Assembly: GCA_002729725.1 (NCBI GenBank)
Contig: PBYS01000094.1
Span: forward strand, 1 to 64,000
Direction: 5' to 3'
DNA length: 64,000 nucleotides
Source of the DNA: Puniceicoccaceae bacterium
Lineage (GTDB): Bacteria > Verrucomicrobiota > Verrucomicrobiia > Opitutales > Coraliomargaritaceae
Shown: positions 1-64,000 of the stretch, piece after piece
Layout of the letters: every line of letters begins with the position of its first letter
Position numbering within the stretch: the stretch's first letter is position 1
Made by a program: the position numbers and the translations under genes
Notes under the pieces: model-generated
The model's input: only the letters and a program-made list of their open reading frames with translations
Database searches by the model: none
Told to the model about the DNA's origin: nothing

Positions 1-62
1 ACCTGTTGGGTGTTTCGGTTTTATTTGTTTAAGGCTACTTTAGCCACTGAACCCCAACAGGT
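1..62. repeat. Inverted repeat at left edge
   Basis: ACCTGTTGGG at 1-10 is the exact reverse complement of CCCAACAGGT at 53-62, and a 5-bp hairpin (GGCTA/TAGCC, 33-45) sits inside the loop. It could be the end of an upstream gene's terminator or a small dispersed element. The window edge prevents a decision. Confidence 0.35.
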
Positions 63-164
63 TCCACTCTTTTAATAGAATTTATCTCACGAATTCAGGC
101 TTATGCTAAAATTAGCTCTCTCAGCAAACAAGCTACAAGAGAGCCAACAAAACACTCATAAGAA

Positions 165-1907
165 ATGTATCTGAAACGCTTCAGTCCTTACTTCAAATTC
201 CTCAAGCCCGTTCGCGTGCAGTTTGCGCTCGGGTTGCTGGCGGGCATTGTCTACGCCGCATCTTCTGGATTTGGCTTACCCCTCGTGATCAAATATTTAG
301 TGCCCCTAGTCACCGAACCGGAGGGGCCAACTGGGTGGAAGCTACTGGGGATTTTGGCGATGGTGCCCATCGTCTTTGTTCTTCGCGCCCTCGGCAGCTT
401 TGCCAATGCTTATCTCATGGCCTACACGGGCATGCATGTGTTGGAACAAATTCGGCGAATGGTCTTTGAGCATATTCAAAGCCTGCCACTGGCCTTTTTT
501 GGACGCAATAAGGTGGGCGACTTGATGAGTCGTGTCATGGGCGATACGAGCCAGCTACAAGGTGCAATTGTCAAAGTGGTCGATAGCCTGATCAAGGAGC
601 CGGCCACGCTGATCAGTGCCGCAGTCTACTTGGTTTATTTGTCGACCAAAGAAAATGACATCAGCTTCGTCCTAATTGCACTCGCCACGGTGCCTGCATG
701 CGTCTTGCCGGTCAAAGCGATCGGCACGCGCATTCTGAAAAAAGCCAGCAAAGCTCAAAAGCAAGCGGGCGAACTGAACCATGTGCTCAACGAAAATCTA
801 TCCGCCACACGGGAAGTGCGTGCCTATAACCTAGAGCAACGTGAGAGCGAACGCTTCGGCAAGGCTTGTAGAGATTTCCTCGAAAAGTCATTAAAGGTCG
901 TCAAATATGATAAAGCGCTCTCTCCTATGATCGAGGTCGTCACCTCCTTCGCGATCGTGATCGCGCTCTACGTCGCCGTGGTCAATGAAGTCGATGAAGG
1001 CGCTCTGGCCTCGATTCTCGCAGCGCTCTACATGTGCTATCAGCCGGTTAAGAAACTGGGCTCGGTGTCTAATATCATTCGTAAGGCCGAAGCCTCACTG
1101 GATCGCTTGGAATTTGTGCTGCATACAGTCGATACCGTGCCAGAAACAACTGCTCCGCAGGCTCTCGGGACTGTGAAAGGCGAGATTTCGATGCAGCAGG
1201 TGCAGTTTAAATATACGGACGACAGTGTGGTGCTGGACGACATTCAGGTAAACATCGCTGCGGGGGAAATTGTCGCTCTGGTCGGCCCTAGTGGTGCGGG
1301 CAAAACGACTTTTGCGAACCTGGTGCCACGCTTCTACGACGTCACGGAGGGCAGCATTCGTATCGACGGCATCGATGTGCGCGACGTTCTCAAATCTGAA
1401 CTCCGCAGCCATATTGCGCTGGTCTCGCAAGAAGCGCTCCTCTTTAGCGATAGCATCGCCAATAACATTCGTATCGGCAAACCAGATGCCAGCTTGGAGG
1501 AAATTAAAGCTGCCGCCCAAATGGCCAATGCGCACGAGTTCATCGAAGCACTGGCCGACGGCTACGAGACTGAAGTCGGCGAGCGTGGCTCACGCCTATC
1601 GGGCGGTCAGCGGCAACGCATTTCTATTGCCCGCGCCTTTCTGAAAAACGCGCCCATCATCATTTTGGACGAGCCCACCTCGGCCTTAGATGCAGAAAGC
1701 GAGCATCAGATACAAGCCGCACTGGAAAAGCTGTCCAAGGGCCGCACGGTTTTGATCATCGCGCACCGCTTTAGCACGATTAAGCACGCGGATCGTATCC
1801 TAGTCTTTGACGCAGGCAAAATCGTGGCAAGTGGCAGCCACGCGGAGCTCTACCCAAGCAGCGAGCTCTACCGTAGTTTATACGATAAACAGGCACAGCG
1901 CCAATAA
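165..1907 (+). CDS. MsbA-like ABC exporter (permease-ATPase fusion)
   Basis: A 580-residue half-transporter, expected to work as a homodimer in the inner membrane. The N-terminal half (about residues 15-310) has the hydrophobic segments of an ABC type-1 exporter. The C-terminal ATPase has Walker A GPSGAGKT (K380), signature LSGGQ (478-482), Walker B ending in ILDEP (D502) and the H-loop motif AHRFST. Length and order match the MsbA/lipid A exporter group, whose known role is flipping lipid A-core or other amphiphiles. LpxB is encoded in this window, but the substrate here is inferred only. The ATG at 165 follows a purine-rich stretch. The gene stands alone, and the next gene is convergent. 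Confidence 0.85.
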
Positions 1908-2041
1908 AAGCGCACACACCTGAGCGGCACCTGCTGGCATATACGCAGCGAATCTAAAAGACTTGGCTATAAGTCACACATTTCGCCCTCAAGTCGCGGA
2001 GCACACCGGCCCCGCAACTTGGTCCAGCCGAAAGAATTCGA

Positions 2042-3373
2042 CTACGACTGATTGGGATCGAAAATTCGGAAACTGACAGGGGCGCCGATCACTGCGCCTT
2101 CGGCGGCCAATACGGCTTTCGCGCGCGTGATGGCGGCCTCATCGCTCTTGTGCGTGGTCACCATTAACTTGGCCGTGCCATCTTCGAGTTCTTTCTGATT
2201 CACAGTTGCGAAACTGATGTGTTCTTTGGCCAAAATATCTGAAATTTTAGCCAGGACGCCCTCTTGGTCCTTCACGTGAATTCGAAGGTAATAACGTCCA
2301 GCAAGGGTCTCCGAATCGGCTAATTCAAGGCCATCGGCGAGCTTTTGGTAAGTCGCGGCATCCTCCTCGGAAATCGCCGGTGCGGGTGCGCCTTGCAGCA
2401 TAAAGACGGCGTCGGCAATATCGCTGATCACGGAGCTGGATGTCGCATCTTGCCCCGCGCCGCGCCCGATCAAGACCGTGGTGCCGACCACGTCGCCCGT
2501 CACGCTGACTCCATTATACACTTCGTCCACTCCAGCGATCACTTCTTGTTTAGAGATCAAGGCCGGGTGTAAGCGCACTGAGAGTTGGTTGGCTTCGAAG
2601 TCGCGCGCGATCACGGCGAGCAGCTTGATCTTATAGCCGAGCTGCCCCGCGATCTCGATATCCTCTCCAGTGATGTCGCGGATGCCTTCGCAGATGATCT
2701 GGTCGAGCCCCACCCATTTCCCATGCGCGAGGTACGTCAAGATCACTGCCTTATGGGCCGCATCAATGCCATCGAGATCCAGCGCCTCGTCCGCTTCGAC
2801 ATAGCCGAGCTTACGCGCGTCGCCCAAGGTCGCATCGAAGCTCAAACCTTCGCGCTCCATGCGAGTCAAAATATAATTGGAGGTACCGTTTAAGATACCA
2901 AAAATCAGCTTAAAGCGATTGGCGACCAAGGCTTCACGAATGGTTTTGATGATCGGAATCCCACCTGCCACTGAAGCCTCGAAGAAGTAATGTCCGCCAT
3001 TTTGACGCGCGATTTCAAAGAGTTCTTCACCGTGTTCACAGATGAGCGCTTTGTTAGCAGTGACCACGATCTTGCCCTGCTCCAGCGCACGGCGTGTCAG
3101 CTCCAGCGCCTTGCCAGTGCCCCCCATCAATTCACACACGATATCGATCTCGGGATTGTCCACGACACGCGCCGGATCATCCGAATAACACTCGGCAGGC
3201 ACCTGCACCTCGCGCGCCTTGCTGGCATCTTTGACCGCGACTTGCGTGATCGCGAGCTCAGCCCCCAAGCGGTATTCAAGAGCCGAACGGTTCTTATCAA
3301 TATTCTTCCAAACTCCTTGGCCGACGACCCCAAAGCCGAGTAAACCGATGCGTATTGTGCGTTTCTCAGACAT
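2042..3373 (-). CDS. hom: Homoserine dehydrogenase with ACT domain
   Basis: 443 residues. It reduces aspartate semialdehyde to homoserine in the threonine/methionine branch of aspartate-family synthesis, in the cytoplasm. The N-terminal Rossmann motif GFGVVGQG is followed by the family core (TANKAL, then ASVAGGIP and ILNGTSNYIL). The last ~80 residues form an ACT domain, usually an allosteric site for threonine. I chose the ATG at 3373, preceded by a weak TTGAGAA, over a TTG three codons upstream. It is the last of three leftward genes, about 110 bp after the htrA stop, so co-transcription is possible but not shown. Confidence 0.92.
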   Translation of the reverse strand: MSEKRTIRIGLLGFGVVGQGVWKNIDKNRSALEYRLGAELAITQVAVKDASKAREVQVPAECYSDDPARVVDNPEIDIVCELMGGTGKALELTRRALEQGKIVVTANKALICEHGEELFEIARQNGGHYFFEASVAGGIPIIKTIREALVANRFKLIFGILNGTSNYILTRMEREGLSFDATLGDARKLGYVEADEALDLDGIDAAHKAVILTYLAHGKWVGLDQIICEGIRDITGEDIEIAGQLGYKIKLLAVIARDFEANQLSVRLHPALISKQEVIAGVDEVYNGVSVTGDVVGTTVLIGRGAGQDATSSSVISDIADAVFMLQGAPAPAISEEDAATYQKLADGLELADSETLAGRYYLRIHVKDQEGVLAKISDILAKEHISFATVNQKELEDGTAKLMVTTHKSDEAAITRAKAVLAAEGAVIGAPVSFRIFDPNQS

Positions 3374-3483
3374 ATTTCTCAAAATTTATAGATAAAGCTA
3401 AATGTATTTCGCCCCACGGTGGGCGCAACGAAGCGGAGCAGCTAATAGCAGCCGCCGGAATACTCAAGGCCATAATCTAGGGA

Positions 3484-4935
3484 CTAGAGCTTAAAGACGA
3501 TAAAGCCCTTCGTGCCCTTGGCCCACACATAGAGTCGGTTCTGCGAACCTTCCACCAGCTGGCGCTCGACGTCCGCAACGCTCTCGACCGCTTCGCCGTT
3601 CACCTCTAGCAAAACCATTTGTGGGTCCAGCTTTTCTACAAACGGAGAGTCGCCTGCCACAGCCACCACCATCACGCCCTCGATCTCTTCAGGAATCGAG
3701 AAGCTAGAGCGCGCCGCCGCATCCACGGGGCGTAAAGCCACGCCCTCAAGTGGACTTTGAGCGCCCACTTTGTTGGCTAATTTGCCATTCAGGCTTCCCA
3801 AGGTGACTGGTAGCACCAGCGTCTCGCCCATGCGGATCAGTGTCAGCTCGACCTCAGTGCCTGGCAGTATTTGTGAAACGACTAGACGCAACTGAGCTGC
3901 GGAATCAATCTCGGTATCATCGACTTTTACAATGATGTCGCCATGACGCACGCCCGCACTCTCGGCTGGCGAGTCTTCTTGCACTTGATTCACCAGAGCG
4001 CCGCGCGTGCTGTCCAAGCCGAAGGCGTCGGCCATATCACGCGTCAGATCGCCGGGAAACAGCCCCAACATGCCGCGGGGCACTTCACCGCTATCGATTA
4101 AATTAGTCGCGACGTTTAGCACCATATTCACAGGAATCGCAAATCCGATCCCGATGCTGCCTCCACTGCCGGAAACAATCGCAGTATTAATACCGATGAG
4201 TCGCCCCCAGGCATCCACCAAGGCGCCACCGGAGTTGCCCAAGTTAATCGGAGCATCGGTTTGAATAAAATTCTCATAGGAGCCGGGCCCGAGGATCTCG
4301 CCCTTGCGATTGCGCCCCGTGGCCGAGACGATGCCTTGAGTCGCCGTCAGCCCCACATCCAGCGGATTGCCAATTGCAAATACGATGTCGCCCACCCGAA
4401 TCAACTCACTGTCTGCCAAGGTGATGGCGGGCAACGGCGCATCCACATCAATTTTAAGCACCGCCACATCGGTCTTCGAATCAGAGCCAACCAAGGTAGC
4501 CACATACTCCGAGTTATCATTCAGACGCACCCGAATTTCGTCGGCCTGACGCCCGCGCATGCCTTGCACCACGTGGTGGTTGGTCACGATGTAGCCATCG
4601 CTAGAAATGATCACGCCTGAGCCCACGCCCAGCGGCGCCTTGCGCTCACGCGTGCTGCCCGAGTTGGGCTCCATCTGAGGCACTGGCTGAGCAAACTGTC
4701 GCAAAAAGTCAGGTAGTCTCTGACGTTGCCCCACGGTCACGATTTGCGAGGTATATACCGTCACCACCGAAGGCGTCGCTTGCTCCAAAACATCTGCATA
4801 AGAGACCAACGGCTTGCCCGCTTGCGCTTGTATCGGCTGACTGTCGACTGTGGCATTTAATGGCGAATGCTCATCAGCAAACAAGGGCGCGAATGCCAGG
4901 AGCGAGATCAGAGAGAAGCAAGTTGCAATTTTCAT
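3484..4935 (-). CDS. HtrA/DegP-family periplasmic serine protease
   Basis: 483 residues, starting with a clear signal peptide (cleavage near residue 20, after LFA), so it acts in the periplasm on misfolded proteins. The trypsin-like triad is intact: H121 in TNHHVV, D156 in SKTDVAVL and S235 in GNSGGA. A good first PDZ domain follows (about 295-390). The second PDZ-like segment is poorly conserved and ends at the C-terminus with FIVFKL. The frame stays open upstream to about 5301, but the extra residues do not resemble a protease and overlap the neighbouring membrane protein gene in another frame, so the ATG before the signal peptide was chosen. Confidence 0.9.
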   Translation of the reverse strand: MKIATCFSLISLLAFAPLFADEHSPLNATVDSQPIQAQAGKPLVSYADVLEQATPSVVTVYTSQIVTVGQRQRLPDFLRQFAQPVPQMEPNSGSTRERKAPLGVGSGVIISSDGYIVTNHHVVQGMRGRQADEIRVRLNDNSEYVATLVGSDSKTDVAVLKIDVDAPLPAITLADSELIRVGDIVFAIGNPLDVGLTATQGIVSATGRNRKGEILGPGSYENFIQTDAPINLGNSGGALVDAWGRLIGINTAIVSGSGGSIGIGFAIPVNMVLNVATNLIDSGEVPRGMLGLFPGDLTRDMADAFGLDSTRGALVNQVQEDSPAESAGVRHGDIIVKVDDTEIDSAAQLRLVVSQILPGTEVELTLIRMGETLVLPVTLGSLNGKLANKVGAQSPLEGVALRPVDAAARSSFSIPEEIEGVMVVAVAGDSPFVEKLDPQMVLLEVNGEAVESVADVERQLVEGSQNRLYVWAKGTKGFIVFKL

Positions 4936-5027
4936 AGGCAAATACGTGATTGGATAGAGCAAAAATGGACAGAACATGGCGGATCGAGTTCCGCAAAATT
5001 TTTCTAATAAGGCCCGAACACGGAGAC

Positions 5028-5726
5028 TTAAAATGGGTGACAGACCCAATCCTCCGCGCCTTCGATTCCCAGCGTGGTCCGCAAACGCCAAGCCACCACC
5101 AACGCAGCGATCAGCGCAACAGTGCGCTGGACGCGCAATAATGTGCGGGGCGTCACCTTCAACTGCACCCGCATGAATTGGCTCTGCGCCAGCCACAGCA
5201 AAGGCAAAGTGCCCAAGCCAAAGCCGATCGCAAACTCCGCTCCTTTCAAAGCAGAGCCAGAAAACAGCGCCAGACCAAAAATCATATACAGCGGCCCACA
5301 AGGCAGCAGCGGACTGGCCAGCCCAATCACTGCCGCCGCGACCGGCTTTTGTAAGCGACTAAAACGCAGTGTAATTTGCTTATAAATCTTCCCCAGCCAG
5401 ATCGGCTTCGGAAAGTAGCGATCCAAGCGAAAAGCCACCACCAGGAAAAACACCACCAAAATCCAGGGCAAATAATTGAGCCAAGAGCTCTCCACCGAAC
5501 GAATCACTACGGAGCCGAAGGCCCCAGCCAAGGTGCCCACCAGCGCATACGCGAATAGCTTTGCCAAATGATAGCAGGTCAAGACCAGCTGCGGGCTGGC
5601 ATCTTGCGCCTTTGTCGGCGCAAAGGCGCAGGATAACGGGCCGCACATAGCAACGCAGTGCACGCTGGTAATCAGCCCCGCAATCAAGGCAGTGTATGCA
5701 TTGTAAACTGTCTGGTAATCAAACAT
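5028..5726 (-). CDS. TauE/SafE-like (UreH-type) membrane protein
   Basis: 232 residues with about six hydrophobic helices. The N-terminal motif SVHCVAMCGPLS, with its HC..MCG signature, is typical of the UreH-like branch of the sulfite exporter TauE/SafE family. Members often accompany cytochrome oxidase assembly or copper handling and are thought to move metal or sulfur compounds. The ATG at 5726 puts the first helix right after the start, whereas a GTG 21 codons upstream adds non-conserved residues. The gene is divergent from ligA across a 154-bp gap and may lead the htrA-hom group. No oxidase genes are nearby, so the partner system is unknown. Confidence 0.72.
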   Translation of the reverse strand: MFDYQTVYNAYTALIAGLITSVHCVAMCGPLSCAFAPTKAQDASPQLVLTCYHLAKLFAYALVGTLAGAFGSVVIRSVESSWLNYLPWILVVFFLVVAFRLDRYFPKPIWLGKIYKQITLRFSRLQKPVAAAVIGLASPLLPCGPLYMIFGLALFSGSALKGAEFAIGFGLGTLPLLWLAQSQFMRVQLKVTPRTLLRVQRTVALIAALVVAWRLRTTLGIEGAEDWVCHPF

Positions 5727-5880
5727 CGATCGCTCGCATAAATTCGTAAACGTCCAAAGGACCGAGGAATGCTCAGGAAAGCAAGCCACATCAAAACATA
5801 TCTAAGGAAAATGCTGCCAGCCGCACGATTCCAAAAGATCGCAGCTTTACACCAAGCCATTCACAGTTTCACTTGCCGCC
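5727..5880. promoter_or_regulatory. Divergent intergenic region, TauE-like gene / ligA
   Basis: This 154-bp gap between divergent starts must hold both promoters. No convincing -35/-10 pair, operator or ribosome site stands out; the bases before the ligA ATG lack a Shine-Dalgarno match. Confidence 0.4.
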
Positions 5881-8070
5881 ATGGCGGACCCGCAAAAAAG
5901 AATAGCCCAATTACGCAACGAGATCGCAGAGCATGACCGTCTCTACTATAAAGAGGCGCAGCCCAAGATCGACGACCAAGCCTACGATCGCCTCAAGGCC
6001 GAGCTGGCCCAATTAGAAGCCGCCAACCCCGAATTTGACTTCGACGCCGCCCCCTCGCCCACTCAAAGCGTGGGCGACGACCGTTTGGAAGCCTTTGAGA
6101 TAGAAAACCTACGCGATGAGATCACTCACCACAACGAACTCTATTACAAGAAAGCTGCCCCTGTAATAGATGATAAAGCCTACGATCGCCTCATCGCAAA
6201 GCTTGCTAGACTAGAGACGGCGCATCCCGAATTAAGCACTGAAAACTCGCCGACTCAAACAGTTGGTGATGACAGACTAGAAGCATTTGAAAGTTATACG
6301 CACCGCATGCCAATGTTTAGTCTGGGGAACACATATAGCATGGAGGAGTTAATCGAGTTCGGCAGACGGCTGGAAAGGCGCTTCTCGGAACAAACATTAA
6401 ACTACATAGTCGAGCCTAAGATTGACGGCGTCGCCATAAGTTTAACCTACGAAAGGGGTAAATTTATTCGAGCAGTTACACGAGGTAATGGTGCCGAAGG
6501 CGATGACATCACCCAAAACGTTCTATCTATCAAAGGAATCCCTAGTAAAATTGAAAACGCACCGGACATAATAGAGATTCGAGGTGAAATCTATATGTTG
6601 CATGAAGAGTTTGAACGCATCAACACGGTTCGTGTACAAGAGGGATTGAACACCTTTAAGAACCCTCGAAACTTAGCTGCGGGTACGATTAAATTACTTG
6701 ATCCAGCGGAAGCAAAGACTCGCCAACTTAACATCGTCCTCTACGGGATTGGAGCATGTGAACCCGCTCGCTATTTCAGCCATCAAGCCGAAGTGCACGA
6801 AAAGTTAAAAGCTTGGGGATTCTCAACATTAGAAAAAACGTGGTTAGTCCATAATATCGAAGAAGCTTGGACATCAATAAAACAGCTGGATGAGCTCCGC
6901 AAAAACTTCACCTACCCAACTGATGGAGCGGTCGTTAAGCTCAATGAATTCCGCCTACAAAAGGAAGCTGGTTTCACCTCTAAATCCCCGAGGTGGGCAA
7001 TCTCTTATAAATTTGACCCAGAACGAGCGATCACACAATTAAAAGAAATACGTTTTCAAATTGGAAGAGGCGGCACAGTCACCCCAGTTGCTAACTTAGA
7101 CTCTGTGGAACTCGCCGGCACAAGTGTCTCCAGCGCAACACTGCACAATGAAGATGAAATCATAAGAAAAGACATTCGCCCGGGGGACTCCGTGCTTGTT
7201 CAAAAAGCAGGCGAGATCATTCCACAAATCCTCCGTGTCAATCTTGATAAACGCACGAATGATAGCAGTGCATTTGATTTCCAACAACAACTAGACGAAC
7301 TGGGTATCACTGCCCAACGATCAGAGAAAGAAATAGTTTGGCGTGTTATAGACAAGGATGATTCTAATCGAAAACAGCGTGCGCTACAGCACTTCGCTAG
7401 CCGCGTGTGCATGGACATTGAAAATCTAGGAACCGCCATTATTGAGCAACTGGTCACCCAAAAACTCGCTCTAAATATCGCAGACCTCTACACCTTAAAG
7501 AAGGAGGACTTACTTAAATTAGATAAATTAGCGGAGAAGTCAGCCAACAATCTACTTAAGGCGATTGAAAGCAGCAAAACGCGTGAATTATGGCAACTCA
7601 TCCATGGCTTCGGTATTCCACAGATAGGTAAACAAACCGCAAAGGATCTAGAATCAGAATTCAAAAATCTTGATGACATCATAAATGCAACTAAGGAACG
7701 ATTAATTCAAGTTGCTGGTTTAGGGCAAACAGGCGCGGCAAGCATTTGCAATTGGTTCAATCAGCCAGAAAACCAAGAGATGATCAGCAGACTTCGCTCA
7801 TTTGGTCTAAATTTTGAATCAAGTGCCAATGAGTCCCAAACAGGAACCTTATCAGGCAAAACCATAGTATTGACCGGCACCTTGCCTACGCTGAACCGCA
7901 ACCAAGCGACAGAACTCATTGAAAAAGCTGGAGGCCGCACAAGTTCAAGTGTCAGTAAAAAAACAGATTATTTACTAGCTGGTGAAGCTGCCGGATCGAA
8001 ATATAATAAAGCAGTCAAATTAGGCATACCGATTTTGTCCGAAGAGAAATTCCTCTCCCTGATATCATGA
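5881..8070 (+). CDS. ligA: NAD-dependent DNA ligase with duplicated domain Ia and no zinc-finger cysteines
   Basis: 729 residues, against about 670 for usual LigA. It seals nicks using NAD+. Residues 1-73 and 74-138 are two successive copies of domain Ia (LYYK...IDD.AYDRL...PTQ.VGDDRLEAFE). Next come the adenylation domain with catalytic K180 in EPKIDG, an OB fold, helix-hairpin-helix repeats (about 510-650) and a BRCT domain (658-729). Where the four-cysteine zinc finger should lie (about 460-505) there is no cysteine; the next is C510. The first ~220 bases are GC-rich (6001-6060 is 39/60 G+C), while the rest is clearly AT-richer (7681-7740 is 26/60), suggesting a chimera of resident and acquired sequence. 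It overlaps the next gene by ATGA. Confidence 0.9.
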   Translation: MADPQKRIAQLRNEIAEHDRLYYKEAQPKIDDQAYDRLKAELAQLEAANPEFDFDAAPSPTQSVGDDRLEAFEIENLRDEITHHNELYYKKAAPVIDDKAYDRLIAKLARLETAHPELSTENSPTQTVGDDRLEAFESYTHRMPMFSLGNTYSMEELIEFGRRLERRFSEQTLNYIVEPKIDGVAISLTYERGKFIRAVTRGNGAEGDDITQNVLSIKGIPSKIENAPDIIEIRGEIYMLHEEFERINTVRVQEGLNTFKNPRNLAAGTIKLLDPAEAKTRQLNIVLYGIGACEPARYFSHQAEVHEKLKAWGFSTLEKTWLVHNIEEAWTSIKQLDELRKNFTYPTDGAVVKLNEFRLQKEAGFTSKSPRWAISYKFDPERAITQLKEIRFQIGRGGTVTPVANLDSVELAGTSVSSATLHNEDEIIRKDIRPGDSVLVQKAGEIIPQILRVNLDKRTNDSSAFDFQQQLDELGITAQRSEKEIVWRVIDKDDSNRKQRALQHFASRVCMDIENLGTAIIEQLVTQKLALNIADLYTLKKEDLLKLDKLAEKSANNLLKAIESSKTRELWQLIHGFGIPQIGKQTAKDLESEFKNLDDIINATKERLIQVAGLGQTGAASICNWFNQPENQEMISRLRSFGLNFESSANESQTGTLSGKTIVLTGTLPTLNRNQATELIEKAGGRTSSSVSKKTDYLLAGEAAGSKYNKAVKLGIPILSEEKFLSLIS

Positions 8071-8447
8071 CTCTGAAGCCAGACGGACATGCGATTACAA
8101 AATTAATGAAAATATCAATTCAGGCGAAGAGCAGTAGCGGCGATCATTCGTATACTGTTGATTTCATAAAAGAAGGTGAACTTTTATCAGTCTTTTGCAA
8201 CTGCCCTGCTGGAGCATTGGGTAAATTATGTAAACATAAGCTCCAATTGCTGTCAGGGGACAACTCAATGCTCCATAGCGATGGCGACATCGAGAAACTT
8301 AACGAACTACAAGCATGGGTAAGAGCGAGCACCTTTCCGAATTTACAACTAAAGCTAAGCGAGCTTGAGAGTGAAATCGCCTCATTAAAGCTGAAGATTA
8401 AGAAAGAGAAAAAGAACATCGAAAAAAAGATCAAGGAGGGCTTCTAA
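8067..8447 (+). CDS. Small SWIM zinc-finger protein with coiled-coil tail
   Basis: 126 residues. CNCPAGALGKLCKH gives the CxC-x8-CxH pattern of a SWIM zinc finger, a zinc fold found in nucleic-acid and protein-binding factors. The last ~50 residues are charged and heptad-like, ending in a lysine-rich stretch, so a coiled coil is likely. The start overlaps the ligA stop by 4 nt (ATGA), which implies translational coupling; an internal ATG at 8108 is an alternative. Base composition is low (8341-8400 is 22/60 G+C), like the body of ligA. Function is unknown. Its tie to a ligase that lacks its own zinc finger is suggestive. Confidence 0.7.
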   Translation: MTLKPDGHAITKLMKISIQAKSSSGDHSYTVDFIKEGELLSVFCNCPAGALGKLCKHKLQLLSGDNSMLHSDGDIEKLNELQAWVRASTFPNLQLKLSELESEIASLKLKIKKEKKNIEKKIKEGF

Positions 8448-8449
8448 GA

Positions 8450-9187
8450 ATGGACGCAAATAAACGATTCAAAGGCTTTAACTGGCCAGTACCGCACGCG
8501 TTCTCAAGCGCATTAGCAAAATGCAAATTTGAACTTGGAGACGTGTTTTACAGCGACATTGCAGCTTACACCATGCCATGGGGAGAAGCCATTCATAGAG
8601 CCCATTATTCGATAACAATCACAAAATCCACACAATCAACGGTTGAACCTGGAACCTCAGCCAACAACGACAAAGTCTTTGAAGTTAACTGGTCAACCAA
8701 GCTAGAACTCGAGTTAAGAAATCACCAAGATAATTCATTGTCTGAAATTAAGACTACACAGGGCAACCTTTACTACACACTCTGGAAAGGTGACATTCCA
8801 CTTCTACTAGAAGCTCCTGATAAGCTTAGCATGCCCATGACGCACCTAGCCATCAAAAGGAAACTGCAAAATTTTGATGTGCCCAAAGAGCGAACCTCCC
8901 AGTTCTTGTTAGCATCGGATGCAACTAGCTCACTCTTCAAAGAGAAAATTCGAAAGATCGAAGAGGCATTAGGCGGTGACTCACAAACCAAGGTTTATCT
9001 AGCAAACGAATTACCAGCTTTTAAGAACTTAAACCTGCTACCTACGGTTGAAGTCGTTACATTTGATACAGAACTGCCCCCGCAAGAAGTTGAAGTTAGA
9101 ATCAAAGGAGCCGTATACATTCCTTCAGCAAATCGACAGTCAAATGAAGACCAATTCAGCTTAAAAGCACATGGGATTCTAAGATAG
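8450..9187 (+). CDS. Unknown protein linked to ligA
   Basis: 245 residues that I do not recognise. It has no signal peptide, no membrane segment and no obvious nucleotide-binding motif. The N-terminus is aromatic (FKGFNWPVPHAF), the middle is rich in beta-type residues, and a helical charged part near 155-185 precedes a final beta-rich stretch. It starts 2 nt after the SWIM gene and is preceded by a good Shine-Dalgarno (AAGGAGGG), so it belongs to the same operon as ligA. Its AT-rich composition matches that block, consistent with joint acquisition. Confidence 0.65.
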   Translation: MDANKRFKGFNWPVPHAFSSALAKCKFELGDVFYSDIAAYTMPWGEAIHRAHYSITITKSTQSTVEPGTSANNDKVFEVNWSTKLELELRNHQDNSLSEIKTTQGNLYYTLWKGDIPLLLEAPDKLSMPMTHLAIKRKLQNFDVPKERTSQFLLASDATSSLFKEKIRKIEEALGGDSQTKVYLANELPAFKNLNLLPTVEVVTFDTELPPQEVEVRIKGAVYIPSANRQSNEDQFSLKAHGILR

Positions 9188-9223
9188 ACACATCATAGTC
9201 CATCGGCTTTAATGAAGAGTCCG

Positions 9224-9466
9224 ATGCCTACAGTTCTACGAATTGGCCCATACCGCTTTCATTTCTACTCAGACGAAGGAAATGAACCTCCTCATATACA
9301 TGTTCGGCACGAAGGCAAAGATTGCAAATTTTGGCTCGATCCAATAATGTTAGCCAATGATCGTGGTATCCCAATTCATCGCTTAAATGAGATTGAACGG
9401 ATCATTTTCGAGAACAAGAACCTATTCATCACTAAATACAATGAACACCGTAATCGCCAGCACTGA
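9224..9466 (+). CDS. DUF4160 protein
   Basis: 80 residues. The opening MPTVLRIGPYRFHFYS and the EPPHIHV motif are characteristic of DUF4160. These small cytoplasmic proteins are usually encoded beside DUF2442 and are often suspected, not proven here, to be toxin-antitoxin-like. I chose the ATG at 9224 because it gives the family's usual start and follows GAAGAG; an in-frame ATG at 9212 adds four residues. Its last 26 bases overlap the DUF2442 gene. Confidence 0.75.
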   Translation: MPTVLRIGPYRFHFYSDEGNEPPHIHVRHEGKDCKFWLDPIMLANDRGIPIHRLNEIERIIFENKNLFITKYNEHRNRQH

Positions 9467-9716
9467 AGCACTCGCAACGAAAGCTTGGGTTGAAGACCGC
9501 ATGGTTTATCTGAAGCTTGCGGACAGTAGAGTTTTTGGATTTCCCGCAAGTCGCTTTCGGCGCCTCAAAGAAGCCTCGGACGAGCTTCTTGCGAAGGTCA
9601 CCATTGAAGTTAATGGATATGCGCTTCGCTGGGAAGAACTGGACGAAGACATTACCGTGCCCGGCGTCGTCGCAGGCCACTTCGAGCTTCCCCCAGAAGC
9701 TATCGAGCATGGATAA
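9441..9716 (+). CDS. DUF2442 protein
   Basis: 91 residues. DRMVYLKLADSRVFGFP followed by the basic F.RL..AS segment and RWEELDEDI is typical of DUF2442, a small family commonly paired with DUF4160. The ATG at 9441 lies inside the end of the DUF4160 gene in another frame, suggesting coupled translation. An upstream alternative start at 9387 would add non-conserved residues. Composition returns to the GC-richer level of the surrounding genome within this gene, so the right boundary of the AT-rich block falls near here. Confidence 0.75.
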   Translation: MNTVIASTEALATKAWVEDRMVYLKLADSRVFGFPASRFRRLKEASDELLAKVTIEVNGYALRWEELDEDITVPGVVAGHFELPPEAIEHG

Positions 9717-9805
9717 ATTACACGCTCATGCGACGCGCTGCTGGCGCTGCATTCGACTCGATAAAGTCGGATGTCCACGCTCTAGCGTAAGATTCGGAGT
9801 GGCTC

Positions 9806-9824
9806 GCAAGTTGCTGTAACTTGC
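9806..9824. terminator. Hairpin after DUF2442 gene
   Basis: A perfect 7-bp stem GCAAGTT/AACTTGC with a 5-nt loop lies 90 bp after the DUF2442 stop. There is no following T-run, so it is a weak terminator candidate or a structural element before the transporter gene. Nothing else was seen in 9717-9899. Confidence 0.35.
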
Positions 9825-9899
9825 CATTGCCACTATTTAACACAACTCATAACATTACACTTGCTTATTTAAAAGCAAAACAGCATAAGCATAAGTAAT

Positions 9900-11516
9900 A
9901 TGAATTTAGAGGCACTCAACCAGCTCTTACTCGACCAACCATTGGTCACGCTCTTCGCGGTCATCGCGGTGGGCCTACTCTTTGGTAACATCACCATCAA
10001 AGGGATCAACCTTGGAAGTTCGGGCGTGTTGTTCTCCGCATTACTGGCGGGGCACTTAGGCTATAGCATTCCTGGTGGCATTGGCACGCTGGGGCTGGTG
10101 CTGTTTGTCTACTGCGTGGGCATCGGCGCAGGGGGCCGCTTCTTTGCTTCGGTGGCACGTGAGGGGGCCACTTTAGCCAAGCTCGCACTCGTCATCGTCG
10201 CTCTGGGCGGACTTGTCACTTGGGCGGGCGCCAAGCTATTGGATCTGCCGGCCGATTTGGCCGCGGGTATCTTTGCTGGTGCCCTTACCAGCACACCAGC
10301 GCTGGCCGCTGCCACCGAGGGCCTCAAGGAGGCCGCCTCGGGAGTCAGTATTGGCTATGGTATCGCCTATCCTTTCGGTGTCATCGGTGTGGTGCTGTTT
10401 GTGCAGGTGCTCCCACGCATCTTAAAGCACGACCTGGAAAAGATCGCGGCTGAACATGATGCGGGCGATGCCGCAGAAGACCGCGTGGAAAATGTGCTGG
10501 TCGAATGCACCAACCAAAATCTGATTGGCAAACGGATCGCGGACTCGGGCGTCGCCAATCTGAACGCTTGCCAGGTCTCGCGCATTTTTAAAGACGGGCA
10601 GCTGGTGCCACTCAGCTATGACGACGCTTTTACAGAAGGCTTACTCTTATTGCTGGTTGGGCGGAGCAAAGAGATCGCCGTGGCAGTGGACTACATCGGC
10701 CATCGCAGCCATCGCAATGTCCTAAAGGACGTGGAAAATGAGCGCCAGCAACTACTGGTCACCGAGCGTAAGATGGCAGGCAAGAACCTGCGCGACGTCG
10801 CACCGCTCAAAAACTACGGCATCGTGATCACACGGATCACTCGGCTCGGCCTCACCTTTGTGCCCAATGCCTCGACTGTTATTGAGCTCAACGATCAGCT
10901 CACCTCGGTCGGCCGCCCGGATGACTTAAAAGGCTTTGCCAAAGCAGTCGGCCACCGCAGCAACGCCATCGACACGACCGACCTGCTCTCACTCTCGGCG
11001 GGTCTGACACTGGGCATCATCGTCGGATTGATCCCGATCGGCCTACCCGGCAGCACCCCCATCACATTGGGGCTCGCTGGCGGACCACTCTTTGTCGCCT
11101 TATTGCTGGGACACTTCGGTCGTGTTGGCCGCATCGTCGGTCACATTCCCCGCCCCACGCGCCTGTTGCTGCAAGAGCTGGGACTGGTGTTTTTCCTCGC
11201 CAATGCCGGCGTGCGCGGCGGTGGCTCCTTGGCCGCTACCGTGCAAGAATATGGCCCCATGCTCTTCGCCCTGGGTATCGCAGTCAGCATTGTGCCACTC
11301 ATGGTCGCTTGGCCGCTAGCGCGCAAGCTCTTTAAGCTGGATCCCTTACAAGCTCTCGGCGGCATCTGCGGCGGCATGACTTCCACCCCTGCCTTGGGTG
11401 CCATCACCGCCAAGACCGACTCGCAAGTGCCTGTGGTCAGCTATGTATCGGCCTATCCGGTAGCTCTGATCGTGATGATACTGATCGCTAAAGTGCTGAT
11501 CGGGCTACTGGCATAA
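9900..11516 (+). CDS. AspT/YidE-family transporter
   Basis: 538 residues, inner membrane. Two hydrophobic halves of about five helices each flank a central soluble part (about 185-360) that contains two TrkA-C-like domains. The paired motifs GALTSTPAL and GGMTSTPALG, one per half, mark the internal duplication typical of the aspartate:alanine exchanger / YidE superfamily. Known members exchange amino acids, while many YidE-type proteins have no known substrate, so the substrate is left open. The gene stands alone and is preceded by an AT-rich leader. Confidence 0.85.
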   Translation: MNLEALNQLLLDQPLVTLFAVIAVGLLFGNITIKGINLGSSGVLFSALLAGHLGYSIPGGIGTLGLVLFVYCVGIGAGGRFFASVAREGATLAKLALVIVALGGLVTWAGAKLLDLPADLAAGIFAGALTSTPALAAATEGLKEAASGVSIGYGIAYPFGVIGVVLFVQVLPRILKHDLEKIAAEHDAGDAAEDRVENVLVECTNQNLIGKRIADSGVANLNACQVSRIFKDGQLVPLSYDDAFTEGLLLLLVGRSKEIAVAVDYIGHRSHRNVLKDVENERQQLLVTERKMAGKNLRDVAPLKNYGIVITRITRLGLTFVPNASTVIELNDQLTSVGRPDDLKGFAKAVGHRSNAIDTTDLLSLSAGLTLGIIVGLIPIGLPGSTPITLGLAGGPLFVALLLGHFGRVGRIVGHIPRPTRLLLQELGLVFFLANAGVRGGGSLAATVQEYGPMLFALGIAVSIVPLMVAWPLARKLFKLDPLQALGGICGGMTSTPALGAITAKTDSQVPVVSYVSAYPVALIVMILIAKVLIGLLA

Positions 11517-11631
11517 ACACATAAGACCCACGACAGCTGCGATGCACAGAATTATGACATTTTGGTGTCTAGCGTCAGCAATGGGTGATTGAGCTTGTTC
11601 CCACCTCAAAGCTACTCTAAATCTCCGCCCC

Positions 11632-12684
11632 GTGAAAAAAGTCACCGATATCAACATCACTTCCAAAACACTGCTTCCTTCTCCGCTCGCCCTATGCGAA
11701 GAGATCGTTAAAACGGACGCAGCGGATAAATTCGTGGCCGAGAGCCGCGAAGCGATCAACGAGATCATTTTTGGTAAGGACCGCCGACTACTCGTCGTCA
11801 TTGGCCCTTGCTCGATCCATGATCTTAAAGCTGGACGTGAATACGCCGAAAAACTTGCTAAACTCGCCAAAGAAGTCGACGACCGCATGCTAATTGTCAT
11901 GCGCGTCTATTTTGAAAAGCCGCGCACCACTGTCGGCTGGAAGGGCCTGATCATGGACCCGAAGCTCGACGGCACCAGCGACATTCCAGAAGGTCTACGC
12001 ATCGCGCGCCGCTTCCTACTCGACATCATCGAGCTGGGCTTGCCCACCGCCACAGAGCTGCTGGACCCGATCACACCGCAATACATCGCCGACTTAGTCT
12101 GCTGGTCCGCTATCGGCGCCCGCACCACCGAGAGTCAGACACACCGCCAAATGGCCTCCGGCCTCTCGATGCCACTCGGCTTCAAAAACGGCACCGATGG
12201 TGGGCTCGGGGTCGCCATCAACGCAATCAAGGCCGCCAGCCAGCCACAAACTTTTCTCGGCATTGATAACCAAGGCCAGGCCAACGCACTCACAACAAAG
12301 GGCAACCCACACTGTCACATCGTGCTCCGCGGCGGTTCCCACGGTCCTAACTACGGCGCCGACGATGTCGCACAAGCCCGTGACAAACTTGAATCTGCCG
12401 GGCTCACTGCTGCGATCATGACTGACTGCAGTCACGCCAACAGCGATAAAGACCCCGGCCGCCAGCCATTGGTCTTTGACGAGATCGTACGCCAAAGCCT
12501 CATCGACCCCAGCGTCATCGGCGCCATGGTCGAAAGTAATCTCGAATTTGGTAATCAATCTTTCCCTCAACCTGTGGCCGATCTTAAATACGGCGTCTCC
12601 ATCACCGATGGCTGCATCGACTGGGCGACTACCGAAGCTATGATACGCAAAGGCTACGAGGATTTAGCACCACTCTTCACTTAA
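11632..12684 (+). CDS. aroG: 3-deoxy-7-phosphoheptulonate (DAHP) synthase, class I
   Basis: 350 residues, the same length as E. coli AroG/F/H. It condenses phosphoenolpyruvate with erythrose 4-phosphate, the first step of the shikimate pathway, in the cytoplasm. Motifs seen are LLVVIGPCSIHD, MRVYFEKPRTTVGWKG, IGARTTESQ, GFKNGTDG, DCSHANS and the metal-site region MVESN. The start is GTG at 11632. I cannot tell from sequence which aromatic amino acid inhibits it; the symbol names the family only. Confidence 0.92.
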   Translation: MKKVTDINITSKTLLPSPLALCEEIVKTDAADKFVAESREAINEIIFGKDRRLLVVIGPCSIHDLKAGREYAEKLAKLAKEVDDRMLIVMRVYFEKPRTTVGWKGLIMDPKLDGTSDIPEGLRIARRFLLDIIELGLPTATELLDPITPQYIADLVCWSAIGARTTESQTHRQMASGLSMPLGFKNGTDGGLGVAINAIKAASQPQTFLGIDNQGQANALTTKGNPHCHIVLRGGSHGPNYGADDVAQARDKLESAGLTAAIMTDCSHANSDKDPGRQPLVFDEIVRQSLIDPSVIGAMVESNLEFGNQSFPQPVADLKYGVSITDGCIDWATTEAMIRKGYEDLAPLFT

Positions 12685-12798
12685 GGACAGCATAAGCGAA
12701 GCTTCTGCTATTCAAATCAGAAACTTCCAGCGTTGAAGACCTCGGCACCCATCCTGTATTAATTCATCTAATCACAAACACCCAACCGCATAAGAATT

Positions 12799-13782
12799 AT
12801 GATTAAACAACCCATTCGTGTCGCCGTCACAGGTGCAGCTGGTAATATCGGCTACGCCCTTCTATTCCGTATCGCTTCAGGTGCCATGTTTGGCCCCGAC
12901 CAACCGGTCGCGCTGAACTTGATCGAAATCCCACCTGCCCTCGACGCGCTCAAGGGTGTCGTGATGGAATTGGACGACTGCGCCTTTCCGCTGTTGAAAG
13001 ATGTCGTCGCCACCACCGATATGGACGAAGGCTTCAAAGATGTAAACTGGGCACTGCTAGTCGGTTCCGTGCCACGTAAAGCGGGCATGGAACGCGGAGA
13101 TTTGCTGGGTATCAACGGCAAGGTCTTTACGGGCCAAGGCAAGGCCATCGGCGCCAATGCAGCTCCCGATGTGCGCGTGCTAGTCGTGGGTAACCCATGC
13201 AACACCAACTGCTTGATCGCCATGAACAATGCCGAAGGCGTGCCCAACGACCGCTTCTTCGCCATGACCATGCTTGACGAGAACCGCGCCAAGACACAGC
13301 TCGCCCAAAAGGCAGGTGTCGACGTGACCGAAGTCAGCAATATGACAATCTGGGGCAACCACTCGGCCACCCAGTATCCTGATTTCTACTCTGCTAAGAT
13401 CGGCGGCAAGTCTGCTGCTGAAGTCATCGGCGACGAAGCTTGGCTCAAGGATACCTTCATCCCCGACGTGCAAACACGGGGTGCAGCCATCATCAAAGCA
13501 CGTGGTGCATCCTCAGCGGCCTCCGCCGCCAACGGCATCGTGGATTCTGTCCGCGCGCTCACCACACCCACCGCCGAAGGTGACACCTTCAGCATGTGCC
13601 TCTGCTCCGATGGCAGCTACGGCACACCCGAAGGTTTGATCATCTCCTTCCCTTGCCGCAGCGATGGCGAGAAGATCGAGATCGTCAAAGACATCGAGCT
13701 CAACGAATTCAGCCGTGCAAAATTCGACGCCTCCGTGCAAGAATTGGCTGAAGAACGCGAAGCAGTCAAAGACCTGATCTAA
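12799..13782 (+). CDS. mdh: Malate dehydrogenase
   Basis: 327 residues. NAD-dependent interconversion of malate and oxaloacetate in the TCA cycle. The N-terminal [17 protein letters not shown] is the Rossmann motif of the cytosolic-type MDH group; substrate arginine lies in [22 protein letters not shown] follows, and the catalytic histidine is in [12 protein letters not shown]. Length and motifs fit the family. It is transcribed alone and ends just before a strong terminator. Confidence 0.93.
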
Positions 13783-13809
13783 GTAATCGCACACAGCGAC
13801 CTTTCACAA

Positions 13810-13843
13810 AGCCCGCCAGCATCTCTGCTCGGCGGGCTTTTTT
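13810..13843 (+). terminator. Rho-independent terminator of mdh
   Basis: AGCCCGCC pairs with GGCGGGCT across a short loop and is followed by TTTTTT, 28 bp after the mdh stop. It lies between convergent genes. Confidence 0.88.
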
Positions 13844-13860
13844 AGCGAGAAAGCCTGCCC

Positions 13861-14997
13861 CTACTGCACTTCCCCATCTGCCTGCAGCCTGCCATAAGCC
13901 TGCATCACGCCCTCCACTACAGCAGCGGTGTATTCCAATAAAATATCATCGGCAGGCAAGGGCTGATGATGCGCACGAGCGTTCAGCGCCGCTTGTATGC
14001 GCGCATATTCTCGCTCACTGTTGGCCACATAGGGCTCCAATAGCACGGTCGGGCATTTGACTAGGCGTAACAACATTAAATTACGCGCCCACAAATAGGG
14101 CACCTCGGCATCAATTCGGATCGCATTATACCCTTGGTAATCAGAGGCCGGCAGTCCCGTCGCCTCTCCAAGGGCCTCGCCTAAGGCGGCACCGAGTGTA
14201 GCCTCAATAGGCCCACTGCCATTGGTCAGCTTCTCGGTCAGCTGTGCCTGATGTTCTGAACTCAGCAGCTCGGCCTCGCTCAAGCAACCAAAGACTAATA
14301 CGTGCGTATGGTCGCTCTGCACCAGCTGTTGTGTATCGCCCTCGGGCCATGCGGCTGCATTGACGTGCAGTGAGAGCAAGGCATCAGGGCGAATCTGCTC
14401 GTTGACAACCCGAGCGCGCTCCGCCAACTCCCCGCTCACAATCGCCATCCGTATGGCCGCGTCTCGCACTGCCATCGCGTGCTGGAGCTGGATCTGTAAA
14501 TTGACCTCACTGGGCGGCGTTCGCTGAGCCGCCACAGCAGGCCAATAATCCGCAAAGGTCTCAGGATTGATGGGCTGAGACGACTCGCGCAGCAGAGTCA
14601 CTTGCGCGCCCAAGCGAGTCAACTCAGCCCGCACACGCTGGGCCACTTCCAACACCAGCTCGCCTTCGCGCACCCAGTAGTCCTGCTCAGAGATCCGGAA
14701 GTTGCGCCATTCCCATTTCGCCCAGAATCCCCCGACATGGCCAGGGTCCAGTGCGAGATGCAGTCCAGCAAGGGGCGCTGCCGAAAGCGCCTGCCCCAGG
14801 ATTCGCCTCTCTGCCGGAGAGCTCCACCAGGCCTCCACCTTTTGTGCCGCCACCTCTTCTAGGTCGAGGCGCGCAGCGCCATCGAAGTATGGCGTATAAC
14901 GCGTCGATAACGCGTAGGCGATTTGCTCAGGCGTGCTCTGCGCCAGCAGCAAAATTGGCCACACAGAAAGCGCCAGTAAGATTCGAAAAGTTCGCAT
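13861..14997 (-). CDS. Secreted N-acetylmuramoyl-L-alanine amidase (Amidase_3)
   Basis: 378 residues with an N-terminal signal peptide (ILLALSVWPILLLAQ), so periplasmic or envelope-bound. It cleaves the bond between muramic acid and the peptide stem. Zinc-site elements seen are LDPGHVGG (His), the E in REGELVLEVA, and LLSLHVNAA (His); the late glutamate lies in LLEPYVANSE. The ATG at 14997 directly precedes the signal peptide; a TTG three codons upstream is less likely. Spacing between the first two zinc ligands is longer than in AmiA-type enzymes, so this is a divergent member. Confidence 0.8.
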   Translation of the reverse strand: MRTFRILLALSVWPILLLAQSTPEQIAYALSTRYTPYFDGAARLDLEEVAAQKVEAWWSSPAERRILGQALSAAPLAGLHLALDPGHVGGFWAKWEWRNFRISEQDYWVREGELVLEVAQRVRAELTRLGAQVTLLRESSQPINPETFADYWPAVAAQRTPPSEVNLQIQLQHAMAVRDAAIRMAIVSGELAERARVVNEQIRPDALLSLHVNAAAWPEGDTQQLVQSDHTHVLVFGCLSEAELLSSEHQAQLTEKLTNGSGPIEATLGAALGEALGEATGLPASDYQGYNAIRIDAEVPYLWARNLMLLRLVKCPTVLLEPYVANSEREYARIQAALNARAHHQPLPADDILLEYTAAVVEGVMQAYGRLQADGEVQ

Positions 14998-15061
14998 GAA
15001 TACCAATTCTTAGAATAGAGGAACAAGAGCAGCTACACACAGACAGGATTGCCCCTGCGAC

Positions 15062-15095
15062 AATAAAAAAACCGCTGGTGAGCACCAGCGGTTTT
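15062..15095 (-). terminator. Terminator of mscS
   Basis: Perfect 13-bp inverted repeat AAAACCGCTGGTG/CACCAGCGGTTTT with an A-run on its left side, i.e. a T-run on the minus strand. It lies 25 bp past the mscS stop. Confidence 0.88.
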
Positions 15096-15119
15096 GAAAA
15101 TTGTATTCGTTTAAAATGC

Positions 15120-15983
15120 TTAAGAAGCGTTCTCCTGGAACACGTGGATGTCGCGCTGAGGGAATGGAATGCTGATTCCTTCGGCATCGAACTTCTCTTT
15201 GACTGCCTTAGTGAAGTCAAATTTGACAGCCCAGTAATCAGCGGACTTGACCCATGGACGAACCACAAAGTCGACGCTGCTATCACCCAAGTTAGCCACC
15301 GCAATTGTGACCGCAGGATCTTTGAGCACACGCTCATCAGCAGCCAACAAGTCTTCCATAATCTTTTTCGCCTTGTTCAAATCATCGCCATAACCGACAC
15401 CAACTGTCATATCGACACGACGTGTCGGGTGCGCAGAAACGTTGGTAATCGAACCGCCCATGATGGAGGAATTGGGCATGATGATTTGAATATTATCGGG
15501 GGTCTTCATCTCAGTGGTCAAAATACCCACTTCAACAATCACACCCGCTTCACCACCAGCTTTCACGAAATCACCAGCTTTAAAGGGCTTGAAGAGAATC
15601 AACAGCACACCCGCCGCAAAGTTAGAAAGCGAACCTTGTAGAGCCAGCCCCACCGCCAAGCCAGCGGCACCGATCACGGCTACAAAGGAAGTCGTCTGTA
15701 CACCCAGCTTACCAATCGCGGCGATCACGATAAAGATGACCAAAGCCCCGTGAATCAGGCTCGCAAAGAACCCGACCAAGGTCGGATCCACTTCACGTTT
15801 CTGTAAGGTGCTAACGAAGCAATTCTTTACCTTTTTGGCGACCCACAGGCCCACCACGAGTATAAGAACAGCGGCGATGATTTTCATCCCGTACAAGGCA
15901 AGACCATCGATGACCTTTTCAACAATCGTTGGCTCGGCTACCGGAGCGGTAGCGGTAATTAATCCTGAGGTTTCTTCTTCCAT
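15120..15983 (-). CDS. mscS: Small-conductance mechanosensitive channel
   Basis: 287 residues, the same size as E. coli MscS. A heptameric inner-membrane channel that opens under membrane tension to release solutes after osmotic downshock. Three hydrophobic segments are visible (about 33-55, 70-90 and 100-130). The pore helix GAAGLAVGLALQGSLSNF is nearly the E. coli pattern with its glycine/alanine packing, followed by FKPFKAGD and the beta and alpha/beta cytoplasmic domains. It has its own strong terminator. Confidence 0.93.
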   Translation of the reverse strand: MEEETSGLITATAPVAEPTIVEKVIDGLALYGMKIIAAVLILVVGLWVAKKVKNCFVSTLQKREVDPTLVGFFASLIHGALVIFIVIAAIGKLGVQTTSFVAVIGAAGLAVGLALQGSLSNFAAGVLLILFKPFKAGDFVKAGGEAGVIVEVGILTTEMKTPDNIQIIMPNSSIMGGSITNVSAHPTRRVDMTVGVGYGDDLNKAKKIMEDLLAADERVLKDPAVTIAVANLGDSSVDFVVRPWVKSADYWAVKFDFTKAVKEKFDAEGISIPFPQRDIHVFQENAS

Positions 15984-16093
15984 GATGTATGTAGGTTAAT
16001 ATTGTCTGTTGAATATAATGACAGACCCATATTGAGTGATATACCTCATATGACAATCAGTAAAAACTAAATAAATGCTGACCGACTTGACGA

Positions 16094-16762
16094 CTAATGC
16101 GCCGGACGCACTTGAATTTTCGCAGCTGCACCCAGCCCTAGCGTCATCGCGACAGCATTACTCGCCAGTTCCACACTGACCGACTCTGCACTCATACTAC
16201 GCGCTCTAACCTGTAGCCGCACGCCGGGGTTTAGTCCAGATTCAGCGATATAATTTAAGAAACCTGTATCTTGATCACTGATTCGAGCCACAGTGAGCTG
16301 CGTATTTAAGGGGCACTCAACTAAAGTTTCCACTTCTCCATGCACCAATTCGCCTTCAGCCGAAGGAATTGGATCTCCATGCGGATCCTCGGTGGGATGG
16401 CCTAAAAAACGATCAATCCGCTCCAATAGTAGGTCAGACACGACGTGCTCGAGTTGTTCGGCCTCTTCGTGCACCTCCGACCAATCGAAGCCTAACACCT
16501 CCACCAAGAACTGCTCGATCAAACGATGCCGCCGCAGCACATGCAAAGCTAATTTACGCCCAGGCTCAGTCAACTGCACCCCAACGCGCGGCGCGTATAG
16601 AACCAAACCCGCATCCGAAAGCGCCTTCACCATAGTAGTTGCCGTGCCGGGCACGACTCCCAAGGCCTCAGCTACCTGCCCCATCGGCACTTCGCAGGAA
16701 GTCAACTTCTCAGAGACAAGGTAAATATGCTTAATATAATCTTCTACGGTAGCGCTTGGCAT
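16094..16762 (-). CDS. DtxR/MntR-family metal-dependent regulator
   Basis: 222 residues. An N-terminal winged helix-turn-helix (about 5-70, AEALGVVPGTATTMVKAL) is followed by a metal-binding dimerisation domain (HRLIEQFL, EVHEEAEQLEHV, GHPTEDPHG) and a C-terminal FeoA/SH3-like domain (about 150-222). Family members repress iron or manganese transport when loaded with metal. No metal transporter is adjacent, so the regulon is elsewhere or unseen. Short palindromes in its upstream region may be operator sites. Confidence 0.85.
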   Translation of the reverse strand: MPSATVEDYIKHIYLVSEKLTSCEVPMGQVAEALGVVPGTATTMVKALSDAGLVLYAPRVGVQLTEPGRKLALHVLRRHRLIEQFLVEVLGFDWSEVHEEAEQLEHVVSDLLLERIDRFLGHPTEDPHGDPIPSAEGELVHGEVETLVECPLNTQLTVARISDQDTGFLNYIAESGLNPGVRLQVRARSMSAESVSVELASNAVAMTLGLGAAAKIQVRPAH

Positions 16763-16787
16763 AGTGCTCTCACGATCATCCGTCCCG

Positions 16788-16892
16788 CTTATAAGGCCAA
16801 GATTATTTTGAATCCTGCTGCCATTTAAATGGATCGTCAGCTTATCTTAGTAATAGTAAATGACTTAGCCGCAAATAATCACAGCTTATAAG
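16788..16892. promoter_or_regulatory. Palindromes upstream of MntR-like gene
   Basis: Within the 214-bp gap between the divergent MntR-like and TPR genes lie the perfect 12-bp palindrome CCATTTAAATGG (16821-16832) and two copies of the 8-bp palindrome CTTATAAG (16788-16795 and 16885-16892). The latter are about 97 bp apart, one near each gene. They are candidate operators for autoregulation; this is inference. Confidence 0.35.
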
Positions 16893-16976
16893 AGTTAGCC
16901 CAAAAGTGGAGAAGCAAGCAGCGGAACGCTTTCTTATTGGCGTGGTCCCTTGTAAGCCTCATATTCCGTTTAGATC

Positions 16977-17810
16977 ATGCCTCGTTTCCGTCATTATTCG
17001 ACCCTTTGCAGCTTTTTAGCTCTGACTTGCCTCTGCCACGCTTCCGATCTGGCTAGCACCCGCTTACTCAGCATCGCGGAAAAAGAAACAAAGATCTATC
17101 AAAAGATCGCCGAAGACCCTGAATTTTACACCGAGGATGATCTCAATCGCCGAATTAACGATCTGGTGCAGTCCTACCGCAGCTACCTGATCGAGCAGCC
17201 AGAAGATGTGAGTGCTTACATTCTCTACGGCAAATTACTACGCCGAGTGCAAGAGTATGAGCAGGCCTTTAAAGCCTTTCTTAAAGCCGATGAGCTCGAC
17301 CCCGAAATTGCCGTAGTCAAGCAACAGATCGGCAATCACCTAGCCGAAGAGGGCAAAGGCAAAGCCGCCCTCACCTTCTATCTGCGAGCGGTCGAACTCG
17401 CCCCGGAGACAGCGGTCTATCACTATACACTCGGCCAGTTAATCGATGATTTTCGAGAGGAATTCATTCAAGAAAAAATCTTCACTCAAGATGCACTGGA
17501 GCGCGAGATGCTCAAAGCCTTTCGCAAAGCAGCTCAGATGGAACCGGATAATTTCGACTATCAGCTGCGGCTGGGCGAAGCCTACTACCAACTCAGCAGC
17601 CCCGACTGGAGAACCGCTCTACTGCACTGGAAACAAGTCCGCAAACAAACCAGCACGCGACTGCAAGGCGAGATTCTCGATCTCCACAGCGCTCGCGTGC
17701 TGGGCAAACTGGGCCGCACGCAAGAAGCGAACAAACTGCTGGAGCAAGTACTCAACCCCGCGCTACAGAAGTCGAAACAACAGGTACTCGACGAGATCGC
17801 GATTCACTGA
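16977..17810 (+). CDS. Secreted TPR protein
   Basis: 277 residues with an N-terminal signal peptide (CSFLALTCLCHAS). About four TPR-type helical pairs are visible, such as AYILYGKLLRRVQEYEQAFK and TAVYHYTLGQLIDD. It probably acts as a protein-interaction scaffold in the periplasm. No enzyme motif was found. It is followed at 93 bp by the YhaM-like gene. Confidence 0.7.
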   Translation: MPRFRHYSTLCSFLALTCLCHASDLASTRLLSIAEKETKIYQKIAEDPEFYTEDDLNRRINDLVQSYRSYLIEQPEDVSAYILYGKLLRRVQEYEQAFKAFLKADELDPEIAVVKQQIGNHLAEEGKGKAALTFYLRAVELAPETAVYHYTLGQLIDDFREEFIQEKIFTQDALEREMLKAFRKAAQMEPDNFDYQLRLGEAYYQLSSPDWRTALLHWKQVRKQTSTRLQGEILDLHSARVLGKLGRTQEANKLLEQVLNPALQKSKQQVLDEIAIH

Positions 17811-17903
17811 ACCGCCCACGAGCTAACAGCGACACCCAGATTTTCCCTTTCACTGAGCTTTCTCTTTAAAAATCACATCCGACCGCAATAGCCCCGCACA
17901 ATC

Positions 17904-18887
17904 ATGAGCGAATTCAAAACCGTCCAAGAACTCAAACAACTCGATCCCGCCATCGCCGTCCCCTTCCGCAGCATTTTTATACTGCGCCGCAAGACGGTGA
18001 AGACCGCCAAAAACGGCAACCCCTTCCTCAGTATCGAACTCGGCGATGCCGGTGGCAGTTTCACCGCCAACGCCTTTGGCGATTCGGCCGTATTTGCCGC
18101 ACTCGAAAACGTAGCCGAAGGCGCCATGGTTCGCATTTCGGGAAAGACTGAATATTACCAAGAGCGCTTCTCCCCCCGTCTGCAGGCTGCCGAAGAAGTC
18201 GCCCCCAGCGATGAAGAAGCGCAAAGCATGCTCAGCCAACTGGTCGAAGTGCCACCCGAGTCAGAAGACGACCTGTGGGCACATATCAAAGAAGCGATTG
18301 CCGCCATTCAACACCCACAACTGCACGACACCGTGCAACGGGTCATGGATGAAGTGGGCGCCCAATTTCGCACCAGCACCGCAGCCATTAGTATGCACCA
18401 CGCCTACCGCCATGGACTCTTAGAGCACACCACACATATGGTTCGTGCCGCCCGCGCGCTGTTGCCTCTGTATCCGCAGGTCGATGCCGACCTGGCAATC
18501 GCAGGCATTATTCTACACGACATCGGCAAAATAGAAGAATATGAAGGCGACTACGCCGCCAAAATCAGCCGCATCGGCACCTTACAGGGCCACGTCGTGC
18601 TCGGTTTCCGCACCGCCCGCAAGGCAGCGATCCAATCCAAACTCAACCCGGACCTGACCGAGCGCCTCGAACACATCATTCTCAGTCACCAAGGCGAGAA
18701 AGAATGGGGAGCCGCCGCCATGGCCGCCACGCCTGAAGCTGTATTTGTCTCCATGGTCGACAACCTCGATGCCAAAATGGGCATGGTCCAACGCGTCCTT
18801 CGCAATGCTCCGGAAGGTGAAGAGTTTTCCGAATACTTAATGGGCCTAAAAACCCGCGTCCTGCTCACCCCACCCGACAAGAGCTAA
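17904..18887 (+). CDS. OB-fold plus HD-domain nuclease, YhaM-like
   Basis: 327 residues. An N-terminal OB-fold (about 15-105, nucleic-acid binding) is followed by an HD phosphohydrolase domain: HHAYRHGLLEHT, the metal-binding HD pair in IILHDIGKIEEY, then ILSHQG and VDNLDAKM. This order matches the YhaM family, 3'-5' exonucleases acting on RNA or single-stranded DNA in Gram-positive bacteria. The exact substrate in this phylum is not known to me. Cytoplasmic, no signal peptide. Confidence 0.8.
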   Translation: MSEFKTVQELKQLDPAIAVPFRSIFILRRKTVKTAKNGNPFLSIELGDAGGSFTANAFGDSAVFAALENVAEGAMVRISGKTEYYQERFSPRLQAAEEVAPSDEEAQSMLSQLVEVPPESEDDLWAHIKEAIAAIQHPQLHDTVQRVMDEVGAQFRTSTAAISMHHAYRHGLLEHTTHMVRAARALLPLYPQVDADLAIAGIILHDIGKIEEYEGDYAAKISRIGTLQGHVVLGFRTARKAAIQSKLNPDLTERLEHIILSHQGEKEWGAAAMAATPEAVFVSMVDNLDAKMGMVQRVLRNAPEGEEFSEYLMGLKTRVLLTPPDKS

Positions 18888-18972
18888 GTGATCAATGTAG
18901 GATTTGCGCTGTTTTTGTAGGATTCAGGATAAACGATTTGCATTCTCGACAGGGCCGAATTGTCTCTCCGAC

Positions 18973-19233
18973 ATGGCTAATATCATTTTTCAAAAATCCG
19001 GCGTCACCGCACCTTGGACCGGCGACGAAGAGAGCATCTTAGAACTAGGCGAAGTTCACGACCTCGATCTAGACTACGGCTGCCGCATGGGCAATTGCAC
19101 CGCTTGTCAGCAACCACTCCTCTCTGGCGAAGTTGAATACCCGATGGGCCATACCGCAGAGCCAGACGATGATCATGTCCTCATCTGCTGCTGCCAGCCA
19201 AAGGGCGATGCCGACGTCGTGATCGACGCTTAA
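18973..19233 (+). CDS. Plant-type 2Fe-2S ferredoxin
   Basis: 86 residues. [15 protein letters not shown] gives the CX4CX2C cluster-binding pattern, and the distal ligand is in the cysteine cluster LICCCQP. It carries electrons in the cytoplasm to an unidentified partner. I chose the ATG at 18973 because the residues encoded upstream, from a TTG at 18904, are not ferredoxin-like. It is followed 22 bp later by the lipocalin gene. Confidence 0.8.
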
Positions 19234-19234
19234 C

Positions 19235-19258
19235 CGCATCCGTATACGCATCCGTATG
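19235..19258. repeat. 12-bp tandem repeat at lipocalin start
   Basis: Two copies of CGCATCCGTAT(A/G) lie back to back, and the last three bases of the second copy are the ATG of the lipocalin gene. There is no Shine-Dalgarno between the genes. Confidence 0.6.
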
Positions 19259-19813
19259 CGATTACTACGACCAGTCGCCCCCGCCCTCCTCTTACTCGGG
19301 CTCAGCTTTTTCACGGCCTGCCGCGCACTGCCCGAAGATCCACCCGCCACCGTGGAGTCGGTCGATCTGAACCGCTACACCGGCTTATGGCATGAACTCG
19401 CTCGCCTGCCCGTCTTCTTTCAAAAAGATAACGAACGGGCGACGGCCGAATACGTGATGAATGACGCGGGCAATATCGACCTAGTCAATACCGCCATCGC
19501 ACCCGATGGCTCTCAACGCTCAGTCACCGGGACGGCCGTGCCAGTCGCAGGCTCCAACAACGCGAAGCTCAAGGTCTCGATTGATAAGTTCTTCGCCCAA
19601 ATATTTGGGAGCCCTCCCGATTATGGTAACTACTGGATCTTGAAGTTAGAATCCGACTACAGTATTGCACTGGTCGGCTCGCCCAATCGCAAAACCCTCT
19701 GGCTTCTAGCTAAAACTCCAGAGATCCCCGCATCCAAATTGCAAACCTACATCGCCTACGCCGAAACGCTGGGTTACGACATCAGCGAGCTCATTATCAA
19801 TAACGGACATTGA
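19256..19813 (+). CDS. blc: Bacterial lipocalin (Blc-like lipoprotein)
   Basis: 185 residues. A hydrophobic N-terminus ends in a lipobox-like FTAC (Cys22), suggesting a lipoprotein. The lipocalin signature RYTGLWHELARLPVFFQ and the late strands YWILKLESDY and LWLLAKTP fit Blc/apolipoprotein D-like proteins, which bind lysophospholipids or fatty acids at the outer membrane. It follows the ferredoxin gene closely. The ATG is embedded in a tandem repeat. Confidence 0.85.
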   Translation: MRLLRPVAPALLLLGLSFFTACRALPEDPPATVESVDLNRYTGLWHELARLPVFFQKDNERATAEYVMNDAGNIDLVNTAIAPDGSQRSVTGTAVPVAGSNNAKLKVSIDKFFAQIFGSPPDYGNYWILKLESDYSIALVGSPNRKTLWLLAKTPEIPASKLQTYIAYAETLGYDISELIINNGH

Positions 19814-19845
19814 AAGGCTTCAATTATCCGTCTAACCACAGGACG

Positions 19846-21030
19846 CTAGGATTCGAGCAAACCTCGGGCCAACCATGCTGCGGCGCTGGCGTCACTGCCA
19901 GCATGTAAGAGCTCGCATAATTCCTGCGCCCCGGCGGCCGCCTGCTCCGCGGCAGCCGGGTCTTCGAGCGCACGTATCAACTGACGGCTCAACTGCGAGG
20001 CACTCGCAGAAGCTTGAATAAACTCAGGGTGCAAGGGGCGGTCCAACAGCAAATTGGCGATCCCGATGTATTTGACCTTCACTAAGACACGCCCGATCCA
20101 ATAACTCATTGGGTTCAGGCGATAAGCAATCGCCCCGGGAATCGCGGACAATGCACAGGCCAAAGACATGGTGCCGGAGCTCATCAACACGGCACTCGCC
20201 GGCAGACTCTGCTGCGAATTGGCCACCAATTGAATATGCGCAGCCAAATCGGGCTCGGCAGCCAGCACCGCCTCCAACTGCGCACGTATTTGCTCACTCG
20301 GATACACCACCGTCGCCTGCAAATCAGGATGTGAGTCACGGGCCTGGCGGAAGCCTGCCAACAACAATGGAAAAATGCGCCCCACCGCCGCAGTACGGCT
20401 CCCCGGCAAAAGTAGAACCGGAGCACTGGCATCATAGCGAAAAGGTGCCTGCCAAGTCTCGCGCACAAAAGGATGTCCCACAAACTCAGTCGGCAGTTCG
20501 GTATCCGCAAAGCAATCCACTTCGAAGGGAAAAATCACGCCGAGCCGATCAATCAGATCCGCCATTTTAAAACGACGTTTTGCCTTCCAAGCCCACACTT
20601 GCGGACCGATGTAATAACTGAGCCCGATCGAACCGCCCCCCTTGCGACTGAGTCCGCGCTGCGCCAATTGATCGGCCAAGCGCAAATTGAATCCGGGATA
20701 ATCAACAAAGCAAATATGCTTCGGCTGATAGCGCTCAATCCATTCCAAGGTGCGATCAAAGAGTCCTTTGAAAAAACTATAATGCCGCACCACTTCGACA
20801 AAGCCGACGATCGAGACCGCTGTCAGGTCGTAGAGCAGTTGTGCGCCTGCTGCCTGCAGCTCCACCCCACCTAAGCAGGCCACTTTTAGCTCGGGCTGTT
20901 GTCGCCGCAGATCCGTCAGCAATTGTGCCGCATGCTCATCGCCGGAGTGTTCGCCCGCGATGATCAGCAGATCAGGCTGCCCATTAATCGGCGCCGGAAA
21001 ATCCGTAGTGGCTGGAAGTGAATTAGACAT
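19846..21030 (-). CDS. lpxB: Lipid A disaccharide synthase
   Basis: 394 residues, usual for LpxB. It joins UDP-diacylglucosamine and lipid X to make the lipid A disaccharide at the inner face of the inner membrane. Family motifs seen are IIAGEHSGDEHAA near the N-terminus, SIVGFVEVV, FVDYPGFNLRLA, YYIGPQVWAWK, FPFE, VGHP and LLLPGSR. The genome therefore makes lipopolysaccharide. It lies downstream of the Gfo/Idh gene across a repeat-containing 162-bp gap. Confidence 0.93.
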   Translation of the reverse strand: MSNSLPATTDFPAPINGQPDLLIIAGEHSGDEHAAQLLTDLRRQQPELKVACLGGVELQAAGAQLLYDLTAVSIVGFVEVVRHYSFFKGLFDRTLEWIERYQPKHICFVDYPGFNLRLADQLAQRGLSRKGGGSIGLSYYIGPQVWAWKAKRRFKMADLIDRLGVIFPFEVDCFADTELPTEFVGHPFVRETWQAPFRYDASAPVLLLPGSRTAAVGRIFPLLLAGFRQARDSHPDLQATVVYPSEQIRAQLEAVLAAEPDLAAHIQLVANSQQSLPASAVLMSSGTMSLACALSAIPGAIAYRLNPMSYWIGRVLVKVKYIGIANLLLDRPLHPEFIQASASASQLSRQLIRALEDPAAAEQAAAGAQELCELLHAGSDASAAAWLARGLLES

Positions 21031-21069
21031 ACTGGAGAAAACTCGTGAAATAACACCGCATGGACCATC

Positions 21070-21168
21070 GTAGGGGCTTGTGCCCTGCGCAGCTCGAAGA
21101 GCGATGCAGGGGTAAAGGCCACCTCAGATCCGCCAGTGCTCGGCGGGCGTCACAAGTGACGCCCCTAC
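21070..21168. repeat. Composite inverted-repeat element
   Basis: GTAGGGGC at 21070-21077 is complementary to GCCCCTAC at 21161-21168. Just inside the right end is a perfect 9-bp hairpin GGGCGTCAC-AA-GTGACGCCC (21145-21164). The layout resembles a REP/BIME or MITE-like intergenic element between the lpxB and Gfo/Idh genes. Confidence 0.55.
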
Positions 21169-21192
21169 ATTTATAATCACGACAAGCAGTCA

Positions 21193-22119
21193 TTACTTCG
21201 CGTGAATCAACTCCGTAACCTGGATCGCCAGCTCCAGGGCCGACTTGCCCAGCTCGGCACCGACTTTTGGCTTCCCTGCACTTCGGACTACTTGAACGAA
21301 GGATTCCAACTCCAGCTTGAGTGGTTCGTCTTTTTCGATGGGAATCTCTTCCCGCACCAGCTCGGCTCCCTCTTTGCGCAGGAAGTGACCGCTCTGCTCC
21401 TGGAAGTTGATAGATAAATAGTTCTGCGGCTGAAACACGCGAATCTCGCGCACCTTCTTTTGGCTGACACGGCTGGTGTTGATATTGGCCACACAGCCGT
21501 TTTCAAAGGTAATGCGTGCATTGGCGATATCCTCCGAGTTCGAGAGCACATTGACTCCCACCGCATCCACTTGCTTCACAGGCGAACGCACCAGCGCCAA
21601 AATCACACCAATGTCGTGAATCATCAGGTCCAGGACCACGCCCACTTCGGTGCCACGTGGATTAAATGGCGCCAAACGGTCTGCAGTGATAAACTGAGGC
21701 TGAGTGACCGCATTTTCCAAATAGCCCATCACCGGATTATAATGCTCAATGTGGCCCACCTGCACGATGCAGCCCTGCGATTTCGCGGCAGCCAAGATTT
21801 GCTCCGCCTCATCTAGGCTGGTGCAGAGCGGTTTCTCGATCAACAAATGACAGCCTCCTTCCAAAAGCGGCACCGCCACCTCACAGTGCTTATCCGTCGG
21901 CACCACCACGCTCACCGCGTCGCAGGCCGCCGCCAAGCCCGCAGCGCTGTCAAAGCGTTGACAATTATATTTCGCGCAAATCTCCTCCGCACGGGCATCG
22001 TCGGCCTCCACGATCCCAACCAGCTCACAGCTCTCCAGAGCCGCATAGATACGCGCATGGTGCTGCCCCAAATAGCCAGTTCCGACAACGCCACAGCGAA
22101 TTTTTGATTGCTCAGTCAT
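21193..22119 (-). CDS. Gfo/Idh/MocA-family oxidoreductase
   Basis: 308 residues. N-terminal Rossmann motif VVGTGYLGQHHA, then the EKPL motif (LLIEKPLCTS) and the substrate-side MIHDIG segment typical of this NAD(P)-dependent sugar dehydrogenase family. Its position before lpxB suggests a UDP-sugar role in lipid A or LPS synthesis; a UDP-GlcNAc 3-dehydrogenase (GnnA-like) is one possibility, but no GnnB-type aminotransferase is nearby. A GTG two codons upstream (22125) is an alternative start. Confidence 0.82.
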   Translation of the reverse strand: MTEQSKIRCGVVGTGYLGQHHARIYAALESCELVGIVEADDARAEEICAKYNCQRFDSAAGLAAACDAVSVVVPTDKHCEVAVPLLEGGCHLLIEKPLCTSLDEAEQILAAAKSQGCIVQVGHIEHYNPVMGYLENAVTQPQFITADRLAPFNPRGTEVGVVLDLMIHDIGVILALVRSPVKQVDAVGVNVLSNSEDIANARITFENGCVANINTSRVSQKKVREIRVFQPQNYLSINFQEQSGHFLRKEGAELVREEIPIEKDEPLKLELESFVQVVRSAGKPKVGAELGKSALELAIQVTELIHAK

Positions 22120-22211
22120 GGCCACAGCAAAACTTTAGCCAGATAAACTGACAAGGCGCGAATCGTAGAATATTTAGCGCGTAAGCAAAGATTGACCTCT
22201 GGCCGTATTAA

Positions 22212-22623
22212 ATGATCGTTTCAAACATGAATCCTTCCCACCCCCCTACGGGCTCTGTTTCAGATAAAACACGTCAACGTATACTCCAAGCGGCTGGTAA
22301 AATCTTTGCTCAGGGCGGCTACCGTGCGATGACCCTGCGCGAAGTGACTAAGGAGGCCGGCGGATTTCATGATCCATCTGCACAAAGAGTTTTTCGCCGA
22401 GCTCTCGAAGCGTTTCATGGGCGAGATTCAACGCACATGCCCGGAGCTCTCCCAAGAACAAATACAATTCCGCTTTTTTCTAAGCATCAGCACCATGATC
22501 GGCACCATCGCGGGTGAAGTTAGGCTAGAAATTATATCAGGCAGTAAGTTAAACAGTGCGATACTCGATAGGATACTGCAGGAACTGACGAATTACGTCG
22601 TCGCAGGCTTCCAACAAAAATGA
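22212..22623 (+). pseudogene. TetR-family repressor broken by internal deletion
   Basis: The first frame (22212 on) encodes a normal TetR N-terminus, TRQRILQAAGKIFAQGGY then MTLREVTKEAG, but stops making sense exactly where the recognition helix should follow. From about 22360 the +1 frame gives a plausible TetR C-terminal domain (HLHKEFFAELSKRF to VAGFQQK), ending in an ATGA overlap with the efflux gene. Together they encode roughly 135 residues where about 210 are expected, so about 75 residues including the recognition helix are lost along with the frame. The gene was evidently the local regulator of the efflux operon. Confidence 0.78.
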
Positions 22624-24110
22624 AAATTCCACTTTCTAAGTATAAGAACCGCTTGGGGCCTCCCCCCACCGACAGCCCTACCCCAAACGGGCCCCGGTAT
22701 GGCCGTATTTTATTAAAATACAGCGCACGACTTTTACCCTGCTTACTGCTCGCCGCCTGTGCCAGCTCGCCGGAACGCAGTCGTGCGCCCGAAATCACCC
22801 TCCCAGACACATGGGGCCGCAATATCTCCGACGCCACGCCCACCGCATGGCTAAAAGACTTTAATTCGCCGCAACTGGAAGCGCTGGTCACCGAGGCCAT
22901 GCGCCACAATCCGGGCCTGGAAGCCACTGCCGCGCGCTTCGCCCAATCCATCGCCGAGGCTCGCATCGCAGGTGCCGACCTCATGCCCCAGGCAGGGCTC
23001 GGTCTCAATGGCACACGGCAGCAGATCAGCACCTTCGGCCCGAGTTCAACCGGTGGTGTTATTTTTGAAAACTACGAGCTCGCGCTCAACCTCAGTTGGG
23101 AGCTCGACCTGTGGGGCCGCTTGCGTGATCGCAGCTCGGCCGCACGGGCACGCGCCGAAAGCAGTCAAGCCGAACTGCATGCCGCCCGACTCTCATTGGC
23201 TGCCCAAACAACCAAGGCTTGGCTCAATGTCATCGAAGCCCAACAACAACTCGCCCTGGCCCAACGCACGGCACAGGCCTATCGCAACAATCAAGAAGCA
23301 CTGGAATCGCGCTTCAAACGCGGCCTGACCGAAGGCTTCGACCTGCGACGTATTCGCACCCAAGCCGCCTCCGCCGAGGCCGATAGCGCCACCCGCCAAC
23401 GCGCGCTGGATCAGGCCACTCGCAATCTTGAAATCGTGCTGGGCCGCTACCCCTCCGGCCAACTTGAAACACTCCCGAACTTTCCAGCACTGCCGCCCTC
23501 GGTGCCAGCCGGGCTGCCCGCGGAATTACTACAGCGCCGGCCAGACCTGATTGCTGCTGAACGCCTACTCGCTGCTGCCGAGCGCGAGCAACGCGCCGCC
23601 CAAAAAGAACGCTTGCCCCAGATCAGTTTGACCGCTTCCGGCGGGAGCTCCTCACAGGAATTTGAAAACTTACTCGATGGCGATTTCAGTGTATGGTCAC
23701 TCGCCGGTAACTTAACTCAGCCCTTGTTCCAAGGCGGCCGCATACTGGCCAATATCGACCGCACAGCCTCACTACGCGAGCAAGCCGCCGCCAACTATCG
23801 CGACAGTGCCTTACGTGCCTTCTTCGAAGTGGAAAGCACGCTCGCGGCGGAGCAGTATCTGCGCCGCGAACAAAGCAAGCTCGCATTGGCTGCCGAAGAA
23901 GCCGCCGCCACAGAAACCCTGGCGTGGGAGCGCTACCGCAACGGCACTGGTGAATTCCTCAGCGCTCTCGACGCCCAACGCACAGCCGACAGCGCCCGCA
24001 GCCGTCAGTTGGGCGTATCCAACCTGCTCTTGCAAAACCGAATCGATCTCTACCTAGCCCTAGGAGGGGAGTTTACGGAAAAAACCTCCGACCTCACCTA
24101 CTATTTATGA
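22620..24110 (+). CDS. TolC/OprM-family outer-membrane efflux lipoprotein
   Basis: 496 residues. A hydrophobic segment ends in the lipobox LLLAAC (Cys47), followed by two repeated OEP domains rich in alpha-helical heptads (ARAESSQAELHAARLSLA; REQAAANYRDSALRAFFEVE) and an NHPGL-like motif (MRHNPGLEATAA). It should form the outer-membrane channel of a tripartite RND pump. The start overlaps the TetR remnant and the end overlaps the adaptor gene, both by ATGA, so this is one operon. The N-terminal region before the hydrophobic segment is unusually long (about 30 residues), and a later start is possible. Confidence 0.88.
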   Translation: MKIPLSKYKNRLGPPPTDSPTPNGPRYGRILLKYSARLLPCLLLAACASSPERSRAPEITLPDTWGRNISDATPTAWLKDFNSPQLEALVTEAMRHNPGLEATAARFAQSIAEARIAGADLMPQAGLGLNGTRQQISTFGPSSTGGVIFENYELALNLSWELDLWGRLRDRSSAARARAESSQAELHAARLSLAAQTTKAWLNVIEAQQQLALAQRTAQAYRNNQEALESRFKRGLTEGFDLRRIRTQAASAEADSATRQRALDQATRNLEIVLGRYPSGQLETLPNFPALPPSVPAGLPAELLQRRPDLIAAERLLAAAEREQRAAQKERLPQISLTASGGSSSQEFENLLDGDFSVWSLAGNLTQPLFQGGRILANIDRTASLREQAAANYRDSALRAFFEVESTLAAEQYLRREQSKLALAAEEAAATETLAWERYRNGTGEFLSALDAQRTADSARSRQLGVSNLLLQNRIDLYLALGGEFTEKTSDLTYYL

Positions 24111-25237
24111 AAGTCCTCCTTCCCATACTCATTCTACTGTCCGCCGGCGGCATCACGGCAGCACTGGTGATCTTACAGCCCGAGGCGGCAGAGGTCACAC
24201 CTGAGCGCCCGGTCACCAATGTCGAAGTGATTACAGTGCAGCCTCAATCGGTGCAACTCACAGTCAAGAGCCAAGGCACGCTACTACCGACCACCGAAAC
24301 CGATCTGATCGCCGAGGTCAGTGGCCGCATCATCGAGATGGCGGAGTTGTTCAATGTCGGTAATCGCTTTCGCAAAGGCGAGCTGCTCATCAAAATCGAT
24401 CCCGCCGACTACGAGGCCGCAGTCGCCAATGCTGCCGCCGACTTAGCCAACGCACAATTGGCACTGGCGCAAGAAGAAGCCCAGGCCCAACAAGCGGCCG
24501 CCGATTGGAAAGCTCTCGGTGAGGGCGCAGCCAGCGATCTCACTCTGCGCAAGCCTCAACTCGCTCAAGCGCAAGCGCGCATCGCCAGCGCCGAAGCAAA
24601 TCTGAAACGCGCTCAACGCGATTTGGAGCGCACCCGAATCACCGCACCCTACGATGGAATTGTGCTGATGAAACAAGCCGACCTCGGACAATATATCACC
24701 GCCAACCCCGGCAATCCGCTCGGTCGCATCTACTCAACTCAAAGTGCTGAGGTGCGCCTACCGATCACCGAACAAGAAGCCTCCCTGCTCGACCAGCGCA
24801 GTAAACGACAACGCTTTGTCACGCTCACGCAAAATAAAAATGGCAACGAGCTACAGTGGAAAGCGCCCCTCATTCGTATCGAAGACAATGTCGATCCGAC
24901 CAGCCGCCTGCTCTATGCAGTGGCTCGAGTCAATGCGCCCTTTGACCCCAAGCCCGAACAGCCAGCGCTACGACGCGGCACCTTTCTCCACGCAGAGATC
25001 GAAGGCCGCGGCCTGAGCGATGCCTACAAAATCCCGCGTTACGCCCTGCGTGGCTCCAATACCGTCTACATCCTCACAGAGACAAACACCCTCATCACAC
25101 GCACCGTGCAAATCATTCAAAGCGATGCCGAAGAAGTCGTCATCACCGCCGGCCTCGCCCCCGGCGAGCGAGTCGCCACCAGCCCGATCGCCTACTACGT
25201 CGAAGGCATGCCCGTCGAGGTGATAGCGGATGAATGA
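24107..25237 (+). CDS. RND efflux periplasmic adaptor
   Basis: 376 residues with an N-terminal membrane anchor or signal (LLPILILLSAGGITAALVIL). The HlyD/AcrA architecture is clear: a lipoyl half-motif (AEVSGRIIEMAELFNVGNRF), a long helical hairpin (AAADLANAQLALAQEEAQ...), the second lipoyl half (RTRITAPYDGIVLMKQADLG) and a beta-barrel domain. It links the RND permease to the outer-membrane channel. It overlaps the upstream gene by 4 nt. Its stop codon lies inside the left arm of a 13-bp hairpin that separates it from the permease gene. Confidence 0.88.
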   Translation: MKVLLPILILLSAGGITAALVILQPEAAEVTPERPVTNVEVITVQPQSVQLTVKSQGTLLPTTETDLIAEVSGRIIEMAELFNVGNRFRKGELLIKIDPADYEAAVANAAADLANAQLALAQEEAQAQQAAADWKALGEGAASDLTLRKPQLAQAQARIASAEANLKRAQRDLERTRITAPYDGIVLMKQADLGQYITANPGNPLGRIYSTQSAEVRLPITEQEASLLDQRSKRQRFVTLTQNKNGNELQWKAPLIRIEDNVDPTSRLLYAVARVNAPFDPKPEQPALRRGTFLHAEIEGRGLSDAYKIPRYALRGSNTVYILTETNTLITRTVQIIQSDAEEVVITAGLAPGERVATSPIAYYVEGMPVEVIADE

Positions 25238-25302
25238 TGAATAATAACGAATCATTCATCCGCCATCATTCATCCACCATCATTCATCCGCCATCACCCA
25301 TC
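25226..25302 (+). repeat. Hairpin and 14-bp tandem repeat between adaptor and permease
   Basis: GCGGATGAATGAT (25226-25238) pairs perfectly with ATCATTCATCCGC (25251-25263). The right arm is the first of about 3.5 tandem 14-bp units of CATCATTCATCCGC (25250-25263, 25264-25277, 25278-25291 and partial to 25302). The permease ATG follows 5 nt later without a Shine-Dalgarno. It may act as mRNA structure tuning permease expression; copy number may vary. Confidence 0.8.
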
Positions 25303-25307
25303 AATAA

Positions 25308-28300
25308 ATGATTCGTTGGTTCACACAAAACGGCGTCGCCGCCAATCTGCTCGCAGGCATTATCATTGTCGCAGGCCTCTTCACGGCGATGAGTATCAAG
25401 CTGGAGCTATTTCCTGAGCTAGACCTTGACATGGTCAGCGTGGCCGTGCCCTACCCCGGCGCCGCCCCGGAGGAAGTGGAAAGCGGCATTATCGAGCTGA
25501 TCGAAGACCGCATCCAAGACGTCGACGGCGTCAAAAAAATAACCGCCACCGCCGGCGAAGGCTACGGCTCGGTACTGGTCGAAGTCGAACGCGGCTACGA
25601 CGCCACCGAAGTCAGCGACAAAATCAAAGTGCGCGTCGATGCCATCGATAACTTCCCGGAAGAAGCGGAAGAACCGCAGGTGGAAGAACTGCTCCTTCGC
25701 AATGAAGTGATCTCACTCGCAGTTTATGGCGACGCGGATGTGAAAACTCTCAAAGAGATCGCCGAGTATATTCGCGATGAGCTCAACGTCCGCGAGCGCA
25801 TCACACAAGTAGACATCAAAGGCGTTGCTGAATTTGAGATTTCAATCAACGTATCTGAAATCGCACTACGCCAATACGGTCTCACTTTCGACGACGTGGT
25901 GCAAGCCATCCGCAACACATCCGTCGACATCCCCGGCGGCTCGATCAAATCCCGCGGGGGCGAAATTCTCTTACGCACCACAGGCAAAGCCTACACCGGC
26001 GCAGGCTTCGAAGGTATGCCTATCATCACTCGCGCCGATGGCAGTGTCGTGCGCGTGCGCGACCTCGCCAGCGTAGAGGATGGCTTCGTGGACGATCCTA
26101 TCATCACTGAATTCAATGGTCAACGCGCGGTGCTACTGCGCATCTATGCCGTGGGCGACGAGAGCGCACTGGATGTATCCGGACGAGTGCAAAGTTTCGC
26201 CCAAACGATCGATGCCGACCTGCCAGCCGGCATTCAAGTCGAAGCCTTTCGCGACTTCACCTACTACCTCAAAGGACGCCTGCAGATGCTAATCGAGAAC
26301 GGCCTCTACGGCCTGCTCTTGGTGCTGCTGATCCTGACGCTCTTCCTACGTCCCTCACTCGCTTTCTTCGTGATGCTGGGCATCCCGATTTCCTTTCTCG
26401 GTTCGATGCTCTTCCTGCCGATGCTAGGCATCAGTATCAATCTGGCCTCGCTCTTCGGATTCATCCTGGTGCTCGGCATCGTGGTGGACGACGCGATCAT
26501 CGTGGGCGAGAGTGTGTTTACCCAATTTCAAAAACACGGCGGCCCCGGTGTGGAAGCCTCTGTCGCCGGCACCAAGCGCGTTTCGATTCCGGTCACCTTT
26601 GCGGTGCTCACCACCATCGTGGCTTTTCTGCCCATTCTCACCATCCCGGGCTTCTTAGGTAAGTTCTTCTACCCGATCCCGGTGGTCGTGATCGCGACTT
26701 TGATCTGGTCCTTAATCGAGTCAAAACTAGTGCTCCCCTACCACCTCACGCTGTGCAACGTAGGCGGCGGCAGTCGTGGAGAAATTAACTGGCTACAACG
26801 ACAACAGCGCAAAGTAGCCGACGGCTTGGAACGCTTCATCGAGCATCGCTATCGACCGGTATTGAAACGCGCGATACAGTTTCGCTACGCCACGGTAGCC
26901 GCCTTTGTCGGCACACTTATGATCATGTTCGGCATGCTGGCGGGCAAGCACCTGCCCTTTGTCTTCTTTCCCCCCGTGCCCTCGGACTACATCGTCGCCA
27001 AACTCGTAATGCCCGAAGGCACCCCAGTCGAACTCACCACCCGCGCGATTGAGCAAATGAATGACGGGCTCAATCAGTTGATCGAAGAAGTCAAAGAAGA
27101 AGGCCACGGCGAGCCCTTTGACAACGTCGTCATCACCATCGGTGGGCAGCCCTTTGAAGGCAATGGAGACCCCATAAATGCCAGTGGCAGCAACACCGGC
27201 ACCCACATCGCCGAGATTGCAGTGGAACTGGTCAAGCGCGAAGACTTGCCCGGCGGCGGCAATATCGAATCACTCTCCGCGCCCAATCTCGCGAATCGCT
27301 GGCGCGATATGATCGGCCCGGTAGCCGGCGTGAAAGAGCTCTCCTTCAATGCCAACGCAGCCGGTGCCGCCGGCATGCCAATCGACATACAACTCTCCGG
27401 CCGCGATTTCGACAGCCTGCAAGCCGTCTCCGAAGCGATCAAAGCGAAACTCGCCACCTATGAAGGACTCTTCGACATCAAAGACAACTACAGCAGCGGC
27501 AAACGAGAAATCAAACTCGACATCCGCCCCAGCGCCGAGCCCCTCGGACTGCGCCAATCCGATCTAGGTCGCCAAGTGCGCGCCGCCTTCTACGGCGTCG
27601 AAGCCCAACGCATTCAACGCGGTCGTGACGACATCAAGGTCATGGTGCGCTACCCACTCGACGAACGACAGTCCGTCGAGAACCTCGAAGACCTACGCAT
27701 CCGCACCTTCGACGGGCACGAGGTCCCCTTCGATGAAGTCGCCGACTTCAAAATCACCGACGGCTTTTCTTCCATCACCCGCGTCGACCGCCGACGCGTG
27801 ATCAACATCACCGCCGACGCCGACAAAAACATCGCCGACCTCGGCCTCATCAAGGCCGACCTCAAAGGGAAGCAAGAGCTGGACGGCTTTCTCAGCAGCC
27901 TGATGAAAGACTATCCCGGCGTGTCCTGGACCTTCGAGGGAGAAGCCCGCGAACAAGCCGACATCTTTGCCAGCCTACAACAAATGACGCTGATCGCGCT
28001 CTTCATCATCTACGCCCTACTCGCGATCCCACTCAAATCGTATATTCAGCCGGTCATCGTGATGATCGTCATCCCCTTCGGCCTGATCGGAGCCATCGGC
28101 GGCCACATCATCATGGGACAGCCCATGAGCATCCTGTCCGTGCTCGGCTTCGTCGCACTCGCCGGCGTGGTGGTCAATGACAGCCTGGTGCTGGTCGATT
28201 TCATCAATCAAGAACGTGCCCAAGGCATGCCTCTGCGCAAAGCCATCGAAGAAGCCGGCGCCTTACGCTTCCGCCCAATCATCCTCACCTCACTCACCAC

Positions 28301-28496
28301 CTTCGCCGGCCTCTTGCCAGTGCTATTTGAGACCAGCCTACAAGCGCAATTCCTCATTCCCATGGCCATCTCGCTCAGCTTCGGCGTGCTCTTTGCCACC
28401 TTCATCACCCTGCTCTTAGTCCCCGCATTTTACTCGATCCTAGAAGACCTTCGAGAAACCTGCGTTGGAAACAAACATTCACATAAGCGTGCTTAG
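25308..28496 (+). CDS. RND-family efflux permease (HAE1/AcrB-like)
   Basis: 1062 residues, full length for an RND pump. N-terminal TM1 and a large periplasmic loop are followed by a helix bundle (about 335-540), a second loop and a last bundle (about 880-1050). The proton-relay motif VVDDAIIVGES in TM4 is present. The matching segment near TM10 reads VVVNDSLVLVDFINQE, typical of the branch that lacks the AcrB lysine. It exports drugs or other amphiphiles using the proton gradient. Substrate is unknown. It is the last gene of the efflux operon. Confidence 0.92.
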   Translation: MIRWFTQNGVAANLLAGIIIVAGLFTAMSIKLELFPELDLDMVSVAVPYPGAAPEEVESGIIELIEDRIQDVDGVKKITATAGEGYGSVLVEVERGYDATEVSDKIKVRVDAIDNFPEEAEEPQVEELLLRNEVISLAVYGDADVKTLKEIAEYIRDELNVRERITQVDIKGVAEFEISINVSEIALRQYGLTFDDVVQAIRNTSVDIPGGSIKSRGGEILLRTTGKAYTGAGFEGMPIITRADGSVVRVRDLASVEDGFVDDPIITEFNGQRAVLLRIYAVGDESALDVSGRVQSFAQTIDADLPAGIQVEAFRDFTYYLKGRLQMLIENGLYGLLLVLLILTLFLRPSLAFFVMLGIPISFLGSMLFLPMLGISINLASLFGFILVLGIVVDDAIIVGESVFTQFQKHGGPGVEASVAGTKRVSIPVTFAVLTTIVAFLPILTIPGFLGKFFYPIPVVVIATLIWSLIESKLVLPYHLTLCNVGGGSRGEINWLQRQQRKVADGLERFIEHRYRPVLKRAIQFRYATVAAFVGTLMIMFGMLAGKHLPFVFFPPVPSDYIVAKLVMPEGTPVELTTRAIEQMNDGLNQLIEEVKEEGHGEPFDNVVITIGGQPFEGNGDPINASGSNTGTHIAEIAVELVKREDLPGGGNIESLSAPNLANRWRDMIGPVAGVKELSFNANAAGAAGMPIDIQLSGRDFDSLQAVSEAIKAKLATYEGLFDIKDNYSSGKREIKLDIRPSAEPLGLRQSDLGRQVRAAFYGVEAQRIQRGRDDIKVMVRYPLDERQSVENLEDLRIRTFDGHEVPFDEVADFKITDGFSSITRVDRRRVINITADADKNIADLGLIKADLKGKQELDGFLSSLMKDYPGVSWTFEGEAREQADIFASLQQMTLIALFIIYALLAIPLKSYIQPVIVMIVIPFGLIGAIGGHIIMGQPMSILSVLGFVALAGVVVNDSLVLVDFINQERAQGMPLRKAIEEAGALRFRPIILTSLTTFAGLLPVLFETSLQAQFLIPMAISLSFGVLFATFITLLLVPAFYSILEDLRETCVGNKHSHKRA

Positions 28497-28541
28497 CAGA
28501 CGCACGCACAAAACCTAAATTCCACCAATCGACGACTAGTT

Positions 28542-28823
28542 ATGCCTTCCCGCGGACGCCATCAAAGCACCTCTAAAGAATGCCGACAGATGATCAAAAA
28601 GATCGAAGCGCTCGATGGGGTCATTGGTGTGATCATTGGGCATTCCTACGGCGGCAAATCACTCGGTAAACAAAGCCGCACAGGCAGCGTTAAAGTGCAG
28701 CGTATCGAACAAGCAGGCATCAAAGCTGCCACTCAAAGTGCAAAAGGCCTGCAAGAACTCTTTATCCGCACAAAAGCAGGACACGAAAATACAGTCGCCG
28801 AAAAAATCACGGCCTTATCTTAG
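28542..28823 (+). CDS. Small basic protein, possibly DUF2103-like
   Basis: 93 residues, basic, with no signal or membrane segment. The C-terminal half (VKVQRIEQAGIKAATQSAKG, then LQELFIRTK) resembles DUF2103 proteins, which have a similar gly-rich stretch and a QE-F-V-T motif. That match is from memory and weak. It starts 46 bp after the RND permease stop and could be read through from that operon. Confidence 0.5.
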   Translation: MPSRGRHQSTSKECRQMIKKIEALDGVIGVIIGHSYGGKSLGKQSRTGSVKVQRIEQAGIKAATQSAKGLQELFIRTKAGHENTVAEKITALS

Positions 28824-28860
28824 CGCACGCGATCAGTGCTACACCCCAAACTCAGCGAAT

Positions 28861-28932
28861 CCTCAATCCTATGGATTGGGGCCGGAACGAATCGATGCCC
28901 GCAACAACACTCCCCGGTTCGAAGAACCGAGG
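28861..28932. other. Two hairpins in a 198-bp intergenic gap
   Basis: CCTCAATCC/GGATTGGGG (28861-28881) forms a 9-bp stem with one G-U pair on the + strand. CCCCGGTTC/GAACCGAGG (28912-28932) forms a 9-bp stem with a G-U pair when read on the minus strand. No T-run follows either. They could be a terminator region, a dispersed repeat or a small RNA. Confidence 0.35.
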
Positions 28933-29021
28933 CTTCTAACTCAGCGTATGAACCCCCAGAAATCTCTGAATTATCTGAACTCTCACTTGTAAGCAGAACA
29001 TTCAATGCTTAGCTTGCTCCC

Positions 29022-29225
29022 ATGGCAGAACAAGGATCAACAGGAAACGTCATCGCTGCGCTATGCAGCTTTTTCATACCGGGACTAGGACAATTAGTAC
29101 AAGGCCGCCTACTGATGGCGCTCATCCATTTTGTCCTCGCAAGTATGCTATGGGTCATACTCATGGGCTGGGTGATTCACCTTTGGTCCATCTTAGACGC
29201 CGCATTGTTTAAGCCTAAATCTTAG
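29022..29225 (+). CDS. Small two-helix membrane protein
   Basis: 67 residues. A motif FFIPGLGQLVQGR precedes a hydrophobic stretch (ALIHFVLASMLWVILMGWVI) and a short end with LWSILDAALF. This FIPGLGQ-type pattern recurs in small bacterial membrane proteins of unknown role, related in look to TM2/DUF5683-type domains. Probably inner membrane. It lies 29 bp before the FMN reductase gene. Confidence 0.65.
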   Translation: MAEQGSTGNVIAALCSFFIPGLGQLVQGRLLMALIHFVLASMLWVILMGWVIHLWSILDAALFKPKS

Positions 29226-29254
29226 TTTTCGAAACAAAATACCTCCTGCTACAA

Positions 29255-29794
29255 ATGAATAAGCCGACCATACTCGCATTTGCTGCCAGCACCAGCAGCC
29301 AATCCATCAATAAACAACTCGCCGAGTACGCAGCCAATGCCCTGCCTGAAGTGCAGGTGAGAGTGATCGATTTAAACGATTTTACAGCTCCCATGTATTC
29401 AGTCGACGCAGAAGCCAAGGATGGAATCCCAGCCAGTGCGAAAGCCTTCGTCGCAGAAATCGAAGCAGCCGATGGTATCATTCTCTCGCTAGCGGAGCAT
29501 AATGGCAGTTATACCGCAGCCTTTAAAAGTCTCTTCGACTGGGGCACGCGCCATAAACATAAAATTTGGTCCGAAAAGCCGATGCTACTACTTAGCACAT
29601 CTCCAGGCGCACGCGGCGGGGCCACAGTGCTGGGAACCGCAAGCAGCAGCTTCCCACATTTAGGCGCCAAAATTGCCGCGACCTTCTCGCTGCCCTCCTT
29701 CAGCAACAATTTTTCAAGTGCAGACGGCATCCAAGACGAAACACTCAAAAAGAACTTTGCCCGAAAATTGGCCGAATTTCGTTCGACTTTCTAA
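29255..29794 (+). CDS. NADPH-dependent FMN reductase family protein
   Basis: 179 residues with a flavodoxin-like fold. The N-terminal phosphate loop is FAASTSSQSINKQLA, the middle motif LSLAEHNGSYTAAFKSLFDW matches the E-(Y/H)-N segment of the family, and LLLSTSPGARGG is the second flavin-binding loop. Such proteins reduce flavins, quinones, chromate or azo compounds with NAD(P)H in the cytoplasm. The physiological substrate cannot be told. Confidence 0.85.
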   Translation: MNKPTILAFAASTSSQSINKQLAEYAANALPEVQVRVIDLNDFTAPMYSVDAEAKDGIPASAKAFVAEIEAADGIILSLAEHNGSYTAAFKSLFDWGTRHKHKIWSEKPMLLLSTSPGARGGATVLGTASSSFPHLGAKIAATFSLPSFSNNFSSADGIQDETLKKNFARKLAEFRSTF

Positions 29795-30073
29795 AAAAAA
29801 TTCACCTGCCCTCCCAGATCCCGCAAAGCACATTGAAACAAATGCCCAGCTACGCGTAGCGAATTGATTGCCACTTCCCTGAAGTGTCCAATTTTCACCA
29901 CTAAGTGCGCAAAACTTATACTTTTCTGCACCCATGATTAATCATTCAAACCCGATTAACAGGAACAAAGTAGTTTTTTTTCAAATACGACAACGAGCAT
30001 AAATCATATTTTAGTTACCTACATCGATTTTGATGTTTGACTACAGATTTTAGCGTAGTAGCAACTTGCGCCC
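29795..30073. other. Intergenic region before PEP-CTERM gene
   Basis: 279 bp with no gene. It holds a perfect 12-bp palindrome GCTACGCGTAGC (29849-29860) and a 6-bp hairpin CACTTC/GAAGTG (29872-29886) that may end the reductase transcript. The remainder is AT-rich, with a T8 run near 29980, and probably contains the promoter of the next gene. Confidence 0.4.
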
Positions 30074-30952
30074 ATGGGATCTAAATTTGGAGCATATAGT
30101 CTTTTCTTCGCAACACTAAGTGTCGCGAGTGCCGCCATTGATATTTCATTTTCCTCTGTTACTGTCTATGACAGTGGCAATGGTTTAGATGAATATCGAT
30201 TCGTCAATGCAGCAACAGTGGATGGTGAATCGTTGGACGTCATTCTAACAGTAAACTCGACCAGCGCAGGAGTGGACTATGGCGATGGTGCTTTAGTCAA
30301 CGGAGGCAGTGGTCTCGGCGGAAATAATGAGTACGGCCTATCGACTGTAGATGGAAATGGCAACTCCAGCGATGGCAACGAGTCTATATTTTTTGTGATC
30401 GCCTCAGATACCGACGCATATGTGAGCTTCAACCTACGCTTTATTGACGCGAACGAAAATGCCTTTGCGGTGACCGACACTGTAATCGTGCAAGTCTATG
30501 ATATTGATCAAGACGCAACCGGTAATGATTTCTCGGATACATTTGGAGTCATCAGCTCAGAGACAGTGAATGGAGTGATGCTAAATGATCCCACTAACCT
30601 AGCGGTCAGCACGCTCACATACGACAGCACCGAATATGAAATCGCAACTTTAGCAGCTGGCGAGAGCACGAATTACCTAGTCACAGGAAATGTCGACAAT
30701 TCCACAACTGCCTCGGGTCAAGAGCAGCACACCGCCTCAGTTGTTTATTCTCAAATTGGAACAGATGGCGTTGAGTTCCTCTGGGGAATTACAGGCACTT
30801 CAGGCAGTCGCCGCGGCCTATTCCTATCGGCCACGAATCCACCTTTAGTTGAAGTCAACGCTCCCGGAGTCCCAGAACCCGCATCAACTGTCCTCTGGCT
30901 AGGCTTAGCCTGCGGCCTCTTCGGTCTGCAACGCCGTCAATTTCGTAAATAA
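30074..30952 (+). CDS. Secreted PEP-CTERM protein
   Basis: 292 residues. An N-terminal signal peptide (LFFATLSVASAA) precedes a beta-rich, Ser/Thr/Asp/Gly-rich body of unknown fold. The tail has the PEP-CTERM tripartite signal: VPEPAST, a hydrophobic helix (VLWLGLACGLFGL) and a basic end (QRRQFRK). Known biology: an exosortase in the inner membrane cuts at this signal and the protein reaches the surface or matrix. No exosortase gene lies in the window. Structural or biofilm role is inferred only. Confidence 0.85.
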   Translation: MGSKFGAYSLFFATLSVASAAIDISFSSVTVYDSGNGLDEYRFVNAATVDGESLDVILTVNSTSAGVDYGDGALVNGGSGLGGNNEYGLSTVDGNGNSSDGNESIFFVIASDTDAYVSFNLRFIDANENAFAVTDTVIVQVYDIDQDATGNDFSDTFGVISSETVNGVMLNDPTNLAVSTLTYDSTEYEIATLAAGESTNYLVTGNVDNSTTASGQEQHTASVVYSQIGTDGVEFLWGITGTSGSRRGLFLSATNPPLVEVNAPGVPEPASTVLWLGLACGLFGLQRRQFRK

Positions 30953-31194
30953 GCGAGTGCGTAGTTGCCGGCTATCGGTAACAACTGAGAGACGGTGAAA
31001 GACCTCTAGATTTTAAGATCTTCAAAAACTGAACTATGCTGTGTGCAGAATTCTACCAGAAACACCTCCAAAGTATCTGACTCTTCAATTATTTTTTCGG
31101 CAAAAACTCCAGAGTGGCCGATGGTCACCAGAAGGTCGAGTGCTTCGCCATCTACGGCAGACCTTCGTCAATCCTATCATGCTGGATTTTGTTT

Positions 31195-31259
31195 AACCAC
31201 GGATGGAAACGGATATGATTCCTTCTTTTTCATTTTCTGATCCGTGTTAATCCGTGGTT
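31195..31259. repeat. CACGGAT-type inverted repeat
   Basis: AACCACGGAT (31195-31204) and ATCCGTGGTT (31250-31259) are inverted, with inner partial copies AACGGAT (31208-31214) and ATCCGTGTT (31240-31248). It sits in the 346-bp gene-free gap (30953-31298) between convergent genes. The rest of the gap shows nothing I can support. Confidence 0.6.
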
Positions 31260-31298
31260 TAATATTCTCTTTTTATTTCTCTGCATCAGGACTGGCAC

Positions 31299-32957
31299 TC
31301 AACCGAGCAACTCTTCGGCGTGCGCTCTGGCGGAGGCGGACTTGCGGTCGCCTAGCATGCGAGCGAGCTCTTCGAGACGAGCCTCGCGACTGTCCCCGAG
31401 CGGGGCAATGGTGACAGCGGTTGAATTTTCGTCCTGCGATTTGGTGACGACGTAATGATTATGTGCCAGCGAAGCCACTTGTGGCAAGTGAGTGACACAG
31501 AGGACCTGGTGCTTCTTAGCCAGGCGGGCGAGCTCAGCCCCGACGGCGCGTCCGACTTCGCCGCCGACGTTGGCATCGACTTCGTCGAAGACGAGCAGCG
31601 GCGTGGCATCGGCCTCTGCCAGCACAGTCTTGAGCGCGAGCATGACCCGGGCGGTCTCACCGCTGGAGGCGATTTTATTGAGTGGCTGCAGGTCTTGTCC
31701 AGCGTTGGGGGCAAAGAGGAATCGGCAATGACTATCGCCGTGCTCGTGCAGCTTGCTGTCAGCGATGAGTTGGATCTCTAGCCGCGCTTTTTTAAAGCCG
31801 AGGGCTTGCAATAAGTCGGCCGCTTTTTGGGCGAGCGTCTTAGCAGCTTTTTTGCGAGCCGTGGTCAACTTGAGGGCTTGCTTGCGCAGCTCGGCTTCGA
31901 GTGCGGCAGCGGCCTTGCGTTTTTGATTCAACACGCCATCGAGGTCTCCCTGGATGGCTATTTTTTGGGCGAGCTCTTCACGCTTGGACAACACGGCTGC
32001 CACACTGCCGCCATATTTACGACGCAGTTCTTGCCACAGACTCATGCGCTCGGTGGCGGCCTCGATGGCCTCGCTGTCAAAGTCATAATCGTCGGCGAGG
32101 TGCCCGACTTCTTCGCCGAGGTCTTGAAGTTCGAGCTGTAAACTGCGAGCGCGTTCGAGCAATGGCTGCGAGCCTTCGTCAAGCTCGACCAATTCTTCGA
32201 GCCGCAAGAGTACGGCAGCGAGCTGATCATTGATGCTTTGCTCCCCGATCAGCCCTTCGGCGCATGCATTAGCCAGTCCCACAAGTTCCTGCGCGCTGGA
32301 CATACGGGTATAATCCCGCTCGAGCTCTTCGATCGACTCCTCGCTGACTTCTACAGCGTCGATCCGCTTAATTTGTTGGCGCACAAATTCAAGCTCGTCA
32401 GCATCTAAACGTTCGCCGGTTTCGAGAGCCTCAATCTCGCGCAGTGCGCTGCGCCAGTCTGCGTATTGCTCGGCAAAGCGGAGGCCTGCGGTAGTGTTGC
32501 CGGCATAGGTGTCCAGCATCTCGAGCTGACGCTTCTCTTGGAAGAGCTTTTGCGGTTCACCGGGACCATGAAAATCGATCCAGGACTCGCCGAGTGCTTG
32601 CAGCTGTGCCAAAGTGGCCATTTGACCGTTAATTTGTATGCGTGGAATCTTAGTACGGTGCACACTGCGCTGGAGAAGTAACACCCCATCTTCACAAGCG
32701 GGCAGGCCTGCGTTGTCCAATAAACGATCAATCATCTGCGACTCCGCAAAATAAAGCGCGGCTTCAACCTCGAGCAGGTCTTGGCCCTGACGAATCATAC
32801 TTTTATCGGTGCGCGCGCCAGACAACAAGCCCAAGGCGCCAAGTAGCACACTTTTACCCGCACCCGTTTCGCCAGTGACCGAGGTAAAGCCGGACTCAAA
32901 CTCTAAGGTCACTTCTTCGAGTAGTGCGAGATTCTTGATGCGTATATGTTGCAGCAT
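31299..32957 (-). CDS. recN: DNA repair protein RecN
   Basis: 552 residues, normal for RecN, an SMC-like ATPase that acts early in double-strand break repair. N-terminal IRIKNLALLEEV with Walker A GETGAGKS, a long central coiled coil (about 150-370), the signature segment ASSGETARVMLALK and Walker B PLLVFDEVDANVGG all appear in order. It is the second gene after the Yip1-like gene, 24 bp downstream, so probably co-transcribed. The SOS box, if any, would lie upstream of that pair and I did not recognise one. Confidence 0.95.
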   Translation of the reverse strand: MLQHIRIKNLALLEEVTLEFESGFTSVTGETGAGKSVLLGALGLLSGARTDKSMIRQGQDLLEVEAALYFAESQMIDRLLDNAGLPACEDGVLLLQRSVHRTKIPRIQINGQMATLAQLQALGESWIDFHGPGEPQKLFQEKRQLEMLDTYAGNTTAGLRFAEQYADWRSALREIEALETGERLDADELEFVRQQIKRIDAVEVSEESIEELERDYTRMSSAQELVGLANACAEGLIGEQSINDQLAAVLLRLEELVELDEGSQPLLERARSLQLELQDLGEEVGHLADDYDFDSEAIEAATERMSLWQELRRKYGGSVAAVLSKREELAQKIAIQGDLDGVLNQKRKAAAALEAELRKQALKLTTARKKAAKTLAQKAADLLQALGFKKARLEIQLIADSKLHEHGDSHCRFLFAPNAGQDLQPLNKIASSGETARVMLALKTVLAEADATPLLVFDEVDANVGGEVGRAVGAELARLAKKHQVLCVTHLPQVASLAHNHYVVTKSQDENSTAVTIAPLGDSREARLEELARMLGDRKSASARAHAEELLG

Positions 32958-32981
32958 AGGATGTGGATCTAAATGCGAGTC

Positions 32982-33539
32982 TTAAAGGACTGTTGAAACA
33001 AGTTGTATGAGTAGCGTCAGTGGAAAAATACTGACTAAGGCAGTAACAATCAGGCAGAGAAAAGTTTTGAGCACCGACAAGCGCAAAGCACTAGCCAGCG
33101 AAAGCAATAAGATCACGTAACCATAAAGAAAGCCTAGAAAGAAGAGCCAGTAATAATTAGCCAGCTCGGCGGCATCCTGCTGAGCACCCAAAACAAATAT
33201 GAGCGCACCGAATAAACAGAGCCAGGGCAAGAGCCCGAGCCCCAATGCGACACGCACCTCGCGCACGACAGCCTGTCCACCGAACCAACGAGAAAAATTG
33301 CGCAGCAACCAGCCAAAGAGGAACAGGCCCACCAGCCCCAACAATGCGCCCATCACATAATAGGTGATTCCAGCCTCTGGATCGGCTAAATAAAAGCGGT
33401 CTGCCTGCACCATGCCGAAGAGCATCGCCACCACCAGAGCGAGCCGATGCCCCCCGCCGGATTCAATTAGGCCTTGCATCGTTTGCGCTGGCTTATACCA
33501 GAGCGTGAGCACATAGAATGGATTGGTTCGTTCAGTCAT
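32982..33539 (-). CDS. Yip1-like membrane protein
   Basis: 185 residues with five likely membrane helices. The N-terminus NPFYVLTLWYKPAQTMQGLI resembles the start of Yip1-domain proteins (W..P..T...), and the hydrophobic pattern fits. Bacterial members have no defined role. It is upstream of recN by 24 bp and divergent from the ABC-F gene. Confidence 0.6.
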   Translation of the reverse strand: MTERTNPFYVLTLWYKPAQTMQGLIESGGGHRLALVVAMLFGMVQADRFYLADPEAGITYYVMGALLGLVGLFLFGWLLRNFSRWFGGQAVVREVRVALGLGLLPWLCLFGALIFVLGAQQDAAELANYYWLFFLGFLYGYVILLLSLASALRLSVLKTFLCLIVTALVSIFPLTLLIQLVSTVL

Positions 33540-33603
33540 AGGTCGACTAGCAGGGAAGACCGAAGAAACGAATCAGGCAAGTCTCTGTATACACTATCGA
33601 CAT

Positions 33604-35535
33604 ATGCTTACCGTTTCCCAGATCAGTAAAGGCTTCGGCCAAAAAACTCTCTTCACCGACATCTCCTTGCGCCTATTACGCGGCGAACGGATAGGCCTGG
33701 TAGGCCCGAATGGTGCCGGCAAAACGACGCTCTTTTCCATCATCATGGGCGAACTAGAGGCCGACAGCGGTGAAATCGAGCTGGAACGCGGCACTCGAAT
33801 CGGCTTCCTCCCCCAGGAAAGTGCACCCGCCGGCGACGAGACAGTGGCCGAACTGGCGACCTCAATCAGTCCGGAGTTCACCCAAATCTACAAGACTCTA
33901 CGCGAAGTCCCCGATCCCGATGCGCCGGAGCGCTTAGCAGCCGTCGAACGTTTCATCGAGCTCGATGGCTACAATCTGGAAGCCAAAGCGAAACGCATCT
34001 TAGCAGGGCTGGCCTTCCGCCACGAGGACTACGACATGCCTGCCAAGACCTTGAGCGGCGGCTGGATCATGCGCGCCCACTTGGCACGCCTATTAGTGAT
34101 GGAGCCAGACCTGCTAATGCTGGACGAGCCGACCAATCACCTGGACCTGGAAACTCTGGGCTGGTTTCAGAACCAGCTCAAGCGCTACTCAGGCGCGATT
34201 CTGACGATTTCGCACGACCGCGAATTTCTCAATGCAATCTGCGATGGCATCGTGGAGATTGCGCACAGCAAATTGCACCGCTACGTCGGCAACTACGAAA
34301 AGTATCTAAAAGAAAAAGCCGAACGCGAAGCGCAACACCTCGCTGCGTATAATAACCAACAACGCGAGATCGCACATTTGGAAGACTTCGTGCGTCGCTT
34401 CCGTGCCAAGGCCAGTAAGGCCAGCCAAGCGCAAGCGCGGATGAAGCAACTGGAAAAGATGGAGCGGATCGCTCCGCCCGAAAGCGCGGCCGACACCATT
34501 CATTTCAAATTTCCACAGCCTCAGCGCAGCGGGCAACGGATCGCGACACTGACCAATGTCAAGCAGGCCTATGGCGATCACGTGGTGTATGAAGACATTA
34601 GCCTCGAAATCGAAAAGGGACAAAACACCGTGCTGGTCGGGCCCAACGGCGCCGGCAAGTCCACACTACTCAAGATTTTAGCCGAAATGATCCCGATCCA
34701 AGCCGGCACCCGCGAGCTCGGCCACAATGTGACGGTGGGCTACTTTTCCCAGCAGCGGGTGGAGGTGCTGGACATGGAGCGCAACGTGCTCGACGAAGCG
34801 ATGGACCGCACCTCAGGCACCAGCGAGCAAAGCGTGCGCAGTATCTTGGGCGCCTTCCTGTTTCGGGGCGACGACGTCTTTAAAAAGGTTAAAGTGCTCA
34901 GCGGGGGCGAAAAGAGCCGCTTGGCGCTAGTAAAATTACTACTCGCACCGCCAAACTTTCTACTACTTGACGAGCCGACCACGCACTTGGACATGCCCAG
35001 TATCGACGCACTGATCAGCGCTCTCAAAGACTACACCGGCACGCTGCTTTTTGTGAGTCACGACGTGCACTTCATTCGCGCGATCGCAGAGAGCACCATT
35101 CAAATCCAAGCCGGACAAGTCACCCACTACGCCGGCAATTACGATTATTATCTACGCAAATCCGGCGCCGAATCTGAGCAAAGTGGACTGATAGCAGGCC
35201 TGAAAAACGCCTGCCCCGACGGTGCGCCCGCGAGCGAAGGCAAACACCTGACAATCAGCGCGAAGGAGCGCCGGCGCATTGCCGCCGAAGAGCGAAAGGC
35301 CAACAACAAAAAACGCAAACAAGCAGAAGCGCGCGTAGCCAAGGTCGAAGCCGAAATCATGCAACTTGAGGCCGAGCAAGCAGAGCTATCGAAGCAGCTG
35401 GAAGATCCCAATGCCTACACGGATCCCGCCGCAGCCAAGGAGCTCAACATTAAGGCTGCTCGCATCGCCAAATATCTCGAAGAAAAGAACTACGAGTGGG
35501 AACTCGCCTCTGAGGAGTTGAGTCACATTAACTAA
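33604..35535 (+). CDS. ABC-F family ATPase (Uup/YheS-like)
   Basis: 643 residues with two ABC domains and no membrane segment. Walker A GPNGAGKT and GPNGAGKS, signatures LSGGW and LSGGEKSR, and Walker B LLMLDEPTNHLD and FLLLDEPTTHLD are all present. An arm-like insert and inter-domain linker (about 240-320) precede the second domain, and a charged coiled coil ends the protein (about 560-640). ABC-F proteins act on the ribosome during stalled translation or, for Uup, in DNA processing. The ATG at 33604 matches the family's start; an open frame upstream (33523) overlaps the divergent gene. Confidence 0.9.
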   Translation: MLTVSQISKGFGQKTLFTDISLRLLRGERIGLVGPNGAGKTTLFSIIMGELEADSGEIELERGTRIGFLPQESAPAGDETVAELATSISPEFTQIYKTLREVPDPDAPERLAAVERFIELDGYNLEAKAKRILAGLAFRHEDYDMPAKTLSGGWIMRAHLARLLVMEPDLLMLDEPTNHLDLETLGWFQNQLKRYSGAILTISHDREFLNAICDGIVEIAHSKLHRYVGNYEKYLKEKAEREAQHLAAYNNQQREIAHLEDFVRRFRAKASKASQAQARMKQLEKMERIAPPESAADTIHFKFPQPQRSGQRIATLTNVKQAYGDHVVYEDISLEIEKGQNTVLVGPNGAGKSTLLKILAEMIPIQAGTRELGHNVTVGYFSQQRVEVLDMERNVLDEAMDRTSGTSEQSVRSILGAFLFRGDDVFKKVKVLSGGEKSRLALVKLLLAPPNFLLLDEPTTHLDMPSIDALISALKDYTGTLLFVSHDVHFIRAIAESTIQIQAGQVTHYAGNYDYYLRKSGAESEQSGLIAGLKNACPDGAPASEGKHLTISAKERRRIAAEERKANNKKRKQAEARVAKVEAEIMQLEAEQAELSKQLEDPNAYTDPAAAKELNIKAARIAKYLEEKNYEWELASEELSHIN

Positions 35536-35602
35536 ATCATCTTCTCCCCTATTACCTATTTACGTATTTTCGCTTTACAAGCTACGTTGAAAAGCGAACC
35601 TT

Positions 35603-38600
35603 ATGCGCTTTCGACCATTTCTCCCCCGTCCATTTGTGATGCTGTTTCGATCTACTTTTAATAGTTTAACTTCCGCCGTTTTAATTTTTGCTTGCGCACA
35701 ATCAGCACATGCTCAGGCCGAGGATGCCAGCCAACTCGGCTTCACAGGTCTTCAAAGCCAAGCAAATGCTCTAGTAGAAGAGGGCCAGCTCGTTCAAGCG
35801 ATGCCACTGCTCAAGGAATTGGTCAAGCGGGTCGAAGCCACCGACAACCCTGACATAAAATTAGACTTTCCGATCTTCCTCATAGGCACAGGGCACATTC
35901 AACAATATGTAGCCTCGGGACAAACTGGTGAACTACAAGAAGCGCTCAAGTGGTATGATAAGCTGGAAGCAGAATTTCCAAATTCGTCCAAGATCAAAGA
36001 CATGCTACTGAAACGGATTGATGTGCTTCGCGTGCTGAACCGCAATGACGAGGCGATCGCAATCATGCAGAAGATCCTATCAGGAGCCTATAGCAATGTG
36101 CGCCTCAGCCATTCGGAACAGACAAAGATGCTGAAGGATCTGACTCAGATTTATTACAGCACTGGGCAACTGGCAGCCGGACTCCCCTACTTTGGGCAGC
36201 TACTTGATGTCGCTCGTGACCTCAATGATCAGGCACTGGCAGCCGCAGCCAGCTTCGAAGCGCTCTTTCAAGCGAAACGCCTAGACGATGCGATCAAACT
36301 ATTGCCAATGTTGGCAAAAGAATCGGAAGTTCGCTACCGCCCACGCCTCAACGTGGCGCTGCTCAAAGCGAGTGACACCTTAGTCGATGCAGGACGCGTC
36401 AATGACGCAGCTCTCACCCTCAACCTAATCAAGACCACCGACATTATGATCGAGTGGCACGAGCAACAAGTAAGCAGCAAAACCGCGCGCATGGAGCAAC
36501 GTATCGCATTTGGCAACGGCGAGGACGAGGTCGAGCGCTTACAGCAAGAAATCAAAACCTTAGAAAACAATTTAACACATCTGCGTAAATTGCCGACTCT
36601 GCGAAACGAACTCCTGGTGCGCCGTGCACGTAACTACACAAAGACAGCTCGCCGCTATGAAGCGTTTTGGATGTTCAACGACCTGATGGAGGAGAACCCA
36701 GACGACCCACAAGCTGAGTTTTATAATTTTGCCACTTTTTCAAACGCACTTCAAATCGGCAAAATAGAAACTGCGATAGAAGTCGGCCGCAGATACCGCA
36801 GTAACTTCCCCAATGGGGACTATTACTCCGACGTGACGGGCGCCTTAGCTAATGAATTAAAGAAGGCAGGCCGCAACGAAGAGTTCATGGCCATCACAGT
36901 CGACTTTCTCGGCAGCCGCCCACTCGACCCCGTGGGGCCCAGCCTCTTCGCTCAATGGGCCAGCTACTTGATCGAGCATAAAGAATACGCACAACTCATC
37001 AATCAAGCAGCGGAATGGTACAACGCACATCCTAACAGCATCTACGAAGATGGCATCTTTTACTGGGGCGGCCTAGCAGAGTTACAACTGAGCCAGTTCG
37101 AAGACGCGGTCGCCAGCTTCTCTCGTCTAGTGGATCAATATGCCACCAGCGCCTACGCTGAAGACGGCCTACTGCGAAAAGGCGCCTCCCAGTTCTATGC
37201 TCAACGCTTCGAAGAAGCTCGCGACACCCTCTACGCCTACGTTGAAAAATATCCCCAAGGCAGCGCCCTGGACCAAGCATATTTCTTCCTAGGTGAAGTC
37301 GAATATCTGGCGACCAACTTAGAGCTTGCACTGCAACACTTCCGCAAGGCCGACGAAATCACGACTCTCCAAGACGTACACAACGGCGCGGCTTTCCGCA
37401 TCGGCGGCGTACTTGAAGAGCTAGGCCGCTATGAGGAAATGGCCACCCATTTTAGAGCATACATCGACCTTTACGGCGAAAACGGCGACCTCACACGTGC
37501 CGTGCTGCAACTCGGACTGGCCTACGAGTATCTAATGCGCCCAGTAGAGATGCTCGCACTCTACCGTGAAAACATCGAAAAATACGCCCAAGACCCCCAC
37601 AACAGCGGTGTGGATGCCTTGATCGAAGGCTATGCTGAGAAATACAGCAAAAATAAAACGATTATTTCCCGCACGGTCACCTTTTTCGATCAACTACAGA
37701 ACGATCTCGAATTCCGTGAGAAGATTGTCACCGACCGTGGCTTCCTGTTTGAGCACTTCTACGTCACGCCAAACATCGATCAGTCGCTGTACAATCGCTT
37801 GCGCAACGATCCGGATTTCACTCCAGAGCTCGTCAACGACCTCAGCCCGATTCAGGACTTCATGACGCCCTATCGCACACAATTGGAGCGCTACCCCAGT
37901 GAAGAACCAGAAGATTACTTCAAGGACCTACTCGCCAAGGCCAAGGCTAAGAACGACTTCATTTCAGAGACTCGTATGCTAATGGGCCTCTATCGTATCG
38001 GAGTCGAACTCGCACCCAGCCAGCGCTTCGACCGTGCACTGATCCAGACCATCACACCACGTGCCATCCTCTATATCGCGGATTATGAGCGCAACAAGCG
38101 CCTGGAATTCGCCGAGGATGCCTGGAACCAAATCTTGATCAACTATCCGACCGACGACACCACGATCGTCGCCTTTATGCGCTTGGCCGATGTCACCGCA
38201 GAAAAGGGTGATCATTCTGGAGCGCTCGGCTACTTAGAACAGATCGTCACTCAATTCCCCGGCTCTCCCAAAATCCCTGCCGTGATGCTACGCCAAGGGG
38301 AACTACTAAGTGAAATGGGCCGCGGCGACAAAGCTCGCGAAAAATATCAATACATCCTACGCGTGCCCGAATGGCGTGGTGTGCTACACGCACAAGCGCT
38401 ACAACAAATAGGGGAAGCATACATGGCAGAAAACGCGTATCCACAAGCGCATGGATTTTTCGAACGCACCTTCCTCGGCTACCCTCACCTGCCGGAGTGG
38501 AGCGCACGCGCCTACCTTTCCGACGCAGACGCACTGATCGGCATGGGTGAAAAGCAGGACGCGATCAATACTTTACAAGAGGCGATTAAGGAACTTCCAG

Positions 38601-38662
38601 CCAATGCCCCTGAGGATATCTTAGAAGCGATCAAAGCCAAACTTAAGGAGCTTCAAGTATGA
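35603..38662 (+). CDS. Large secreted TPR protein
   Basis: 1019 residues. A signal peptide ends near AHAQA (about residue 38). The rest is built almost wholly of TPR-type helical pairs, for example EEARDTLYAYVEKYPQGSAL and SALGYLEQIV-like units, with a stretch near 300-330 that may be coiled. It is the first of six co-directional genes with ExbB/ExbD and a vWA-like protein, and overlaps the next gene by ATGA. By analogy with the TPR protein CpoB of Tol-Pal, it may be a periplasmic organiser of that machine. An ATG at 35639 is an alternative start. Confidence 0.8.
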   Translation: MRFRPFLPRPFVMLFRSTFNSLTSAVLIFACAQSAHAQAEDASQLGFTGLQSQANALVEEGQLVQAMPLLKELVKRVEATDNPDIKLDFPIFLIGTGHIQQYVASGQTGELQEALKWYDKLEAEFPNSSKIKDMLLKRIDVLRVLNRNDEAIAIMQKILSGAYSNVRLSHSEQTKMLKDLTQIYYSTGQLAAGLPYFGQLLDVARDLNDQALAAAASFEALFQAKRLDDAIKLLPMLAKESEVRYRPRLNVALLKASDTLVDAGRVNDAALTLNLIKTTDIMIEWHEQQVSSKTARMEQRIAFGNGEDEVERLQQEIKTLENNLTHLRKLPTLRNELLVRRARNYTKTARRYEAFWMFNDLMEENPDDPQAEFYNFATFSNALQIGKIETAIEVGRRYRSNFPNGDYYSDVTGALANELKKAGRNEEFMAITVDFLGSRPLDPVGPSLFAQWASYLIEHKEYAQLINQAAEWYNAHPNSIYEDGIFYWGGLAELQLSQFEDAVASFSRLVDQYATSAYAEDGLLRKGASQFYAQRFEEARDTLYAYVEKYPQGSALDQAYFFLGEVEYLATNLELALQHFRKADEITTLQDVHNGAAFRIGGVLEELGRYEEMATHFRAYIDLYGENGDLTRAVLQLGLAYEYLMRPVEMLALYRENIEKYAQDPHNSGVDALIEGYAEKYSKNKTIISRTVTFFDQLQNDLEFREKIVTDRGFLFEHFYVTPNIDQSLYNRLRNDPDFTPELVNDLSPIQDFMTPYRTQLERYPSEEPEDYFKDLLAKAKAKNDFISETRMLMGLYRIGVELAPSQRFDRALIQTITPRAILYIADYERNKRLEFAEDAWNQILINYPTDDTTIVAFMRLADVTAEKGDHSGALGYLEQIVTQFPGSPKIPAVMLRQGELLSEMGRGDKAREKYQYILRVPEWRGVLHAQALQQIGEAYMAENAYPQAHGFFERTFLGYPHLPEWSARAYLSDADALIGMGEKQDAINTLQEAIKELPANAPEDILEAIKAKLKELQV

Positions 38663-39789
38663 CCTTTGCCCCAATCAGAAACCTACGCACTATGATGAAG
38701 CGCATTTCCACCCTACTGCTCATGGCAGCTCTGGCTCAAACAGCAGCCACCGCTCAAGAGACCAATCCCTACTGGATTGAATTTGGCAACGAGCCCGTAT
38801 TGATCCAACAAAACAATAATGGCGCGCGCCAGACACTTAAATTCGTAGCCTATAAGGACGACATGCTAGTCGCCGAACTCGAAGGCGGCGTAGGCGAAGT
38901 CTCCCTGCCCGTCAGTGAATCGATGGTGCAAACACTACGCCTAGAGAGCTCCACCATGCCCGAGGTCAATCGGATGATCAGCAGCGGCAACTACACGGGG
39001 GCACTTACTTTATTGCGTCCTTACGCTTATCCACTCGTTAAATTTCACGCCGTGCCAGAGAGCTTTACTCAGCTGCACATCCCCATTCGTTCTTTGATCG
39101 ACACCTTAATTCGTGCCGATGAACTGAATGAAGCCTACGACCTACTCAACCGTATTGAATTGGACAAAGTCGGTCTCAAATATAGCGAAAGCGCCATCGC
39201 GCTGATGAATGCCTATCTCGCCGAAGAGAACTTTGATGCCGCCGCTGGAATGACTCAGATCATTCCGGTCAAAGGTCAATATGCCGTTAACATTCGCCCC
39301 ATCGTCGATGCCGCCGACTCGCTACGAGCCGCAGGCAAATACGAAGCGGTGATTCCTCTTTACCAACAAATTGAAGCGGTTGTGCCCGATGACGTAAAGA
39401 AGAACGTGCAAATGTGGCTGGCTTACAGTCTTGTATTAGCAGACCGCGTCGATGAAGCCACCCCAATGATCGATGCGCTTGAGGAGCCTGAGCCGAACGA
39501 GCGTTTATTCTCACTGTATAAACTACTGCAAGGCTCACGCGCCCACAGCGGTGAGGATTATGGTAAGGCGCTCGACCTGCTCACACGTGGCTTCGTACGT
39601 GCCCAAACCTCTTACGTCTGGGTGCCTGAAATGCTCTACCTCATCGGCGACTGTTACGCGCGCTCCGATGATAATTTGGCAGCACGCAATGTCTGGACGG
39701 AAATCGTGATCCTGTATCCTGAATCCCCCTGGTCACAGAGCGCTGAAAACTCACTTGCATTACTTCCGCCCGTTCAAGCGGTCGAATAA
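38659..39789 (+). CDS. Secreted TPR-like protein of ExbBD cluster
   Basis: 376 residues with a signal peptide (STLLLMAALAQTAATAQ). Helical repeats cover about 100-370 and include a stretch with NPYWIEFGNEP near the mature N-terminus that is unlike TPR and may form a small beta domain. The start overlaps the upstream TPR gene by 4 nt; ATGs at 38692 and 38695 are alternatives that shorten the n-region. Tight linkage places it in the same operon and presumably the same envelope complex. Confidence 0.75.
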   Translation: MTFAPIRNLRTMMKRISTLLLMAALAQTAATAQETNPYWIEFGNEPVLIQQNNNGARQTLKFVAYKDDMLVAELEGGVGEVSLPVSESMVQTLRLESSTMPEVNRMISSGNYTGALTLLRPYAYPLVKFHAVPESFTQLHIPIRSLIDTLIRADELNEAYDLLNRIELDKVGLKYSESAIALMNAYLAEENFDAAAGMTQIIPVKGQYAVNIRPIVDAADSLRAAGKYEAVIPLYQQIEAVVPDDVKKNVQMWLAYSLVLADRVDEATPMIDALEEPEPNERLFSLYKLLQGSRAHSGEDYGKALDLLTRGFVRAQTSYVWVPEMLYLIGDCYARSDDNLAARNVWTEIVILYPESPWSQSAENSLALLPPVQAVE

Positions 39790-39843
39790 CATTTATAAAA
39801 CACCCATACATTTAAAACAAAACATCTAGTTACATCTACAATC

Positions 39844-40638
39844 ATGAAAACACCTACGTTACGTCTCCTCCCCACATTCTTTGCCATCGCACTGTTTGCC
39901 ATCGCGACACAGTGGGTGCTCACACAGCCTTTGAGCGCGCAAGACGCGGCACCAGCAGATACCGAAGAGGCGTCTGCAGAAGAAGCCGCACCTGCTGGCG
40001 GCGAAAAATCACTGATCGACATGTATAAAGCAGGTGGCTGGGCGATGTATCCGCTTACCCTGCTCTCTATTGGCGGTTTCGGATTGATTGTCTATAACTT
40101 CATGGCTGTGCGCCCAGAGCCGATCCTGAACTCAGCCGCAACCACTCAGATCGATGAAGCACTTCAGAACCTCGATATCGAGAAAGCTAAGAGCATTTGT
40201 CAGGAAAACCCTTCGCCTGTAACAAACATTGTCGAATCCGGCATGAACCGCGTCGACGTCAATAACTACGATTCAGAGCAAGTCAAAGAAGCGATCGAAG
40301 AATCCAGCGCGGAAGAATTGGCAGGCCCCTTCGTATTGATCAACTATCTCTCCGTGGTCGGTTCTCTCTCTCCTATGGTGGGACTGCTTGGAACTGTTTC
40401 TGGTATGGTTAAAGCCTTCAACGTGATTGAAGCTGAAGGTGCAGGTAGTGCTCAAGCGCTGGCTGGTAATATTTCGGAAGCTCTGATCACCACTGCCACC
40501 GGAATGATCGTCGGTATTCCCGCGATGTTCTTTTTCTTCTTCTTCAAGAATCGCTACGGTAAGATCACTTCGCGTATCGGACGCGTCGTTGGCGACCTGC
40601 AATTCACTCTGAATAAGGCGATTAACAACCGCGCTTAA
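39844..40638 (+). CDS. MotA/TolQ/ExbB proton channel protein
   Basis: 264 residues. An N-terminal cleavable signal-like segment and an Ala/Glu/Pro-rich periplasmic linker precede the first channel helix (about 65-85). The conserved core, LSVVGSLSPMVGLLGTVSGM then ALITTATGMIVGIPAMFF, holds the helices that with ExbD form the proton path. Family members power TonB, Tol or flagellar-type work across the periplasm. It is upstream of two exbD genes in one operon. Confidence 0.9.
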   Translation: MKTPTLRLLPTFFAIALFAIATQWVLTQPLSAQDAAPADTEEASAEEAAPAGGEKSLIDMYKAGGWAMYPLTLLSIGGFGLIVYNFMAVRPEPILNSAATTQIDEALQNLDIEKAKSICQENPSPVTNIVESGMNRVDVNNYDSEQVKEAIEESSAEELAGPFVLINYLSVVGSLSPMVGLLGTVSGMVKAFNVIEAEGAGSAQALAGNISEALITTATGMIVGIPAMFFFFFFKNRYGKITSRIGRVVGDLQFTLNKAINNRA

Positions 40639-40673
40639 TCTCTTTTCCTTCTCTCGCTCACCCAAATATAAAT

Positions 40674-41078
40674 ATGGCAATGTGGACCCCAGAAGAGGTC
40701 GATCCGGAGTTTGAACTGACTCCGATGATTGACGTCGTCTTCCTGCTTATCGCGTTCTTCATGACATTGATCAGCTTCATCAGCGCAGAGCTGGTGAAAC
40801 TAGAATTGCCAGAAGCCGAACAAGCCACCATTCCCGAAGAACCTGGCGAACGTCAGTATATATCGGTCGATGTTGAAGGGCAACTATTCCTGGGCGCGAC
40901 CCCCATCACTCCTGAAGCCCTCACTGCGCACCTTGCGGCGCTCAAAGCGGAACTTCCGCAGATTCAGGTATTTTTACGTGCCGATGCAAACACTGCGCAC
41001 CGCCACGTCAATCGCGTCATGGAGGCCACGGCACAGGCCGGCATCTTCGACCTCATCTTCGCATCAGCTAAGGACTAA
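40674..41078 (+). CDS. ExbD/TolR-family protein 1
   Basis: 134 residues. The single membrane helix begins ELTPMIDVVFLLIAFFMT and carries the essential aspartate of the D(V/I)xFxLL pattern (D19 or D20 region). A small periplasmic alpha/beta domain follows (QIQVFLRADANTAHRHVNRV). It should pair with the ExbB upstream. Confidence 0.88.
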   Translation: MAMWTPEEVDPEFELTPMIDVVFLLIAFFMTLISFISAELVKLELPEAEQATIPEEPGERQYISVDVEGQLFLGATPITPEALTAHLAALKAELPQIQVFLRADANTAHRHVNRVMEATAQAGIFDLIFASAKD

Positions 41079-41081
41079 TCT

Positions 41082-41513
41082 ATGGCAGTCAGCTCCGTAC
41101 TCGAATCCGAAGATAAAGTCGACATCACACCGATGATCGACGTGGTCTTCCTTCTACTCATTTACTTCATGTTCCTGCCTCTACAGCAAGAAGCAGACAT
41201 CAGTATCAAACTCCCCAGTAACGCCCCTCCAGCAGAGAGCTTGGACCTGCCGAGTGAGCACATCGTAGAAGTCTTCCCAAATGGTTTGATCTTACTCAAT
41301 GGCGCGCCAATGGATGGCATCAATGATCGCAACATGAGCCGACTCAGCACTACGTTGACACGACTCAAGCTGTCTTCCGACCGCGCTGGTATCGATACTG
41401 TGGTAAAAATCCAAGCAGACCCCGACTCCCCCCACCAACGTTCGATTGATGTTTTAAACGCCGCTGCCCGAGCAAAGATCACAAAAGTTTCCTTCGCTGC
41501 TTACGGAGAATAA
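41082..41513 (+). CDS. ExbD/TolR-family protein 2
   Basis: 143 residues, 3 bp after the first exbD gene. The helix starts DITPMIDVVFLLLIYFMF with the same conserved aspartate, and the periplasmic domain (TVVKIQADPDSPHQRSIDVL) is related to but clearly diverged from protein 1. Two different ExbD proteins with one ExbB suggest a mixed stator unit. Confidence 0.88.
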   Translation: MAVSSVLESEDKVDITPMIDVVFLLLIYFMFLPLQQEADISIKLPSNAPPAESLDLPSEHIVEVFPNGLILLNGAPMDGINDRNMSRLSTTLTRLKLSSDRAGIDTVVKIQADPDSPHQRSIDVLNAAARAKITKVSFAAYGE

Positions 41514-41534
41514 AATCCAACCCCAAGTGGCCCC

Positions 41535-42917
41535 ATGATTACCCCTAGGAAAAAGCGCAAAATGAATCCGATGCTGCTCAACGTATTGTTGATCAGTGGT
41601 GGCGTGCACGCACTCGCCCTATTTATTCTCGGATCTATCACAGTCTATAAATATATAGTTCCTGACGAGGCACAATTTGAAGAGCCGCCCGCCATCGTCG
41701 AAGAGCAACCTCCCCCAGAGGTTAAAATTGAGATTAAGCAACAAGCTGCGCCACAAGCACAGTCGATGCAAAGCCTACGCATGAAGCAAGTAGGTAATAT
41801 TTCCGTGACTGCGGTGGACGTAGAACTGCCCAACATGCAAGAGTCGTTTACCGTAAGCGCAGGCTTGGGAGGCTTCGGAGGCGGCTCTCTACTTGGCGGC
41901 ACACGCGGTAGCATAGGTATCGGGATGTCCGACGTCAGCGTATTCGGCCTCAAAACACGCGCAGAACGTATCCTCTTCGTGATCGATGCCAATCGCCACA
42001 TGGTCACTGATGCCAAAGGTGGGCTGAATAGTTACAAAGTCATCAAAGACGAAATCACGGACATGGTCGGCAATCTTTCCACTGGCACCCTCTTCAACGT
42101 AATGCTGCAAGATCGTCGTAAGACGATGCTCTTCAAGGACCACCTAGTCTCCGCAGGCGATCAGGTACACCAGCAATTGATCCAATGGATCACTCCGGTC
42201 AATTCCAATCCCAATGCACCTGGGCTAGAAGGCGTCCCGCAGGCACGCCAGCCTAAGCTAAAGACACTCAGCGACGAAGTCGTGCATCAAACAATCACTT
42301 ACTCCGGCGACCGAGGCAATGAAACCGCTTTCCTAACTCAATATGCATTGGAGCAAAATGTGGATGCAATTTTCTTCATTACCGGTTACCACAAAGGCTT
42401 TGAGCGTATACGCCGTAAACCAACTGAACGTGAAAACGAGGAATGGGCGCGAACTACGGCATCCAGCAAGTATCAAAAACAGCTGGCGGAACATAAACTT
42501 GAAATCCCGGAAATGGAACGAAGAGTCAAAGCTGAGCTCGATCGACAAAATGCAGAGCGAAAAGCCAAAGGCCTGCCTCCTCGCGTGTTGGCTCAACGCT
42601 ATGGAGTCTACTCCAACGCAGGCGAACTCGGACTGGAATGGAAAACCAGACATCCGGGCTGGCAACCCGCCCACTGGATCGAGGAACGTGATGTCGAAAA
42701 GTATTTTCGAAAATTAGTCGATGTGCTCTACACCGATAAAGGATCGGCAAAGCCCTCGATTAACGTCATTCTTTTCCTCGCAGGCGATGAAACCTTCAAC
42801 AAGGAAGCGGAAAAGTCCTTAAACAGTTACGTGCGCTCCTTCTCCGGCAAGAACCGTGTGATTCGTGGAGAAAACGAGATCAAAAGTGCTCGCAGCTCCA
42901 AAGAGACGAAGAACTAA
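41535..42917 (+). CDS. TonB-like anchor fused to vWA-like domain
   Basis: 460 residues. A cytoplasmic basic tip and one membrane helix (about 14-36) lead into a Pro/Glu-rich stretch (EEPPAIVEEQPPPEVKIEI) just as in TonB. A Gly-rich linker (about 110-130) follows, then a vWA-like domain starting at ILFVIDANRHM with VIKDEITDMVGNL. The metal site DxSxS of canonical vWA reads DANRH, so metal binding is doubtful. A helical charged insert (about 300-365) and a final ILFLAGDETF strand end it. There is no TonB C-terminal domain. In context it is the likely effector moved by ExbB/ExbD. Confidence 0.75.
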   Translation: MITPRKKRKMNPMLLNVLLISGGVHALALFILGSITVYKYIVPDEAQFEEPPAIVEEQPPPEVKIEIKQQAAPQAQSMQSLRMKQVGNISVTAVDVELPNMQESFTVSAGLGGFGGGSLLGGTRGSIGIGMSDVSVFGLKTRAERILFVIDANRHMVTDAKGGLNSYKVIKDEITDMVGNLSTGTLFNVMLQDRRKTMLFKDHLVSAGDQVHQQLIQWITPVNSNPNAPGLEGVPQARQPKLKTLSDEVVHQTITYSGDRGNETAFLTQYALEQNVDAIFFITGYHKGFERIRRKPTERENEEWARTTASSKYQKQLAEHKLEIPEMERRVKAELDRQNAERKAKGLPPRVLAQRYGVYSNAGELGLEWKTRHPGWQPAHWIEERDVEKYFRKLVDVLYTDKGSAKPSINVILFLAGDETFNKEAEKSLNSYVRSFSGKNRVIRGENEIKSARSSKETKN

Positions 42918-42940
42918 GAACTAAAAACTAAAAACTAAGC
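42911..42940. repeat. Short AAAACTAA tandem repeats
   Basis: Units of (A)GAACTAA/AAAACTAA repeat about four times across the stop codon of the vWA-like gene, giving several TAA codons. They lie between convergent genes. Confidence 0.5.
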
Positions 42941-42958
42941 AGTCCGTCCGCACATAAA

Positions 42959-43999
42959 TCACTGCATCTTCACGCTGGGGCCATCAACCCATATACTCTC
43001 AATTTGCACAACTTTGGGAAATTCTTGCGAACCGAATTCATTTTTCTGTAATTGTCCAACCACTAAATCCACGCCCGCGCTACCGACCACGCGATTATTT
43101 TGCCGCATGCCAGCAATATTAGCCAATTCACAGTGCCAGTCGAGATGCACTAGACCGAGCTCCCGAGGAATGCTAAAACCGGCGTCCTGCAGGCTTTCAT
43201 AAAACTCCGATTGATTCGTAATCACCACGTCGGGCTTTTTTAAACGAATCGCCTCCAACGCGCGGCTCGGATCGTCCATATCAAGCGGCACCACTGCTAA
43301 CTGATTCTGTGGCAATAAACGCCGAACTGCGCTGTAGAACCCTGCACTAAACTTATCTTCTAGCAGCTCATCATCCTTTGGCGGCACGACTAGCATCGGG
43401 CGCTGGTAACCGAGCTCGAATACCTTTTCAGTGGCACGACGTGCGGTTAAATACTGATCATTGGAAGCACAGTTGAGTCGATTGTTCAGATGCGTTACCC
43501 CAATCACGGCACAGGCGAAATCATACCAGAAATCGACATAGCCGCGATCAATGGTATCAGGGCTGAGCGCCGCAATTAAAATCAGACCACGAATCCCACG
43601 CGTCTCCACAATTTGCTTCAGTCGTTGCGGTCGCATGTCAGGCTGTTGCAACCAAAATTCTTCGATACCATAACCGAGAGCTTCCGCCCTGCGTAAGACC
43701 CCCTCACGCAGGCGTCGAAAGGTGTGATTCTGCCCCAAATCACTGACTGGCGAGCAATTAATCAGCCCTAGATTGGCTTGAAAAGTCGGCTGGCGCCCCG
43801 CACGCAGCTGAGTCATCAGCGAATCCACAACTGGATTACGGCGATACCCCATCTCCTCAGCGATCTGTTGAATACGCAAGCGAGTCGCCTCGGGAATACG
43901 TGGATCGTTACGCAGAGCAAGTGAAACAGCAGATTTACTGACTCCAGCAGCATCGCCGATTTGCTGCATATTAGGACGGCGCTCAGGGGTATTGGGCAT
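42959..43999 (-). CDS. LacI-family regulator of the glucan locus
   Basis: 346 residues. The N-terminal helix-turn-helix (MQQIGDAAGVSKSAVSLALR) is followed by RLRIQQIAEEMGYRRNPVV, the usual LacI hinge region, and a periplasmic-binding-protein-like sensor (about 70-340). It is divergent from three GH13 genes, so control of alpha-glucan use by a sugar effector is likely but inferred. I chose the ATG at 43999; a GTG 11 codons upstream is possible. The sensor resembles GntR/LacI-type sugar binders, and the effector is unknown. Confidence 0.88.
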   Translation of the reverse strand: MPNTPERRPNMQQIGDAAGVSKSAVSLALRNDPRIPEATRLRIQQIAEEMGYRRNPVVDSLMTQLRAGRQPTFQANLGLINCSPVSDLGQNHTFRRLREGVLRRAEALGYGIEEFWLQQPDMRPQRLKQIVETRGIRGLILIAALSPDTIDRGYVDFWYDFACAVIGVTHLNNRLNCASNDQYLTARRATEKVFELGYQRPMLVVPPKDDELLEDKFSAGFYSAVRRLLPQNQLAVVPLDMDDPSRALEAIRLKKPDVVITNQSEFYESLQDAGFSIPRELGLVHLDWHCELANIAGMRQNNRVVGSAGVDLVVGQLQKNEFGSQEFPKVVQIESIWVDGPSVKMQ

Positions 44000-44118
44000 T
44001 TCTAATAGAGGTATTAAATAAGAACAAGACACACAATTGAAGCATTAAGTTAACAGTTGAACAAGGCCAAATTACGTTTGTTTGACTGTCGAACCGTCGC
44101 CTCGCTTTAGTTTCGGCA

Positions 44119-44140
44119 TGAATCGCTTAACTTCGCTTCA
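44119..44140. promoter_or_regulatory. Candidate LacI-type operator
   Basis: The 22-bp stretch TGAATCG...CGCTTCA is partly palindromic (TGAANCG/CGNTTCA) and contains CG-centred half-sites such as LacI-family proteins use. It sits 41 bp before the first amylase ATG, between it and the divergent lacI-type gene. This is a guess from symmetry only. Confidence 0.3.
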
Positions 44141-44181
44141 AATGATCCCGCACCCGTCTACTTTGTAGGCACCCCAAGCCC

Positions 44182-47100
44182 ATGCATCTATCCCTAAAAC
44201 CACTCTCAGTCTCGCTACGGCTGTCTACCTTGCTCTTACTGTTACTCAGTTGCCGTACTGTATTTAGCGAGGCTATGCTCCAGTATTTCAACACGGACTG
44301 GGCAGAGATCACCCGCAAGATGCCGGAGCTGGCGGAAGCAGGCTACTCCTCGCTGTGGCTGCCGCCCCCCACTAAAGGCAGCGGCGGTCTTTCCGTCGGC
44401 TACGACCTGTGGGACCCCTTCGACCTGGGCAGCAAGAACCAGCGCAACACCGTGCGCACTCGCTACGGCACGGAAGCGGAGTTGCTAGAGCTGGTCAAAA
44501 CCGCTCACCGTTTTGGCATCCGGGTCTATTTTGATAACATTATGAACCACCGGGCCTTTGACATCCCGGGCTACAATGAAGACACCCCGATCGATGTCTA
44601 CCCCGGCATGGTGCCGGAAGACTTCCACCTACAGACCACCCAGGAGGGCTTTTACCGCAAGTGGAACAACACCCGCGACTGGAACAGCGCCTGGCAGGTG
44701 CAAAACCTCGGCCTCGCCGATTTGATCGACATCGCCCAGGAGCCCGGCACCACCAACTACAATTTTGGCCCCACCGAAGGCAGCACTTTTCCGAAGATCA
44801 AATTCATCCGCGACCTCGATCGCCCCGAGCAATACGCCTACGATAAAGACGACAACTACATCGGCTTCGGCGGCCTGCTCCCGCTCGCCGAAGGCCTGTT
44901 AAACGACGAAGGCAACCCCACTCCCAGCGAGGCCCAAATCAAAGCCCGCGCACAGCAATACCTACAAGACAACGCCGGCGACTACGAAGAGTATGTGCAA
45001 GACTACCTCAACCGCGCGGCTCGTTGGCTAATGGATCGCACCCATGCGGACGGCCTGCGCCTCGACGCGGTGAAACACGCGCAGGCGGATTTCTTCGGCG
45101 CGACCTTTGGCGAGGACAAAGACTCCAGCAACTACGGCTACCTAGGCCAAGTGCAGGTGCAGTACAATCTCACCCGTGGCTTCACCGATTGGAACAACCA
45201 CCGCGATACCGTCTTCGATACCGAAGCGCCCCGCGACGACGCCATGGTCTTCGGCGAACACCTCGGCGAACCGCCCGGTTACGCCCCCTACTTCGACGCC
45301 GGCATGCGCTTAGTCGACAATCCCCTCCGCACGGAATTCAACAGCCGCCTCGGCAGTCCGTGGAATGGGCTCTATGGCTTTGATAACTCCGGCGCAGGCG
45401 GCTTCGACCCCGCACTCACAGTCATGCACGCGCAGAGCCACGACAACGACTACGCCTCCCGCCGCGAGCTCCAGCACGCCATGTATTTCACCCGCGCCGG
45501 ACTCGGCCTCCTCTACACCGATGGCAACTACCAGGCCGAAACACTGGGTGAATCTGGCGGCGCCTTCCCGCGTCATGCCAACACTTCCTTCCTCGGCCAA
45601 TGGGACGACGCACGGGTGCCCAACATCCTCTACATCCACGAGCAATTTGCCCGCGGCTACCAACTCGGCAAATACTCTGACAGCGACGTCGTGATCTACG
45701 AGCGCATGGACAAACGCGAAAACGGCAGCATGACTGATGCCGACGGCGTCACCATGCTCTTCATGCTCAACGACGATTACTCCACCGGCCATGGTCGTAA
45801 CTTCGGCACCAGCTTTCCCGCCACCGCTGGCAGCAACGATGCCTATCTTTACAACTACTCCGACTACGGCGGCGGCTTCTACAAATATGCTTCCGACCTA
45901 ACAAATGGCTCCACCGTCATCCCAGCCGGAGGCTACTTCGTATTCGGCTGGAAAAACCCCGATCCTTCCAGCCTGTGGGCCAACTCCGGCGGCCGCCCGC
46001 TCACCATCTATCAAGGCGGCGTCGAAGTCGGCACCGTCGACGTGCTGCGCAAAGACGGCCCCAACGGCGATGCCGACTTTCACGGCGACACCTTGCCCAG
46101 CTCCAGCCAACCCATCATCAGCAATCCCGAAAACGACGACTTCGCCTACACCGCCACCGTGCCTCGCATCACCGACGGCACACAGGTGCGCTTCGTCGCC
46201 CGCGCCGATGGCTCCGCCGAAAACATCCTGCTCAAACTCGACGGCGGCATCGACCTCAACGACACCAACCACGCCGGCGGCGACCCGCGCGACCATCCTC
46301 CCGCACTCGCGACCGACACCTTTCTCGGCTACGAACAAGCCACTTTCGTCGACCGCATCGGCCCCGAAAAATTCGCCGCCACGGACACCACGCGCTGCAT
46401 CTTCGGCTCTGCCGGCGCGGAAACTTTCACCGCAGGCGACGTCACCGCAAACGGCTTAGGCAACAACCCACAAGAGACGGCCGCCGCTACCTTCGTCTTT
46501 CACGATCCCACAGCCGGATTCGGCAGTTGGACACCGGACGACGGCGCGCTCGCCACAGCCACTCAGCTCGACCAGACTGGCAGCTCCACCATTGTTTGGG
46601 TAAAGACCAACAGCGTCGGCGCAGGCTTTAAAGCTTACGTTTATTACACCAACGATGGCAGTGCCCCCGAAGGCGCGGGCGCATGGGGCCGCGGCACGAC
46701 ACAAGTCGCCGAAGCCTTCTACGTCGTGCCCAACACCGAGGACGGCGACAACTGGTGGCGCGCCGAAATCAACCCCACACCCGCGGGCACTTTAAAATAC
46801 AAGATCGGCGTTTATAAAACGGCCCAAGACAGCGTGTTCCCCAGCGGCGCGGCCGAAGTCGCCCTCAAGACGAAGATGATGACCACCTTCCAAACCTCCG
46901 AACGCGACCTCACCACCGTCACCGTGCGTCCACACAACGACTACGGCGTCAGCGAAACCGGGCTCGAAGAAGGCATGCACATGATCGCCGCACGCACCTT
47001 CCTACAGCGCCCCGGCAAGGCCTCCATTTACAACACCTTCAAACAGACCTTCTACTACGACGCCGAACGCCCACAGGGCGAAGTGCGCTTCCCGGAAAAC

Positions 47101-50100
47101 AACGGCGACACCATTAGCGGCTCCAGCTACGGCATCGTCGTCCGCACCGATGCCACCGTCGAAGAAGTTTGGTATCGTATCGAAGATTCGGACACGACCA
47201 ACGACGACGTCAACACCGGCGGCAGTAATGGCAACGGCGTCGGCTTCGAGCCCTTCACCGACACCAACCAAAACGGCACCCGCGACGCTGGCGAAAGCTA
47301 CGACGACCTCAACGGCAATGAACAGTGGGATAACAACGTCGCCGAAATCTGGGCGCTCGCCTCCGAGCAAACCCCCAGCCTCAACATCACTCCCGGCGAA
47401 CCTGCCTATCGTAAAGAGTGGCGCTTCAACTACGTCAACGTACCCGCCACCGGCAGCGCCGATATCAAAGTGCGCTTCCGCGAGCTCTCCTCGAGCAATT
47501 ACGAAGACTTTGCGCTCAACGATACCGCTGGCCACTTCACCACACTCACACGCACCGTCAACACCGCCGGCCCCGACGAACGTATGTTCATCGCCTTCCC
47601 CGCGCAGAATCGCCAGATCGTAGACGATAACTACGTGATGAAGGTTTACTTCACAAAATCTCTAGCCGATGGCTTAACCGAACAGCAACTCATCGATCGC
47701 TTCTTGATTAACATCGGCTCGACCGAAGAGAACGACGCCGGTGAATCACAAAGCCGCGACGACTACTCGATCGTTTATAACGAGACCAGCGAATACCACG
47801 CGCTGGCCTATCAATTGCCCAATCTCTATAACGACATCAACGACTATGATCACAAGATCACCGTCACCCACGACCGCCCCACGCCCGCCACCGACTTCGA
47901 GTCGACCCGCATCGTGCGCGCGCTCCCCGTCACCACGCCGCGGGTGCTGATCGTCAACCCACCGGAACTCGGCTCTGACAGCCGCCCTTACGAAATCATC
48001 CTGGCCGACGTGCCTGCCCCCACTGCCGACCAGCGCGAGTTTACCATACAAATCGCCACCAATCTGGACGCCACCGACGTGACACTCAACTTCGTCGATT
48101 TGAAAGGCTCCAGCATCGGCACACCGACCAGCGTAGTCTCGGGCAACAGCAAACTCTGGGACTTCACCTGGTCCGCCATCGCCGAGGGCAGCTACCGATT
48201 CACCGCCACCGTCACCGCTCCAGGTGGCACCGGCACCGCCGATCGCAGCACCAAGGTCATCTTCCGCGAGCTGGTCGAAGAAGACCCCAACAACACCGAC
48301 GATGATAACGACGGCCTGCTCGATGCCGATGAAAACACCGCTCAGCTCTTGCCCATCGTCAATTCGGATCAATGGACCAACGGCGACATTCACGCTTATT
48401 TCGCATTCGGCAGTTCCAATCCCTTCTCGCCCGACACCGACGGCGACGGCCTGCCCGACGGACTCGAAGTCGGCTGCCACAATGCCCTCAACGCCGACAC
48501 CGATGCAGCTGCCGACACCGACGGTGACGGCTTCAAAAATTTCATCGGCGACCTCGATCCGCCCTTTTACAACACGGTCGACAACTATGGCAATGTGCCC
48601 AACGTCGACAGCATCAGCGCAGGCGGCGACCGCACACGCCAGTCCGCCGGAAGTGTCACCGACCCCACCAATGCCGACTCCGACTACGACGGCATTTCCG
48701 ACGGGGTCGAAGACGCCAACCGCAACGGCTGGGTCGATGGCGATGGTGCCATCATCCCCGTCGACTATAATCCATGGGCAGGACGCGACTGGCCAGACGG
48801 CGTCAGACAGCCCAGTGAAACCTGGACCGAAACCGATCCCAACAATGCCGACACGGACGGCGATGGTGCCAGCGACGGCTATGGCGAAGACACTAATTTC
48901 AATGGCGTCATCGCAGGCGACAGCAACAACAATCGCATCTACGATGCAGGTGAAGCATGGAGCGAAACCGATCCACTCAATCGCGATACCGACGGTGACG
49001 GACTCCCCGATGGCTGGGAAATCAACAACGGCCTCGATCCGCTCGATAACGGCACCGATTCACTGCGCACCGCCGCAGTCGACGATGGCGACAGCAACCA
49101 AGGCGCCACCGGTGACCCCGATGGCGACGGCTTCAACAATGCCACCGAACTCGCCAACGGCACACGCCCCTTAGAGGATGACAACGTGCCACCGCCCCCC
49201 GCCAACTCGATCATCATCGGCCCCGCCGAGGACGACTCCGTCGGTAGCGTGAGCAACCTCAACGAATTCACCGATTGGACCATCGACGACCTGCTGGTGC
49301 TCGACGAATACGATGGCAACGGCGGCAACAACCAAGGCTCCGATATCTATAAAGCCTACGACGGTTTCGATGAATCGCGCGACATCGTGGCCTTCTACTT
49401 CCGCGACGGCGGCGCCGACGGCAAACTCTACTTCCGATTCGACTTCCAAGACCTCAAAGCCTTTGCCGAGGAAGGCAATCTCGATGCCTACGTCGTCATC
49501 GACACGGGTAACACCGCCGTCGGCGAGTCCGCCCTGCCCGAAGAAGTCGACACCCGCACCAACATGAAATGGGAGGCCGTCGTCGCGATCTACAATGCCG
49601 ACAACGGCGCCGTTTATATCGACACCGACTCCGGCAGCAACACCACCGCCATCGGCGAGGACCTCTTCAGCAAGGGCGTCGTGCGCCGCACCCAAGCCGA
49701 TACCAACGGTTTCAAACAAGCCTACTTCAATTCGCAATTGGACGCGATGGAAGCCTCTATCAGCCGCCAAGCCTTGCTCGACGCGGGTTGGAATGGCAAT
49801 ACCGACAACCTCAATTTCCAAGTCTACACCACCCGCGACGGCATCGACAACTCGGGCCCCGGACTCGGTGACATCGGTGGCCGCAGTGATGTGCGCGACT
49901 CCATCCGCAACGACTACATCGCGTCTTCTTATTATAAAGATCAAAGCAATCTCAGCGGCGACAAGAGCATCCTCTACAGTTGGTTCAGCCGCACAGGCGA
50001 CAACGACCGTGGCAAACGCGCCAAGGTCGCGCTCATCACACATGGCAATCAAGCCATCCGCTCCGCCAACGAAATGCAAGACCGCATCCACGACGATGCC

Positions 50101-52527
50101 AGCACCGATCCCGCGGGCTACTTCCGCTTAGTCGATGCGCACGATGCCTTTGCTGCCGCGGTCAATTTGCACATCACACCAACCCTCGCCTCGGCACTGC
50201 AATGGGCCGCCGTCGATCCAAGCATCGGCAAAGCTTACCGCGACGGTCCGACACTCAACGCGCGCATTAGCAGCCTCCTTCTCTCGGGCGATGCCATGCT
50301 CTTTGGCACCACCTTTGCCGACCAAGTCGTGCCCTTCGCCACCACCGCATTCACGCAGGACAGTGTCAACTTATCCAACACCGTGCTCACCGAGATCTAC
50401 AGCTCAGCGCCTTCCAGCACAACCTTCTGGCCCGCCGAGCGCGTGGTCGACGACGGCGTGCTCGCCACCATCCAATCGATGGGCTACAGCCACACCGTGG
50501 TGGATCAAATGCGCCACTTCTTCAAATGGTTTGGCCGCACGCAAACTCTCGGACAAGCGGGCTACCAGATCAACGAAGTCAACAATGTCGGCCTCTTCCC
50601 GATCCACGACTTCGCCAGCACCTTCCTTTTCCAAAACCAGGATCTCGGGCTCGACATCTCCCTGCGCGAACTACTCGGTCGTCGCGCCCGCAGCGGCACT
50701 CAAGATCAAGTGCTCAGCCTACTCAGCGATTGGGAAGACTTCCGTAGCGCCGCCAACGCGGAGGCCTACGATCTGAACCTGCGCTGGATCGCCAACCGCC
50801 CGTGGATCGAACTCGTCACGCTCGACGATGTCGCGCACGGCGAGATCGACCTCTCGCAGCCGGCCGATGGCAGCGGCGACACATGGAGCACCGTCGACCG
50901 CGGCACCGGCCAAAGCCTGCAACGCACCGCTAAGGACTTTATCGACCACGCCACCCAAGAGGACTACGGCAACTGGTATGATGGACAATCCGATCGTGAA
51001 GAAGGTCTCGCGGGTAAGACCTTTGAAGTGCGCCCTGGCGTGAACTTGCCCGCCGCCTTCGGCGAAGTAGGCGTCAGCGGTATCGCCGACGATGCATGGG
51101 GCGACGTCGCCGCCATCAGCAACAGCAGCACCAGCCAATTGGGCCGCTCCGTCGCGCACGCGGCCATGTTTGTGACTGCCTTCCATGAGCAACAGAACAA
51201 TAACCTTAGCAAGTTCTCCACCGGCACTTATATCTACCCAGACACCGACTTTAACAACCTGGCCGAGTTCTCCAAGCTGGCACAGTCGCAGATGCGCTTT
51301 GCCGCACTCTACCAACGAGTCGATGCCTGGGCCGCCGCCGCGCCGGTCACCGCTCAAACCAGCGCTGAAGACATCGACCTCGACGGCGAAGATGAATACC
51401 TGCTCTACAACGAAACCGCCTTCGCCGTCTTCGAAGCCATCGGCGGACGCTGCGTCGCCGCCTTTGCGCGCAACCCCGTCAGCGACACCGTCTATCAAAT
51501 CATCGGCACTCAGCCAAGCTACGCCGGCAACGAAACCGAAGAAGAAGGCACCGCCAACGTGGACGCTAGCAGCATCGGCGCACGCCGCACCTCCGCGTTT
51601 AAGGACTGGTATGCCGACGGTTCCGGCGGGGGCACCACCCAATACGTGAACAGCCTCTACACCGTCGCCGCCAGTGGCAGCAATGGTTGGACGTTTACCG
51701 CAGCCGGTAGCCACATCATAAAGACCATCACGCTCGACGACGTCCTGCCCGACCTGCAAGCCGACTACACCCTCAGCGGCACCAATGTCGACAAGCTCTA
51801 CGTGCGTCACGGTCTCTCACCCAACCTCTGGAACCTGATCAGCCGCGGCCAATACGACCTCGACAATCTCAGTGTATTCACCGGCCGGATACGCCTAGCC
51901 AATCGTGGCGGCGCCGAGCCCGTCGTGGCTGAAGTCAGCTACGATGCCAACACAGTCTTCAACGGCGACGCAGTCGACGACCAACCCGGCACCCTCGAAT
52001 GGGATGCCTCCAACATGCGCAACCAAGCACTGACGCAACAAGTCGAGTTCACCAACGTCGATGGCCAGAACAGCTTCTCGATGACCTTAAGCCTCGAAAG
52101 CGGCATGACGGATAACGACGGCGACGACCTGCCCAACTGGTGGGAGCTGGACAACGGCCTCGATCCCGACGACGCCACCGGCAGCAACGGCAAAGCCGGC
52201 AACGACGACGGCGACGCCTTCACCAACTTCGAAGAATACGTGCTCGGGCTCGACCTCACAGAGGCGGAGTTCAACGGTCTACCGCAGGGCCTGATTGAAA
52301 CAAACGAGAGCGGCCACTTCACTGTGACCTTCCCCGTTCTCGCGGGCCGCAGCTACCGCGTCTGGTATGTCGATGATTTGACACAAACTTGGCAACCCGC
52401 CGGTGGTCGCTTCTCCATCACCGAGGGCGCCCCCGCCTACACATGGACCGACGACGGCTCCGTCACCAATCCCGATCCCGCTACAGTCGACAATCGCTTC
52501 TTCAAGATCGAGATCACCCGACCTTAG
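44182..52527 (+). CDS. Giant secreted GH13 amylase with C-terminal GH57-like domain
   Basis: 2781 residues. A signal segment (LLLLLLSC; possible lipoprotein Cys24 or cleavage near A31) precedes a GH13 domain with all four regions: D118-N122-H123, R293/nucleophile D295 in GLRLDAVKH, acid/base E359 in VFGEHLGE, and H420-D421. Beta-type modules follow (about 560-1365), then acidic Ca-binding repeats of the DTDGDGLPDG type (about 1366-1660) and a DOMON-like beta domain (about 1676-1900). Residues about 1940-2230 read as GH57: H1954-GNQ for the HQP motif, FWPAERV with E2086 as nucleophile, and SDWEDF with D2183. More Ca-binding repeats and a C-terminal beta module end it. It probably degrades extracellular alpha-glucan. 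Confidence 0.85.
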   Translation: MHLSLKPLSVSLRLSTLLLLLLSCRTVFSEAMLQYFNTDWAEITRKMPELAEAGYSSLWLPPPTKGSGGLSVGYDLWDPFDLGSKNQRNTVRTRYGTEAELLELVKTAHRFGIRVYFDNIMNHRAFDIPGYNEDTPIDVYPGMVPEDFHLQTTQEGFYRKWNNTRDWNSAWQVQNLGLADLIDIAQEPGTTNYNFGPTEGSTFPKIKFIRDLDRPEQYAYDKDDNYIGFGGLLPLAEGLLNDEGNPTPSEAQIKARAQQYLQDNAGDYEEYVQDYLNRAARWLMDRTHADGLRLDAVKHAQADFFGATFGEDKDSSNYGYLGQVQVQYNLTRGFTDWNNHRDTVFDTEAPRDDAMVFGEHLGEPPGYAPYFDAGMRLVDNPLRTEFNSRLGSPWNGLYGFDNSGAGGFDPALTVMHAQSHDNDYASRRELQHAMYFTRAGLGLLYTDGNYQAETLGESGGAFPRHANTSFLGQWDDARVPNILYIHEQFARGYQLGKYSDSDVVIYERMDKRENGSMTDADGVTMLFMLNDDYSTGHGRNFGTSFPATAGSNDAYLYNYSDYGGGFYKYASDLTNGSTVIPAGGYFVFGWKNPDPSSLWANSGGRPLTIYQGGVEVGTVDVLRKDGPNGDADFHGDTLPSSSQPIISNPENDDFAYTATVPRITDGTQVRFVARADGSAENILLKLDGGIDLNDTNHAGGDPRDHPPALATDTFLGYEQATFVDRIGPEKFAATDTTRCIFGSAGAETFTAGDVTANGLGNNPQETAAATFVFHDPTAGFGSWTPDDGALATATQLDQTGSSTIVWVKTNSVGAGFKAYVYYTNDGSAPEGAGAWGRGTTQVAEAFYVVPNTEDGDNWWRAEINPTPAGTLKYKIGVYKTAQDSVFPSGAAEVALKTKMMTTFQTSERDLTTVTVRPHNDYGVSETGLEEGMHMIAARTFLQRPGKASIYNTFKQTFYYDAERPQGEVRFPENNGDTISGSSYGIVVRTDATVEEVWYRIEDSDTTNDDVNTGGSNGNGVGFEPFTDTNQNGTRDAGESYDDLNGNEQWDNNVAEIWALASEQTPSLNITPGEPAYRKEWRFNYVNVPATGSADIKVRFRELSSSNYEDFALNDTAGHFTTLTRTVNTAGPDERMFIAFPAQNRQIVDDNYVMKVYFTKSLADGLTEQQLIDRFLINIGSTEENDAGESQSRDDYSIVYNETSEYHALAYQLPNLYNDINDYDHKITVTHDRPTPATDFESTRIVRALPVTTPRVLIVNPPELGSDSRPYEIILADVPAPTADQREFTIQIATNLDATDVTLNFVDLKGSSIGTPTSVVSGNSKLWDFTWSAIAEGSYRFTATVTAPGGTGTADRSTKVIFRELVEEDPNNTDDDNDGLLDADENTAQLLPIVNSDQWTNGDIHAYFAFGSSNPFSPDTDGDGLPDGLEVGCHNALNADTDAAADTDGDGFKNFIGDLDPPFYNTVDNYGNVPNVDSISAGGDRTRQSAGSVTDPTNADSDYDGISDGVEDANRNGWVDGDGAIIPVDYNPWAGRDWPDGVRQPSETWTETDPNNADTDGDGASDGYGEDTNFNGVIAGDSNNNRIYDAGEAWSETDPLNRDTDGDGLPDGWEINNGLDPLDNGTDSLRTAAVDDGDSNQGATGDPDGDGFNNATELANGTRPLEDDNVPPPPANSIIIGPAEDDSVGSVSNLNEFTDWTIDDLLVLDEYDGNGGNNQGSDIYKAYDGFDESRDIVAFYFRDGGADGKLYFRFDFQDLKAFAEEGNLDAYVVIDTGNTAVGESALPEEVDTRTNMKWEAVVAIYNADNGAVYIDTDSGSNTTAIGEDLFSKGVVRRTQADTNGFKQAYFNSQLDAMEASISRQALLDAGWNGNTDNLNFQVYTTRDGIDNSGPGLGDIGGRSDVRDSIRNDYIASSYYKDQSNLSGDKSILYSWFSRTGDNDRGKRAKVALITHGNQAIRSANEMQDRIHDDASTDPAGYFRLVDAHDAFAAAVNLHITPTLASALQWAAVDPSIGKAYRDGPTLNARISSLLLSGDAMLFGTTFADQVVPFATTAFTQDSVNLSNTVLTEIYSSAPSSTTFWPAERVVDDGVLATIQSMGYSHTVVDQMRHFFKWFGRTQTLGQAGYQINEVNNVGLFPIHDFASTFLFQNQDLGLDISLRELLGRRARSGTQDQVLSLLSDWEDFRSAANAEAYDLNLRWIANRPWIELVTLDDVAHGEIDLSQPADGSGDTWSTVDRGTGQSLQRTAKDFIDHATQEDYGNWYDGQSDREEGLAGKTFEVRPGVNLPAAFGEVGVSGIADDAWGDVAAISNSSTSQLGRSVAHAAMFVTAFHEQQNNNLSKFSTGTYIYPDTDFNNLAEFSKLAQSQMRFAALYQRVDAWAAAAPVTAQTSAEDIDLDGEDEYLLYNETAFAVFEAIGGRCVAAFARNPVSDTVYQIIGTQPSYAGNETEEEGTANVDASSIGARRTSAFKDWYADGSGGGTTQYVNSLYTVAASGSNGWTFTAAGSHIIKTITLDDVLPDLQADYTLSGTNVDKLYVRHGLSPNLWNLISRGQYDLDNLSVFTGRIRLANRGGAEPVVAEVSYDANTVFNGDAVDDQPGTLEWDASNMRNQALTQQVEFTNVDGQNSFSMTLSLESGMTDNDGDDLPNWWELDNGLDPDDATGSNGKAGNDDGDAFTNFEEYVLGLDLTEAEFNGLPQGLIETNESGHFTVTFPVLAGRSYRVWYVDDLTQTWQPAGGRFSITEGAPAYTWTDDGSVTNPDPATVDNRFFKIEITRP

Positions 52528-52537
52528 CCCCCCTCAC

Positions 52538-55500
52538 ATGAAAGCCCCACTCACCACCACAGCACTCTTCCTTAGCGCCGCTAGTCTCGCGCAGGCCGCT
52601 GGCTATCTCGAAGTCAATGCACCCGGTTACGATTTTCGTAGTGCGGAATACACCACCACCCACGTCTTCGTCGACGAAATCGTGGGCACCTCGGTGAACA
52701 TCGAGATCCTCTATAACTTGGCAGGGTTTTCAAATATCACCGACGTCGAAGTCTTTACCAATGTAAACCGCCGCGACCTCGCTCGCATTGATAAAGACAG
52801 CGACGGCTATGCCGACGGCATCCAGCCAATCGACGGCAACAGCATCACCGATTCGCCTGCAGATGTTGATCCCAGCACCGGCCATTACTACGCCCCGCTC
52901 AACATGACGGATGGCGACAGTAACAATATTTGGGAGTTAACCATCCCTGCCTCCAAGACTGGAGCCTACCGCCTGACCGCACGTTTCAAAACATCCGACT
53001 CCATCGCGGAAAACAACTACGATCCCAATAACTGGATCTGGTATGGCCTGCGCGACCACGCCGTCGTCGTCTCGCCGGTGGATGCGCGGGAAGTGCGCCT
53101 CTACGAGATCAATGTTTTCAATATCGAAGCCTCAGGCGACACCTTCGAGACACGTTCCACCTTTGAAGATCTGCACAATGCCGCCGGCGCCGCGCACAAC
53201 GCCAGTAATCGCTGGGATCTCAGCTACCTGAAAAACCTCGGCATGAACTGGCTCTGGTTCCAACCGATCCACCCCAACGGCATCGACGGCCGCGAGCCCA
53301 ATGATGGCTGGGGCGGCAGTGGTGATCCCTATGACCCCGGCAGCCCTTACGCCGTAAAGAACTTCTTCGAAGTCAACGAGCTGATGACGATCAACTACAA
53401 CGGCGCCAATACCACCGCACAAAACCGCGCCGCCTCGATGACTGCCTTTCAAAACTTCGTCGCCGCCGCCGACACTGAAGAAGTCGGCATCATGCTCGAC
53501 GCGCCCTTTAATCACACGGCCTTCGATGTCGAGCTCGCGCAAATCGGCGTCGATTTGTTTGAGCGTTCAGGCGAAACCTGGGCACCCACCGATGAGATTC
53601 GTAATCGCGACGCACGCTTCTTCTCCGCCGATGGCAACTACGGCAACCGCGCAAGCGGCGCGGGTGACATCGCCGCCGGCCCCGACCGTTTTGACTTTGG
53701 CAAATGGAACGACGTCAAAGATGTGTTCTTCGGTCGCTACGATTCGCTCGTCGAATACGACTCAGAACCGGAACGCTCCAGCTATAACAGCGAAGGCGAT
53801 TGGTTCGACTTCACCGACAGCGACTGGACAAACGACGACGATACAGTGGCCCCAGGTCTGCAAAATGTTACCCGCCGCGTCTGGGATTACTTTGCTGAAT
53901 ACGCAGTCTTCTGGCTCGATCAAACGGGCTACGTCGACGGCACCCCAAAGACAGAAGCCAACCGCCACCTCGGCATCGACGGTCTGCGTTGCGACTTTGG
54001 CCAAGGCCTCCCTCCCCGCGCCTGGGAATACATGATCAACGTCGCCCGCACCCGCAAATGGAACTTCGTGATGATGTCCGAATCCCTCGACGGTGGCGCA
54101 GTGACCTACCGCTCCAATCGTCACTTCGACATTCTAAACGAGAACATCACCTTCTCGCTCAACTCTGCGAGCGATAAGGCCAGCTACCGCTCCATCTTCG
54201 ATGATCGTCGCAACGCCTACGGCCAAGGCCTCGTGCTCCTCAACAATACCTCGCACGACGAAGCCACCCCCAGCGACCCTTGGGAATCCGTGGTGCGCAC
54301 CGCAGCCGTCGGGATGATGGATGGCAGCAGCATGATCTTTCCCGGCCAAGAGCTCGGCATCGCCGGCACCTTCGGTTACAGCCACTACGAAAACAATTTT
54401 GGCAAAGACATTCCACATTTCAAACGCTGGAACTCTATGATGCCGATCTGGAACGATGGCAACTTCGGCAACGATCAACTCTACCCGGTCTATTCCGGCA
54501 TTCAAACCGCACGTAAAAATAGCCCCGCCCTCACTAGTTCCAATCGTTGGTTCCTCGACGGTGACGGCAACAACACCAAGATATTTGCGGCCGCCAAATA
54601 CGAAACAGCCAACGCCTCGCCTGCCAGTAGCGACGTCGTGCTCGGCTTCGTCAACGTCGACCGCAACAACGCTCAAAGTGATAACTTTAAAATTCCTGAA
54701 AGTCTCGCTCCCCTGCTCGGCTTACAAGATGGACGCAGCTATAACGTCAAAAACATCGCCGCTTACTTAAACGACTCCCTCGGCATGAGCGGACGCCGCG
54801 ACACTTGGCTGTGGGGCAGCGGCATCACCGGCGCCGACCTCAAGAACAGCGGTTTCTTCGTCAGCCTCAACAAAGTGCCGACCACCGATGGCGACTGGAG
54901 CAGTGCACCCTACGAAGCGCAATACCTCAAAATTTACGACGTCACCGCACCAACCATGACACCCGCCACTCCGGACATGCCGAATAATTACGCCTACGAA
55001 ATCGGCACCGAGGCCACCTTCGACTGGGAAGACGTGGCTGCGGATTCGGCAGGCATTGTGCCCGACTACGAAGTCACCGTGATTATCAACAGCGGCGATC
55101 CCACCACCTACATCACCTCTGAAAGCGAATACACCGTCAGCGCCTCTGAGGGTCAGCAAGTCTCTATCTCGATCCGCGCGGTCAATCCAAACGCCACCGA
55201 GAACAAAGGCCCCACCAGTTCGCAGAGCCAGTTCGTCAAACTGCTTTCCGCAAACGGCGACGAAGACCACGACGGCCTCTCCAATGCCGACGAAAAAATC
55301 GCAGGCACCAACCCGCTGGATAATAGTTCGAGATTCGTCATCGGCGACCAGACAGTAGCAAGCAACGGCGACTTCACCCTCACCTGGGATCCAGTTGCCG
55401 GGAAGACGTACACCATTCAATCCCGCGTCGACTTAGTCGCAGGCGATTGGATCTATGACGCCACCGGCCAAAGCTCCGGCAGCTGGACCGACACCAACCC

Positions 55501-55540
55501 CGATCCCGAAAAGAAATTCTATCGCATCGTAGTGGAATAA
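52538..55540 (+). CDS. Secreted GH13 alpha-amylase with C-terminal beta module
   Basis: 1000 residues. The ATG at 52538, 10 bp after the previous stop, starts a clear signal peptide (LFLSAASLAQAAG). An N-terminal beta domain (about 25-185) precedes the GH13 barrel: D321-N325-H326 in LDAPFNHTAFD, R484/nucleophile D486 in GLRCDFG, acid/base E515 in MMSESLDGG and H573-D574 in NTSHDEAT. A fibronectin-like part (about 815-895), a Ca-binding EDHDGLSNADE repeat and a beta module follow. It hydrolyses alpha-1,4 or related glucans outside the cell. The open frame extending upstream to 52403 overlaps the giant gene and is not used. Confidence 0.88.
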   Translation: MKAPLTTTALFLSAASLAQAAGYLEVNAPGYDFRSAEYTTTHVFVDEIVGTSVNIEILYNLAGFSNITDVEVFTNVNRRDLARIDKDSDGYADGIQPIDGNSITDSPADVDPSTGHYYAPLNMTDGDSNNIWELTIPASKTGAYRLTARFKTSDSIAENNYDPNNWIWYGLRDHAVVVSPVDAREVRLYEINVFNIEASGDTFETRSTFEDLHNAAGAAHNASNRWDLSYLKNLGMNWLWFQPIHPNGIDGREPNDGWGGSGDPYDPGSPYAVKNFFEVNELMTINYNGANTTAQNRAASMTAFQNFVAAADTEEVGIMLDAPFNHTAFDVELAQIGVDLFERSGETWAPTDEIRNRDARFFSADGNYGNRASGAGDIAAGPDRFDFGKWNDVKDVFFGRYDSLVEYDSEPERSSYNSEGDWFDFTDSDWTNDDDTVAPGLQNVTRRVWDYFAEYAVFWLDQTGYVDGTPKTEANRHLGIDGLRCDFGQGLPPRAWEYMINVARTRKWNFVMMSESLDGGAVTYRSNRHFDILNENITFSLNSASDKASYRSIFDDRRNAYGQGLVLLNNTSHDEATPSDPWESVVRTAAVGMMDGSSMIFPGQELGIAGTFGYSHYENNFGKDIPHFKRWNSMMPIWNDGNFGNDQLYPVYSGIQTARKNSPALTSSNRWFLDGDGNNTKIFAAAKYETANASPASSDVVLGFVNVDRNNAQSDNFKIPESLAPLLGLQDGRSYNVKNIAAYLNDSLGMSGRRDTWLWGSGITGADLKNSGFFVSLNKVPTTDGDWSSAPYEAQYLKIYDVTAPTMTPATPDMPNNYAYEIGTEATFDWEDVAADSAGIVPDYEVTVIINSGDPTTYITSESEYTVSASEGQQVSISIRAVNPNATENKGPTSSQSQFVKLLSANGDEDHDGLSNADEKIAGTNPLDNSSRFVIGDQTVASNGDFTLTWDPVAGKTYTIQSRVDLVAGDWIYDATGQSSGSWTDTNPDPEKKFYRIVVE

Positions 55541-55571
55541 AGCCCCTACAAAAGAATCCCTTCAAAAATCC

Positions 55572-57296
55572 GTGCTAAAAAAAGCCCTCACCTCTTGCCT
55601 ATTCGCCGCCAGCCTCTGCACCACCACGCAGGCCGCCCCCGATTGGGCGAAGGACATAATCTGGTATCAAATCTTCCCGGAGCGCTTTAACAACGGTGAT
55701 CCAAGCAACGATCCCACCCGTGCCTCACTGGACGACCCGCGCAATGTTTCGCCCAAGTGGGAAATTACCCCGTGGGATTCCGAATGGTTCGACCGCGCGG
55801 ATTGGGAAAAGGAGATGAGCTATCATTTCCCCGACACGCTGCAGCACCGCCGTTACGGCGGCGACCTGCAAGGTGTCATCGACAAGCTCGACTACTTGAA
55901 AGAGCTCGGCATCACTGGCATTTATTTCAACCCGATCTTTTACGCCAACTCACTGCATAAATACGACGGCAACAGCTTTCACCACATCGATCCGCACTTC
56001 GGCCCCGCCCCCGCAGGTGACCTCGCACTGATCGCCGAAGAATCCAGCAATCCGCGCAGCTGGCAATGGACCGCCGCCGACAAGCTTTTCCTCAAGCTGC
56101 TGGCAGAAGCCAAAGCGCGCGGCATACGCGTCATTATCGACGGCGTATGGAACCATACCGGGCGCGACTTCTTCGCCTTCGCCGACATTCGCACTACCTT
56201 TCAAAAGTCCCGTTACGCGCGCTGGTATCACATCAAAGAGTTCGACGATCCCCGCACCGCGCGCAACGAGTTCGACTACCACGGCTGGTATGGTTTCAAG
56301 AGCCTACCCGAATTTGCCAACGATCCCAGCGGCAACAACCTCGCCCCAGGGCCCAAGCGCTACATTTTCAATGCAACGAAGCGCTGGATGGACCCCAACA
56401 ACGACGGCGATCCCAGCGACGGCATCGCCGGCTGGCGCCTCGACGTGGCTGAAGAAGTGCCAGCCGGATTTTGGAAGGAATGGCACGCCTACATCCGCGA
56501 GATCAACCCCGAGGTCTTCACCTCCGCCGAAATCTGGGGCAGCGCGGCGAACTACCTCAAAGACACCCACTTCGCCTCCGCCATGAACTACCGTGGCTTC
56601 GCCATCCCCGTCAAAGGCTGGCTGATCGACGGCAAAATCACCGCCAGCGAATTCGCCGCACGACTCAACCAAGAGCGCAACAGCCACGGCGACAGCGCCT
56701 ATATTTTGCAAAACCTCGTCGATTCACACGACACCCAGCGCGTGGCCTCCGCCATCGCCAACCGCGATAGTTTCCCCCAATACAAGAACGCCGACTGGTT
56801 CGACTACGACGACGGCGAACGCGTGCACGCCCGCACCCAGGGCTACAACAACGGCCCCCCCGACGCCGACGGACGCCGCATCTGGAAAATGCTCACTCTC
56901 TTTCAAGCCACCTATGTCGGCGCACCCATGATCTACTACGGCAGCGAAGTCGGCATGTGGGGCGCGGACGACCCCGAAGACCGCATGCCCACCTGGTGGC
57001 ACCGCTTCGACCCAGAAATCCACAACAGCTATCAAAGCGCGTTCCAATTACGTCACGCCCAGCCCGCCCTGCGCAGAGGTGATTTCAAAGTCCTCGAAAC
57101 CCGCGACGGTAGCCAGCTCTTCGCCTTCGAACGCACACTCGGCGACCAACGCTTAGTGATCGTCCTCAATCGCGGCAAAGGCGATGTCACCCTCGACGGC
57201 GATTACCTCGACGGCTTAAAAGTCATCCACAGCACCGATCCCAAAGCCAGCACTCGCCGCCTGCCCCCGCTCAGCGCCGCGGTATTTGGCCCCTAA
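55572..57296 (+). CDS. Secreted GH13 cyclomaltodextrinase/neopullulanase-like enzyme
   Basis: 574 residues with a signal peptide (LFAASLCTTTQAA). The barrel starts at DIIWYQIFPERF and holds D190-N194-H195 in IDGVWNHTG, R289/nucleophile D291 in GWRLDVAEEV, acid/base E320 in TSAEIWGSA and H386-D387 in DSHDTQRV. The MPTWW segment after the barrel is seen in the neopullulanase/cyclomaltodextrinase group, so it may split oligosaccharides made by the two larger enzymes, probably in the periplasm. Start is GTG at 55572, 31 bp after the second amylase. It has no Ca-repeat tail. Confidence 0.88.
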   Translation: MLKKALTSCLFAASLCTTTQAAPDWAKDIIWYQIFPERFNNGDPSNDPTRASLDDPRNVSPKWEITPWDSEWFDRADWEKEMSYHFPDTLQHRRYGGDLQGVIDKLDYLKELGITGIYFNPIFYANSLHKYDGNSFHHIDPHFGPAPAGDLALIAEESSNPRSWQWTAADKLFLKLLAEAKARGIRVIIDGVWNHTGRDFFAFADIRTTFQKSRYARWYHIKEFDDPRTARNEFDYHGWYGFKSLPEFANDPSGNNLAPGPKRYIFNATKRWMDPNNDGDPSDGIAGWRLDVAEEVPAGFWKEWHAYIREINPEVFTSAEIWGSAANYLKDTHFASAMNYRGFAIPVKGWLIDGKITASEFAARLNQERNSHGDSAYILQNLVDSHDTQRVASAIANRDSFPQYKNADWFDYDDGERVHARTQGYNNGPPDADGRRIWKMLTLFQATYVGAPMIYYGSEVGMWGADDPEDRMPTWWHRFDPEIHNSYQSAFQLRHAQPALRRGDFKVLETRDGSQLFAFERTLGDQRLVIVLNRGKGDVTLDGDYLDGLKVIHSTDPKASTRRLPPLSAAVFGP

Positions 57297-57335
57297 ATAT
57301 CATAGCTACGCTTTACCGTCAAAGCTCCCTCATCA

Positions 57336-57902
57336 TTACGGAGTGCCCTTGAAATGTAAGTCGTCGGCCTTGGCCGCCACAAACATATCGCTCCACGGCT
57401 GCACGGCTGCGATCGTCGCGGGCACTGCGTCGATTTGAGTATTGAGCACCCCCACCACCGCGATGCTCTCTTTGCGATTAAACATGCGTAGACGCAAACC
57501 CAACTTATCCAACATTGGCTTGAGTTCAGTCACATCGACACCTTCCGCCAAGTAAATCGAGATCTGATCGGCCGCCATAAAACTAAATTCACCGCTATCC
57601 AACGACTCAACCGCACGCACATAAGGGTAGCTCTCCTCGAAGTTCAGTAGCCACACACGCTGTTCAGGCTGCTCCATATTGGGCAAATAGCCGAAATCGA
57701 TAATCTGCCCCTGATAAATAGCCGCAGGCATACCACTCGGTAAAGGCTCCGCTCCAGCCGCCACCATCTCGGCATTATGCGCCACCCATGGGTCCACAGT
57801 TGCTTCCTCTTTCTGTGAGCGGCGTGCCAACAGCATAGAAACAATTAACATACCGATAAAGAAGCCGACGCCATAGACGATAATACGATCTGAAGTTTTC
57901 AT
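57336..57902 (-). CDS. Unknown protein with N-terminal membrane helix
   Basis: 188 residues. A membrane segment near the N-terminus (VYGVGFFIGMLIVSMLL) is followed by a soluble part of unknown fold with alternating beta and alpha stretches. No catalytic motif is recognisable. It starts 7 bp after the upstream small membrane protein gene, so they form a pair. Confidence 0.6.
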   Translation of the reverse strand: MKTSDRIIVYGVGFFIGMLIVSMLLARRSQKEEATVDPWVAHNAEMVAAGAEPLPSGMPAAIYQGQIIDFGYLPNMEQPEQRVWLLNFEESYPYVRAVESLDSGEFSFMAADQISIYLAEGVDVTELKPMLDKLGLRLRMFNRKESIAVVGVLNTQIDAVPATIAAVQPWSDMFVAAKADDLHFKGTP

Positions 57903-57909
57903 AAAGCCT

Positions 57910-58185
57910 CTACTGTTCTGATTCCCCGTGCCGCTGCAAGTACTCCTTACGCGCCCGCATCACGCAGAGCACAATCGCCAAGCCACCAGCCCAGACGCCT
58001 CCGTAGGTCAGCCCATTCGTAAAACCAAAGGCCGCCAAAAACCCGAAGTCAGGGCCATCCATGCAACAAAGCCCAAACAACAGATGCGAGAGCACCCCGA
58101 GCATGGCCCCTGTAAAACAGATGATCAGCACAAAATAAAGCCAAGTCAGCAACCAGTGGAAAATTTGAAGTAAGATTCGAAGCAT
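57910..58185 (-). CDS. Small three-helix membrane protein
   Basis: 91 residues with about three hydrophobic segments and a CCMDGPDFG loop. Not recognised. It is coupled by 7 bp to the downstream membrane-anchored protein gene. Confidence 0.6.
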   Translation of the reverse strand: MLRILLQIFHWLLTWLYFVLIICFTGAMLGVLSHLLFGLCCMDGPDFGFLAAFGFTNGLTYGGVWAGGLAIVLCVMRARKEYLQRHGESEQ

Positions 58186-58281
58186 TATGCCCGAAACTTG
58201 GAAGCCTCCTCCTAAGCTGGCAAGTCATTCATCTATTTTGCCGATTTCGAGCTCACCGCAGACGCTATTGGCATAGCGTCG

Positions 58282-58548
58282 CTACAGCCCAGATAATTTG
58301 ACTTCAAGCAACTTCACTTTTTGGGATTTTGCCAGACGCTTAATACGTCGTTCCTCAATGGTGGCTTCCGACTGCGTGCCCACCTCTTTGCTGTAGATCA
58401 ATTCCAGCGGCGCGCGCCCACGCACGTATTTCGCCGACTTGGGACTGCCGCTCGCATGCTCTTCAAAACGCCGTGCCACATCGGTGGAAATTCCGGTGTA
58501 GAAAGTACCATCCGCACAGCGAATCATATAGACCCACCACTGACTCAC
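58282..58548 (-). CDS. GIY-YIG nuclease-fold protein
   Basis: 88 residues. YMIRCADGTFYTGIS followed by DVARRFEEHASG is the GIY-YIG fold in its YhbQ/UvrC-N-like form, with the Arg and His of the active-site helix and the late glutamate in SEATIEERRIKRL. Single-domain members are small DNA-acting proteins of uncertain role. It stands alone. Confidence 0.85.
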   Translation of the reverse strand: MSQWWVYMIRCADGTFYTGISTDVARRFEEHASGSPKSAKYVRGRAPLELIYSKEVGTQSEATIEERRIKRLAKSQKVKLLEVKLSGL

Positions 58549-58727
58549 AGCGCTTGGTCGTCTACGACTCCATCCAATCCACTCTCACAAGGGCATTTCA
58601 TAGATCCCCGATAATAAGCATCCGAAATCTGAACCGCAATAATGAAGCGTTAAAAACATGTCCCGCTCCCCATCCTAAGTCTAAGTTTGGATTTACATCG
58701 AGTGACGATTCGGCATTACTGCACCTC

Positions 58728-59213
58728 ATGCGCCCTTTCTATACCCTAATTCTAACTGCTGCTCTCTGCTTTGTCGCTGGCTATACGATCGGCAAAAAAC
58801 ACAAGCCCATCCCGACAGCTCCAGCCACTGAGCAAGCCGAAGCTGTGCCAGTAAGCGAGCCAGCGCCCATCCCCGCCCCCATTCCGGAGACAAGACAACC
58901 AACAGCCCCCGAGGTGATCCCCCCAAAGCCCACCGAACCTGAACGATTTGCGGCCCGCGCACTACAAGCCGAGATTACCCTGACGGACTCCATCGCACGC
59001 TCGCTGATCTGTGAACTACTCACCGCCACCGAAAAACACCTCAAAGTGCGTAGAAAATCAGATAACCGCATCGTCGAAGTGCCAGTCACCATGCTCAGCC
59101 AAGAGGATCAAGCCTTCGCCGCCTATTTATATAAAGTTGAACAGGAGAAACAGCTGCCGGCTTCGATCAGCGATGCGGATAAAATTTGGGACGAACTGTT
59201 TAAAGGGATGTAG
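58728..59213 (+). CDS. Secreted/anchored protein with SHD1-like domain
   Basis: 161 residues. The ATG at 58728 gives a membrane signal (YTLILTAALCFVAGYTIG), then a Pro/Ala-rich linker (about 35-70), then a small domain with LKVRRKSDNRIVEVPVTMLS and QEDQAFAAYL. That pattern resembles the SHD1 domain (...V.L....G....VPl..LS..D..Y), common in Verrucomicrobiota and Planctomycetota extracytoplasmic proteins. Binding partner is unknown. A longer open frame upstream (58473) is not convincing because it lacks a signal and overlaps the GIY-YIG gene. Confidence 0.6.
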   Translation: MRPFYTLILTAALCFVAGYTIGKKHKPIPTAPATEQAEAVPVSEPAPIPAPIPETRQPTAPEVIPPKPTEPERFAARALQAEITLTDSIARSLICELLTATEKHLKVRRKSDNRIVEVPVTMLSQEDQAFAAYLYKVEQEKQLPASISDADKIWDELFKGM

Positions 59214-59223
59214 GCTTTGCCAA

Positions 59224-61284
59224 TTATGGAGTTTGCGTGATTTGTAGACGCAAGAAGATCTGTGCCACGGAAGCTTCCAAACGAAGCGTCAATTCACTCG
59301 CATCGTCTGTTGTGATACTGGCTCCGCTGACTTCGCTCGGAGATTTCCAATCTTCATTCAAGTCTGTGGTCGCCTGAATCAGATAACTCACATCCGTTGC
59401 TCCACTGCGCTTGCTCACGCTGAAGACACGAGAACCATCCGGATTCGCCTCCAAACTGGGGAAGTTTTCGTGATCAATGCTGCTTGCGGACATGCCGGCC
59501 ACCGCATACTCGATTAGATTCACAATGCCATCGTGATCGTCATCATCATTGGCTGCACCAACTAATTCGTTCTCATAAGCCCACAAGGCATAGCCAGATA
59601 GAGCGACTGGTTGATAGTCAAACTTCGTATTCAAACCACCTGCGATCACAATCGATGTCGTAAAAGTCTCCAGCCCATCGCCAGAAAACGTCACTGTGTA
59701 GCTGCCATCTTCGGACACCGGAATGGCATAGGCGCCTGAGCTAGTGCTCAGGGTATAGAGAGCACTACCTTCGACATCAATGCGCACGCCCCCGTAACCT
59801 TCATGCTCAATGTGATTCGTCACCGTGTAAAAGCCATCCTCATTCGTATCATTGTAGACAAGCCCAGTGATATAAGTCACACCATTCGCAATTCCCAAAT
59901 CTTGAGTGACCAGCTGTGCTCCGACAGAGCCATTGCTACCATTGACCACACCGATGCCCGCTTCGTTAAATGACGCGTTGTGTATATTCATACGGTGCCC
60001 CGCAGGATTCTGCATCCCCTGCCCCACGAAGTCTGCGTTATAATTAGCTGCCCCGGTGTCGACGGTATTTCCCCAGTCCACGTCAAAGCTCGCATGCCCG
60101 TGCTCCACTGAATCCGCATAGGAATACACATTCTCGCCCGCACCGCCCGAGTAGCCGACTCGATTCAAACGCGTGCCCAAGCTATCACCCGCCAGAAAGG
60201 GCGCAATCGGATTACTCGAACTATCATGCCCTTGAAATTGGTTTAGATACATATCTTGACTGTGCTTAGTCGCCGTCTCCATCAGAAGGGCGTTAAAGGC
60301 TAAAGGTTGCGCACTGGCCGCAAAATAGCCGTTGTTAATCGAGGTCTGAAACTGACTGATAATGTCGGATGGATTGACACTAAAGTAAGTGTACGCATTC
60401 GTCACATCCGGATCAGTCAAGGCCGCAAGACGCGCGGCTTCAGCCATCGCATCCGCACGTGAGCGATTGAGGAATTCCAAATACAGCACCTCATCAGGCG
60501 TGGGGTCCCCAATCACCCACTCGGTTTTTTGTAATTCACCACCGATCTGAATGTCATCGATCAACCAGCCATAATAAACTTCGGTATTTGTCCATGCAGA
60601 GCTACTTAAAAAATCATAATAGAAGCGAATCCGAATCTGTTGATTCTCATAGCTTGCACCCAGATTCACCGACCGTAAGACATAGACACCCTCCCCACTA
60701 TCACCACTCCCCGCTTGAGAATAAATCGTATCGGGCCAAGTGCTGCCACCGTCATGCGAAACCTGCACTTTGGCAATTTGGTAAGAGGTCGCATACTGCA
60801 AGCGAGATTGAAAAAATAACTGGGTATCCGCCAGCACGTCGATATCCACATCCAATTCAAACCAATTGTCATTAAAAGACGGATTTGCCAGATGGAAGGC
60901 GTAGCTCCCTTTCGCGACACGCTCCGACTGGATCAAGTCATAATCTGCATCACTAAAATCAGAAACATCCGTCAACCCATTCTCAGCACCTTCCGCCCAA
61001 TTACTAACGCCCGCGCCGAAGAGTGCAGCCGATGGTGCATCCAATGGCTGCTCACTGCTTCGCACCTGACTCCTCGCAGAGAAATCTAACTCGTTCTCTC
61101 GCAAGTCAACCGGTGCCCCTGTAACAAGGGGCACCTCCGGCTGGTAAAAGACAGGCGGCGGTGCCGCACGCTCCTGCGCCGTCAAAGCGAATGAGGTGAA
61201 TAGCAAAAGGAAACAACCCACTCCACCGAGGCGGAAACAACCCTTAATAAGCATGACTACTAGCATCCATAAGACGATAGCCAT
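59224..61284 (-). CDS. Secreted CAP/SCP-domain protein
   Basis: 686 residues. An N-terminal hydrophobic segment (CFLLLFTSFALTAQ) is followed by a lectin-like beta domain (about 90-235, with KVQVSHDGGSTWP). The CAP domain (about 250-460) has FNALLMETATKHSQDM, GAGENVY, VEHGHASFDVDW and NPAGHRMNIHNASF, its conserved His/Glu/Asn segments. An SdrD-like beta unit (TGLVYNDTNEDGFY), an acidic Ca-binding DDDDHDGIVNLIEYA repeat and a final beta module follow. CAP proteins are secreted and of varied role. The start is 61284; ATGs at 61266 and 61254 are alternatives. Confidence 0.82.
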   Translation of the reverse strand: MAIVLWMLVVMLIKGCFRLGGVGCFLLLFTSFALTAQERAAPPPVFYQPEVPLVTGAPVDLRENELDFSARSQVRSSEQPLDAPSAALFGAGVSNWAEGAENGLTDVSDFSDADYDLIQSERVAKGSYAFHLANPSFNDNWFELDVDIDVLADTQLFFQSRLQYATSYQIAKVQVSHDGGSTWPDTIYSQAGSGDSGEGVYVLRSVNLGASYENQQIRIRFYYDFLSSSAWTNTEVYYGWLIDDIQIGGELQKTEWVIGDPTPDEVLYLEFLNRSRADAMAEAARLAALTDPDVTNAYTYFSVNPSDIISQFQTSINNGYFAASAQPLAFNALLMETATKHSQDMYLNQFQGHDSSSNPIAPFLAGDSLGTRLNRVGYSGGAGENVYSYADSVEHGHASFDVDWGNTVDTGAANYNADFVGQGMQNPAGHRMNIHNASFNEAGIGVVNGSNGSVGAQLVTQDLGIANGVTYITGLVYNDTNEDGFYTVTNHIEHEGYGGVRIDVEGSALYTLSTSSGAYAIPVSEDGSYTVTFSGDGLETFTTSIVIAGGLNTKFDYQPVALSGYALWAYENELVGAANDDDDHDGIVNLIEYAVAGMSASSIDHENFPSLEANPDGSRVFSVSKRSGATDVSYLIQATTDLNEDWKSPSEVSGASITTDDASELTLRLEASVAQIFLRLQITQTP

Positions 61285-61413
61285 TTTAATTCATTCGGCA
61301 AGCACTACCGCCTACCAGAAGCACCCAGACCGCCATTTAATCAGCCTTCAGCCTCAGTTCAGACTTTGCTTTGACATTAATTTCACCCAGAACTAAGCAT
61401 TCCCCGCAGCCAG

Positions 61414-64000
61414 ATGCATAGCCAACTAGAACTCACACCGCACGGAGTCGTCATCGCGCAACGCCCCGTGGCGGCCTCACTCGAAGCCTTTAACGGCTCC
61501 GAGTCGGCCGGGCTGTTTCAGATTGCGGGACATAAACTCCCCAGCGACCTAGATGCCTCGGTCCATTTTTGGAAAGCCTTCACTGAATCTTTTATCCGCG
61601 CACTTTGTCACCTACCAGAGACAACGAGCACTACGATCAATATTTCCGCCCCGGATCCAAGCACACTGACCGAGCGCATACTCACCGCGCCGCCCATGCG
61701 GGGGGCGGAATACCTCTCGAGTGACTGTCTATTGGCGATCTGGCAACGGCTGAACGAATGGGCCGCAGCGCAAATCGCCCGCGATGGGCTGGCTCCTTTT
61801 CTAGCCGAGCATGCGCCGCGCTGGGCACGCGTCGGGCGGGTCACCCTACACCTAGCCGAGAACAAGAGCGACCCCGAGTATCCTTTCGCATTTATGGCCT
61901 CCTACGCCTCGGGGCTCACAACTTCGGGACAAGTGCAACAGCTCCCGCTCGGCAAAGCGCTGCAAGAATACGCAGGCGCGCAAGATAAGGGCGCTCTGTT
62001 AAAGCTGCTCTCACCGCTACATGCGGCCGCGCAGCAGTGCGACTTCCTCAACGAATTAATCGAGACGGGCGACATTTTCCACCCGCTGGTCTGGTTACCG
62101 GAAGAGGCCTTCCGCTTTCTGAAAAATGCGCCGATCTACGAAGATGCAGGCCTGCTGGTGCGCCTACCGAACTGGTGGAAAAAGCGCGGCAAGCGGCCTC
62201 AAGTGAGCGCGACGCTGGGACAAAAAAAGCACAGCTCCGTCGGCAAAGACGCGCTGTTGGATTTCAAATTGGAGGTCGTCATTGATGGCGTGCCACTCTC
62301 GGCAGCGGAAATAGAACAGCTGCTCGCCGGCGAAGATGGTCTGGTGCTACTGAGTGGGCAGTGGATCGAAGTCGACCGCGCCAAACTGCAGCAAGCCCTC
62401 GAGCACTGGCAGGCAGTCGCAGCACAAGGTGGCCTCTCCTTAATCGAGGGCATGCGCCTATTGGCAGGCGCGCCCGCCGACCTGAGTCCGGAAGCGGACA
62501 GCGAAGGCAGCCAAGAATGGGCCTTCGCCCAGGCAGGCGACTGGCTCCAGGAAACACTTGATCAGTTGCGCAATCCGGAGCGAACGGCACCACCTGAAAC
62601 TTTGCAGGCCACCTTACGCCCCTATCAGGAAAAAGGGCTCAACTGGCTCTGGTTCTGTGCGCAGACAGGTCTGGGTGCCTGCTTGGCCGACGACATGGGA
62701 CTGGGAAAGACCATTCAAGTGCTGGCCGCCCTGCTACACAAACAAGCCGAGCTGCCCGACACGCCCCCGAGCCTACTGGTGGTTCCCGCCTCTCTGATAG
62801 GGAACTGGCAACGCGAAGCACAGAAATTTGCACCCTCGTTGCGAATCGGCGTCGCCCACCGCTCTTCCGCAGCCAGCGACACGATGCGACACTCCGCCGA
62901 AGGACTCGCCGACGGCGCATACGATTTGATCATCACCACCTACGGCATGCTCTCGCGCCTCGATTGGCTCAGCAAAGTCGCATGGCACTGGGTGGTATTG
63001 GACGAAGCGCAGGCAATTAAAAACCACAGCACACGTCAGAGCAAAGCCGTGCGCCAACTGCAGGCCCACGCGCGCTTCGCCCTCACTGGCACGCCGATCG
63101 AGAACCACCTCGGCGACCTCTGGTCACTCTTCGACTTCCTCAATCCCGGCCTGCTCGGCAACGCCAACCAATTTAAACGGTTCGCCAAATCCCTAGCATC
63201 CGGCGACGGCGAGAACTACGCCCCGCTACGCCGGCTGGTGGCTCCGTATATTCTGCGCCGGCTCAAAACTGACAAAAGTATCATTAACGACCTGCCCGAT
63301 AAGACCGAGATGAAGGTCTTCTGCGGCCTCTCCACAAAGCAGGCCAAACTCTACCAGCAGACAGCCAAAACTTTAGAGACGGAACTCAAAAGCACCGCGG
63401 GCATCCAGCGCAAGGGCCTAGTGCTCGCTTACCTAATGCGCTTCAAGCAGATATGCAACCACCCCGACCAACTCACCAAGACCGGCGATTACACGCCCAA
63501 AGATAGCGCAAAATTCACCCGACTCGCCGAGCTTTGCAGTGAGATTGAATCGCGCGGCGAAAAAGTTCTCATATTCACACAGTTCAAAGAAATCACCGAT
63601 CCACTCGAAGCCTGCTTGGCCGAGGTATTCGGCCGCAACGGCCTCATTCTGCATGGCGGCACCCCGATTACAGAGCGTCAAAGCATGGTCGAGCGCTTTC
63701 AACGCGAAGACGGCCCGCCCTTTTTCATACTCTCTCTCAAGGCCGGCGGCACGGGGCTCAATCTGACAGCTGCCTCACATGTCATTCACTTCGACCGCTG
63801 GTGGAACCCCGCCATTGAAAACCAGGCCACCGACCGCGCCTACCGCATTGGCCAACGACGCAATGTCTTAGTGCATAAGTTTATCACCACAGGCACCCTC
63901 GAAGAAAGAATCGACAAACTGATCTCTGGAAAACAAAACACGGCCAATCAGATCTTGACCAGCGGCAGTACAGAAAAAGCATTCACTGATATGAATAACG
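61414..64000 (+). CDS. SNF2/Rad54-family helicase, 3' end beyond window
   Basis: 862 codons are present and the frame is open to the right edge. About 400 N-terminal residues form the bacterial SNF2-associated region. The ATPase has Walker A DDMGLGKT (K432), VVPASLIGNW, the DEAQ box (D530), LTGTPIENHLGDLWSLFDFL, and the C-terminal helicase lobe with LIFTQFKE, LSLKAGGTGLNL, HFDRWWNPA and the RAYRIGQ motif. It is expected to remodel protein-DNA complexes using ATP. The missing C-terminus should be short, since motif VI has already passed. Confidence 0.9.
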   Translation, partial: MHSQLELTPHGVVIAQRPVAASLEAFNGSESAGLFQIAGHKLPSDLDASVHFWKAFTESFIRALCHLPETTSTTINISAPDPSTLTERILTAPPMRGAEYLSSDCLLAIWQRLNEWAAAQIARDGLAPFLAEHAPRWARVGRVTLHLAENKSDPEYPFAFMASYASGLTTSGQVQQLPLGKALQEYAGAQDKGALLKLLSPLHAAAQQCDFLNELIETGDIFHPLVWLPEEAFRFLKNAPIYEDAGLLVRLPNWWKKRGKRPQVSATLGQKKHSSVGKDALLDFKLEVVIDGVPLSAAEIEQLLAGEDGLVLLSGQWIEVDRAKLQQALEHWQAVAAQGGLSLIEGMRLLAGAPADLSPEADSEGSQEWAFAQAGDWLQETLDQLRNPERTAPPETLQATLRPYQEKGLNWLWFCAQTGLGACLADDMGLGKTIQVLAALLHKQAELPDTPPSLLVVPASLIGNWQREAQKFAPSLRIGVAHRSSAASDTMRHSAEGLADGAYDLIITTYGMLSRLDWLSKVAWHWVVLDEAQAIKNHSTRQSKAVRQLQAHARFALTGTPIENHLGDLWSLFDFLNPGLLGNANQFKRFAKSLASGDGENYAPLRRLVAPYILRRLKTDKSIINDLPDKTEMKVFCGLSTKQAKLYQQTAKTLETELKSTAGIQRKGLVLAYLMRFKQICNHPDQLTKTGDYTPKDSAKFTRLAELCSEIESRGEKVLIFTQFKEITDPLEACLAEVFGRNGLILHGGTPITERQSMVERFQREDGPPFFILSLKAGGTGLNLTAASHVIHFDRWWNPAIENQATDRAYRIGQRRNVLVHKFITTGTLEERIDKLISGKQNTANQILTSGSTEKAFTDMNN

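Follow-up and report, generated by a model that had tools for sequence, protein, structure and literature searches.

Layout of the locus and of the encoded protein

The window examined was the whole stretch of 64,000 nucleotides, and all positions refer to it. An open reading frame with an ATG start and no internal stop was found at 44182..52527 on the forward strand, coding for a protein of 2,781 amino acids. The gene, its domains and its neighbours were assigned as follows.

42959..44032, reverse strand: divergent LacI-type regulator (PF00356, 7.5e-12), conserved beside the gene in relatives
44182..52527, forward strand: secreted GH13-GH57 fusion protein, 2,781 aa; open reading frames of 2.7-3.0 thousand residues are conserved in relatives
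44182..44271, forward strand: N-terminal signal peptide, approximately residues 1-30, ending in FSEA (hydrophobic leader in the sequence, also in relatives)
44251..46041, forward strand: GH13 alpha-amylase region, residues 24-620, nearest to the GH13_5/7 type (PF00128; NCBIfam PRK09441; PDB 1mwo)
46042..48306, forward strand: string of Ig-like/beta-sandwich domains, residues ~621-1375 (AF2 model; generic Ig/cadherin-type matches)
48307..49248, forward strand: TSP3-type repeats, putatively Ca-binding, residues 1376-1689 (PF18884, 2.7e-14, seven stretches)
49249..50010, forward strand: DOMON-like beta-sandwich, residues 1690-1943 (AF2 model; glucodextranase 1ug9 residues 698-1020, Z 15.6)
50011..51312, forward strand: GH57 barrel and helical subdomain, residues 1944-2377 (PF03065; GH57 structures at Z 27-29.5; hhalign E 1.6e-6)
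51343..52101, forward strand: C-terminal beta-sandwich of the GH57 module, residues 2388-2640 (1k1x alignment; galactose-mutarotase-like fold, Z ~15.9; 1k1w 385-412)
52102..52524, forward strand: C-terminal module with a TSP3-like stretch, common to other large open reading frames of the same genome
52538..55540, forward strand: next gene, a diverged GH13-like secreted protein of ~1,000 aa with its ATG at 52538 (listed open reading frame from 52403; GH13 18.8 bits)
55572..57296, forward strand: GH13 cyclomaltodextrinase/maltodextrin-glucosidase-like enzyme (profile matches; neighbourhood)

The GH57-type module starts approximately 1,700 residues after the GH13 domain in the same chain, and the Ig, TSP3 and DOMON modules may serve as spacers and binders. 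The Ig-like region was modelled with an AF2 pLDDT of 85.8 and a pTM of 0.70, its best generic Ig/cadherin-type match having a Z of 9.7. No starch-binding module was recognised in the middle region 590-1375, where the structure matches were only generic Ig/cadherin-like ones. The initial annotation had placed calcium-type repeats and a DOMON-like unit between the two catalytic domains, and both were recovered there, the repeats through PF18884 and the DOMON-like unit, which gave no Pfam match, through its fold, the PDB match being the C-terminal region of glucodextranase. The residues and motifs that the annotation had quoted were all located at the given places in the open reading frame.

The gene for the diverged GH13-like protein was the direct same-strand follower in 26 of 54 testable loci. 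This protein has weak GH13 similarity and one TSP3 repeat, and its association with the long GH13 form, as with the short one described below, is conserved. The starch-type neighbourhood supports an extracellular alpha-glucan role. On the other side of the regulator, 39844-41513 holds a MotA/TolQ/ExbB-type gene followed by two small open reading frames, possibly ExbD-like, and adjoins genes for large TPR proteins (35603-39789); together they may make up a TonB-type energising cluster next to the alpha-glucan genes. A separate GH57-like protein of 486 aa, encoded in another part of this genome (L025, G000:C57:6620-9955), scored 53.6 bits and carries a WNPE motif, with a sulfatase-like frame at the locus.

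Family and fold of the two catalytic units

PF00128 matched the GH13 unit in the full protein at 45.2 bits (9.9e-12), and NCBIfam placed the region with the PRK09441 alpha-amylases. When the family profile of the unit was compared with the PDB, the match was to alpha-amylases of the liquefying and archaeal type, with an E of 3.2e-33 for 1mwo. A full catalytic set of D295, E359 and D421 had been proposed in the initial annotation, and this Asp-Glu-Asp triad was present in conserved sequence regions (CSRs) II, III and IV:

45064..45066, forward strand: GH13 nucleophile D295, kept in 54 of 54 relatives
45256..45258, forward strand: GH13 acid/base E359, kept in 56 of 56 relatives
45442..45444, forward strand: GH13 transition-state stabiliser D421, kept in 57 of 57 relatives

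R293, K298 and H299 were likewise invariant wherever relatives cover these positions. The unit resembles the alpha-amylases 1mwo, 4uzu and 6ag0 in its E-values of 1e-30 to 1e-33, its full triad and its conserved regions, but the strongest similarity is confined to approximately residues 33-126 and, unlike in these enzymes, more than 2,000 residues of modules follow. From its sequence we regard the GH13 unit as an active alpha-amylase, with a predicted substrate and product.

For the second unit, PF03065 matched residues 1994-2123 of the full protein at 23.6 bits against a cut-off of 21.2, a single-sequence score insufficient on its own since 23.7 bits is reached by a CE4 deacetylase from this genome. 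That CE4-like polysaccharide deacetylase (L027, G000:C68:378-569) passes the PF03065 cut-off and is a warning against GH57 calls made from Pfam only. The GH57 assignment is settled because the relatives, the profile alignment and the fold agree, beyond the single Pfam match. A GH57-like segment had been proposed initially, and profile search and structure comparison both returned GH57: PF03065 was found in the domains of 69 of 70 relatives (best 1.1e-12), with no CE4/polysaccharide-deacetylase Pfam family among the matches of the 70 domain members, and the modelled fold agreed best with GH57 structures.

The AlphaFold (AF2) model of residues 1690-2640, built from 69 sequences, had a pLDDT of 94.2 and a pTM of 0.92. 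The top Foldseek match was the 4-alpha-glucanotransferase of T. litoralis (E 1.3e-20). VIA-align superposed 1k1x on the model with a Z of 29.5 over 506 residues spanning model positions 255-950, the rmsd of 9.6 covering several domains, and the amylopullulanases with Z 27-28 over 331-367 residues at 3.3-4.1 Å (9jlu: Z 27.9, 331 residues, 3.3 Å). The best PDB structural matches were all GH57, with GH57 structures spanning Z 22-29.5, and CE4 deacetylases lay below them at Z 19.8 or less. The model contains the incomplete (beta/alpha)7 barrel of GH57, followed by helical and further domains, and residues 2388-2640 fold into a mutarotase-like beta-sandwich, which 1k1x has too.

In sequence comparison the family profile matched no more than two PDB entries, each of them a GH57 protein (7e1y, E 0.049; 1k1w, E 1.4), the 1k1w match consisting of two weak collinear stretches of which the second lies at 1k1w 385-412. 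Profile alignment by hhalign with the 4-alpha-glucanotransferase-type proteins of the phylum gave an E of 1.6e-6 over 255 columns; the same comparison with the alpha-amylase group was uninformative, the longest open reading frames from those loci being mostly not the GH57 gene. PF09095, the C-terminal family of 4-alpha-glucanotransferases, gave no match in residues 2400-2640 at an E of 10, nor in the genome itself. The module thus shares its barrel, helical part, C-terminal beta-sandwich and nucleophile position with the T. litoralis enzyme (1k1x/1k1w), but at approximately 14% identity, with PF09095 absent and a different specificity residue, and in a chain that is secreted and fused to GH13. 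It is also close to the GH57 amylopullulanases of Aquifex aeolicus (9jlu/9kyq) and Staphylothermus marinus (7e1y, the best sequence-profile match in the PDB), whose chains, unlike the fusion protein, have no GH13 partner. The open reading frame is confirmed to join a GH13 alpha-amylase and a complete GH57-type module in one chain, and this joining is not a chance result, given the Pfam scores in the full protein and the 69 of 70 relatives matching GH57.

Active site of the GH57 module and drift of the proton donor

A survey of GH57 places a Glu nucleophile on strand 4 and an Asp donor on strand 7 (PMC6037648). The motifs quoted in the initial annotation lie here at residues 1953-1957 (THGNQ), 2035-2042 (SGDAMLFG), 2082-2088 (FWPAERV), 2105-2109 (TVVDQ) and 2182-2187 (SDWEDF), with the following key positions:

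50041..50043, forward strand: H1954 of the CSR-1-like HGNQ motif, end of strand 1, kept in 71 of 73 sequences
50437..50439, forward strand: GH57 nucleophile E2086 in CSR-3 (WxxERV), right after strand 4, kept in 72 of 73
50503..50505, forward strand: D2108 of the invariant D-Q-x-x-H motif, end of strand 5, kept in 73 of 73
50728..50730, forward strand: GH57 proton-donor position D2183, last residue of strand 7, present in this protein

E2086, a candidate nucleophile in the initial annotation, was aligned with the WLPE nucleophile of GH57 by hhalign and with WTPE of 7e1y. R2087 was kept in 72 of the 73 sequences, and Q2109 and H2112 in all of them. The one sequence with a changed nucleophile, from the single-cell genome AG-457-L13 (L050), has Asn in place of Glu and keeps D2183. 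The region that aligned with HFHQP of CSR-1 reads H-x-N-Q-A/P in place of H-x-H-Q-P (H in 71/73, N in 68/73, Q in 59/73, P in 22/73), and the SGDAMLFG region, previously put forward as CSR-2, varies among relatives. The acid suggested earlier, D2183, falls at the donor position of CSR-4 in the AF2 model, an assignment made by strand position, not by residue-level structural superposition. The window protein has both the Glu and the Asp of GH57, and it is from their strand positions that we infer that E2086 and D2183 would face each other.

At the donor position Asp was found in 42 of the 72 relatives with a residue there (~58%), the others having Asn, His, Ser, Trp, Met, Gln or further residues. 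D2183 was absent from 29 of 70 domain rows, every one of which keeps E2086. A tree of the 70 domains required at least seven state changes at this position, or eight with the stand-alone forms added, the direction of change being ambiguous for the basal Kiritimatiellae rows. Position 2186, three residues after the donor, was Asp or Glu in 67 of the 70 rows (29/29 without D2183, 38/41 with it) and is D2186 in the window protein. It corresponds to specificity position 23 as defined in PMC6037648, where described GH57 enzymes are non-acidic; the Lys that marks the 4-alpha-glucanotransferase subgroup at this position is replaced here by D2186. GH57 'like' proteins whose catalytic machinery is incomplete were already known (PMC6037648), and part of the fusion family resembles them in missing one catalytic residue; in contrast to them, the family retains its nucleophile almost without exception, drift being limited to the donor, and the window protein has both. 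In the lineages without D2183 the GH57 unit is probably mainly an alpha-glucan-binding or altered-chemistry module that has kept its nucleophile site.

Distribution, origin and function of the fusion

A profile of the GH57-like domain, run against 84,980 species genomes, gave 73 loci, nearly all under Verrucomicrobiota names (including Opitutia, Akkermansiaceae/Verrucomicrobiaceae, Chthoniobacterales/Spartobacteria and Kiritimatiellae), and the long open reading frame was also recovered from relatives across genus, family and order. The long gene occurs in the cultured strains Cerasicoccus arenae KCTC 12870 and Haloferula rosea KCTC 22201, and in whole-genome samples the long form was present in approximately 8-10% of the genomes of the class or phylum. 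Among 53 open reading frames closed at both ends, 50 were of 2,723-2,960 aa, and for two of the three shorter ones the missing part was a second stretch just upstream. A frame of 26,627 aa around one relative (G588) was rejected as an artefact of N runs. One contig with the long gene (L106, 73% identity, with the LacI and downstream neighbours) is titled Halieaceae bacterium MED780 and is probably a mis-binned Verrucomicrobiota contig.

The long form looks like a fusion because each half is also encoded on its own in the phylum. In five genomes of the class a short GH13 form of 1,232-1,451 aa lacks the GH57 half and spans at most approximately residues 10-1365, in one case also with the C-terminal module 2642-2781; two short forms directly precede the same downstream gene as the long form. 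Stand-alone DOMON-GH57-beta-sandwich proteins of 1,103-1,264 aa (L202-L211), without GH13, cover approximately residues 1674-2781 at 28% identity. Each of the ten retains HANQ, PERV, LDE-x-x-H and FDDWE, and so D2183 too, and these stand-alone sequences suggest that an intact E/D pair was the original condition.

We judge it somewhat more probable than otherwise that the protein is a secreted modular alpha-glucan degrader, derived from the fusion of two proteins, in which the GH57 unit has remained functional as a retaining enzyme of that family. Through TSP3-type repeats, a GH13 alpha-amylase bearing Ig-like domains (~1.2-1.45 thousand residues) would have been joined to a DOMON-GH57-beta-sandwich enzyme (~1.1-1.26 thousand residues). 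The GH13 unit would cut alpha-1,4 bonds, presumably as endo-cleavage, in a polymer likely to resemble starch or glycogen and by the usual retaining mechanism. Using E2086 as nucleophile and D2183 for acid/base catalysis, the GH57 unit would work on this glucan chain or an adjacent one, and may cleave, debranch or transfer alpha-glucan chains; both 4-alpha-glucanotransferase and amylopullulanase are among its fold neighbours. The neighbouring GH13 enzymes would finish the products under the control of the LacI-type regulator. Two working alpha-glucan-active units are favoured since the window protein has both GH57 catalytic residues. Weighing against this interpretation, at the level of sequence, are the missing donor in 29 of 70 rows, the altered CSR-1, the absence of PF09095 and the acidic residue three positions after the donor.

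It had been suggested that the second domain may be an inactive binding module, a view that the 29 relatives without the donor favour and the intact pair of the window protein opposes. Extended to the whole family, this would make the module a pseudoenzyme throughout, a DOMON unit with a degenerate GH57 whose sole role would be to bind alpha-glucan on behalf of the GH13 unit. The missing donor, with at least seven state changes, and the altered CSR-1 speak for this, though we consider it doubtful: the near-complete retention of E2086 and R2087 and the invariance of D2108, Q2109 and H2112 would not be expected of a mere scaffold, and the stand-alone paralogues, like the window protein, keep both residues. 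Activity throughout the family, with another acid serving where D2183 is absent, has its best candidate in residue 2186, which is acidic in every row without the donor, all of them retaining E2086. This is quite improbable, however, as residue 2186 is also acidic in most rows that have D2183, so that it is not a compensating change, and described GH57 enzymes are non-acidic there. A related proposal, which we hold to be unlikely, would assign the Verrucomicrobiota proteins, fused and stand-alone alike, to a new GH57 subfamily with a distinct fingerprint (HxNQ, WxxERV, D-Q-x-x-H, [DNH]-W-x-[DE]-F) whose members without D2183 would be catalytic with unusual acid assistance beside the GH13 site of the chain.

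Two further explanations concern the identity of the domain and of the gene. A reading of the second domain as a CE4-type (NodB) deacetylase or other (beta/alpha)7 relative could be argued from the CE4 fold matches and from the CE4 protein of the same genome that passes the PF03065 cut-off, but the higher Z of the GH57 structures, which extends to the helical and C-terminal domains, and the Pfam matches of the relatives, GH57 in 69 of 70 and CE4 in none, leave it very little probability. Many relatives are metagenome bins, as would suit an artefact in which an assembly or frame error had linked two genes; dozens of loci share this architecture, among them those of the two cultured strains and of a single-contig genome of 5.8 Mb (G131), and they render that explanation practically negligible.

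GH13 and GH57 are the two main alpha-amylase families and evolved separately. Each domain of the protein is of a known kind, and no description of the GH13-GH57 combination was found in the open-access literature, although CAZy entries or subscription papers could still hold one. A phylum-wide protein containing both families, whose halves also occur alone, offers a natural experiment on why two unrelated amylases would be linked. Since the donor is repeatedly absent while the nucleophile is frozen, the passage from enzyme to binding module, or to another mechanism, can be tested directly in close relatives. Many Verrucomicrobiota genomes probably encode an extracellular alpha-glucan enzyme with a second unit that annotation has overlooked.
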